This document shows, in pieces, positions 1 to 34,726 of a DNA stretch of 34,726 nt (position 1 is the stretch's first letter; each line of letters opens with the position of its first letter). Source of the stretch: Pseudodesulfovibrio sp. (GTDB taxonomy: Bacteria > Desulfobacterota > Desulfovibrionia > Desulfovibrionales > Desulfovibrionaceae); the NCBI RefSeq assembly GCF_028692895.1, contig NZ_JAQUWN010000008.1, positions 47,374 to 82,099 on the forward strand, in the 5' to 3' direction. Made by a program: the position numbers and the translations under genes. Under the pieces are notes generated by a model, which was not told the DNA's origin, did no database searches, and worked only from the letters and a program-made list of their open reading frames with translations.

Positions 1-452
1 TCAGGGCGTAGGTCAGGGTGTCGGCGGCGTCGATGTCGGCGACGTCGCCCGCCACGGACCCGGAGTAGGAGGCGTCCTCGGCCACCGCGCCGGTGGAGGC
101 GGCCAGGACCTCGGGCGCGTCGTTGGTTCCGGTGACCGTGATGGTCAGGGTGTTGGCGGCGACGCCCTCATGCCCGTCGCTGACGGTGTAGGTGGCGGTG
201 ATCTCCTGGGTCTGGCCGGCGGCCAGGGTGTCGTAGGAGGAGGCGTCGAAAGTGTAGGTGCCGTCGGCGTTCATGGTCAGGCCGGTGGGCGCGTCGCCGG
301 TCAGGGCGTAGGTCAGGGTGTCGGCGGCGTCGATGTCGGCGACGTCGCCCGCCACGGACCCGGAGTAGGAGGCGTCCTCGGCCACCGCGCCGGTGGAGGC
401 GGCCAGGACCTCGGGCGCGTCGTTGGTCCCGGTGACCGTGATGGTCAGGGTG
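1..452. repeat. 300-bp tandem repeat inside the adhesin gene
   Basis: Bases 1-152 and 301-452 differ at only one position (128 versus 428), giving a 300-base (100-residue) period that matches one VCBS domain. A third, more diverged unit lies at about 453-740. Near identity at DNA level means recent duplication or gene conversion, so repeat number may vary among strains and short-read assembly could collapse it. Confidence 0.9.
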
Positions 453-1525
453 CCGGTGGTGTAGCCTCCCGCGCCGTCGCTGACGGTGTAGGTAAGGTTG
501 AAGGTCGCGGGTTCGCCTTCGGCCAGGTTGTCGTAGGAGGAAGCGTCGAAGGCGTAGGTGCCGTCGGCGTTGAAGGTCAGGCCCGTGGGCACGGTCTGCC
601 CCTCGTCGAGGGTGTAGGTCATGTCGGTTGCGACGTTGTCCACGTCGGTGACGTGCTCGGCCACGGTGCCGGTGATGGAGCCGTCCTCGGCCATGCTCAC
701 GGTCTCGTCGCCGGAGACCACGGGCGCGTCATTGACCGGGGCGACCTCGATGGCGCCGGTCCCCTGCACGGTATAGGTGCCGTCCGTGACCGAGAAGGTC
801 ACGGAGACGTCGCCGTTGAAGTCCTGGTCGGGCATGAAGGCCCAGACACCGGCCGCGATCTGGGTCAGGGCGCCGCCGGAGACGGAGAGGTCGCTGACGG
901 CCACCACGGTGTCGGGATCGGGATCGCTGACCAGGGAAAGGATGTCGGTGTCGCGGATGATCAGGGGCGAGGACGTGCCGGTGTCGGCGTCATATCCGTC
1001 CTCTGCCATGTGCAGCGAAAGGGTGCCGTTGATGGTGGGCGCATTGCTCGACGTGGTGGTCAGCAGGTCCTGGATGTCGTCGGAGGTCAGGTCGCGGCCG
1101 CCCGTGCGGCCGGGGAGGTCCTGGGGCGGGAGGCTGGAAAGGCCCCGGAAGAGGTTGCCCTCGTCATCCATGTAGACGCCCGCGCCACTGCTGCCCAGCG
1201 AACTGCCCGCAGCGGTCTCCGACTGGGTGCTCTCCACGTTTTCGAATGCGAAGAGGTAGACGTCGCCGGGAATCTGTTCGCCGCCGATGAGCTGAAAGAC
1301 AGGCAATCCGCCTTCCTGCGCCAGGTCGAGGAAGCCCTCGAAGATGACGACGCCGCCGTCGGGCGTGGTCAGCACGAGGTTCGGGCCCTGGTGGGAATAT
1401 GTGACATCCGTCGTGTCAAACTGGAACTCCACCAGCATGTTGGCGGAGAGCTTGACAACCTGCGTGGTTCCCGGAGCGGGCAGCCCCACGGAGATCATGG
1501 TGAGGTTTTGGGCGGTATCGGTCAT
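1..1525 (-). CDS. VCBS/cadherin-like repeat adhesin, N-terminal part (cut by window edge)
   Basis: This is the first 508 codons of a large surface protein; the rest lies beyond the left edge of the window. The reverse strand is open from the ATG at 1525, with a good ribosome site (CCAGGAGG) just upstream. Residues 1-~160 form a non-repetitive head that begins MTDTAQNLTMIS and resembles the retention modules that keep RTX-type adhesins in the outer membrane. From about residue 180 there are tandem Ig-like domains with repeated hallmarks such as NDAPVV, AEDGSITGTV, ADGTYAFDASSYDNL and TLTITVTGTNDAPEV, typical of VCBS repeats. Proteins of this kind are exported by type I secretion and mediate adhesion or biofilm formation. 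The gene is far more GC-rich than the DNA right of the tRNA, which suggests it is resident chromosome. The repeat family is secure; the adhesin role is inferred from the family. Confidence 0.85.
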   Translation of the reverse strand, partial: MTDTAQNLTMISVGLPAPGTTQVVKLSANMLVEFQFDTTDVTYSHQGPNLVLTTPDGGVVIFEGFLDLAQEGGLPVFQLIGGEQIPGDVYLFAFENVESTQSETAAGSSLGSSGAGVYMDDEGNLFRGLSSLPPQDLPGRTGGRDLTSDDIQDLLTTTSSNAPTINGTLSLHMAEDGYDADTGTSSPLIIRDTDILSLVSDPDPDTVVAVSDLSVSGGALTQIAAGVWAFMPDQDFNGDVSVTFSVTDGTYTVQGTGAIEVAPVNDAPVVSGDETVSMAEDGSITGTVAEHVTDVDNVATDMTYTLDEGQTVPTGLTFNADGTYAFDASSYDNLAEGEPATFNLTYTVSDGAGGYTTGTLTITVTGTNDAPEVLAASTGAVAEDASYSGSVAGDVADIDAADTLTYALTGDAPTGLTMNADGTYTFDASSYDTLAAGQTQEITATYTVSDGHEGVAANTLTITVTGTNDAPEVLAASTGAVAEDASYSGSVAGDVADIDAADTLTYAL

Positions 1526-2024
1526 GGCTTCCTCCTGGGAAAGCGAGTTTGCGTCTCAAAGGGGCACAACAGTGGTGCCCCATGGTAATTATATAGGTTC
1601 TGAGCCGCTTAGAGTCAATGTAATAAAATTCAATTAATCAAATAGATTATCATGTGTAAAAGAAAAGCATTCCACATGGAAAGCAAAGCGGGTAGGGGTG
1701 TGCCTGGGTTGCTTGATTTTGGTGATTATTGTAATTAATTTTTGTTTTCAACAGACATATGTTGAAAACAAGCCCAATGCGGTTGCTCTTTTCCCCGGCC
1801 CTATCCCGAGAGAATATTGATGGTAACAAGCTGGAACTGCGAAGAAAATTAATAAACTGTCAGGGCGTGATAATAATTCGACGATTGTCCTGGCCGCCGA
1901 TGGCTGGTGTCGGGAAGCGTCTTGGAATGCGCGCCTGGCAGAAAGCCGGATTCAAGTGACATGTGGGCGGATTTTGTATTGACAAGAATGCGTGCTTCTT
2001 GCAAATTGTCTTTCCCAACGACGT
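1526..2024. other. intergenic region between adhesin and tRNA
   Basis: No convincing gene is visible. The part next to the adhesin start is AT-rich (about 1590-1760) and should carry its promoter and regulatory sites. The right end holds the tRNA promoter. Short reading frames here lack ribosome sites. Confidence 0.6.
1979..2007 (+). promoter_or_regulatory. promoter of tRNA-Ala
   Basis: A perfect -35 hexamer TTGACA lies at 1979-1984, followed after 17 bases by a weak -10 (CAAATT, 2002-2007). This places transcription start about 10 bases before the tRNA, as expected for a stable RNA gene. Confidence 0.6.
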
Positions 2025-2100
<76 letters not shown>

Positions 2101-2117
2101 CCATATTTTCTTAAGAA

Positions 2118-2162
2118 AAAGGACCGTTTAGCTGCTTATGCTGGATGGTCCTTCTTCTTTTG
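2118..2162 (+). terminator. intrinsic terminator after att copy 1
   Basis: AAGGACC (2119-2125) pairs with GGTCCTT (2147-2153) and is followed by CTTCTTTT. It lies just inside element A and would terminate the tRNA transcript. Different terminators occupy the same position after the other two att copies. Confidence 0.7.
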
Positions 2163-2387
2163 TCGGGGAACCGAAAGGTGAACCTTGGGTTCCCAGCGGT
2201 GTTGGAGCGAACTGTTTAAGGTGCTGTAATAACAGTGTATGAGGATGTATGGCTGGGAACAGGGGCAACCCGTAATTACCCTACCGCCTATGACTCCCTC
2301 CTGCAAAATATCCATACACCCTCCATCATCGAATGATACAAGAAGTACGGGATGTTGTATTGTTTGGGATTGTCTTCAATAAAAGGA

Positions 2388-2414
2388 AGGAGGTGCCATC
2401 TCTGACACCCCCTT
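2388..2414 (-). terminator. terminator of the element A integrase gene
   Basis: On the reverse strand an imperfect hairpin with arms AAGGGGGTG and CACCTCCTT is followed by CCTTTTATTG, about 25 bases past the integrase stop codon. Confidence 0.55.
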
Positions 2415-2439
2415 CGCCGTTTGATCCGTGGTGGGACAG

Positions 2440-3462
2440 CTAGTCAAGGTCCGGCAGGTGTTCGATGGCCTTGTCCGTGTCTCCCGGGATGAGGTGACAG
2501 TAAACATTCATTGTCATATTACTGCTAGCATGCCCGGCGAGGGTAGATACACTTTTCACCGGCACACCATTGGACAGTAATTGTGAGCAAAACCAATGCC
2601 TTATGTCGTACAGCACCACCGACTTGTCGATCTTGAGTTTCTCGCAAGTGCGGCGGAAGCTGCGATGGACACTCTTTACGGGCTTCCCGTTGTATTCGAC
2701 GAGGTAGCCGGACTTGCTATCCTTCATGCGGTTTTTGAGTTTCTTCAGAAACGCAGGCTTCAGCGGAATAGTGCGCCATTTTCCGGTCTTCCCACCGAAT
2801 ACCCGGAGTGTACCTTGATCCCACTGGATGTGGTCGTACTTCAAGGCCAACAATTCTCCAGCTCCAGGACGAACTCCAGTATTGCACAGCAATTCAATAG
2901 CAAACGCCAGATGATCCGGGGCCGCGTCTTTCAGGTTCTGGATAGTTTCCAAATCCAGCAGAAGCTCCTTCTGGGGCGCAGTCTTCTTCTTGAAGAAGCG
3001 CAACGGGTTCTCCTTCAAGTATCCACGTTCTATGCCGAAGTTGAAGATGGCCTTCAAATACGCCAAGTAGCTAGCGTGAGTGGTCGGACCAGCTTCAGGA
3101 AACTTTGCCATGACTAAAGACACAATGAACTCCTGAGTCAAGTTCTCAATCGGAACCTGGCCCAGTTCATCCAAGAGGTGCTTGTTGAGCATCTTCTTCC
3201 AATCCTGTTTCCATTTCTTCTGACCATTCAGCGAGTCAGCCTGAAAGTAGATCACAGCCAATTCATCGAAATACTTCACTTCCAGCGGAATTGTGCCGAA
3301 AGCTGGATTCTTCGCACGTTTCTTCTTTTCTAAAACGGCGGTGTTGAATACCTCGGCAGCTTTCAGTGCAGCCTCGCCTTTACCAAAGGTCCGGTTCTTC
3401 TGCTTTCCGTTTTCGCGGTAGCGAACGATTACGGAGCCATTACTACGAGTGTGTATACTCAT
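2440..3462 (-). CDS. tyrosine integrase of element A
   Basis: This 340-residue site-specific recombinase should catalyse integration and excision of element A at tRNA-Ala. It has an N-terminal arm-binding region (1-~60), a SAM-like core-binding domain (~60-165) and a catalytic domain (~170-330). Visible catalytic residues are R198 (NTGVRPG), K225, R288 in YDIRH, H311 (LAGHAS) and the nucleophile Y321 (MNVYCH). The usual first His of the HxxR motif is Tyr (Y285), a variation also present in the element B integrase. The start is fixed by AGGAGG six bases upstream. The gene is read toward the tRNA and lies 10 bases after an excisionase-like gene, so the two are probably one transcript. It is homologous to the integrase at 29930-30958, which fits their shared att core. 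Confidence 0.93.
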   Translation of the reverse strand: MSIHTRSNGSVIVRYRENGKQKNRTFGKGEAALKAAEVFNTAVLEKKKRAKNPAFGTIPLEVKYFDELAVIYFQADSLNGQKKWKQDWKKMLNKHLLDELGQVPIENLTQEFIVSLVMAKFPEAGPTTHASYLAYLKAIFNFGIERGYLKENPLRFFKKKTAPQKELLLDLETIQNLKDAAPDHLAFAIELLCNTGVRPGAGELLALKYDHIQWDQGTLRVFGGKTGKWRTIPLKPAFLKKLKNRMKDSKSGYLVEYNGKPVKSVHRSFRRTCEKLKIDKSVVLYDIRHWFCSQLLSNGVPVKSVSTLAGHASSNMTMNVYCHLIPGDTDKAIEHLPDLD

Positions 3463-3472
3463 ATTCTCCTCC

Positions 3473-3715
3473 TTACATGGGAATGGTTTTGGTTTTTCTC
3501 TTCTTCGGTTTCACCGGCAGTGGAGCATCCAGAAATGCTTCTGGATCGACCATGAACAGGTCCAAATCCGACTGTGCGAAACGGTTCTTTCCAGGGCCGC
3601 GTCTGGGTATCTGGTGCTTACGAGCCAGCAACCGAAATCGGTCGTAGCTGTAGTCCAAATATGTTGCCGCAGACTGTGCTGTGTGGTATGGTCCAGTAGG
3701 TGTAGATTTTGTCAT
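3473..3715 (-). CDS. excisionase-like helix-turn-helix protein (element A)
   Basis: This is an 80-residue basic protein with a MerR/excisionase-type winged-helix pattern: AATYLDYSYDRF, then LLARKHQIPRRGPGKNRF, then SDLDLFM. The same spaced pattern (YNSARSFSNLI, then PKYGPNRNRF, then SDLDDFM) is found in the protein before the element B integrase, so they are homologues. Such proteins direct recombination toward excision or regulate the integrase. I chose the ATG at 3715; a GTG at 3733 would add six residues, and neither has a strong ribosome site. The gene ends in a PKKRKTK-rich tail and is followed 10 bases later by the integrase. Confidence 0.75.
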   Translation of the reverse strand: MTKSTPTGPYHTAQSAATYLDYSYDRFRLLARKHQIPRRGPGKNRFAQSDLDLFMVDPEAFLDAPLPVKPKKRKTKTIPM

Positions 3716-3733
3716 TCTGTGCTTGTAACACAC

Positions 3734-4002
3734 TGAAATCTTATGGTAAATTCTACGCCATTTCTCCTGCTAGTCACTTCATCATCTCAAACAGTTTTTC
3801 ATGCACCTGGGTAAAGGTGCTTCATCATGCGCCAGTAAATCCGGCAGAGCATGAGCAACTTTTTTTGATTTTTTTTGATCAGGGCCATGCCAGAACGACC
3901 ATGACGGTGGATGAAATATCTATATCTATCTGAAAACACTGTAAAATTATGCCAAAGTGTTCGACGGTGCTGCCGTTCAAGCCATTCAACAAAAGACAAA
4001 AA
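3734..4002. other. noncoding region upstream of xis/int (element A)
   Basis: No supported gene. Short frames on both strands here lack ribosome sites. The region should hold the xis-int promoter; an AT-rich tract with repeated ATATCTATATCTATC occurs at about 3914-3930. Confidence 0.5.
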
Positions 4003-4037
4003 GAAAGGAAGATACCCATAAAGAGCATCTTCCTTTC
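4003..4037 (-). terminator. terminator of the 45-residue peptide gene
   Basis: GAAAGGAAGAT (4003-4013) pairs perfectly with ATCTTCCTTTC (4027-4037). Read on the reverse strand it is followed by a T-rich run (CTTTTTGTCTTTTG) and lies 13 bases after the stop codon of the peptide gene. Confidence 0.75.
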
Positions 4038-4050
4038 CTAAAACACTCCT

Positions 4051-4188
4051 TCAACGCTTATCTCGCAATCCTTCGTCGATGAGGACGATGATAACGACCT
4101 TCAGTGTCTTCTTGAGTATTTTCTTAGTGAGCTTTGACGTTAAAATCCTGATGATTGTCTCTTTCGAAACAATCGTCGTGTGAACCAT
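4051..4188 (-). CDS. 45-residue basic amphipathic peptide, unknown function
   Basis: This small gene was found by reading the reverse strand: ATG at 4188 behind a strong ribosome site (GGAGGTGAC), stop at 4051-4053 and its own terminator just after. The product begins MVHTTIVSKETIIRIL, continues with a Lys-rich amphipathic stretch (TKKILKKTLK) and a hydrophobic run VVIIVLI, and ends charged. It could be a membrane-active peptide, a small regulator or a toxin-like peptide; I recognise no family. A perfect inverted repeat lies between its promoter region and the ribosome site, suggesting tight control. The ribosome site, terminator and operator together make a real gene likely despite its size. 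Confidence 0.65.
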   Translation of the reverse strand: MVHTTIVSKETIIRILTSKLTKKILKKTLKVVIIVLIDEGLRDKR

Positions 4189-4200
4189 TGTCACCTCCTT

Positions 4201-4219
4201 CAGTGAAAGAGTTTCACTG
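4201..4219. promoter_or_regulatory. operator-like perfect inverted repeat
   Basis: CAGTGAAA and TTTCACTG form a perfect 8-base inverted repeat around GAG, directly upstream of the ribosome site of the 45-residue peptide gene. On the reverse strand a GATAGAGATATAT tract that could serve as -10 lies immediately upstream, so a bound dimer would block transcription. It could also act as an RNA hairpin. Confidence 0.6.
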
Positions 4220-4932
4220 TATGGGGGTATATATCTCTATCAAAGAAACAAAAGATTAAAGAAATAAGTGAATAAAATCAATTTATTATGAGATGTCTCT
4301 GGATAATACACTCCCTGGTCAGAACGAGACATGGGAGACATGAGAACGGCAGGATCACCGTACATGGTAGATCGTGATCCTTATGCACCTTCGGCTTCGT
4401 GAGGCAGTTCCCCGTGCAACGGGCAGGGGTGGAGGTGGTGGCGATGAATTAGCAGAAAAATATTTTTCAAAAAATAGATGGAAATGAATTTATGAGAATC
4501 TCTGTTGGAAATACTGGAGCTAAGTCTTCTGTTGGAACTGTTGGTGCAGCTACAGAGACAGTTGAAGTGACCTTCAAGAGATAGAGTAGATGATTAAAAT
4601 ATATAACAATTCTTTAAAAATATTATTCAGTTAAGTATATATTCGTATTCAATCCTTCTACTTCTGGAGGAGGTGGGGGTGGTGTTTCTTCTGTGGCGGG
4701 GTAGGCGGTTCTTTCTCTGTGACAGAAGTGACTGCTCTTTCTCTTTGTTTCACCAGAATATTTTGAAATTTTTAAATCCATTTTGAAAATAAAAATATGC
4801 AAAATCACCTCCACCACCTCCACCCAAATTTTTCTAATATTTTTGGATGGTTCCAATCTTGTATGGGATGCTGCTGGAGTTGATGATGCAGGAAGCCCTA
4901 TGGAACCACGAGAGTGACGCAGCGGTAGTTAT
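4220..4932. other. noncoding, possibly degenerate region
   Basis: No intact gene is supported. The sequence is AT-rich with purine/pyrimidine glycine-codon runs (GGTGGAGGTGGTGG near 4431, GGAGGAGGTGGGGG near 4665 and the complementary CCTCCACC runs near 4808). Short plus-strand frames read like protein ends, for example VWDAAGVDDAGSPMEPRE then stop near 4863-4917, and NPSTSGGGGGGVSSVAG then stop near 4650-4710. These may be remnants of a glycine-rich gene, but I cannot join them into one frame. Confidence 0.4.
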
Positions 4933-6798
4933 TTAGTTGTTCGGTGGTGTCTTCTTAAACGTAAGAAAACGACCATACTTGCGGCTTTCTGAAAATTCAG
5001 TAAGCCAACCATTTATTTCCAGGACAGGAACGTATTTCTTCAACACCTGTGAAAACAACTGAGGTGTCGAAGGGATGTAATCAGCATTTCGATCCAGGGC
5101 CAGAGCGTGTTGGGCGAAGCCTTCCAAGCACTCGCTCACTTTGCCATGCACTTCATAACGTCCCTGTTTCTCGATGGCTTCAAAAAAGTCCACCAGGGCC
5201 AAGATGAATTTGTCCCCGGCTATGGAACTCTTGTAGCCACGCTCTTGGGCACGATGGTATGCGGTTTGGAACTTCACTGCATCCCAACCATTACCATAAC
5301 GTTCGCCGATTTCATCAGCAATCGCCGATCCCCATAAGGCGAAGTCTGCCATACGGGGTGGGTGTAACACCTTGGTCGTTGGCAGTCGCTTCATTGCTCC
5401 ACGCAGTACGTCCAGCATACCGCCAAGGATGCGAGGTTTTGCTGCTTCAAACTCGCGCCACACATCGCTTTCGAATTTACGATTCCCTTTAGGAATACGC
5501 GTTAATTCAATACTTATCGTGCGGTCCATGAGGTCTTGAGCCTGATACGGGAGATTAATCCCGGTCATCAGGATGGCTCTCTTGAAACGATAAACGAGCA
5601 TGTTGTCGTTGGTGTATAACTGTCTCTTTTTGAAGCCACCACCCGTACTGCCCATGCAGAGCATGTTTTCAACGGCGGCGTTGATCTTGGTCAAGTTATC
5701 AAAGAACGGCATCGCTGATTGATTCAGCATCAATGCCACCTCATCCTCCTTGCCACGCAGGTATACGCCGCCTTCAATTGCAGGGTCCACAAGACCTTTA
5801 AGCATGTTCGCCATAGTGGTCTTGGCTGAACCTTGTGTCCCGCTGATGCACGGGATGGGACGGGCGATCGAAGTGATGAATGATGCGATTACCCAGCAAA
5901 CAACAAGGATTTTGTCGTACACATCCTGAATGTTCAGGAACGGCAGAAGTTCGAGCACATTGCCGTTCGAATCCGGGATAGGTAAAGCAGACATATTAGG
6001 ATAACGAACGAATTTGTGATCCACCTCAGGGGTAACTTTCCATCCGTTCTGATCTGCTACTACATACATCCCGTCATCACGAACTAAATCCAGGGTCAAC
6101 TGCTTGCCATCATAAACCATGCGGTTATGAAGCTCATGGGTCTTTCCAGATACACGGGCCAAGCTTTCAGCAAAGTAGACCGCCTCGTTAATCTCTTTTC
6201 TTTCCGGCACAACGTTATGGTTGCTGTACACATGATGTAGCAAATGGTCCTTGAATTCACGGGAGCTAATAGAGAAATTTAATTTGATGTGATTCTGCAT
6301 TACAGTTGCAGTTGGTTCTCCCGTGCCGGACATGTATTTCTCAATTTTATCAATATAATCAGATAAAATTGTTTGAGGATTCCCCTTCGCTTTATTGTCT
6401 TCATCGGCGGCTTTGCCTCCATTGACAAGGAAGGGATTCTCGTTCGTTTCGACCTGTGCTGGCTCCGGCGGCGGTGAAGTCACTGCTGGAACTGGATCAG
6501 GTTGAACTGGATCAGTTGGAGGCGTTGCTGAAGTTTCTTCAGTCGTTTCTCCAGTTGTTAAATCCGGTTCGTTGTCTTTCGCAAACTTAGCGAAAGGGTT
6601 CGTGTCCTCATCTTCTGACTTGGACATCACTCTGATAAGATCAGGGTGCGTAGTTTCCGTAATTGGAATTGGCGGCACTTTTGACGGCTCAGCAAACGGA
6701 TTGTCCACGTTTTTAACTGTTGAACTACGGGGTTTGCTCAGGTCCGTATAAGGTTTATTCGGCGGCACCTTGGGTGCCTTTGGGTCTTTATCGTGCAT
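4933..6798 (-). CDS. helicase-type P-loop ATPase, probable replication protein of element A
   Basis: This 621-residue protein has a disordered Pro/Thr/Glu-rich N-terminus (1-~150) containing repeated NPFA motifs. A helper domain (~150-300) follows, then an ATPase domain with Walker A GTQGSAKT (320-327, K326) and Walker B-like MPFFDNL (D367). The segments that follow (RAILMTGIN, DLMDRTISIEL) resemble the sensor region of D5/DUF927-type helicases found in phage and island replication modules. The start is set by GGAGG six bases upstream. It probably unwinds the element origin, which may lie in the hairpin-rich region just upstream (6799-7300). No primase domain is recognisable. The NPFA repeats could be docking sites for a host replication protein; that is speculation. 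Confidence 0.72.
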   Translation of the reverse strand: MHDKDPKAPKVPPNKPYTDLSKPRSSTVKNVDNPFAEPSKVPPIPITETTHPDLIRVMSKSEDEDTNPFAKFAKDNEPDLTTGETTEETSATPPTDPVQPDPVPAVTSPPPEPAQVETNENPFLVNGGKAADEDNKAKGNPQTILSDYIDKIEKYMSGTGEPTATVMQNHIKLNFSISSREFKDHLLHHVYSNHNVVPERKEINEAVYFAESLARVSGKTHELHNRMVYDGKQLTLDLVRDDGMYVVADQNGWKVTPEVDHKFVRYPNMSALPIPDSNGNVLELLPFLNIQDVYDKILVVCWVIASFITSIARPIPCISGTQGSAKTTMANMLKGLVDPAIEGGVYLRGKEDEVALMLNQSAMPFFDNLTKINAAVENMLCMGSTGGGFKKRQLYTNDNMLVYRFKRAILMTGINLPYQAQDLMDRTISIELTRIPKGNRKFESDVWREFEAAKPRILGGMLDVLRGAMKRLPTTKVLHPPRMADFALWGSAIADEIGERYGNGWDAVKFQTAYHRAQERGYKSSIAGDKFILALVDFFEAIEKQGRYEVHGKVSECLEGFAQHALALDRNADYIPSTPQLFSQVLKKYVPVLEINGWLTEFSESRKYGRFLTFKKTPPNN

Positions 6799-7473
6799 AT
6801 ATACCTCCGCATATATGCCGCTGCGTCACTCGTATGTGGTTGTCAAAGATCAGGCTGGTGGTTCACTCAACCAGCAAGGCAACGATACGCCGAGTCGTTG
6901 CCTTGGTCAATGGGTTTTTCAAAAAATATTCAATTAAAATAATTAGTTGTAATCTACAATTCTATAAATGAGTAGATGGATTCTCATCAAGTTGCTCGGT
7001 GCTTTTTCATACTTCGATCCATACTGCTGCATCATAGAAAATGCGATAATTCAGTCAGCGGCTCGCCAATGTTTGGCTTGTCGAAGTGGGACGGAAACGA
7101 CCGTTGCCGCGTTTTCGGGGTGGGATTCACCCATTTTTGCTGACGCACACGCAGTGTGACTTGTGTTGCAGGGCCGATCACGACAAAAAAGATGGTGGAG
7201 TCACAACGGATGTTGCTGTGACTGCCATCATATCCTCATGAATCCTGGACCTTGATAGATTTGCTGACTCCTCCCCCTTGCCAGCCGGGATTTAGTGGTT
7301 ATTGTCTCAGTTGCAATTAAACAACGAAGACGGACATCAATTTTCGCACAAAATGATCAAGGCAGCTTCATATATGCATGACGGACCTTCTGGGGTTCTG
7401 ACTTCGTTTGCTCATATTAGGGCAGCCGAATTTCTCCTATTCGACCAAACTGGCGAATTAGGAGGATATTATT
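6799..7473. other. hairpin-rich, AT-rich intergenic region (candidate origin of element A)
   Basis: No gene is supported in this stretch between the divergent helicase and radical SAM genes. It contains the palindrome GCATATATGC (6814-6823), a hairpin GCTGGT/ACCAGC, a perfect 11-base-pair hairpin at 6875-6905, then an AT-rich tract (6906-6975) and another imperfect hairpin near 7190-7230. A frame at 7302-7538 begins with TTG without a ribosome site and was not called. Confidence 0.5.
6875..6905. repeat. perfect 11-bp stem-loop in leader/origin region
   Basis: CAAGGCAACGA (6875-6885) pairs perfectly with TCGTTGCCTTG (6895-6905) around a 9-base loop. On the plus strand GTCAATGGGTTTTT follows, so it could be a weak terminator; in the other direction it would sit in the long leader of the helicase gene. 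Confidence 0.7.
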
Positions 7474-8433
7474 ATGTGTTTGAGGAAGCCGCTTCTTGCA
7501 ACTCGCAAGAAGGCAATTTATCGGACTGTAAAGTTTAATAAAAAGGAACTTTGCAGTCATTCTTTAGACATCGGTTTGATTTGCGATCATGGATGTCTAT
7601 ATTGTTCCACCCCCACCATCGCATCCGCTCGGACCAATCCCGTTTTTAAAGAAAACGGAACCACTGCTCAGAAGGCGCACAACGCGCAGCTTGCTTGTAT
7701 AGACCTTGGAACGCCGGAACGTGTTGCTGCTGACGCAAAGCAGTTGACCGAATCCGATGTCGTGATGATGTGTACCAAGGTTGACCCGTTTAGCCCTGCT
7801 GTGCAGCAGACTAACCTGTTCCGTGATTGTCTGTATGGGCTGCTGACCAACAACCCTCATTGTCAGGTCAGGGTCCTTTCAAAGAACGCAGGTATTGTTG
7901 ATGTACTCAAGGACTTCACCGAGTACGCTGACCGTATCCACTTCTCGCTGAGTCTCACGGCTCCGACCAGTCAGCAGGACTTCATTGACATCGTTGAACC
8001 CAACACCTCCAGTATCGCAGATCGTATTGATGCGCTTAAGGAGGCTCATGGTTTGGGATTCAGGATGTATGGCATGGTCTGTCCCTGCATTCCCGGTATC
8101 TTGACCGGATATCATCAAGTCGAGTCTGTTTTTAAGGAAGTCCTCCAGCTCGCTCCTGAAACGATTTGGGTCGAGCCTGTAAACAGCCGTGGACAGGGAT
8201 TCAACAACATGGTCGCTGCACTGGTTGAAGCCGGTAAGCACGAATGGGCCAGCTCCATTAAGGCGATCAAGAATAAGGACTCCCATGATGAGTATGTCGC
8301 TGACCTCATCAACACCGTGGCTCTGGTGAGCAAGAATCTGGCTTTGGACATTCCGATCCGCTTCCTTTCGTACAATCGTAAGGATGCTATCGGTGCAAAG
8401 CTGATTGACGATTCACACGTAATCTGGCTGTAG
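7474..8433 (+). CDS. radical SAM protein, SPL-like
   Basis: This 319-residue protein has the radical SAM cluster motif C37-x3-C41-x2-C44 (CDHGCLYC). The motif binds a 4Fe-4S cluster that cleaves S-adenosylmethionine to start radical chemistry. Later segments (VVMMCTKVDPFSP, RVLSKNAG, RIHFSLSLT, PCIPGILTG, IWVEPVN) follow the strand order of the TIM-barrel core and resemble the spore photoproduct lyase-like subgroup often found on phages and islands. The substrate is unknown; DNA repair and RNA or protein modification are all possible. The start is fixed by TTAGGAGG seven bases before the ATG. It is the only plus-strand gene in element A, so it is a separate transcription unit. Confidence 0.85.
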   Translation: MCLRKPLLATRKKAIYRTVKFNKKELCSHSLDIGLICDHGCLYCSTPTIASARTNPVFKENGTTAQKAHNAQLACIDLGTPERVAADAKQLTESDVVMMCTKVDPFSPAVQQTNLFRDCLYGLLTNNPHCQVRVLSKNAGIVDVLKDFTEYADRIHFSLSLTAPTSQQDFIDIVEPNTSSIADRIDALKEAHGLGFRMYGMVCPCIPGILTGYHQVESVFKEVLQLAPETIWVEPVNSRGQGFNNMVAALVEAGKHEWASSIKAIKNKDSHDEYVADLINTVALVSKNLALDIPIRFLSYNRKDAIGAKLIDDSHVIWL

Positions 8434-8612
8434 TAAAATGAATTGGGAGCACGAATAGGCTCCAGAACCATTAAGATTCGCTAGTTTAGGCGGGGTTGTT
8501 CGGTCCATGGCCAAGCAATCCCGTCATTTTTATTTCTCTGGATTGACAATCAGCAGGCGGGGATATTGGGCAGTGAAACGTACATTCCAAATTAACTCGG
8601 CAAAAATAGAAC

Positions 8613-8644
8613 AGGAGCCACAGTAGGTCAGTACTGCGGCTCCT
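8613..8644 (-). terminator. terminator of the 134-residue protein gene
   Basis: AGGAGCC (8613-8619) pairs with GGCTCCT (8638-8644), with an inner ACAGTA/TACTG stem. On the reverse strand GTTCTATTTTTG follows. It lies 7 bases after the stop codon and may also stop transcription from the radical SAM gene. Confidence 0.8.
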
Positions 8645-8650
8645 ATTTCG

Positions 8651-9055
8651 TTAAGCTTCACCGTCCGATTCAGGTGCTTCCTCTTCATCGTCCGGGCCAG
8701 CGGCAGTGACGGGCGAAAGGATGATCCTGTTGTCCTCATCCACTTCGATGGTGAACTCGCTGTTGATCTGGAAGTCTCCTTCAATGGCTTCCAGTTTCTT
8801 GAGAGTGATCTTGATGCCATGCTTGGTGACACGAACTCTACTGTTGCTTCGTTCATACAGGCCGGGAAGAGTTCTCAGTTGATTGTCCTCTACAGACAAC
8901 CGCATTAAATGCGTCCTGAGACTCTGAAGCGATGCCAGTCCCAGCTTCTTCTTCGCTGTCTGGGCATCAGCTCCTTCTTCGCACAATTGACGGAGCAAAG
9001 GAGCATCGTATTTGCTCTCGACTATTCGCTTTTTGGATTCATTCTTCTTTGCCAT
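8651..9055 (-). CDS. 134-residue protein, basic N-terminus and acidic tail, putative DNA-binding
   Basis: I do not recognise the family. The N-terminus is basic (MAKKNESKKRIVESK). Residues ~18-55 look like a helix-turn-helix (LLRQLCEEGADAQTAKKKLG, then SLQSLRTHLMRL). Residues ~65-110 look like beta strands (RVRVTKHGIKITL, FTIEVDEDNRIIL), and the tail is strongly acidic (DDEEEAPESDGEA). A small regulator is plausible. The ribosome site (TAGGAGG) supports the start. An ATATAGATATCC tract upstream (about 9083-9094) resembles the probable -10 elements before the other small minus-strand genes of this element. Confidence 0.7.
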   Translation of the reverse strand: MAKKNESKKRIVESKYDAPLLRQLCEEGADAQTAKKKLGLASLQSLRTHLMRLSVEDNQLRTLPGLYERSNSRVRVTKHGIKITLKKLEAIEGDFQINSEFTIEVDEDNRIILSPVTAAGPDDEEEAPESDGEA

Positions 9056-9422
9056 TTTTCCTCCTATTAGTTGTTTTTATTGGATATCTATATGTCCACT
9101 TTGAAACAGACATAGGTGGAACCAGTGCTTACAGTGACTTGCTCTGGATGCGCGATATTTGCGCTTCTCCTGCCCGTTTTTGGGATTGGGGCAGTTCCCG
9201 TCAGGATTTTGGTTTGGATGTGTTCCTGGGGGTGTTTTGCGCGAATTTTGGGTGGAGGCGGTGGATCTGGATGGGCAGAAAAATATGACGGGGGAGAGCA
9301 GGGGCTGTTGGACTTCGGTTGACCGAAATTTTGATCTATCAAGTTGTTTTGTAATGCGATAACGGCGTGTTTTGTGTCTCTGATGAAGTACGTCTGCCGC
9401 TCCAAAAAATAGTAGAGACAGA
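9056..9422. other. intergenic region without supported gene
   Basis: Overlapping frames exist on both strands, including a Pro-rich 132-codon frame on the reverse strand. None has a ribosome site and all conflict with the terminator at 9423-9444. The left end contains the promoter of the 134-residue protein gene. Confidence 0.5.
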
Positions 9423-9444
9423 AGGCGGGATATTTCACCCGCCT
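9423..9444 (-). terminator. terminator of the 84-residue protein gene
   Basis: AGGCGGG (9423-9429) pairs with CCCGCCT (9438-9444). The reverse strand continues with TCTGTCTCTACTATTTTTT. It lies just past the stop codon of the gene at 9450-9704. Confidence 0.75.
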
Positions 9445-9449
9445 GTTAT

Positions 9450-9704
9450 CTAGACTAGAATGTCTCGGATTTTGTTCGGTTGGCAAAGACTTACTGAGTT
9501 CAACAAGTCTTCAGGTTTGAGTCCGCAAAATGCAATGTCATTGCCATCAGCATCCTTGATGGAAACTGTGGCAAGATAAGCACCGTCTTCTTCATTTTTT
9601 TCTAAACCGAAATGTATTGAACCATTTCCAGCGTTCAAATCGGTTGTATCATAAAAGTATACGATATCCTCAAACACTACCTTTGCAACAATTGATGCCT
9701 TCAT
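9450..9704 (-). CDS. 84-residue hypothetical protein
   Basis: I do not recognise the family. It is acidic and looks largely beta-stranded: ASIVAKVVFEDIVYFY, SIHFGLEK, AYLATVSIKDADGND, with a short helical C-terminus. There is no signal peptide or membrane segment. A clear ribosome site (AAGGAGTATCTT) precedes the ATG, and its promoter block (9725-9757) is nearly the same as that of the next gene upstream, so the two are probably co-regulated. Its own terminator follows. Confidence 0.7.
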   Translation of the reverse strand: MKASIVAKVVFEDIVYFYDTTDLNAGNGSIHFGLEKNEEDGAYLATVSIKDADGNDIAFCGLKPEDLLNSVSLCQPNKIRDILV

Positions 9705-9724
9705 AAGATACTCCTTTTATGAGG

Positions 9725-9757
9725 ATATATCTATGCGAGTGGTTCCATAATGAAATT
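9725..9757 (-). promoter_or_regulatory. promoter block shared by two small genes (copy 1)
   Basis: On the reverse strand AATTTCAT is followed by GCATAGATATAT at the same spacing as at 10047-10079. TTTCAT and AGATAT are 17 bases apart, a normal -35/-10 spacing. It lies about 20 bases upstream of the ATG at 9704. Confidence 0.6.
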
Positions 9758-9820
9758 GGCAGGAGAAAAGAACAAGCACTCTGTTTTAGTGGAGTTGCCG
9801 TTCAAAAATAACAAAAGAAC

Positions 9821-9854
9821 TCCTCCTGAAACTTAATAGCATCAAGAGGAGTCT
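9821..9854 (-). terminator. terminator of the zinc-ribbon protein gene
   Basis: ACTCCTC (9821-9827) pairs with GAGGAGT (9848-9854). On the reverse strand TCTTTTGTTATTTTTG follows, just after the stop codon at 9863. Confidence 0.65.
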
Positions 9855-9862
9855 CGCCAGAA

Positions 9863-10027
9863 CTACATGAACAGTTTGGCTACTATCCAGAAAAGCAAGA
9901 TAACCCCACCAATTTTGATAAGGTGCATAATAGCTGCTCCGGCTGTCAGTTTAGCTCCACAGTTGAAACATGTAGTTGCTTTCAACAGGTTCTCATGACC
10001 GCATTTGTGGCATATCCTGGTTTTCAT
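9863..10027 (-). CDS. 54-residue zinc-ribbon membrane protein
   Basis: The product starts MKTRICHKCGHENLLK and carries two CxxC pairs (CHKC and CFNC), a typical zinc ribbon. One C-terminal membrane helix follows (IKIGGVILLFWIVAKLF). It is probably a small membrane-anchored protein with a cytoplasmic zinc finger; function is unknown. I start it at 10027, where AAGGAG precedes the ATG at the right distance, rather than at the in-frame codon at 10060. It sits directly downstream of the flagellin gene but has its own promoter block, shared with the gene at 9450-9704. Confidence 0.75.
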   Translation of the reverse strand: MKTRICHKCGHENLLKATTCFNCGAKLTAGAAIMHLIKIGGVILLFWIVAKLFM

Positions 10028-10046
10028 AGAATACTCCTTTCTTGGA

Positions 10047-10079
10047 ATATATCTATGCAAATCAGTTCATTATGAAATT
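10047..10079 (-). promoter_or_regulatory. promoter block shared by two small genes (copy 2)
   Basis: AATTTCAT then GCATAGATATAT on the reverse strand, at the same spacing as copy 1 (9725-9757). It overlaps the end of the flagellin gene, so the zinc-ribbon gene can be expressed independently of flagellin. Confidence 0.6.
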
Positions 10080-13000
10080 AGCCACCAATAAGCTGCATTG
10101 CCATACGGGGTAAGCTGTTCGCCTGGGCCAGCATAGCTACTGCGGCTTGAGTAAGTATCTGGTTTCGGACGAACTCGGTCATTTCATTCGCAACATCTAT
10201 ATCAGTAATCCGTGAGACCATCGCTACTGTGTTTTCTTTTTCAATCTCAATAAAGGCATCATGGCTTTCGAGAGTGTTACCATCTGCTCCTAGGCTGCCC
10301 TGGACATTTGTTACATCAATGAGTGCTGCATTGATTACTTGGAACGAGGAGGATGCGCCTTCTTGTGTACGGTAGTTCATCTGAGAAAGAGATGTCCATG
10401 GTTCAAGCGAGAGGGTCGGGTTGTTTTCGTCTACTTGGTAGGTGTTGGGCGAATCAATAAGCCAGACATCAAATCCTGAATTGCCTGCACCACTGCCAGA
10501 ATAGTTCGAGATAATAAGAGGTTGATCTCCATTAGAGCGAAGATATATGCCTGTTTCATCGGATGTCCTTTCGAAGATTACATCTTGTGCTGCAAGGGCC
10601 GCTGTATGATCGTTTAACTCCTGCAATAATAAATTGGAATTCTCCGTTTGAGTGGCTCCAGCAGTATACGACAAGCTTACTCCGTTGAGATCAAAAGATA
10701 TTGTTTCTCCTGCTGTGTTGGAAAAATTGTCGATTCTGCCTTTTGAAATCTGATCCGATGATGACCATGTTAATTCAGCTCCCCTGTTTGCTGCTGCATT
10801 AAATGCTCCAGCTTCACCGCTTGTAGCGGTTCCATCTACATTAGAAGAAATGCTGAAGGAAATATTGGGGTCCAGAATGAATTCGCCTGTACCATTAATC
10901 ATAGCCCATTGCGCGTTAGGGTCGGCTCCAGCATGTTGCGAGTCGATGGTACCGGCAAGGGTGCTGTTTGCTGGCCCTAAACCAACTTGTCTAAGTCCTG
11001 CATTGATTCGATCAATGGTTATGTGATCCTGCTCTCCTACATTTCCAACATCATCTTCACGCATGTTGAAGCTGGTCGTAACATGGGTTCCTAATGCTGC
11101 GTTATCCAGATATGACCCAGACTCAACTCCATAGCTTGTTGCAGTTGCTCTGCTATTAGTTATGGTTGTGCTTGTTCCAATATCTTGCCCTGGGTTCTTG
11201 AAAATGACACTGGCTCCAGTATTGGAAGAGCCAGCTCCTGCTGCTGCATTCAGGGAAGTAGTTTGATCTGTGATCGTTCTATTGGTGCTTGCATTGACAG
11301 TGCCGCCCCCAGTTGATCCCGCACCGGCTCCAGCCAAAACGGAACTTGAGATGTCATTAACGGTGATTGAGCCACCAGCAGAACTTAGCGATTGGGCAAC
11401 TCCAGAGCCGCCACCTGCTGTGGAGCCTCCATCAGGAGTGATGGTTGAGATAACAGTGCTTTCGCTTACTGTAATACTTCCGCCCCCTTCATTTAGTGCG
11501 GCAGGAGTGCCTGCTCCCGCTCCAGCATCCGCATTGTTGGCTGGAGTGATGAATGTGGCAATATTCGCAGCGTTGGTGCCGGATAGGTTTGAAATTCTGA
11601 ATTGAACCTGATCGGTTGTTGTTATGGTGACGTCGTTGCCGGACAATCCAAATGTAGTGTTGGGGACTCCCGCCAGAGTGAGTGCATTGAGCATATTTGT
11701 GGCGGTATCGTTATCTGTTGCTCCTGCCAAAAAGCTAACAGGGAAATTCGAACCAGACCTTGTGTAGGTGAAGGATACTGTTTCTCCTGGAACGATGTTG
11801 GCAAAAGTGCCTATGCTGGCTTCAATTACTGAACTTAATGCGAGGGAAGACATTTCAAAGCTGACATTATCTGTGGCACTTACCTGGACATCATTACCTG
11901 CGGTACCGAATGATGTGTTAGGTATACCCGCGCCGTTTAAGGCGTTGCGGAGGTTTAACGCAGTAGCTGCATCTGATGCACCCACGGCAAATGAAACAGG
12001 ATAATTGGTTCCTGATCTTGTATACGTCAGGGATAAGGTGTCTCCGGGAAGAGTATTGGAAAAGGGTCCAATCGTAGCATTGTTTAGACCGTCATCTTGG
12101 AAGTTTGTGACAGCTATACTTGTATTGTCAGCCTTGGTTACCTGGACCGTTTCACCGGATCGAGCTACTGTGTATCCTCCTCCGAGAGCGCCTAATGCGG
12201 TTTCCAAATTTTGTGCGGTAGCTGCGCGGGTAGCACCTACAACATAGGAAATGGCTGTGCCATCAAGTTCGAATTGTAGAGTTGCACCTTCATCTAGAGA
12301 ATAGTTGGAAAATTGGACATTGTTGTCTTCATCGTCATATTGAATGTCAATATAATCTTCACTTCCAGTCCGGGCGATTACCGCAGTTGTTCCATTTACA
12401 TCGGCGGTTATTCCGGGAATCCCTGCGGCGTTGACAGCTGTTACCAAACGGGAAGCGTTTGCAGCTTGGGATGCACTGCCTGCTGCGGTAAAAGAGACAT
12501 CAGTTCCTTCTATGTTAAGTGTGATTTCTTCGCCTGAATAATTGGTGAAGTTGCTGACATTAACTCTAGTCTGATTGTTCTCAAGATCGGTTACATTGAG
12601 TAAATTCCCAGCAGGAGTGGATGCTTCAGTACTCGTGAGGTTGATTTTAGTGATGGTAACTGTGTTGTTAGTACCATTTTGATCTACGGTATAATAATGT
12701 TCTCTGGTGTGTGGTGATGCATAGGTTAAGTCGGCTGCGTATTGTGGGGCGTTATAGAATACACCAGCATTTGTTAATGCGGTGGTCGCTGCGGCAGCAG
12801 CTCTTGCCATGTTTGTGGCATCGCTAGTGGAGTATTCAAACGTGACTGGGATGCCGTCAATATCAAACGATATTTCACTGGCAGGAATATTGGTTCCACC
12901 GGGAATGGCAGAAGGTGTATCCCCAAAATTACCAAGCTCAACAGCCGGGTTGTCAATAAGTTCAAAATCGCCGATTGCGAGTGATTTACCTACTTCCGAA

Positions 13001-14001
13001 CGAAGCACAGTTCCGGTTCGGCTCAAGTCCAAGTCAGAGTTAGCCGTGTTTACCTCATCAACGATTCTATCAAGGGTGGCAAACAGGTTTGCTTCGGTTT
13101 CTGCTTCATCTCTTCCGATGAGAAAAGAATGCGAGTAATTGGGGTCTCCAGTACCACCTGAATTGAAGGTGAATCGCACCATGTCCCCGTATGATCCGTT
13201 AAGTTCAGCCTTCGTAAAACCAATGAAATCTGCATAGCTTACTGCGGATGTCTCTCTAATTCCGTCCATTTCAAGGTTTTCGATTTCAGCCAGTAATCCA
13301 TTGATATTATTGTTTCCTTTGGCTGCGCTGATTTCTATTGTACGCACGTCGGCGGCACTTGAAATTGTAATGGTCTGGTCTGCCATTGATTGAGTGGAGG
13401 TGTCTGCTAAAGCTGCACCGACTTGAGGAAGATTTAACTCCACACCATCAACTATGCCGGTCTGGTATGATTTCTGACCAGTAGGGGTGAAAGTCCCCAA
13501 CGTCGTGGCAGTCGTCTTCGGTAAATCAATAAAAATGTTTTCTTCATTTTCTTCGCCAGATTGGATTTCGATTACACTGTCGTCCTTGAATAAATCAATT
13601 CCATTGAATTCCAGATCTTTTTGAGCACGTTCTATTTCCGATGTTAATTGCTGCATTTCATTGGAAATGATTTCTCTTTGGTCTGCGTTGTATGTGCCGG
13701 TTGAGGCTTGAGCAGCCAATTCCTTCAATCGGATAATCATAGCGTTGACAGCGAGTAGTCCTCCATCCGCAACCTGCACTAGCGATACTGCATCTTTTAT
13801 GTTTCTGGATGCTTGTGCGAGGCTTGATGCTTTAGCTTTTCCTAATTCAGAAATTGCTAAACCAGCTGCGTCATCTGCGGCTGTGCCGACTCTCAACCCC
13901 GATGATAGACGCCTCGTAGAAACTCCTAGAGCACCATAATGTGTTCCGAGATTTCGGGCGGTATTCATTGCCATTAGGTTGTGATTAATCGTCAAAGCCA
14001 T
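10078..14001 (-). CDS. giant flagellin (1307 residues) with repeat-filled central domain
   Basis: The protein has the conserved flagellin N-terminal D0/D1 region at residues 1-~145 (MALTINHNLMAMNTARN, RRLSSGLRVGTAADDAAGLAIS, DQREIISNEM). It also has the C-terminal D1/D0 region at ~1200-1307 (SRITDIDVANEMTEFVRNQI, AMLAQANSLP, MQLIGG). These polymerize into the filament through the flagellar export system. Usual flagellins have about 280-550 residues; here ~1050 residues separate the ends. This insert contains at least six repeats of ~85 residues related to hook-IN motifs, with patterns such as GETVSFTYTRSGSNFPVSF and NALTLAGVPNTTFG. A Gly/Ser/Ala-rich low-complexity part lies around residues 840-960. 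No chaperone gene is nearby, so host flagellar machinery would be needed. A sigma-54 promoter candidate and a leader hairpin lie upstream. Flagellin identity is certain; surface variation or phage-receptor change as purpose is inference. Confidence 0.95.
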   Translation of the reverse strand: MALTINHNLMAMNTARNLGTHYGALGVSTRRLSSGLRVGTAADDAAGLAISELGKAKASSLAQASRNIKDAVSLVQVADGGLLAVNAMIIRLKELAAQASTGTYNADQREIISNEMQQLTSEIERAQKDLEFNGIDLFKDDSVIEIQSGEENEENIFIDLPKTTATTLGTFTPTGQKSYQTGIVDGVELNLPQVGAALADTSTQSMADQTITISSAADVRTIEISAAKGNNNINGLLAEIENLEMDGIRETSAVSYADFIGFTKAELNGSYGDMVRFTFNSGGTGDPNYSHSFLIGRDEAETEANLFATLDRIVDEVNTANSDLDLSRTGTVLRSEVGKSLAIGDFELIDNPAVELGNFGDTPSAIPGGTNIPASEISFDIDGIPVTFEYSTSDATNMARAAAAATTALTNAGVFYNAPQYAADLTYASPHTREHYYTVDQNGTNNTVTITKINLTSTEASTPAGNLLNVTDLENNQTRVNVSNFTNYSGEEITLNIEGTDVSFTAAGSASQAANASRLVTAVNAAGIPGITADVNGTTAVIARTGSEDYIDIQYDDEDNNVQFSNYSLDEGATLQFELDGTAISYVVGATRAATAQNLETALGALGGGYTVARSGETVQVTKADNTSIAVTNFQDDGLNNATIGPFSNTLPGDTLSLTYTRSGTNYPVSFAVGASDAATALNLRNALNGAGIPNTSFGTAGNDVQVSATDNVSFEMSSLALSSVIEASIGTFANIVPGETVSFTYTRSGSNFPVSFLAGATDNDTATNMLNALTLAGVPNTTFGLSGNDVTITTTDQVQFRISNLSGTNAANIATFITPANNADAGAGAGTPAALNEGGGSITVSESTVISTITPDGGSTAGGGSGVAQSLSSAGGSITVNDISSSVLAGAGAGSTGGGTVNASTNRTITDQTTSLNAAAGAGSSNTGASVIFKNPGQDIGTSTTITNSRATATSYGVESGSYLDNAALGTHVTTSFNMREDDVGNVGEQDHITIDRINAGLRQVGLGPANSTLAGTIDSQHAGADPNAQWAMINGTGEFILDPNISFSISSNVDGTATSGEAGAFNAAANRGAELTWSSSDQISKGRIDNFSNTAGETISFDLNGVSLSYTAGATQTENSNLLLQELNDHTAALAAQDVIFERTSDETGIYLRSNGDQPLIISNYSGSGAGNSGFDVWLIDSPNTYQVDENNPTLSLEPWTSLSQMNYRTQEGASSSFQVINAALIDVTNVQGSLGADGNTLESHDAFIEIEKENTVAMVSRITDIDVANEMTEFVRNQILTQAAVAMLAQANSLPRMAMQLIGG

Positions 14002-14033
14002 CCGTGCGAAACTCCACTTGAGCAGGAATAATT

Positions 14034-14050
14034 TTCCGGATTGCCCGGAA
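14034..14050 (-). other. stem-loop in flagellin mRNA leader
   Basis: TTCCGG (14034-14039) and CCGGAA (14045-14050) form a perfect inverted repeat around ATTGC, about 35 bases before the flagellin ATG. It may act on the mRNA leader as an RNA hairpin or as a protein site. Confidence 0.45.
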
Positions 14051-14107
14051 TCTGTTGCAAAAAGTGCTTTAATTTGAGGGGATAGTTCTAAAACACGGGT
14101 TTAAAGA

Positions 14108-14123
14108 TGCATATGCCATGCCA
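14108..14123 (-). promoter_or_regulatory. candidate sigma-54 promoter of the flagellin gene
   Basis: The reverse strand reads TGGCATGGCATATGCA, which fits the -24/-12 pattern TGGCACG-N4-TTGCA with two mismatches. The GG and GC doublets are exactly 10 bases apart. It lies ~108 bases before the flagellin start. Many bacteria express flagellar genes from sigma-54 promoters. No convincing sigma-28 site was seen. Confidence 0.6.
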
Positions 14124-14168
14124 GCATATTGGTTGCTGCATATTTTAGCTCAGAACTGCACCAAAATC

Positions 14169-14234
14169 TGGTCAACCAAATTGGTCAACCGGGGCCTTTA
14201 ACACGCCTCCAACATCACTGATTTTCTGTTGACC
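14169..14234. repeat. TGGTCAACC repeats near right end of element A
   Basis: TGGTCAACC occurs at 14169-14177 and 14182-14190 in direct orientation, spaced 13 bases. An inverted partial copy (GTTGACC, 14229-14235) is followed, like the second copy, by GGGG. Being ~50-110 bases from the att core, they may be integrase or excisionase arm sites. I do not see them at the left end. Confidence 0.4.
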
Positions 14235-14279
14235 GGGGAAAAATAAATTCAATAATTCTGGAGCTTGGAGACGAGTCTC

Positions 14280-14329
14280 CTTGAATGGCATTCAAGAGGT
14301 CGTGGGTTCAATTCCCTCCAGCTCCACCA
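14280..14329 (+). repeat. att core copy 2 (junction of elements A and B)
   Basis: An exact copy of the 50-base 3' part of tRNA-Ala lies between the elements. The 5' half of the tRNA is absent, so it is not a working tRNA gene. It is attR of element A and attL of element B. Confidence 0.95.
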
Positions 14330-14338
14330 ATGATTATA

Positions 14339-14372
14339 AAGGCTTAGGAGGTTTTCCTTCTAAGCCTTTTTT
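14339..14372 (+). terminator. intrinsic terminator after att copy 2
   Basis: AAGGCTTAG (14339-14347) pairs perfectly with CTAAGCCTT (14360-14368), followed by a T run. It lies 10 bases inside element B, matching the terminators inside the other two att copies. Confidence 0.85.
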
Positions 14373-14378
14373 CGTGGA

Positions 14379-14401
14379 GTATACAAAAGAATATACAAAT
14401 G
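14379..14401. repeat. GTATAC/GAATATAC arm-type sites, left end of element B
   Basis: GTATACAAAA (14379-14388) and GAATATACAAA (14389-14399) stand in tandem about 50 bases from the att core. GAATATACAAA recurs exactly near the right end (34451-34461) among further TATACC copies, consistent with integrase arm sites. Confidence 0.6.
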
Positions 14402-14650
14402 AAATCAGGGGGATGGTCAGAGCCTGAAATTGAATTCGCCAGCTCTCTCGGTCATTTATCTTGCTGTAGTCGTTGGGGAATTCTAGATGCCCTTATGGTT
14501 GATATGTGCTGCCATTAGCGGTAACTAGGTGAGTTGGATTTGTCGTGCTCGTATGGTTCTGAGGACAGACGAACTATGATTCGAGTTTCTTTGGCCACTT
14601 ACTGGGATTAGCTTTAAGCGGCATAATATTATACAGGTTGAGTTTGTAAA
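14402..14650. other. noncoding leader region before the dnd operon
   Basis: No gene is supported. The region should carry the dnd promoter; an ATAATATTATAC tract at about 14625-14636 is a plausible -10 region, but I cannot assign a confident -35. Confidence 0.45.
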
Positions 14651-15787
14651 ATGGTTCAATGCGATAATGCAGCTTGTTTGCAAGATTCACTAAATATAAC
14701 TGATAAATGGCAGTCAATCGTATCAGAAATTAAGGAAGAATATCTTAGTACAAAGCAGCCATACCCGTGGATATTGGGATTTTCTGGAGGCAAGGATAGC
14801 ACCTTATTAGTTCATGCTGTTTTTGAGGCCTTGTTAGACATACCCCCTTTCAAAAGGAACCGTCCAGTTCACATTGTCTCAAATGACACACTCGTTGAGA
14901 GCCCTTTGGTTATTGAACATTTGAATAATACTACGAAATTGATTGACGAAGCTGTTCAGTCTCTTGGCTTGCCTATTTTAGTTGCCAGGACCACCCCTGC
15001 GAAAGATAAGACATTTTGGGTTTTGTTGATTGGGAAAGGTTATCCTAGTCCGAACCAAACAATGCGTTGGTGTACGGATAGGTTAAAAGTTCAGCCTACA
15101 AGTACATATATACGAAATCATGTTTCCGAGGCTGGTGCAGCAATTGTTCTGCTCGGTGTCCGAAAGGATGAAAGTCAGTCCCGCTTGCGTTCAATTGAGA
15201 AACACAAAAATTTGCGTGGAGAGCGGTTAGCGCCTCACGAAACTCTAAAAGGTGCGTATATTTATCGCCCAATTGTTGAGTTGACTACATGTGATGTTTG
15301 GGAGTTGTTGTTGATGAATGATGCCCCATGGGGCGGAAATCATAGCGCGCTGGTTAAGCTTTATAAGGATTCAGAGGGCGGTGAATGCCCAGTTATGTTG
15401 AGCTCTGAAGAGGCTCCAGCATGCGGTAGCAGATTCGGGTGTTGGACCTGCACCGTTGTTGAAAAAGATAAAAGTATGCAAGGGTTTGTTGACTCAGGAT
15501 TGCAGGAGTATCAACCACTGATTGAATTTCGGGATTGGCTAAAAATGATTCGGAACAAGCCAGAGATGAGGCAGGCTTTGCGAAGGAATGGCAAGTTGAC
15601 CTTCGGAGCTTCTGGGAACCATGTCCCTGGCCCTTTTACAATTGCCGCCCGTAGACAAATACTAAATCGTCTATTAGAGGTTCAAGATCTGTTTGGGCAG
15701 CCTCTAATTTCTGATGATGAGATTGAACTTATTCATCAGCACTGGGCAAAGGAACTTCAAGAAGAAAAGGGTATTGCAAATGGATGA
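14651..15787 (+). CDS. dndC: DndC, phosphorothioation sulfurtransferase (PAPS-reductase-like)
   Basis: The 378-residue protein has the N-type ATP pyrophosphatase loop SGGKDS at 45-50, as in PAPS reductases. It also has cysteines suited to a 4Fe-4S cluster: C141 in MRWCTDR, then C258-x5-C264-x2-C267 in ACGSRFGCWTC. Known DndC proteins are iron-sulfur ATP pyrophosphatases that, with DndD and DndE, replace a nonbridging oxygen of the DNA backbone by sulfur. Sulfur reaches them from a cysteine desulfurase (DndA or a host IscS). No desulfurase gene is nearby, so a chromosomal one must be used. The start lacks a strong ribosome site. The stop overlaps the next small gene, and the next three genes continue the operon. 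Confidence 0.93.
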   Translation: MVQCDNAACLQDSLNITDKWQSIVSEIKEEYLSTKQPYPWILGFSGGKDSTLLVHAVFEALLDIPPFKRNRPVHIVSNDTLVESPLVIEHLNNTTKLIDEAVQSLGLPILVARTTPAKDKTFWVLLIGKGYPSPNQTMRWCTDRLKVQPTSTYIRNHVSEAGAAIVLLGVRKDESQSRLRSIEKHKNLRGERLAPHETLKGAYIYRPIVELTTCDVWELLLMNDAPWGGNHSALVKLYKDSEGGECPVMLSSEEAPACGSRFGCWTCTVVEKDKSMQGFVDSGLQEYQPLIEFRDWLKMIRNKPEMRQALRRNGKLTFGASGNHVPGPFTIAARRQILNRLLEVQDLFGQPLISDDEIELIHQHWAKELQEEKGIANG

Positions 15788-15980
15788 CGGTTACCTCAGT
15801 GATTTACCTTTGTGGGCTGACGATGAAGCTCGTAAGGTCTTTGAGCGAGTGTGTGATGAGCAAAACATTCCTATTGATGTCATTACTGAACTTGTCATGC
15901 TCCAGCGCGAACGTCAGCATCAAGAAAGAGCTGCAGGTATATATCCTCGATTCGAAGAGATTCTTGGCAGAATTGATTAA
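15780..15980 (+). CDS. small protein of the dnd operon (66 residues)
   Basis: It begins MDDGYLSDLPLWADDEARKV and is predicted helical and acidic, with VITELVMLQRERQHQERAAG as a likely helix. Its ATG overlaps the end of dndC by 8 bases, behind AAAGGG, and dndD starts 20 bases later, so translation is coupled. Small proteins of this size between dndC and dndD are known as DNA modification system-associated small proteins; their role is unclear, perhaps assembly of the DndC-DndD complex. A longer frame starting at 15714 lies inside dndC and was rejected as start. Confidence 0.8.
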   Translation: MDDGYLSDLPLWADDEARKVFERVCDEQNIPIDVITELVMLQRERQHQERAAGIYPRFEEILGRID

Positions 15981-16000
15981 CTCGCCAACTTGAGGTTGCT

Positions 16001-18073
16001 ATGTGGATATCAAGAATAGAGTTGACGAATTTCAAGTCCTATCAGCATCAAAATTTTGGGTTTCCCAAGCCTGATTTGGGTAAAAATGTCGTCCTCATTG
16101 GTGGAATGAATGGATATGGAAAGACGACCCTTTTGGAAGCATTGTATCTTTGCCTTTACGGTAAGGATGCAATGACGCATTTAGCTAGGGCTGGTCTTAA
16201 AATTGATGATGCAAAAGGATATCCTACGTTTTTGGAGCGCGCCTTTAATGGTGAAGCCAGGCGAGAAGGTCGCGATACGATGCTTGTGCGGGTTGTCATT
16301 AATAAAACTCAAAGTAAAGCTATAGACATTACGAGAAAATGGTATTTCCGATCGAATGGCACTTGGGCGGCTGAAGAAGAAGCCATTGTACGAGAAGTCA
16401 AGAAGGATATTCCGGGCACCCCACGAGTAGATGGACGGAATAATTTCCATCTAGCTGACATGTTGGACGACTTCCTTGTGCCAGCGCATATCGCTCCATT
16501 TTTCTTTTTTGACGGAGAAGAGGTAAAAAAACTCGCAGACCAAGGCCGAGTTGAACAGGTCAAGCAGGGCTTGGAAGGTTTACTTGGCGTGGTTTTATTA
16601 AGGACTCTTGCTCAACGGTTGCATAATTTTGAAATCCAAAAAAGACTGGGTGTTAACAACGTCGATGAGAACAAGATTTTGCAGCTGAGTGAAAGTTTAC
16701 AGAATAATGAAACTCAGTTGCAAGAGCTTCGTGACAAGGAAAAAGCTGTCAACAATCGCATCGAAACTCTTAAAGCCCAAAGGGAAACTCTTTTTGAACG
16801 CATCACTTCTGCTGGTGGTGCCTGTAGTGATGTCGCTACCGTAAAAGATTTGGTTGAAGAGAGGGAGCAACTGCGGGGAGAGTTAAGAAGCAAGCAAAAG
16901 GAATTAGAAGAAGCACTTGTGGGGAAGTTACCTTTTCATTTAGTTTCAAAGGACCTCCTTGGTAGTTTCAAGTCTCAACTTGAAGCCGAAACGCGATATT
17001 TTTCTTGGGAAGCTGACAAACGGTCATTAGAACCGAGACGAAATGAATTTGAGAGTGCTTTTCATGAGCAGAGTGATCCTGAGATTGATCCGGCGTTAAC
17101 AAATGAGCAATTGAGGGCTATTGAGTGTCGAATTGAAGCTGCTTGGGCTAGTTTGTTTTACCCACCCCCAGATGATTGTGCTTCTGAAGTAGTACATAGC
17201 TATTTACATGAAACACAAAGAGACGAAGCCTTGTCATTCCTGAATTCCATGTCACTTGGTCAACAGGAAATTCAAGAAAATCTTAATGTGCAACACTCAT
17301 TGTCTCAACGTATTTCCGAATTAGGCCGGAAGATTTCGAAGTTAGAAGGAATTGACCGGGATGGAACCTTAACAACCTTGAAAGAGGAATTGCAGGGTGT
17401 TCAATCTGAGTTGGATCAACTGGTGGACGATTCGCGCGTAGACGATAGGCGATTACATGCGCTGATTAGCCAAGTAAAGGCGCAACGCGCAGAGTATGAA
17501 CGAGAAAAGAAAAAGCTGGATGACTCAAGCCCCATCCGCGCTTTGCTAGAGAAGTCTGAAAGAGTTCGGGTGACAATTGATAAGTTGATCCCAGCTCTCT
17601 TTCCATTAAAAGTCAAAAAATTAGCGAAAGCGATGACAGACGTGTACAGGCAGTTAGCTCATAAGAATCAGGTTGCTAAAATTGAGATTGGCAATGATGG
17701 GAGCACAACGATCTTAGGCAAGTCTGGAAAGAAGATTTCTTTCGACAGGTCCGCTGGTGAAAATCAGATATTTGCAACGGCGTTGATCGCAGGGCTTGCA
17801 GAGGTCTCTGGAGTTAAGGCTCCTATGGTTGTTGATACCCCACTGGGTAGGTTGGACAGTATGCATAGGAGCAATATTCTCGATTTTTGGACTAAAGATA
17901 AGGAGCGTCAGGTGCTGCTCCTTTCACAAGATGAGGAGATTGACCAGGACTTTTACAAACAGATAAAGGACAATGTCAGTAAGACATATCTGTTGGAACA
18001 TATAGATGTCGGCGATGGTATCGGGCGTACAACGGCAATAGAAGACGCATATTTTAATGGGAGCCATCAATGA
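16001..18073 (+). CDS. dndD: DndD, SMC/Rad50-like ATPase of DNA phosphorothioation
   Basis: This 690-residue protein has Walker A GGMNGYGKTT at 34-43 and the family-typical FFFFDGEEVKKLADQG near 167-182. A long coiled-coil middle (~210-560; QLSESLQNNETQLQEL, LVEEREQLRGELRSKQKEL) follows. The C-terminal head has the ABC signature SAGENQ (~583) and Walker B MVVDTPLGRLD (~609). The plan is that of Rad50/RecF-type ATPases. DndD is required for phosphorothioation and may nick or open DNA for sulfur insertion. Its ribosome site is GAGG six bases upstream. Its TGA overlaps the ATG of the DndE-fusion gene (ATGA), so they are translationally coupled. Confidence 0.94.
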   Translation: MWISRIELTNFKSYQHQNFGFPKPDLGKNVVLIGGMNGYGKTTLLEALYLCLYGKDAMTHLARAGLKIDDAKGYPTFLERAFNGEARREGRDTMLVRVVINKTQSKAIDITRKWYFRSNGTWAAEEEAIVREVKKDIPGTPRVDGRNNFHLADMLDDFLVPAHIAPFFFFDGEEVKKLADQGRVEQVKQGLEGLLGVVLLRTLAQRLHNFEIQKRLGVNNVDENKILQLSESLQNNETQLQELRDKEKAVNNRIETLKAQRETLFERITSAGGACSDVATVKDLVEEREQLRGELRSKQKELEEALVGKLPFHLVSKDLLGSFKSQLEAETRYFSWEADKRSLEPRRNEFESAFHEQSDPEIDPALTNEQLRAIECRIEAAWASLFYPPPDDCASEVVHSYLHETQRDEALSFLNSMSLGQQEIQENLNVQHSLSQRISELGRKISKLEGIDRDGTLTTLKEELQGVQSELDQLVDDSRVDDRRLHALISQVKAQRAEYEREKKKLDDSSPIRALLEKSERVRVTIDKLIPALFPLKVKKLAKAMTDVYRQLAHKNQVAKIEIGNDGSTTILGKSGKKISFDRSAGENQIFATALIAGLAEVSGVKAPMVVDTPLGRLDSMHRSNILDFWTKDKERQVLLLSQDEEIDQDFYKQIKDNVSKTYLLEHIDVGDGIGRTTAIEDAYFNGSHQ

Positions 18074-19608
18074 GCGAGTTGTCAATCCAGCAAGTGCTTG
18101 GGTCTCGATATAGGACGAGTCGAGCGGCCGACAAGACAACTGTTATGATGATGGAGCTCCTTGGTCTGTCAACGAAAGCAAGTATTGCTCGGCTAGCCAT
18201 TAGTCGCTCACTATCCATGGGCAAACTGCCTGATGAGAAGATTGATGCCAAAGGGCTCGAAGTTCCGGCCTCTTCAATGTTCAGTAAGGAAGATGTGGCA
18301 GTTTGGATTGGCATGTGTGTGACCCATTCTCGTATGTATGGCGATAACCCCGTTACAGATATGGAGTCCTTTCGGACTGTGATTCGTCAGCATTGGCATA
18401 GGGGCGTTGAACTTTTAAGAGAAGACTGGGCTGCTTGTAGCGAAGACTACGATAGGTTTTTAGAAACTCTCATAAATAGACGAGCTGATCTTCCTGAATT
18501 TGCCGAACCGAATGGAAGTAATAGTGAGTCTACGAGTGGCGATCCCGAACCCCACTCTCCTATGGATATCTCCGAACAACTTGTTGCTGCGCTTGCTGAT
18601 ATAGCTGTGACAGCTGAGATAAAGGAAGCGATTCATGGTCCAAGGGTCTCTAGATACAAAGTCTTTCTGCCGAATATTAACTTGGTCGACAAGCTCCGTA
18701 AGGGGTTAGAACGGCTTAGTTTGGTTTTGGGATTGCAAGAAGGGCTGCCGACTCTGAGTCGTGGAGATGCTTCAAAAACGGTTTATTTAGACATCCCTCG
18801 TGAGAAAAGTTCATGGCAATCCTGTGGCTTTTCACAGTTGCAGGAGTGGGTGACTGTGGGAGAAAAAGCCACCGAAGAGCTACGGGTTTTTCCTGGGGTA
18901 GATATTATGGGGAAACCTTTCTCTTTCGACTTGGCTAAAGCACCCCACCTCTTGGTCGGTGGAGCTACCGGACAGGGAAAAAGTGTTTGCTTGCACGCTC
19001 TTATTATCTCGTTGATGATGCAACACTCGCCGCAAACGATGAAGTTGGCACTCGTCGACCCTAAGCAGGTTGAATTTTCCGTCTATAGGGACTCAAACTT
19101 TTTATATAATGGGCAAGTCGCTGTTGGAGTAGAAGAGGCTCGCAATTTTATTCATAGTTTAGTGGCTGAGATGGACCTTCGTTACGAGTTGTTCAATGAT
19201 CTAAATGTGACAAATATCCAAGAGGCTCGTCAGAAGAAAGTCGATATTGAATACATAGTCGTTTTCATAGAAGAATTGGCTGATTTGATCATACAAGATC
19301 GAGAGATTGAAGAACAACTTGTCCGTTTGGCACAACTCGCTAGAGCTGCTGGTATCCATCTTGTCCTCGCTACGCAACGCCCTGATTCTAAGACGTTTAG
19401 CGGTTTGATCAGGAGCAACATTCCCGCAAGAATTGCACTCACTGTTCAGAAGGGAGCGGAGTCAAAGATAATTCTTGATGAAAATGGGGCAGAGCATTTA
19501 TTGGGTGCTGGGGATATGTTGGTCAAGACGACGGGGAAGCAAGCGACGCGTGTGCATGGGGTTTATGTGACACGGAATGATGTCGAGTCTTTTTTGAAGG
19601 GGAAGTAA
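18070..19608 (+). CDS. dndE: DndEi: DndE domain fused to FtsK-type DNA motor
   Basis: Residues ~1-115 match DndE (STKASIARLAISRSLSMG, KGLEVPASSMF), the small protein that binds nicked DNA in phosphorothioation. A linker (~145-165) leads into an FtsK/SpoIIIE-like motor: GPRVSRYKVFLP (~190), Walker A GATGQGKS (298-305), Walker B region VVFIEELADL, and ATQRPDSKTFSGLIRSNIPA (435-454). This matches DndEi, described from Riemerella anatipestifer, where the extra domain is a DNA helicase needed for modification. Canonical DndE has only about 110-130 residues; here there are 512. The residue before the catalytic Glu in Walker B is Glu (E401) rather than Asp. No gamma domain is present. It is the last gene of the operon. 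The next gene is convergent. Confidence 0.92.
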   Translation: MSELSIQQVLGSRYRTSRAADKTTVMMMELLGLSTKASIARLAISRSLSMGKLPDEKIDAKGLEVPASSMFSKEDVAVWIGMCVTHSRMYGDNPVTDMESFRTVIRQHWHRGVELLREDWAACSEDYDRFLETLINRRADLPEFAEPNGSNSESTSGDPEPHSPMDISEQLVAALADIAVTAEIKEAIHGPRVSRYKVFLPNINLVDKLRKGLERLSLVLGLQEGLPTLSRGDASKTVYLDIPREKSSWQSCGFSQLQEWVTVGEKATEELRVFPGVDIMGKPFSFDLAKAPHLLVGGATGQGKSVCLHALIISLMMQHSPQTMKLALVDPKQVEFSVYRDSNFLYNGQVAVGVEEARNFIHSLVAEMDLRYELFNDLNVTNIQEARQKKVDIEYIVVFIEELADLIIQDREIEEQLVRLAQLARAAGIHLVLATQRPDSKTFSGLIRSNIPARIALTVQKGAESKIILDENGAEHLLGAGDMLVKTTGKQATRVHGVYVTRNDVESFLKGK

Positions 19609-19640
19609 CCGGCCAATAGAGGCTCATAAACCAAAGTTCC

Positions 19641-20369
19641 TTATTGTCGATCACGCCAATCTAGGTGTTTGTTAATCAAACGGCCTACCTCAAAAATTGA
19701 TGCGATACTCACATCCCGAACTCGGTTAATAACCTGATCGTCTAGTGTGCGTCGGTAGAAGCGTCCATCACAATAAACGTGATCGTAGAGCGATGACATG
19801 TCGACGGCTTTGTAGTTTGGAATAGAGCCAATCCCTTCAATTATACCAACTGTCAGCGAATGGTTACCGCTGTATACCCAGCCTATTCCCATCGGCATCC
19901 AGAATTCAATGCTGTGGTTTGAGTCTGCCTGCCAGTCTCTTTTGCCTTCTTCAATGCCAATGTATTGGAAGCACTTGCAGCTACGATGTTCATTCCAAGG
20001 CCATGGGAGAATGATATCATATCCGTTTTCAAGAGGTCTTGTGGGAGCATATTCCTTCAAATAGTCGTACCCATTTTCACCGTTTGGTCCGATTTGGGAC
20101 CATTGGTCAAAGAGCATAACGTTGGGTTGTCCCCGCAAGCCTTCCCTTTCTTCTCTTTCGTGCCATTGATTAATGAGCCGCGCTTGAGCTTGTCTTCCGA
20201 ATATTTTGCTTAGTTTTGGAAGTTGTTCTGGGTAGTACCGACGGTATTCCTCTGCGAGCCTCATGTTCGCATGGAATTTTTTTTCATTGTCTTTGACCCA
20301 GCAGTTGTAGGCAATCTTGCGTTTATAATTTTCAATTAGTTCTGAAAACAAACCTGTGAGTCCTTTCAT
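19641..20369 (-). CDS. 242-residue hypothetical protein next to Fic-like gene
   Basis: I do not recognise a family. The protein is aromatic- and charge-rich, with many Tyr/Trp (EYRRYYPEQLPKL, PWPWNEHRSCKC, IEFWMPMGIGWVYSG, MSSLYDHVYCDGRFYRR). It has no signal peptide or membrane segment. The middle looks beta-rich and could be an enzyme or binding domain. It lies 24 bases after the Fic-like gene on the same strand and converges on dndEi. The first ATG has no Shine-Dalgarno; a TTG at codon 7 preceded by AAAGGA is an alternative start. It might be a partner or antidote of the Fic-like protein, or part of the defence cargo, on position alone. Confidence 0.65.
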   Translation of the reverse strand: MKGLTGLFSELIENYKRKIAYNCWVKDNEKKFHANMRLAEEYRRYYPEQLPKLSKIFGRQAQARLINQWHEREEREGLRGQPNVMLFDQWSQIGPNGENGYDYLKEYAPTRPLENGYDIILPWPWNEHRSCKCFQYIGIEEGKRDWQADSNHSIEFWMPMGIGWVYSGNHSLTVGIIEGIGSIPNYKAVDMSSLYDHVYCDGRFYRRTLDDQVINRVRDVSIASIFEVGRLINKHLDWRDRQ

Positions 20370-20393
20370 GCGAGGGGAGAGCGGGAATGTGTC

Positions 20394-21056
20394 TTACTCA
20401 AATCGCTTGTACATATCCTCATGGCATTGTTTCAGAAATGTCATCATTTCAGAATGATCGCCGCTCTCGTAGAATTTGATTATTCCAGTGTTGTACTCAG
20501 TCAGCCTCTTGGCCGGGACCGACAATGGGGGATAGCCATTGCTCATCAAGTGCCCGTTAAGCATCAGTAGGCCAGTTCGTTTGTTCCCATCGTAAAAGAA
20601 CTGGTTGCGAGCAAAGTCCAAGTGCAGCCTGTATGCCTGTTCTCGGATATCTTCGAGCTCTAGGATGTCCTCAATGGTGGCAGCAAAAATATCATCTAAT
20701 TCGTCTGCTTTGGGAGGCCTGTACTCAGTGCCAGCAATACTTACTTGCCCTGAACGGAATTGGCCGACTTCAAGGGCTTCGTCTTTGGCGATCACTTCCT
20801 GAATCGAACAGGCCACTTTTTTGGAGACGGCGAAGGTATCTGTTTTTACCAACTCGATAAGCTTCTCCCAACCAAGGATTTGCTGCTTGAGTTTTGCTTC
20901 GTCTGTGACCTTATGGCCGCCCACGGTAATGCCCTGAATGTATGTTTGTACCTCTGGCATGGTAAAGGGCATTCCTTCGAGGCTTTGAACATCAAAGACG
21001 AGTTCGGCAAATACCTTTTGGGCTATGAACAGGGCTTTCTTTTTGTCTTGTTTCAT
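20394..21056 (-). CDS. Fic-domain protein with altered catalytic motif
   Basis: The 220-residue protein has a Fic fold, with RLHLDFARNQFFYDGNKRTG (~143-162) at the place of the HxFx(D/E)GNxR loop, followed by LLMLNGHLMSNGYPPLSVP. Fic enzymes transfer AMP or other phosphate groups to target proteins. The anion-binding DGNKR part is kept, but the catalytic His is apparently Gln (QFFYDGNKR). It may therefore be inactive as an AMP transferase, use other chemistry, or belong to a naturally His-less subgroup. Upstream on the reverse strand TTGACT could be a -35. It is followed by the unknown gene at 19641-20369. Confidence 0.8.
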   Translation of the reverse strand: MKQDKKKALFIAQKVFAELVFDVQSLEGMPFTMPEVQTYIQGITVGGHKVTDEAKLKQQILGWEKLIELVKTDTFAVSKKVACSIQEVIAKDEALEVGQFRSGQVSIAGTEYRPPKADELDDIFAATIEDILELEDIREQAYRLHLDFARNQFFYDGNKRTGLLMLNGHLMSNGYPPLSVPAKRLTEYNTGIIKFYESGDHSEMMTFLKQCHEDMYKRFE

Positions 21057-21160
21057 GGCTTCTTATTGTCCCGAATTGAAGAAAGAGTCAATTTGTTCGC
21101 AGGAGGTTGTGTTGAATGATGGGCTGGATTTCACTGAATCGCTTTACCTCCCACGAGCAA

Positions 21161-21421
21161 TCAACTTCCACCCGTAGAGGCCCGACTTTCGCGCTTTTCA
21201 GTTCCTGCAAGGGAAAAGTAGCCCCACTCGGCATTCTGCATGTCTCCGTTGAGGATGGCATAGCCGAAGAAGATGTCCTCTCCGTCGAACTCGGCTGCGT
21301 ACCAGTGGGAGTTGTCTATGAAGAAGTGGTGGTAGATAAGCTTCTCTTCTGCCGGGATGTTTTCTGTCGCGTATAAGCGGGGAATCCTGCCTTGTCTCTC
21401 GTCCTTGTAGTCGGATGTCAT
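21161..21421 (-). CDS. DUF2958-like protein (86 residues)
   Basis: The pattern IPRLYATENI, EEKLIYHHFF, WYAAEFDGEDIFFGYAILNGD and AEWGYFSLA matches DUF2958, a short cytoplasmic protein common on plasmids and integrative elements and of unknown biochemical role. AGAGG at suitable distance supports the start. The C-terminus (GTEKRESRASTGGS) is short and polar, and the usual final segment after YFSL is brief. It is a single gene between the Fic gene and mucR. Confidence 0.75.
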   Translation of the reverse strand: MTSDYKDERQGRIPRLYATENIPAEEKLIYHHFFIDNSHWYAAEFDGEDIFFGYAILNGDMQNAEWGYFSLAGTEKRESRASTGGS

Positions 21422-21550
21422 CGTTTCGACCTCTCGTGTGGCTTGTAGGAACTTCTTGTCGAAAATCCATATGGTTTATCAGTCTCGTAGTTGCGTGGCC
21501 TCGTCGGGCCTCTACGATGGTGTAGCCTTGATCTCTCGCTGAAAGATGAA

Positions 21551-21574
21551 AGGCCCATCCTTTCGGACGGGCCT
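21551..21574 (-). terminator. terminator of the mucR-like gene
   Basis: AGGCCCATCC (21551-21560) and GGACGGGCCT (21565-21574) form a stem with one mismatch and a 4-base loop, 21 bases after the stop codon. On the reverse strand it is followed by TTCATCTTTC. Confidence 0.75.
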
Positions 21575-21595
21575 CTGCGATCATGGTGATATGAT

Positions 21596-22012
21596 CTACT
21601 TGGTTTCGGGTTTCTTGGCCGGGGCCTTCTTGGGCTTGGTTTTCTTCCATAACTCCATGTTCTTCATGCGCTCGGAACGTGCCTTGGCCGTATCCCGGCA
21701 GGAAAGCGGCTGGCTCTTGGGGTATCCCCACTTCGTCTTGTATTCGGCGGGCGTCAGGCCGTGGCTTTCCAGGTGCCGCTTGGTGATGGTCTTGAACGTC
21801 TTGCCGCATTCGACGCAGGTGATCGTCTTCTTCCTGATGGCCTTCCTGGGATCGACCGTCGGTTCCTGCGCCTTGTCTCCGATCTCGCCGGTGGCAATCC
21901 CGGTGAGGCCCATGTTCACTTCCTTGACCATCGAGATCATGCTTTCGGCGGTCATTTCATGAACACCGGCCTGCGCCTCGACCATCTTCATCGCCTGTTC
22001 CATGCAATCCAT
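21596..22012 (-). CDS. Ros/MucR-type zinc-finger regulator
   Basis: The 138-residue protein has a single Ros/MucR C2H2-type finger: CVECGKTFKTITKRHLESH (C-x2-C-x10-H-x3-H, one residue longer than the common x9 spacing), then GLTPAEYKTKWG and a Lys-rich tail (KKTKPKKAPAKKPETK). MucR proteins are nucleoid-associated repressors that bind AT-rich DNA and often silence acquired genes, surface polysaccharide and motility genes. I start it at 22012, where AAGGAG stands 7 bases before the ATG, rather than 45 bases upstream. Carried on an element next to AT-rich cargo (the lipase) it may keep that cargo silent or alter host expression. Confidence 0.88.
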   Translation of the reverse strand: MDCMEQAMKMVEAQAGVHEMTAESMISMVKEVNMGLTGIATGEIGDKAQEPTVDPRKAIRKKTITCVECGKTFKTITKRHLESHGLTPAEYKTKWGYPKSQPLSCRDTAKARSERMKNMELWKKTKPKKAPAKKPETK

Positions 22013-22223
22013 GATTTTTGCTCCTTGTTGTCCATTAAATTCATTGTTGTTCCGCAAATTCAGAAGGATACAGTCGTCCTATTCTGCCTTTATACGGCGA
22101 GTTGGCGCATGTACACGGATTTTTGTCTGGCGTTGATTTATGTGGCTCGACAATTTTAAACTCTTTCCATATATTTATTACTGTGTTTTTATTCTAACGT
22201 GAGTGAGAGGAGGGTGGAACTCT

Positions 22224-23153
22224 GTGAAAGAAGTGATAAATGTTCAAAAAATGGCAGGTAAAGTCGGGGATTGGGGTGATGCGAATTTCTCTTGGGAAAA
22301 AGCCCTGGTAGCGGCAGAAGTTGCAAGACTTGCCTACCTCCATATCCCACAATTCGAATTAAAAAACGCAAACCGTGTGAATTTGATTCCCTGTGCAGGC
22401 TATCGAAGCACGGTTAAGGTCTCCGGTGTTACCAATATCAGATCTATTTCAAATGCTAATGAGATGGTGTTTGTTGTAGAAAGCGCTTTAGTTGTTGCAG
22501 TTGTTGTCCATGTTGGATCCGTAGATTTTATATCCCTGAGAGGGACGCAGAAATTGTACGATTGGTTTGTGAATCTTAATATTTTAAAATCAAATCCATC
22601 TTATAAAAAGAATATGACTGTTTATTTTCATGGCGGATTCTACAAAGCAATTATTGGTTGTTTAGGTCAAATTGCAACAGAAGTTGATAGGCGTTTTGGC
22701 GGTAATAATCCAATTTATGTGACAGGACATTCTCTTGGTGGTGCTCTTGCCGCTATTCTGCATGCATTGTGTGATGAACGACGCTATATGAAATGTGGTT
22801 GTGATATGGATTATTTCTTGGGATTTTATATTGATAGGATGTTTTCAACAGAATCATGTTATACATTTGGTATGCCTAGGTATGGTAACTTAAAAGCTGT
22901 ATTGTATTTTAGGAACCCATTCCATATATTCAATGAATACGATATTGTTCCATCTGTTCCACCTCGTAAGTTTGGTTATTCAGACTGTTTTAATGAAAAA
23001 TGTTTATCTGCAGATGGGCATGTGAATGAAAATATAGTGAGAAGAGGGTCATTCAAAAAATTTATTTATAAATTGGCAACGATGAAGGGATTTGCTGAAC
23101 ATGACATTGAACTTTATATAGATCGAGTTGGAAAAGCTGTTGTTGGAGCATGA
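22224..23153 (+). CDS. class 3 lipase-like alpha/beta hydrolase
   Basis: The 309-residue protein has the nucleophile elbow VTGHSLGGALAAIL with S170. The downstream FNEYDIVPSVPP supplies the catalytic Asp, and HDIELYI near the end a catalytic His; this is the fold and order of class 3 (fungal-type) lipases. FISLRGTQKLYDWFVNL is the family-typical oxyanion-region strand. Substrate is unknown (lipid or phospholipid esters). No signal peptide is visible, so it would be cytoplasmic or released by lysis. The start is the GTG at 22224 behind AGGAGGG. Its DNA is clearly richer in AT than its neighbours, suggesting separate acquisition. An adjacent mucR-like gene could silence it. Confidence 0.85.
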   Translation: MKEVINVQKMAGKVGDWGDANFSWEKALVAAEVARLAYLHIPQFELKNANRVNLIPCAGYRSTVKVSGVTNIRSISNANEMVFVVESALVVAVVVHVGSVDFISLRGTQKLYDWFVNLNILKSNPSYKKNMTVYFHGGFYKAIIGCLGQIATEVDRRFGGNNPIYVTGHSLGGALAAILHALCDERRYMKCGCDMDYFLGFYIDRMFSTESCYTFGMPRYGNLKAVLYFRNPFHIFNEYDIVPSVPPRKFGYSDCFNEKCLSADGHVNENIVRRGSFKKFIYKLATMKGFAEHDIELYIDRVGKAVVGA

Positions 23154-23210
23154 GAACTGACTACCACAAGATTAAAGTGTCAACTTTGTACACCGTTTCC
23201 TGAACAAGAA

Positions 23211-23235
23211 AAGCCCATCCGCAGGGGATGGGCTT
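23211..23235. terminator. bidirectional terminator between lipase and lipoprotein genes
   Basis: AAGCCCATCC (23211-23220) and GGATGGGCTT (23226-23235) pair perfectly around a 5-base loop. It lies between convergent genes; on the reverse strand TTCTTG follows. Confidence 0.8.
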
Positions 23236-23287
23236 AGGGAGAGGTTGCTTAGGGAGTTCTCAATTCCCAAGCTTCCAACGTTTGGTC

Positions 23288-23686
23288 TTAGTTCTTGTAA
23301 TTGGCCTTCATGGCCCGCATCCATTCGGGGTTGACCTGGGCCAGCACACCGTCGAACTTGCCGTTGGCTTCCACGATCAGTTTGTTGAGGTCGTAGAATT
23401 CGGTCATGTCCTCGGTGGGTACTTCGGTGCGGGCTTCGACCTCCTCCTGGATGGCCAGCAGGAATTCCCTGCCTCCTTTCAGCTGGCCGATGTTGCAGTC
23501 CAGTTCGGCGTACAGCTTATGTTCCCCCGTATTCATCATGTGCGCCGCCTTGGGGGCGAGCGGTGCCGATTGTTGTGAGCAGATAGTGCTCGGATCGAAG
23601 GCGGGAGTTTTGCTCGAACATCCGTAGAAAGTAGCGGTCATCAGGAGGATGCCCAGAAATGCCGGGATGTAGTTTTTGATCTTCAT
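23288..23686 (-). CDS. putative small lipoprotein (132 residues)
   Basis: The product starts MKIKNYIPAFLGILLM and has a lipobox-like site ending in TFYGC (Cys ~24), so it should be exported, lipidated and anchored in a membrane. The mature part is mostly helical and acidic (EEVEARTEVPTEDMTEFY). No family is recognised. I start it at 23686, where AAGGA precedes the ATG, rather than 45 bases further up. It is divergent from the XRE-type regulator gene; a surface lipoprotein next to a repressor recalls lysogenic-conversion genes that change surface or superinfection behaviour, which is inference only. Confidence 0.7.
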   Translation of the reverse strand: MKIKNYIPAFLGILLMTATFYGCSSKTPAFDPSTICSQQSAPLAPKAAHMMNTGEHKLYAELDCNIGQLKGGREFLLAIQEEVEARTEVPTEDMTEFYDLNKLIVEANGKFDGVLAQVNPEWMRAMKANYKN

Positions 23687-23849
23687 GGGAGTTCCTTGAG
23701 TGTGCGGGTTGGTTTCTAGGGTGATAGTCACTTTGATGTTCTTGAGCAGCTATTTTTCGAACATATAATTCGTATTTTTGTGCTTGTAAACACTTATAAA
23801 AGGTTTTGTTCGCATGTTTGCCACCTATAATTATAATTTGGAGGTGGAT
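23687..23849. promoter_or_regulatory. divergent promoter region, lipoprotein/XRE regulator
   Basis: The 163 bases between the divergent genes are AT-rich and must hold both promoters. I see no obvious long operator palindrome. Confidence 0.4.
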
Positions 23850-24185
23850 ATGTCGGATTTGACGAAGCGTGTAGGCGACATGATCAAGTCGCGTCGAAAG
23901 GGTAAGAATATGAGCCAGGCCCAACTCGCCGAGAAAGTTGGTATGAGTACCAAATACTTAGGCGAGGTGGAGAGAGGAGAGGGGAATATCTCCATTGAGA
24001 AGCTGGAGCGGGTCAGTATCGCCTTGGATTCATCCCTTGGAGAGATGTTCGACAACTCGCATAAGGCCGGTCGGGAACTCCTTACGGCAGAAATTCGCGA
24101 CATGGTCTACAAGGCCAACAAGAAAGATGTCGAGCTTATTTATAAGATCGTGAAGAGCGTTATTGAAAGAAAATTCAAGCAGTAA
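23850..24185 (+). CDS. XRE-family helix-turn-helix regulator
   Basis: The 111-residue protein has a Cro/CI-type HTH at ~5-62: VGDMIKSRRKGKNMSQAQLA, EKVGMSTKYLGEVERGEG and SIEKLERVSIALDSSLGEMF. A C-terminal helical extension (ELLTAEIRDMVYKANKKDVE) probably allows dimerization. Its size and position, divergent from another gene and upstream of the replication module, suit a repressor of element B. The start is fixed by GGAGG 7 bases before the ATG; an upstream in-frame ATG at 23814 is less likely. Confidence 0.88.
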   Translation: MSDLTKRVGDMIKSRRKGKNMSQAQLAEKVGMSTKYLGEVERGEGNISIEKLERVSIALDSSLGEMFDNSHKAGRELLTAEIRDMVYKANKKDVELIYKIVKSVIERKFKQ

Positions 24186-24339
24186 CATTCGAGGGGCGAC
24201 CGTCCTGCTTGCGGTCTTGTCAGTTCCCCACTCCTTTTGATCTGCCTTTCCGAATCGTTAATCGGGTAAGCCCCTAGTCCCCCGGCTATTCCTTATAAAT
24301 AGATGTGAAAGGCTTACGGCCTTTATATAAGGAGGGACT

Positions 24340-24510
24340 GTGGAACATGGATTGATCGACAAATATCTTGGCGGGGAATCGGTACTGCCCGAGCAGACAG
24401 GCAGTGAGTTTTTGGAGAGCTTGTTCAATGGCGACGATGGTCAAACGGAAATCTTGAGCAAGGTGAAGCGTGTGGTCGGCAGCTACCGGCCAAGCCGGGA
24501 CTGCCGTTGA
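24340..24510 (+). CDS. 56-residue hypothetical protein
   Basis: This short gene starts with GTG behind GGAGGG at good spacing and ends at TGA 24508-24510. The product (EHGLIDKYLGGESVLPEQ, then FLESLFNGDDGQTEILSKVK) is acidic and looks helical. No family is recognised. Upstream is an AAAGGC/GCCTTT hairpin (about 24308-24324) and a TATAAA tract that could be the -10. It lies between the XRE regulator and the convergent replication genes, where phage-like elements often keep small early genes. Confidence 0.55.
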   Translation: MEHGLIDKYLGGESVLPEQTGSEFLESLFNGDDGQTEILSKVKRVVGSYRPSRDCR

Positions 24511-24625
24511 AAAAATGAATCACGTGGTTGCCCTGTTGTGCATTGTGATGGGCAAGCTTGAAGCTACGCACTCCACTTCGTATTCGTCGCTGGCTTTGAA
24601 GGTGATGAAATCAAGGTAAAGAAAA

Positions 24626-24656
24626 AAGCCCGGAGGATTGGTTGTCCTCCGGGCTT
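24626..24656 (-). terminator. terminator of the replication operon
   Basis: AAGCCCGGAGG (24626-24636) and CCTCCGGGCTT (24646-24656) form a perfect 11-base-pair stem. On the reverse strand TTTTTTC follows at once. It lies 8 bases after the stop codon of the lambda-O-like gene. Confidence 0.9.
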
Positions 24657-24664
24657 TGTGGTGA

Positions 24665-25075
24665 TTATTCAGGCTGTTTCCAGTCCTTTTTCAGGAAGTT
24701 GATCTGGACATATCTCTTTTTTTCATCGTCGTTCTTGAACCTAAGCATGCCTCTGGCTTTCAACGAGCTATAGGCACGGTCCATTTGTCTTCGGCTGTAG
24801 TTCGTGGCGTCGCTGGCTTTTTCGCCGCTGTACTTCACGAACTTGTAGTGGAAGTTTCCGTAGGCGTGTCGATGGACCCACAGGAAGAGCTTTATTTCGG
24901 CTCCGGTCATTTCTTCCTTGAGCATCGCTTCAACTATGTGGTTGGGAAACGGGGTGTAGCCGCCGGAGGAGCCTGCCGCTTCTTTTCCAGTAGACGGCGG
25001 CTTTCTCTCGTCTCCGCCGTTGCCGCCGTTTGCTTTTGCTGCCAGGTGCGCTTCCATTTCTTCTTTGGTAGGCAT
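24665..25075 (-). CDS. lambda O-like replication initiator, N-terminal winged-helix domain
   Basis: The 136-residue protein has a Gly/Lys-rich linker (1-~38) followed by a phage replication protein O-type winged helix: GYTPFPNHIVEAML, MTGAEIKLFLWVHRHAYG, and YSRRQMDRAYSSLKARGML with a recognition-helix pattern. In phages, such proteins bind origin repeats and load the helicase. It is shorter than lambda O because the helicase-contacting C-terminus is missing. Its ATG overlaps the stop of the DnaB-like gene (TAATG), so the two are translationally coupled and should act together. Confidence 0.75.
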   Translation of the reverse strand: MPTKEEMEAHLAAKANGGNGGDERKPPSTGKEAAGSSGGYTPFPNHIVEAMLKEEMTGAEIKLFLWVHRHAYGNFHYKFVKYSGEKASDATNYSRRQMDRAYSSLKARGMLRFKNDDEKKRYVQINFLKKDWKQPE

Positions 25076-26532
25076 TATTGTATCTCCTTGCTTTTTGAGG
25101 TTTTCTTCAAATCAACCGGCCTTGCCTCTTCCCATTTGCCGTTGGGGTGGAGTTCTTTCCTTGAATCCCCGGTCACAGCCGCATATTCGAGCCAATGGTC
25201 GTGTTGGGACTGGTCGAAGATTTTGAGGGTCTTCTTGTCCCAATACATGTTGAACATCACCTCGACGATTCCCGAGATACGGTTCTTGACGATCTTAATG
25301 TATCGTTGGTGTTCGTAGATTCTGTCGGCGTCGGATTGGCCGGACAGGATGATGATCAGGTCGGCTGAATGGGCAATGGCATAGGACTCGCTGATGCAAT
25401 CCAGGTCCAATTCCTGGGTCGTTTTCCTGATGCTTTCCCTGGTTGTCTGGGCAGCCGTGATAATGGGCAGCTTGTATTCCAGGGCTACCCGTCGCAGTTC
25501 GGCGGCAATGGACTTGGCTTTTTCGTACATGCTGCTGGAATTCAGCTCCTTGGGTGGGGCGATCTTTCCGATGTAGTCGATGTAAACCGCGTCCAATTTG
25601 CCTTCGCCGAAACCCGCGACAAGCCGCCTGAGGTCACTGACCCTGAACTCTTTCTCGCCCATGTCCACGATGTAATACTTGCCTCGCTTGTCTGAGGCTT
25701 TTTTGTGTCGTTCCCTGAACTTGTTGACGGGGCGCTTTTTGTCAGCGATTTGGACGGATTGAAGTATCTCCAAGGGGATGTCGCTTCTCAAAGCCAATTC
25801 CTTGTAGTCACACGAGAGTTTGGTGTCTTCCAGGGTGACAAAGAGGACGTTGTATCCATTGTGCACCTGCCTGTGGGCCATGTTGAGCATCGTCGCCGTC
25901 TTGCCGCCGTGTGTCCGGGAGGCGAGGACGGTCAATGTGCTTTCCGGCAAGCCGCCTTTCAGGCCGTCGTTGTCCAACTTGGCATAGCCCGTTTTGACCA
26001 CCTTCCTGCTGTCTTTGGTCAGAACCGTATCCAGAAAGCCGTCAAAGTCGGCGTCGTAGTCGGTTGGCCGGGTGTCATCTAGGGGTTTGTTGAGGATCAG
26101 TCCGTCTTTCAATAAGGATTCGGTCCTGTCGAGAACGAGCGGATCAAGGCTATTCTCTGTGTCGAGGATACCCATGGCCCCTTCCATCAATTCCATAAGC
26201 TGGAGCCGTTTGTAGTAGGCAGCAGTGAGTTGCCTGACCTGGTGCGCGGGCCATGCGTCGAGGCTGATGGTGTCCATGGCCTGGATGAAGTCGTTCACCT
26301 GCTCCTCTGTGCGCTGGGTGTCATGGGCCATGGCTTTGAGCAGTTCCCGATTCGGCAGTTCTCCCGCTTCATCGTACAGTTCCTTGTAGTGCCTGAAGAC
26401 CGTCCAGGGACCGCCGCCACCGATGTGTTTCTCCTTGAAGCGGTTGAATACGAGGGCCGCGTGTTCCGCATCTCTCTCGCAGTAGGCTATGATGAGGGGA
26501 ACGATCATTTCCGGTTTGTAGTTAATGCTCAT
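25075..26532 (-). CDS. DnaB-like replicative helicase of element B
   Basis: The 485-residue protein has a DnaB-type RecA core: Walker A SRTHGGKT (205-212, K211), Walker B VYIDYIG (D319) and AAQTTR (360-365). KKTLKIFDQS near the end is also typical. The N-terminal ~150 residues are helical and diverged, as in phage-type DnaB homologues. It should unwind element DNA at the fork. It is the first gene of a two-gene operon with the lambda-O-like gene. Upstream, a TATAAT-type -10 (reverse strand, 26633-26638) and paired TTGTGGTTGT repeats (26562-26591) suggest controlled expression or an origin. Confidence 0.88.
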   Translation of the reverse strand: MSINYKPEMIVPLIIAYCERDAEHAALVFNRFKEKHIGGGGPWTVFRHYKELYDEAGELPNRELLKAMAHDTQRTEEQVNDFIQAMDTISLDAWPAHQVRQLTAAYYKRLQLMELMEGAMGILDTENSLDPLVLDRTESLLKDGLILNKPLDDTRPTDYDADFDGFLDTVLTKDSRKVVKTGYAKLDNDGLKGGLPESTLTVLASRTHGGKTATMLNMAHRQVHNGYNVLFVTLEDTKLSCDYKELALRSDIPLEILQSVQIADKKRPVNKFRERHKKASDKRGKYYIVDMGEKEFRVSDLRRLVAGFGEGKLDAVYIDYIGKIAPPKELNSSSMYEKAKSIAAELRRVALEYKLPIITAAQTTRESIRKTTQELDLDCISESYAIAHSADLIIILSGQSDADRIYEHQRYIKIVKNRISGIVEVMFNMYWDKKTLKIFDQSQHDHWLEYAAVTGDSRKELHPNGKWEEARPVDLKKTSKSKEIQ

Positions 26533-26561
26533 AGGTGTCTCGCCTCATAGGTCTTTGTCGT

Positions 26562-26591
26562 TTGTGGTTGTCGTAACCACGTTGTGGTTGT
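26562..26591. repeat. paired TTGTGGTTGT repeats upstream of the helicase gene
   Basis: TTGTGGTTGT occurs at 26562-26571 and 26582-26591, exactly 20 bases apart (two helical turns), with a CCACGTTGTGG palindrome across the middle. The spacing suits cooperative protein binding on one face of DNA, as operator or iteron. Confidence 0.55.
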
Positions 26592-27356
26592 TGCCGTATG
26601 CATGGAACCTCCGATGTTTGATAATCGACAAAATTATATCATGCCGAAATTGATGGATAAAAAGACGGATTTTGAAGCCCCGGCCAATTCGGGTTTTCTC
26701 CGTCCGAGAAGAGCCAGAGTTTATCAATCCGGGGAGATTCCAGTGAAGGGGGAGGAAATTGGCCAGCCTAGATTTTTGAAGAGTCTCTTGATGAAAAGGC
26801 AGTTAAAACAGTCGGTTATTAGGGTAAAATTTCTCTGAATTTTTTTGACGTAATTAAGGACATGATTCTAGACGGTTATGTCCAATTGATCTTCAATCCG
26901 TAAACCTCCTAGTCTCCCATTGAAGCTGCTTACTCTAATACAATAACATATTGTAATATAAGTGGAAAGAAGCCGACTCTTCGAGCCGCCTCCTTTCCGC
27001 ACAAATACTCACCCAACCCAATTCCTATTAACCCTTCCATTCTGTGTCAGCGTCACGCTGACACATGACGAGCGTAAGCCGCTCGTCATGCCATTAAGGG
27101 ACAAAGTCCCATCAAAATTGTACTGGAACCACCACTCTGACCTGTTCAATCCCGATTCTTTCTTTCAGCCAAGCAACCCCTTTTCGAACATCCATACGGC
27201 AATTTCTCAACGTCAACTCATTACCAAGTGTTGACGTGATTCCGACATTGATAACGACGATAACCACTTGTGATGAAACACTCTTTTGTGTGTACAACCC
27301 CAAATCAACTTTATATGTCTGGAATATAAGGAACTTTACATTCAAGGGTATCGAAC
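26592..27356. other. noncoding region, candidate origin/regulatory region of element B
   Basis: No gene is well supported. A plus-strand frame at 26602-26838 (about 78 residues) lacks a ribosome site and overlaps the helicase promoter. The region holds a TATAAT on the reverse strand, CAATA/TATTG (26941-26953) and the three stacked hairpins at 27043-27110. With the replication genes alongside, an origin is plausible. Confidence 0.5.
27043..27110. repeat. three consecutive perfect inverted repeats
   Basis: First hairpin: TGTGTCAGCG (27043-27052) with CGCTGACACA (27056-27065), 3-base loop. Second: CATGACGAGCG (27064-27074) with CGCTCGTCATG (27080-27090), 5-base loop. Third: GGGAC (27098-27102) with GTCCC (27106-27110), 3-base loop. 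All stems are perfect; the first two share two bases, so they cannot both form fully. No T run follows, so an ordinary terminator is unlikely. Confidence 0.85.
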
Positions 27357-27590
27357 ATGGAAATCGACGATCCGGTGCGGATTCTTTCAAATATCGGCCT
27401 CGGCATTTATCAATACGGGCGAATCGCCAATTTCTCCGGCCCTGTTGTCCTGGTTCTATCCGACTATGATGGGACCATGAGTTCTCACCACAAGAGTGAA
27501 CTGCGGGCTGTCAGCAGGCCGGAATACGATGAATGGAAACGACAAGCCGCTGCGACGAGCGAGGGAGGCGAACAATGGCTGCATCCATGA
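27357..27590 (+). CDS. 77-residue hypothetical protein before recombinase
   Basis: It begins MEIDDPVRILSNIGLGIYQY and contains VVLVLSDYDGTM; the family is not recognised. AAGGG lies ~10 bases before the ATG. The last 16 bases overlap the start of the short recombinase gene, so translation may be coupled. Its C-terminal third is encoded over the ribosome site of the next gene and is less protein-like, so the exact reading is uncertain. Confidence 0.5.
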   Translation: MEIDDPVRILSNIGLGIYQYGRIANFSGPVVLVLSDYDGTMSSHHKSELRAVSRPEYDEWKRQAAATSEGGEQWLHP

Positions 27591-28141
27591 CCAAGGAGCC
27601 GATCAGGGATTTGGGCGACATCAAGTCGATCAAGCAACTCCTCAAATCCAGGCCAAGGGACCACCTGCTGTTCGTCATGGGGATCAATAGCGGAATCCGG
27701 CTGGGAGACTTGCTTCAACTCAAAGTCGCTCATGTGGAAGGATGCAAGGTCGGCGATTCTATCGAAATCAGGGAATCCAAGACGGGGAAACAGAATTTCC
27801 TCATTATTAATAAGGAAATAGGCCGTTCTCTGGCGGTTTATATGGGCCATGGTAAACGGTGCTCGGACGACTATCTGTTCGGGTCGAGGAAGTCGGGAAA
27901 CCCACTGGCCCTTGCCACGGTGAACAGGATGGTTCAGGCATGGACCAAAGCAATCAACCTCAAAGGCAACTATGGAGGCAGGACGCTTCGCAAGACCTTC
28001 GGCTATGTCCAGCGTGTGCATTACGGGGTCGGCTTCGAGATTCTTTGCCGCCGATACAATCATTCCAATCCGGCGGTGACCATGCGCTACATAGGGGTTC
28101 AGCCCATCGAAGTCAGCGAGATCATGATGCACGACATATAG
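27575..28141 (+). CDS. catalytic-domain-only tyrosine recombinase
   Basis: The 188-residue protein consists of just the tyrosine recombinase catalytic domain. R42 is in NSGIRLGDLL, and a candidate catalytic Lys (K69 or K72) in RESKTGKQNF. RTLRKTFGY follows (R139; the position of the usual His is R136), then H163 (YNHSNP) and Y172 (MRYIGV). Such short recombinases are related to DNA-inversion or element-resolution enzymes and lack the core- and arm-binding domains of the integrases. GGGAGG before ATG 27575 supports this start; an earlier ATG at 27533 was rejected. It may resolve multimers, invert a segment, or be an extra integration enzyme. A perfect terminator follows. Confidence 0.85.
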   Translation: MAASMTKEPIRDLGDIKSIKQLLKSRPRDHLLFVMGINSGIRLGDLLQLKVAHVEGCKVGDSIEIRESKTGKQNFLIINKEIGRSLAVYMGHGKRCSDDYLFGSRKSGNPLALATVNRMVQAWTKAINLKGNYGGRTLRKTFGYVQRVHYGVGFEILCRRYNHSNPAVTMRYIGVQPIEVSEIMMHDI

Positions 28142-28169
28142 GCCTCCATATCCCTCACAACCTCTCAGA

Positions 28170-28201
28170 AAGGCGTCGGTTCATTTTCGGACCGACGCCT
28201 T
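28170..28201 (+). terminator. terminator after the short recombinase gene
   Basis: AAGGCGTCGGT (28170-28180) and ACCGACGCCTT (28191-28201) pair perfectly, 29 bases after the stop codon. The T run is poor (ATGTCTTTA). Confidence 0.7.
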
Positions 28202-28674
28202 ATGTCTTTATGGAGTATGTGTTTCGGATTTCGTCGAAGCCGGATCAGTAGGAATGTGGCATCGAATTCTGGTGCTAAAATATTTCAAAAATACACATAT
28301 AAGTTGTTTTTCGAGCTATTTCAAGCATTCTTTGATGTATCGGTTGTTATTCCAATAGGTTGATCTCCTCTTGGGCCTGTTTTTACGGCTTTTCCCCATT
28401 TTCCCAGCATCCGATCGTGCCATTTCGTGTGAAATGGGTTGAAGATTTATTGTGCGTTAAACCAGTATGTTACATGGTGACGAGGGAAAAGTTTTCTTCG
28501 ATTAGTTCAAATCGTCAAAACCCCTATGCGATAATAGTGGGAAATCCACGTTGAAACGTTGCTCGCCAAATGCATCGACTAGTCACTTTCGCAATTGGTG
28601 AATGCAATTTTCAAATACAACTAAGTTTGCGGGCCCGCTTCTTTTCAACACTAGACACTTCACGGAGGATAACC
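28202..28674. other. 473-base noncoding region with operator-like palindrome
   Basis: No gene is supported; the frames present lack ribosome sites. CCATTTC (28420-28426) and GAAATGG (28431-28437) form a perfect inverted repeat with a GTGT spacer, a plausible repressor site for the transcription unit starting at 28675. Confidence 0.5.
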
Positions 28675-29208
28675 ATGAAGTACCAAGATCTGTCCCGTAG
28701 GGACGTACTGGCTAAGGAAAAGAAGTATAACATCTCTTACCGCTGCACCTCGCCTCGAAAGGGTGGGCCTGTGTATCGTAAGGTCTTCTTCTCGGACGAT
28801 TACATCGCCGAGTGCGGCTGGAACAAAGGCGACCGCATCCGAGTCGTCTATTCGCCGGAGCAAAACGCTCTGGGGTTCAAAATGGTCACCTTCCGTGAGG
28901 AAGACGGATTCGTCCGCGCTCTTACCAAGGCGAAGAATTCGCGCGACCACTACATCAAGCTCGTGGGAGACTTCGAAGTTCTCCCCTTCATCGACGACCG
29001 CATCGAGTTGAAAGAACTCGATGTGAGGCAGGATGGATTCTCCTTCGCCAGCCTCCCGGCGACCGAGGAGGACTCTACTTCGGAATCCGCTGATTCCGGC
29101 ATGGAGAATATCTACGATCGGCTTCACGCCGTCGAGCCGGTAGACGGCGACGATGACGAATACGATCTGGATGACGAACTCGACGCCCTGGACGCCCTCG
29201 GGCGTTAA
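28675..29208 (+). CDS. 177-residue hypothetical protein with acidic tail
   Basis: The family is not recognised. The N-terminal ~125 residues are mixed alpha/beta (NISYRCTSPRKGGPVYRKVF, DRIRVVYSPEQNALGFKMV, FEVLPFIDDRIELKEL) and basic to neutral. The last ~50 are strongly acidic (DGDDDEYDLDDELDALDAL). The basic-head, acidic-tail plan recalls the 134-residue protein of element A, though I cannot claim homology. CGGAGG before the ATG fixes the start. A strong hairpin after the stop separates it from the next gene. Confidence 0.75.
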   Translation: MKYQDLSRRDVLAKEKKYNISYRCTSPRKGGPVYRKVFFSDDYIAECGWNKGDRIRVVYSPEQNALGFKMVTFREEDGFVRALTKAKNSRDHYIKLVGDFEVLPFIDDRIELKELDVRQDGFSFASLPATEEDSTSESADSGMENIYDRLHAVEPVDGDDDEYDLDDELDALDALGR

Positions 29209-29219
29209 CCCCATCTAAT

Positions 29220-29250
29220 GGGGGCCGACGGCTTCTCGCTGTCGGCCCCC
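29220..29250 (+). terminator. terminator/attenuator after the 177-residue protein gene
   Basis: GGGGGCCGAC (29220-29229) and GTCGGCCCCC (29241-29250) form a perfect 10-base-pair GC-rich stem followed only by AAAATC, so it may be partial read-through control rather than a full terminator. Confidence 0.65.
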
Positions 29251-29268
29251 AAAATCAAGGACATTTTC

Positions 29269-29544
29269 ATGCAGAAAAAGAGAGGCCGAAACAAGGCCGA
29301 GTCCATCAGTGCGGTCAATGAATTTTTCGGCGAAGGGGCGTTTGAAGACGCGGACGACGCTCCCAAGCCCCCTCGAATGAAGATGATTTCGTATGTGTAC
29401 GTGCCGTTACCCGCTCCCAGGAAGGTCGATTACTGCAAGGAATGGGACAATACGGGAAAGGTGCTCAACACATACTTCCAAAAGAGGCCTCACTCCAAGC
29501 AGGCGGAACGGCAACCCGCTACGACGAGCGACGAGGACGAGTAG
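29269..29544 (+). CDS. 91-residue basic hypothetical protein
   Basis: It starts MQKKRGRNKAESISAV, is basic and Pro-rich in the middle (DDAPKPPRMK, YVPLPAPRKVDY) and ends acidic (TTSDEDE). No family is recognised. The start is chosen by AAGGAC 8 bases upstream of ATG 29269; the frame continues upstream through the terminator, which is not plausible coding. It lies just before the excisionase-integrase pair. Confidence 0.6.
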   Translation: MQKKRGRNKAESISAVNEFFGEGAFEDADDAPKPPRMKMISYVYVPLPAPRKVDYCKEWDNTGKVLNTYFQKRPHSKQAERQPATTSDEDE

Positions 29545-29708
29545 TCCCTACAACCCTGTGTACAGACCTAACCCCTCAATATAAATAACTGTAACATGAG
29601 GCCAAACTTAACAGAGTGATACACGAGCAGAACGAATATGACCGAATTGAAGTTGACTCCCGGGAACAACCGGAAGGGATAACGGCCAAGGACTAGACGA
29701 GACAATCC
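29545..29708. other. leader region of xis-int (element B)
   Basis: No gene is supported beyond a 14-codon frame at 29638-29682 without a ribosome site. The region should hold the xis-int promoter. Confidence 0.4.
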
Positions 29709-29933
29709 ATGATTCGCCCCGAATACCTCAATCTCAAGAATGCTGCCGTCTATTGCGGATACAATAGCGCGAGGAGCTTCTCCAATCTCATCAAGGAGTA
29801 TGAGTTGCCGAAGTACGGTCCGAACAGGAACCGCTTCAAGGTCTCTGATCTCGATGATTTTATGGAGTCGCCCACAAGCTTTGTCTCCGCTCCGGTACGC
29901 AGGAGGACGGGGTTCACCCCGGTCGAGATATGA
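29709..29933 (+). CDS. excisionase-like helix-turn-helix protein (element B)
   Basis: The 74-residue protein carries NAAVYCGYNSARSFSNLIKE, then PKYGPNRNRFKVSDLDDFM, a winged-helix MerR/excisionase pattern. It is homologous to the element A protein at 3473-3715, sharing GP..NRF..SDLD.FM and the spacing before it. It overlaps the integrase by ATGA, so both are made from one transcript. Expected role: bind arm sites near att (GAATATAC-type repeats) and steer the integrase to excision, or regulate it. Confidence 0.78.
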   Translation: MIRPEYLNLKNAAVYCGYNSARSFSNLIKEYELPKYGPNRNRFKVSDLDDFMESPTSFVSAPVRRRTGFTPVEI

Positions 29934-30958
29934 GCGTCGGGCAGATTAAAACGACGGGCGTCTGGTACTGCCAGTACCGTGTCGCGGGCAAGAAGAGTCC
30001 CGTTAAGGAATACTTCGGTAAAGGGACTGAGGGCAAGAAAGCCGCAAAGCTCCGCGACCTCGAAGTCCGCAAGGCCAAGATCAAGAAGCTCCCGGTTAAT
30101 AAGTCGGATATGCATCTCGATGAGTTGGCTCAGCTCTATATCAACCACGAGAAGCGCAAGAAGCGCGACAAAAGCTACCTGAGCCTTATCAGCGACAAGC
30201 TGAACAAGGAATGGCTGCCCATCCTCGCCAACAAGCCGATCATGCAGCTCAAGTCCAAGGATTTTGAAGAAGTCCATGCCCTCTACGACGGCAGGGCCGC
30301 ATCAACGCAGAATCGCTATATGGACTATCTCAATATCATCTTCAACTACGGCGTGAAGATGGACCACATCCCCAAGAACCCCATGAAGAAGTGGTGGTCC
30401 CTTGTGAAGCGTCCCGAGAAGTCGAGAGAACTCACGATCAGCCTTGGGGAGTTCCGTAAGCTTTACAACGTGTCGCCGCCACACCTTCAGTTCGCTCTAG
30501 AGGTTATGTGGGAGCTTGGCGCACGTCCCGGTCCGAGCGAGTTGTTCGGATTGCTGTGGAAGGATGTCGATTGGCAGAACAACACCATTCGCGTCCGTGG
30601 CACCAAGACCGAGGCGAGCGATAGGGTTATCCCCATTACGGATAAATTCAAGGAGCGCCTGAAGGCCAAGCGCGTCGAGGCCCAGACCGACTTCCTCATC
30701 GAATTTCGAGGAAGGCGCATCAAGAGCGTCAAGACGGCCTTCAATTCGGCAAGGAAGCGTGCCGGTCTGGACAAGTCCGTATGCATGTACACGATCAGGC
30801 ACTTGTTCACTTCGGAAATACTCGCCAAGGGTGCCGACGCCAAGGCTGTAGCCAACATGCTGGGCCACACCTCATTGAGGATGATCATGAACACGTACTA
30901 TCATGAAACCAACGATGAGCGACGCAGGGCCATCGAGGTGAAGCCTGAGTTGATCTAA
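29930..30958 (+). CDS. tyrosine integrase of element B
   Basis: The 342-residue protein has arm-binding (~1-60), core-binding (~60-160) and catalytic domains. Catalytic residues are R199 (LGARPG), K226, R290 in YTIRH, H313 (LGHTS) and Y323 (MNTYYH). As in the element A integrase, Tyr stands where HxxR has its first His. The two integrases align over their whole length, agreeing with their identical att cores. The gene lies 3.6 kb from the right att site and reads toward it, unlike element A where the integrase is ~340 bases from att. Genes between it and att may be later acquisitions. Confidence 0.93.
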   Translation: MSVGQIKTTGVWYCQYRVAGKKSPVKEYFGKGTEGKKAAKLRDLEVRKAKIKKLPVNKSDMHLDELAQLYINHEKRKKRDKSYLSLISDKLNKEWLPILANKPIMQLKSKDFEEVHALYDGRAASTQNRYMDYLNIIFNYGVKMDHIPKNPMKKWWSLVKRPEKSRELTISLGEFRKLYNVSPPHLQFALEVMWELGARPGPSELFGLLWKDVDWQNNTIRVRGTKTEASDRVIPITDKFKERLKAKRVEAQTDFLIEFRGRRIKSVKTAFNSARKRAGLDKSVCMYTIRHLFTSEILAKGADAKAVANMLGHTSLRMIMNTYYHETNDERRRAIEVKPELI

Positions 30959-30980
30959 CGTTTATCAATCCAGTATCCAG

Positions 30981-31020
30981 AAGGACCAGCAAAAACCAAT
31001 TTGTTGGTCCTTTTGCTTTT
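30981..31020 (+). terminator. terminator of the element B integrase gene
   Basis: AAGGACCA (30981-30988) pairs with TGGTCCTT (31005-31012), followed by TTGCTTTTT, 22 bases after the stop. Confidence 0.85.
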
Positions 31021-31128
31021 TGAATTTCCTGTAAATATCGAAAGTTATACTTGCCATTGGAATGTTTGGGAAAGTATACATGGCTCCTATTCTTTCATTT
31101 TATTGAATTGCAGAATTAGGAGAGTTTC

Positions 31129-31449
31129 GTGATCACAAATCCCAAAGACGTTGAAAAGATTAGACAGTTGGTGCGGGAAGGTAAGACTATTGCCTCAGTG
31201 ATGGAGAATGATTTCCCCGAATACGAGTATTGGGACATTTACGGGGCGGCTTGGCAGCAAGACGAACGAAGCGCGATGGGAGTCAAGCGCATGATTGCCT
31301 ATCGTCTGAAATGGATGCAATCAGCCAGCAAAGCAGAACAAGAGCAATTCCTAGAAGAGATCGATGATCTGGTGTGGCACTTGTATGAACGCCTGAAGTC
31401 CAACCAAAAGAAGCTTGAGGGCATTCGGGGTATCTTGGACGGTAAATAG
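31129..31449 (+). CDS. 106-residue hypothetical protein
   Basis: The product reads VREGKTIASVMENDFPEYEY, then WDIYGAAWQQDERSAMGVKR and MIAYRLKWM, then a helical acidic/basic C-terminus. The first part resembles a small DNA-binding or regulatory helix bundle, but I recognise no family. The GTG start is preceded by AGGAG at normal distance. It is a single-gene unit between two strong terminators. Confidence 0.7.
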   Translation: MITNPKDVEKIRQLVREGKTIASVMENDFPEYEYWDIYGAAWQQDERSAMGVKRMIAYRLKWMQSASKAEQEQFLEEIDDLVWHLYERLKSNQKKLEGIRGILDGK

Positions 31450-31482
31450 CGGTCAGGGCTTCGACTACTGCCAGTATTTATG

Positions 31483-31515
31483 AGGAAGGCCGGGAATCCC
31501 CGGTCTTCCTTTTTG
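31483..31515 (+). terminator. terminator after the 106-residue protein gene
   Basis: AGGAAGGCCGGG (31483-31494) pairs with CCCGGTCTTCCT (31499-31510) with one G-T pair and is followed by TTTTT. Confidence 0.9.
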
Positions 31516-31960
31516 TGTCCCCCAAAGGAACGGTTTTTTTGGATGATGACCATTGAAGGGGGGAGCTGAACCAAATTCCGCCAACGTTTTTGTGCTGCTC
31601 TAACCTGCTGCAAAATAAGTTCATCTTAAATATTGATCCTTGAGGCCGGGTGCAACAGTAAGACCCCTTGCTTTTTTATACCGTTTAGCACCCATTCATG
31701 CCCCTTTTTTGCCCAAGGCCATTTTCAGCACTTGGCCTGTGATGAAAAGGCGTCTTTGTAACTCATTGGAATGGCTGGCACAAAATTTTATTCGGCAGTC
31801 GTTTTTTCAATCCTCTTCTTCAAAACCCTGTCAAGCTGCCAAGTTATGCTTTTTTTGTCCCCTTACTATCCTTTTTCGCCCGTTTTCATCCGAGGCCGAA
31901 ATTCGGGGTTAGGATGTCTGATCTTTGAACAATCGACATCCCAAAAGGAGGAACTGAATT
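31516..31960. other. 445-base noncoding region before the hydrolase gene
   Basis: No supported gene; frames here lack ribosome sites. It is rich in T runs and presumably holds the promoter of the hydrolase operon. Confidence 0.45.
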
Positions 31961-33493
31961 ATGTTTGATTTTGGAAAATCGCTTATTAACATGGACCCCG
32001 ACGAGCAGAAGAAGATGCTCGACAACGCAACCGGCGGCCAGCGCAGGGCTGCCTTGGAAATGGGCATCGGCTACAACAACCAGAACCAGCAACCGCAGCG
32101 GCAGCAGAAGCGGGACGCCTACCACGATTTGGACCGGCTCAACTTTACCGTCGAGAAGGAGAACGAGGCGCACGACTTCTTCGGTAAGGGGCTGGGTGAC
32201 TGGCAGAAGAATGTCACCGGCAATCAGCCGTCCAAAGATGCTACCAACCTCAAGAAGCAGTTCGATGACTATGAACATTCCGTGCTCTCCACCGTCCCCA
32301 AGGGCGGCAAGCGGCACGAGGCTCTTTCGAAATCCCTGCCTGACATCAAAAAAGGCTTCCTGCAACAGGGGCATCAGTTCGCCTTGGACAAGCTCAACGA
32401 ACGCTCCCGGAACGTTCTCGACAAGGGCTTGCAGCGTCTTGCCAAGGGGGCGCTTGGAGCCAAAGACGAGAAAGGCGTCCAGGCACATGATGATGCCGCT
32501 TTCGATCTCATCAACAAGTACGTGCTATCCGAGGCCAAGTTCGATGAGAAAGACGCTGACGCTATGTACGACAAGTACCTGGGGTATGCCGGTGTTGACG
32601 TAAAGAAAGCACGAGCGTCTGAGGGAGAGGATGTGCCTGGTGCCAAGCCGGGCTTCAAGATGGAAGATACCGAGATGCTTGCTGCGAACGATACTGGATC
32701 TGCAAGTGATGCTGGTGGCAATGAAGAGGCAGAGGATGCCGAGCTTCAAATCCCGGAAGACCAGGATGAGGTCCATGACGGCAACCAGTATCGTGGGAAG
32801 GTCAAAGACCAGGAGCAGCAGAAAGAAAGTCCGAAACCGCAGGGCGAGACCCCCAATACACACGCTGGTCTTGGTGAACTGTCAGAGAAGTATGAATCAG
32901 GCAGAGACGGTTCGCATGCCATTTCTTCTGGGGAAGGAGATTTGGGTGGCAAATCGTATGGCAAGTATCAAATGACAAGTAGACACAAGGGGGAAGTTGG
33001 AGGTAGAGTCAAAGAATTCGTAACATCTAAGGACTTTCCTTGGAAGGATGAGTTTGAAGGACTGACTCCAGGGTCTGTTGAGTTCGACAAGAAGTGGCGA
33101 GATATGGCAGACAAGTATCCTGAGGAGTTTGAACGCCAGCAAGATAAATTCATTTATGACGGTCACTATTTGCCTGTCGCAAATGGCGTTAAAGAATTTG
33201 GACTTGATGCTGACAAGCACTCAAAGACATTACAGCAAGTGTTATGGTCAACTGGAGTGCAGCATGGACCGGACACTAATGTGGTGAAGAAGGCCGTTGA
33301 GAAACTCAAACAAGAGGAGCGATTCGATCCTTCGAGTCAAGAGTTTGAATCGGACTTGATAGAAGCCATCTACGAAGAAAGGAAAACTCGCTTTGGAGGT
33401 TCGTCCAAGAAGGTGAGAGAGAGCGTTCAGAAAAGACTCGAACGTGAAAAACTTGATGCGCTTAACAAATTGAAGAAGGGCCGAAAAGAATAA
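31961..33493 (+). CDS. virion-type peptidoglycan hydrolase-like protein (510 residues)
   Basis: Residues ~1-220 are helical and resemble phage internal-virion or scaffold-type proteins (SLINMDPDEQKKMLDNATGG, AALEMGIGYNNQNQQPQ). A low-complexity acidic linker (~225-300) follows. Residues ~305-450 form a lysozyme-like domain known from phage virion proteins and some VgrG-linked proteins: YESGRDGSHAISSGEGD, GGKSYGKYQM, FVTSKDFPW, FEGLTPGSVEFDKKW, VLWSTGVQHGPDTNVV. The Glu in SGEGD (~324) is the likely catalytic acid. There is no signal peptide, so it would act after virion delivery or secretion, or on lysis. Ribosome site AGGAGG. The next gene starts 2 bases later and encodes an exported protein. 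Confidence 0.75.
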   Translation: MFDFGKSLINMDPDEQKKMLDNATGGQRRAALEMGIGYNNQNQQPQRQQKRDAYHDLDRLNFTVEKENEAHDFFGKGLGDWQKNVTGNQPSKDATNLKKQFDDYEHSVLSTVPKGGKRHEALSKSLPDIKKGFLQQGHQFALDKLNERSRNVLDKGLQRLAKGALGAKDEKGVQAHDDAAFDLINKYVLSEAKFDEKDADAMYDKYLGYAGVDVKKARASEGEDVPGAKPGFKMEDTEMLAANDTGSASDAGGNEEAEDAELQIPEDQDEVHDGNQYRGKVKDQEQQKESPKPQGETPNTHAGLGELSEKYESGRDGSHAISSGEGDLGGKSYGKYQMTSRHKGEVGGRVKEFVTSKDFPWKDEFEGLTPGSVEFDKKWRDMADKYPEEFERQQDKFIYDGHYLPVANGVKEFGLDADKHSKTLQQVLWSTGVQHGPDTNVVKKAVEKLKQEERFDPSSQEFESDLIEAIYEERKTRFGGSSKKVRESVQKRLEREKLDALNKLKKGRKE

Positions 33494-33495
33494 CG

Positions 33496-33987
33496 ATGAT
33501 AAATGTTGCATCCAAAACGATACTGGTCTTTGTCTTTATCCTTGCTTCAGTAGGGTCATCGGCTGCCGAATCTGTTTCGGGGATTTACCTGAATGTCCAC
33601 AGCAGTGGGGCGCATTCGTTGGTTTACATAGACGAGAATAATGGGGATGTGACCATACGCCTTTGGGGTGGGCACTCCGGCAAGCGGGAAGACGTGATCG
33701 TTCCCTCTGATTGTGAGCTTCTTGCCAGAGGGACACTCAAAGGAAACAGTGTAATAGCCACCTATGTTTTCGAGGACCGTGTGGATGACCCCTATGTCCA
33801 TATTGAATTCGGTGATAATGAGTTGGACGTCATAAATGCTCTTCCCCATTTTGCCGGATGTGGGGTCTATACGCGCTTTTTTGGAAAGTATAAAAAGTAT
33901 ACTTGCTCGGAAATCAAAAAGATATTTTCGAGAGACCTGGGTTATGGTGATGATGACCCTCAAGCACTGGAAGACCTCTGCCAGTAA
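33496..33987 (+). CDS. exported 163-residue protein, partner of the hydrolase gene
   Basis: It has a clear signal peptide (MINVASKTILVFVFILASVG, cleavage near SSAAES) and a beta-rich mature domain (VSGIYLNVHSSGAHSLVYID, VTIRLWGGHSGK, VIATYVFEDR), so it is periplasmic or secreted. The mature chain has several Cys that could form disulfides. The gene is 2 bases after the hydrolase gene and shares its terminator. A periplasmic protein coupled to a peptidoglycan hydrolase suggests a lysozyme inhibitor or immunity protein, but no family is recognised. Confidence 0.7.
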   Translation: MINVASKTILVFVFILASVGSSAAESVSGIYLNVHSSGAHSLVYIDENNGDVTIRLWGGHSGKREDVIVPSDCELLARGTLKGNSVIATYVFEDRVDDPYVHIEFGDNELDVINALPHFAGCGVYTRFFGKYKKYTCSEIKKIFSRDLGYGDDDPQALEDLCQ

Positions 33988-33997
33988 ATATAGATCA

Positions 33998-34026
33998 AGG
34001 GGTGAGGCCGCAACCTCACCCTTTTT
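33998..34026 (+). terminator. terminator of the hydrolase operon
   Basis: GGGTGAGG (34000-34007) pairs with CCTCACCC (34014-34021), followed by TTTTTC, directly after the stop codon region. Confidence 0.85.
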
Positions 34027-34209
34027 CTTATGCTCAATCCAAAATGGTGTACTTCTGATATATTCCGTATACCATTTCATCAAGAATATCAGTGTCTACG
34101 GACAAAGTCCTAGCCATGATCCTATCTCTGAGATACCGTCAGAATATCTCCGACTAAGGACATGGTTGGTCTATGTCCGTCCGTTCTATGAAAACTAGCG
34201 AGGTGGGTT

Positions 34210-34404
34210 ATGAAGTCCAAGGACAACAGAGGTGTTGACTCCGAAACCTTTGACCGTGAGATCAAGCGAGTGAACGTTGATTTCCCGGTATGGATGGTCA
34301 AGGAGATGGACGAGAAGGCCCGGAGGCTCGGTATTTCCAGACAGGCTTTGGTCAAGGTCTGGATATCCGATTGTCTCCGGTCTGAGAACAAATTAGCCCT
34401 GTAG
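34210..34404 (+). CDS. ribbon-helix-helix (CopG/BrnA-like) DNA-binding protein
   Basis: The 64-residue protein carries RVNVDFPVWMVKEMDEKARR and LGISRQALVKVWISDCL, the strand-helix-helix pattern of CopG/BrnA-type antitoxins. Such proteins usually lie beside a toxin gene; here the 185 bases upstream contain no intact toxin gene and 200 bases downstream is the att site. It could be an orphan antitoxin or a small regulator of element ends, perhaps an accessory recombination directionality protein. The start ATG follows GAGGTGGGTT. Confidence 0.78.
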   Translation: MKSKDNRGVDSETFDREIKRVNVDFPVWMVKEMDEKARRLGISRQALVKVWISDCLRSENKLAL

Positions 34405-34424
34405 AGTAGGGCGACTGGGAGGCT

Positions 34425-34503
34425 GGATATACCATTTCTATACCTCCCAAGAATATACAAAAAATATACCTTTTACCCGCAAATATACCCTCGATGTATA
34501 TTC
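34425..34503. repeat. TATACC/GAATATAC arm-type sites, right end of element B
   Basis: Copies GATATACC (34426-34433), GAATATACAAA (34451-34461), AATATACC (34463-34470), AATATACC (34482-34489) and inverted GTATATTC (34496-34503) are spaced 10-20 bases apart, 45-120 bases inside the right att core. The first 11-mer also occurs at the left end (14389-14399). Confidence 0.65.
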
Positions 34504-34547
34504 CTCGCTCAAAACGATAAACATTCCAAACACCTACAAACGATGAC

Positions 34548-34597
34548 CTTGAATGGCATTCAAGAGGTCGTGGGTTCAATTCCCTCCAGCTCCACCA
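34548..34597 (+). repeat. att core copy 3 (attR of element B)
   Basis: An exact third copy of the 50-base tRNA-Ala 3' sequence. It marks the right end of the tandem array; no 5' tRNA half precedes it, so it is not a working tRNA. Confidence 0.95.
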
Positions 34598-34607
34598 CTA
34601 GAAAGTT

Positions 34608-34642
34608 AAGGCTTTCAAGTGAATACTTGGAACCCTTTTTTC
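34608..34642 (+). terminator. intrinsic terminator after att copy 3 (probable native tRNA terminator)
   Basis: TTCAAGT and ACTTGGA enclose a GAAT loop, extended by AAGG/CCTT, and are followed by a T run. Being beyond the last att copy, this is probably the original terminator of tRNA-Ala before the elements arrived. Confidence 0.7.
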
Positions 34643-34726
34643 GTGCCTGATGTCGGATTTCAGGAATATGTCCGCTATGTGTCCGCCGCTTCCGACGTGC
34701 AGTTTTCCGTGTCCGTCATGGCGTCG
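34643..34726. other. right flank, probably chromosome
   Basis: The last 84 bases are GC-richer than most of element B and hold no complete gene. They could begin resident sequence or a third element; the window is too short to tell. Confidence 0.4.

Follow-up and report, generated by a model that had tools for sequence, protein, structure and literature searches.

The closest described case of a flagellin carried by mobile DNA is the flagellin-remodelling prophage (FR-phi) of Enterobacter, which, according to the available portion of its report, encodes a prophage flagellin, FliCP, together with a TldR repressor and remodels flagella (PMC13418256). Giant flagellins that form thick filaments have arisen convergently across lineages, and the Oceanospirillales case is one of vertical descent after domain duplication (PMC6248924). 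In the available part of a survey of 113,285 flagellins, exposed domains are described as moving between species by horizontal transfer; the source of the studied regions was unknown, and a new flagellin acting from a distance could not displace the resident one (PMC7018530).

The DNA considered here, the window, is a 34,726-nucleotide stretch from the sulfate reducer Pseudodesulfovibrio sp. Direct repeats and tRNA gene prediction resolve it into a tandem array of a tRNA gene, element A (2051–14330) and element B (14330–34598), an arrangement that follows from the finding of three 51-bp direct repeats of the tRNA-Ala(GGC) 3' end, starting at 2051, 14280 and 34548. Element A is a 12.3-kb integrative element, bordered by two of these repeats and encoding an integrase, and it also encodes a giant flagellin. 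We think it likely that this flagellin is an exchangeable cargo of a tRNA-targeting Desulfovibrionales element and that it re-coats the host filament by co-assembly, profiting the host and so the element. The features are listed below (L numbers designate loci compared with the window, and L170 is a sister element).

2025..2100, plus strand: tRNA-Ala(GGC), the integration target, intact copy (ARAGORN)
2051..2101, plus strand: attachment repeat 1, 51 bp, tRNA 3' end, left end of element A (repeat family D2; the ends of L170 match)
2440..3462, minus strand: tyrosine integrase of element A (PF00589, 1.6e-22; phrog_1, 2.1e-54)
3473..3733, minus strand: small excisionase-like protein, 86 aa (function suggested by position)
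4933..6798, minus strand: replication helicase/primase-like protein, 621 aa (homologues in other genomes, one weakly like phage primase)
7474..8433, plus strand: radical-SAM protein of a phage-associated family (PF04055, 9.4e-7; phrog_13321, 9.1e-18)
8651..9055, minus strand: 134-aa element marker protein, REG (name coined here; 93% DNA identity with L170 around REG)
9450..9704, minus strand: 84-aa protein, the last gene common to L170 (comparison with L170)
9855..14157, no strand: cargo slot with the ZnTM gene, the flagellin and the flagellin promoter (BLASTN boundaries against L170)
9863..10060, minus strand: 65-aa zinc-ribbon and transmembrane protein (ZnTM), just downstream of the flagellin (relatives keep the position)
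10078..14001, minus strand: giant flagellin, 1307 aa (intact ORF, Flagellin_N and Flagellin_C)
14108..14123, minus strand: sigma-54-type promoter-like site TGGCATGGCATATGCA, starting 122 bp before the flagellin start codon (10/12 consensus positions)
14280..14330, plus strand: attachment repeat 2, boundary between element A (right end) and element B (left end) (repeat D2; 14158–14330 is 97.1% identical to the L170 right end)
34548..34598, plus strand: attachment repeat 3, right end of element B (direct repeat; another integrase beyond it in relatives)

Judged from relatives, the sequence past repeat 3 probably belongs to a third element, because an integrase comes next in all seven relatives checked. 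A 178-bp query, used to look for the chromosome flank beyond this repeat, matched all 36 genus genomes, often many times, and no empty site was established. Within element A, the 86-aa protein has one homologue at the equivalent place in L130 and another ahead of the element B integrase. The 621-aa protein, for which there is no Pfam match and no DNA match in L170, has homologues in 30 of 348 genomes, one of them weakly matching phage primase, and the radical-SAM protein has homologues in L019, L170 and L180. REG is probably a regulator; its homologue has no Pfam match. A 56% identical partner of ZnTM follows the flagellin in L133/L244, and the ZnTM family is also found after the flagellin in L173, L180, L187 and L235 and without a flagellin in L198. 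An HTH gene is present in 11 of 15 flagellin-bearing loci and absent from the window's element.

An earlier reading of this DNA from sequence only described a 1307-residue flagellin with intact polymerization ends, placed at one end of an integrative element without any other flagellar gene, and these points hold. The frame is real and encoded on the minus strand, its length exceeds the 1000 residues that mark a giant flagellin, and Pfam recognizes the helical regions typical of flagellins at both ends, with Flagellin_N at residues 5–140 (7.6e-29) and Flagellin_C at residues 1221–1305 (2.2e-17). The gene lies away from the integrase and inside both attachment ends, and no other flagellar gene was found among the element A ORFs scanned (four others and the 84-aa protein by Pfam, six others by PHROGs). 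The hook-IN-like repeats of the sequence-only reading are upheld by predicted structure but not by sequence: the model of the giant, with a mean pLDDT of only 58, has about seven beta-beta-alpha-beta-beta repeats and has as its best PDB match P. aeruginosa FliC D2/D3 (2.4e-5), followed by H. pylori FliD (4.6e-4), whereas Pfam Flagellin_IN (PF07196) was not listed at E ≤ 10 by a program whose filters drop most weak matches. The hook-IN-like character thus appears to be a resemblance at the level of the fold only.

The giant has full-length relatives that are 74–76% identical (P0002–P0006), all from contigs under 8 kb. Its central domain was found in its own genome only among 348 genomes of the order (E ≤ 0.001), and among the matches listed for 395 genomes of the phylum, none except its own covered the center. 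GC3 is 0.39 versus 0.93 for one host flagellin, suggesting that the gene is of foreign origin. Because the C-terminal D1 part of the giant family is divergent and the family sits on a long branch (0.88 in the first tree), co-assembly of the giant with ordinary subunits is not assured.

L170, which belongs to another genus and uses the same tRNA, matches the window on both sides of the slot (93% and 97%); beyond the slot, the integrase region is just 67% alike and the replication genes differ. The slot interval in L170 spans 7.7 kb and contains, instead of a flagellin, candidate anti-phage genes encoding a TmtA-like protein (6e-301), a TIR protein (ThsB-like, 4.7e-38) and, between the two, a DUF6035 protein with weak CoiA-like similarity. 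As L170 matches both flanks but has these genes in between, the flagellin can be regarded as exchangeable cargo. A second pair differs similarly, with L175 being without the HTH-plus-flagellin segment of L171 and backbone stretches being common to both at 77–87%.

The content of the L170 slot also bears on a different explanation, in which the flagellin is a defense gene in a defense slot and covers or replaces the normal filament surface, thereby blocking adsorption of flagellum-binding phages to the benefit of both host and element. Of seven further proteins picked near sister flagellins, two have no PADLOC match. The five that do include a reverse transcriptase in L027 (6.1e-130), a methylase in L133 (3.3e-80), a GmrSD/HEC-05-like protein in L132 and a protein in L134 whose match is weak. 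Given the candidate anti-phage genes in the sister's slot, the phage idea is reasonable, no more, and we consider such masking of a receptor rather unlikely to account for the flagellin. We know of no flagellum-binding phage of these hosts, and the sugar-binding folds of sister flagellins suggest binding, not shielding. In the available portion of their report, the authors of the prophage-flagellin study found no such phage to test and judged phage resistance unlikely to be the primary reason (PMC13418256).

Element A belongs to a large family of Desulfovibrionales integrative elements, some members of which carry a lineage of enlarged flagellins. REG matches are present in 50 of the 348 genomes of the order (E ≤ 0.001). 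Among the matches listed, a strong REG site is no more than 20 kb away for 17 of the 28 flagellin frames that are long (≥450 aa) but for only 2 of the 99 that are shorter (Fisher p = 5.6e-12; 32 genomes), an association far above chance. Both short frames near REG are incomplete element copies, and 11 of the 28 long frames, again among the matches listed, are away from any strong REG site. A strong site was defined by our own cut of about 95 bits, and 85 of 88 strong matches entered the count; the 32 genomes are those with such a site minus G000 and G262, with 16 genomes having weak REG only left out. The count used 127 flagellin rows, the weakest at E 2.3e-34; rows below that, partial or from hook proteins, were dropped. 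Overall, the flagellin lineage occurs near REG in at least 15 genomes of 6 genera, the window's own genome included.

A scan of REG loci (80 fetched stretches plus the window, with L130 and L132 scanned separately, one site inside L173 and four sites outside the scan) found a flagellin at 15 of 81 loci; the remaining 66 are without one within about 10 kb of REG, a figure that includes some stretches cut by contig ends and a few with a flagellin slightly farther off. The sequence-only reading had held that absence from related elements would count against cargo. The gene is indeed lacking in the closest sister, L170, and at those 66 loci, but its presence at the other 15 goes with the association described above, and this mixture fits exchangeable cargo, not a fixed gene. 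Taken with the swap in the L170 slot and the 51-bp tRNA repeats, the REG association means that the flagellin appears, on strong support, to be cargo of a mobile element, as that reading had proposed.

The 66 loci without flagellin are also what might be expected if the gene were a chance capture, decaying and of little or no use. Incomplete copies at three of the 15 flagellin-bearing loci (L187, L215 and L216) point the same way and indicate that the cargo is not always maintained. We find such a passenger quite improbable, however, since the 1307-aa frame is intact and has full-length relatives, the lineage recurs near REG across genera, and the polymerization ends are conserved under purifying selection, with dN (0.11–0.40) far below dS (≥1.29 or saturated) in four pairs.

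In the second tree, 13 element flagellins are separated from 84 others by one change (0 of 500 shuffles as low), with an SH-aLRT value of only 85. This tree shows P0002–P0011 and L134 without a label; it omits the distant proteins P0012–P0033, the loci L096–L098 and L079, duplicates, and two incomplete flagellins (L215, L216). A related flagellin element has moved between genera, recently in one pair: genera g35 and g51 share a 14.6-kb stretch that includes the flagellin, at 98.8% identity, and this stretch ends within tRNA-Glu, with the 3' part of the tRNA kept. On common polymerization ends, the element flagellins display unrelated exposed domains, namely LamG, a predicted propeller, and the approximately seven D2/D3-like repeats of the giant. 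Among ten sister flagellins scanned, a LamG/ConA-like lectin domain is found in L019 (3.7e-26) and L235 (1.1e-12) and falls below the cut-off in L133, and the L027 flagellin has a predicted seven-bladed propeller, with glycosidases and a sugar-binding lectin among the PDB structures that it matches. These folds favor a role in adhesion, in which lectin-like LamG domains, propellers and repeat arrays would bind particles, biofilm matrix or other cells and may help the element spread. We find adhesive display doubtful, however, because the repeats of the giant itself look like ordinary D2/D3 modules of flagellin and modules of FliD, not like lectins.

The score of the promoter-like site ahead of the giant flagellin, 10/12, was reached in 1.65% of 2000 shuffles. 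Sigma-54-type sites lie upstream of 13 of 15 lineage flagellins, against a shuffle mean of 1.3, and of 55 of the 84 others, most of them chromosomal, against a shuffle mean of 7.2; this shuffle test is post hoc because the counting pattern was fixed after the best matches had been seen. Among the 15 lineage rows are L134, where REG was not found, and two incomplete flagellins (L215, L216), whereas L172, which nearly duplicates L171, is omitted. In the lineage, 12 of the 13 sites are 121–166 bp upstream and have a weaker consensus than those of the host, which are mostly at 48–67 bp. Sigma-28 was rejected as the promoter class, as its strict pattern occurs ahead of just 7 of the 84 other flagellins and sigma-54 fits more; among lineage flagellins, L180 and L235 score 11/12 for sigma-28.

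Viral contigs yielded matches to three flagellin loci (L096, L097 and L098), of which L096 and L097 were taken through first-tree placement and profile scan only. L098 was rejected as a phage-borne flagellin and read as a flagellin beyond a prophage integrase, which is the kind of layout expected if element A were a decayed prophage that had acquired its flagellin at the edge, from the host chromosome. That reading, already disfavored, is highly improbable for element A: there is no phage structural gene among the element A proteins scanned (five by Pfam, seven by PHROGs, the flagellin included), and the flagellin lies inside both attachment ends, has foreign codon use, and moves with the element in relatives. 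Viral contigs searched with the replication protein and with REG gave no confirmed locus, and the REG result neither proves nor disproves helper-phage packaging of the kind that defines a phage satellite. The flagellin ends also match eleven phage records, none of them annotated and none given any weight: six come from human faecal samples (4.1–43 kb), four are short fragments (1.4–6.2 kb) labelled as phage of Salmonella, Escherichia or Listeria, and one is a 118-kb Bacillus record. Ordinary flagellins on plasmids are not rare, since 186 plasmid records match the flagellin ends, the best 20 of the 186 all at <60% identity and over the ends only.

The sequence-only reading knew of no established case of flagellin as cargo of a satellite-type element, which does not stand for mobile DNA at large, given the prophage flagellin (PMC13418256) and these plasmid records. 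For non-phage integrative elements, no report of a carried flagellin was found in the literature searched, though E. coli flnA may be such a case.

In the re-coating that we favor, host sigma-54 flagellar control would switch on the element flagellin, the host flagellar apparatus would export it, and D0/D1 would let it polymerize together with chromosomal flagellins. The filament could then be covered, wholly or partly, by the D2/D3-like repeats, which amount to roughly 1000 residues. The element would thereby alter the surface of an existing organelle, with no other flagellar genes having been found in it, and the host's gain would become the element's; adhesion, avoidance of flagellum-binding phages and mechanical change are candidate profits. 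The changes in surface, stiffness and phage infection that the sequence-only reading put forward are likewise candidate effects. It is possible, if somewhat short of probable, that a family of Desulfovibrionales elements keeps a flagellin lineage of its own, with a fixed D0/D1 chassis and swapped exposed domains, carried between genera and tied into host flagellar regulation, and that by re-coating flagella for their own benefit such elements are the missing vehicle that spreads surface domains between species. As a candidate vehicle, they have complete flagellins with promoter-like sites, varied exposed domains between conserved ends, and a recent between-genus move in one pair, so that cultured sulfate reducers offer a direct test of the question. 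Two cultured carriers, Solidesulfovibrio aerotolerans DSM 16695 (L019) and Fundidesulfovibrio agrisoli SG106 (L027), neither known to be a pathogen, have an intact element flagellin. Since oversized flagellins of other kinds are found on related elements in several relatives, mobile DNA may spread new flagellum coats between species.

A cargo slot is a feature of P4-like phage satellites and comparable integrative elements. Element A resembles such satellites in its integrase, excisionase-like gene, replication gene, probable regulator and exchangeable cargo, but differs in that the cargo is a flagellin; a helper phage or packaging would be hypothetical for it. E. coli flnA is excised by an integrase, and the E. 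coli minor flagellins differ from element flagellins in being enterobacterial, of ordinary size and on other carriers. The minor flagellin loci flkA, fllA, flmA and flnA are, in the available part of the survey, likewise extra imported flagellins outside fliC (PMC7018530). Flagellinolysins, in the portions of the reports available, are similarly flagellins whose exposed region has gained a functional domain (PMC5595980, PMC7643111), but no peptidase domain was found in the giant or in the ten sister flagellins scanned. The thick-filament giants have the >1000 residues, conserved ends and inserted repeat domains that the window's giant has in its sequence, whereas the latter is cargo of a mobile element (PMC6248924). 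FR-phi, as far as the available text of its report goes, is the nearest parallel, in that a mobile element brings in a flagellin with enlarged outer domains that works, here by proposal from sequence, through the host apparatus; FR-phi is an infectious phage with an RNA-guided repressor of host flagellin (PMC13418256), whereas the scanned ORFs of element A include no phage structural gene. Next to its flagellin, in 9450–10060 and 14001–14330, no ORF is as large as TldR, a TnpB-like repressor. The host order and the exposed domains also differ, and in Desulfovibrionales the association recurs across an element family. Relative to the published prophage flagellin, the new points are a vehicle that is not a prophage, the recurrence of the association and the swapping of exposed domains. 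Flagellar remodelling by mobile DNA would then no longer be confined to the prophages of enterobacteria.

The giant flagellin lies in element A, one of two tandem integrative elements at tRNA-Ala(GGC), and is encoded on the minus strand. The features are as follows.

2025–2100, tRNA-Ala(GGC)
2051, 14280 and 34548 (starts), attachment repeats consisting of the last 50 bases of tRNA-Ala(GGC) plus one, 98–100% identity
2051–14330, element A
2440–3462, integrase, element A
3473–3733, small excisionase-like gene, element A
4933–6798, replication protein of 621 aa, element A
7474–8433, radical-SAM protein, element A
8651–9055, REG, the 134-aa marker protein and probable regulator, element A
14001–10078, minus strand, giant flagellin of 1307 aa, with Flagellin_N at residues 5–140 and Flagellin_C at residues 1221–1305 (Pfam)
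further genes of element A: an 84-aa gene and ZnTM, a 65-aa zinc-ribbon membrane protein
14330–34598, element B
14651–19608, DndC, a PbeC/DndD-like ATPase and a DndE-FtsK-like fusion protein, among other genes of element B
19641–23153, a DUF6710 protein, a Fic protein and a class-3 lipase near one another, element B
31961–33493, protein with a VgrG3-like C-terminal domain (PF21277, 1.6e-50), element B

As judged from their sequences, the Dnd-type genes of element B likely form a DNA phosphorothioation-related defence module. The window spans 47374–82099 of its contig (G000:C128), its 3' limit is the contig end, and a query from after the third repeat has matches, often multiple, in all 36 genomes of the genus. 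Because the sequence after that repeat (34548–34726) leads to another integrase in seven relatives, tandem insertion probably occurs at tRNA-Ala(GGC), and a third element is probably cut by the end of the window. The GC-rich host flank (1–593) holds two direct repeats of 293 nt, spaced 300 nt apart and 88% alike.

The closest sister element, L170, comes from a different genus of the family and occupies the same tRNA. Its matches to the window are 3502–4244 (91.7% identity), 7169–9854 (93.1%, a stretch with REG, the radical-SAM gene and the 84-aa gene) and the right end, 14158–14330 (97.1%). Between 9854 and 14158, the window has a 4.3-kb slot with ZnTM and the flagellin, whereas the same slot in L170 is 7.7 kb long and encodes a DUF6573-like protein, a TmtA-like protein (PADLOC 6e-301), a weakly CoiA-like DUF6035 protein and a ThsB-like TIR protein (4.7e-38). 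Part of the L170 integrase gene is only 67% alike to that of the window, and other genes occupy the position of the replication gene; L170 is a mosaic relative. Since L170 matches both sides of the slot but differs in its content, the ends of element A are fixed and the flagellin is exchangeable, which bears out the sequence-only reading of the gene as cargo of a mobile element. The candidate defence genes in the sister slot would fit a role of the element flagellin in phage avoidance.

That reading was also right that the giant flagellin is real: the open frame was confirmed, with the two Pfam domains at its ends. The hook-IN-like repeats that it described have a counterpart in about seven beta-beta-alpha-beta-beta repeats in the predicted structure of the centre, but Flagellin_IN has no entry among the listed Pfam matches. 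The best PDB match of the predicted centre is FliC D2/D3 of P. aeruginosa. A protein search gave 33 proteins, including the query, out of 7992 scored candidates, and five other proteins match the centre. Identity including the centre is 76% for P0002, 74% for P0003 and about 50% for P0005; P0004 and P0006 cover half of the query. The longest contigs bearing P0002–P0006 span 3.7–7.9 kb. A search of 348 genomes of the order turned up the central region in none besides its own, and in the phylum (395 genomes) none among the matches listed covers it. The giant type is thus rare, and linkage to an element is established for the window copy only.

The backbone of element A is more widespread. At E<=0.001, its replication protein has matches in 30 of 348 genomes of the order and REG in 50, across 20 of 59 genera. 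In the phylum, REG matches 12 of 395 genomes: its own, four others of the same family and seven from other families, these seven weakly (1e-10 or worse). We scanned 80 REG neighbourhoods and the window with profiles of shared genes. Whether related elements lack a flagellin gets a mixed answer: 66 of these 81 loci, L170 included, have none within about 10 kb of REG, and the other 15, the window among them, have one. In 11 of the 15, both flagellin ends lie inside one open frame within the locus; the flagellin of L234 is truncated at the locus edge, and those of L187, L215 and L216 are incomplete. Two additional flagellins, in L132 and L014, lie about 10–11 kb from REG. A micro-order recurs: DUF6573, a small ORF, a divergent HTH gene, the flagellin and sometimes ZnTM. 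The HTH gene, missing from element A, occurs in 11/15 flagellin loci versus 6/66 others, and DUF6573, in 10/15 versus 32/66, is no marker for flagellin. ZnTM (6/15 versus 1/66) follows the flagellin in L173 (from 9206), L180 (from 3909), L187 (from 15275) and L235 (from 9160) and may be its functional partner. Also recurrent in these elements is a protein of ~300 aa (L132:12245–13132) resembling a phage queuine tRNA-ribosyltransferase (phrog_887, 3.1e-25), by this similarity possibly a DNA-base modification enzyme.

Among 80 flagellin loci of named genomes, scanned with these profiles too, only three showed element marker genes (L014, L019 and L027), and each of the three has a large flagellin. 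Because the marker profiles derive partly from these loci and are circular for them, though not for ordinary loci, we ran a census of genomes with strong REG sites, covering 127 flagellins, among the matches listed, in 32 genomes and their distances to 85 such sites. Frames open over 450 aa or more account for 28 of the 127; 17 of these 28 lie <20 kb from REG and 11 do not, compared with 2 and 97 of the 99 shorter flagellins (Fisher p=5.6e-12, a guide only because related copies are non-independent). Both short near-REG flagellins are incomplete element copies. Within 10 kb of REG there are 12 flagellins, where a rough density predicts about 1.6. Near-REG flagellins occur in 14 genomes, or 15 with the window's own, from 6 genera and 2 families. 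The 11 long frames away from strong REG sites are at G239:C3, C5 and C6, G320:C1, G319:C1, G310:C29 and G291:C3, some paired side by side.

Mobility is also seen between genera: L171 (genus g35) and L172 (genus g51) have 14.6 kb in common (98.8% identical), and a flagellin of 688 aa lies within it. The common stretch has its limit inside tRNA-Glu, with the tRNA 3' part kept, and its outer flanks are unalignable. One synonymous and three nonsynonymous changes separate the two flagellins, which is too little for a judgement on selection. Backbone stretches of L171 recur in L175 at 77–87% identity, but the HTH-plus-flagellin segment does not. In a first tree of joined flagellin ends (122 rows), the window flagellin and P0002–P0006 form one clade (100/100), nested in a clade (100/88) with the large Desulfovibrionales flagellins of L014, L019, L027, L099 and L102; one host flagellin groups with named Pseudodesulfovibrio records, which makes the host Pseudodesulfovibrio-like. 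REG lies <10 kb away in L019, L027 and L099 and about 10 kb away in L014; the L102 flagellin belongs to a different island, L134. A profile scan of the 20-kb L134 locus found no marker gene, and flagellins of this lineage may thus be carried by further types of island. At L134:4521–12179, a 509-aa flagellin of the element lineage, LamG-like by eye, adjoins a weakly JetC-like gene set. On a second, unrooted tree (108 rows; 13 element flagellins and 84 others labelled), a single change separates the two classes, compared with a mean of 12.4 in 500 shuffles, none so low; the element branch has an SH-aLRT of 85, under the starred level. Between elements, the flagellin ends have dN of 0.11–0.40 and dS of 1.29 or more or saturated (four pairs).

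The middles of several element flagellins are unrelated. Pfam assigns L019 (3.7e-26) and L235 (1.1e-12) a lectin-type LamG domain, with L133 below cut-off; the other seven sister flagellins scanned have no middle domain above cut-off save a marginal CopC-like match in L027, taken as chance. Segments of about 55 residues recur in L171, L027, L132 and L014. The L027 model (mean pLDDT 60.6, two sequences) predicts a seven-bladed propeller between helical ends, and its PDB matches are flagellins and sialidase-like and lectin propellers. Between the flagellins of L180 and L235, identity is 84% at one end and 80% at the other, and the middles fail to align in register. A role in adhesion would fit as well, given the sugar-binding folds on some sister flagellins.

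A sigma-54-type site precedes 13 of 15 element-lineage flagellins (shuffles mean 1.3, maximum 5), in 12 of 13 cases 121–166 bp ahead of the start, and 55 of 84 other, mostly chromosomal, flagellins (mean 7.2, maximum 15), usually at 48–67 bp. The window flagellin's site, TGGCATGGCATATGCA, is close to consensus. The counting pattern was fixed once the sites had been inspected, and in some elements it coincides, as judged by eye, with a palindrome that may serve as an operator; the evidence for a sigma-54 promoter is therefore good but not final. The element flagellin would be expressed under flagellar control, exported and co-assembled with host subunits into a new filament coat.

The flagellin is mobile cargo, and flagellins with conserved ends and changed middles recur on such elements; this wider pattern outweighs the single giant gene in interest. 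Giant flagellins and thick filaments were already published (PMC6248924), and PMC7018530 states that exposed flagellin domains need a source. Matches to the flagellin ends also occur in 186 plasmid records, of which 20 are predicted to be mobilizable and 10 to be conjugative. In the literature searched, which lacks most subscription papers, no publication on flagellin carried by non-phage integrative elements of Desulfovibrionales came up. The sequence-only reading went too far in knowing of no established case, as a prophage-encoded flagellin has been published; PMC13418256 terms it the first known example, reports effects on motility, immune response and gut colonisation, and considers phage resistance unlikely as its primary reason. 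Element A and that flagellin-remodelling prophage both carry a mobile-element flagellin, but element A is not classed as such a prophage. The finding is thus a form of mobile-element flagellin, already known as a kind.
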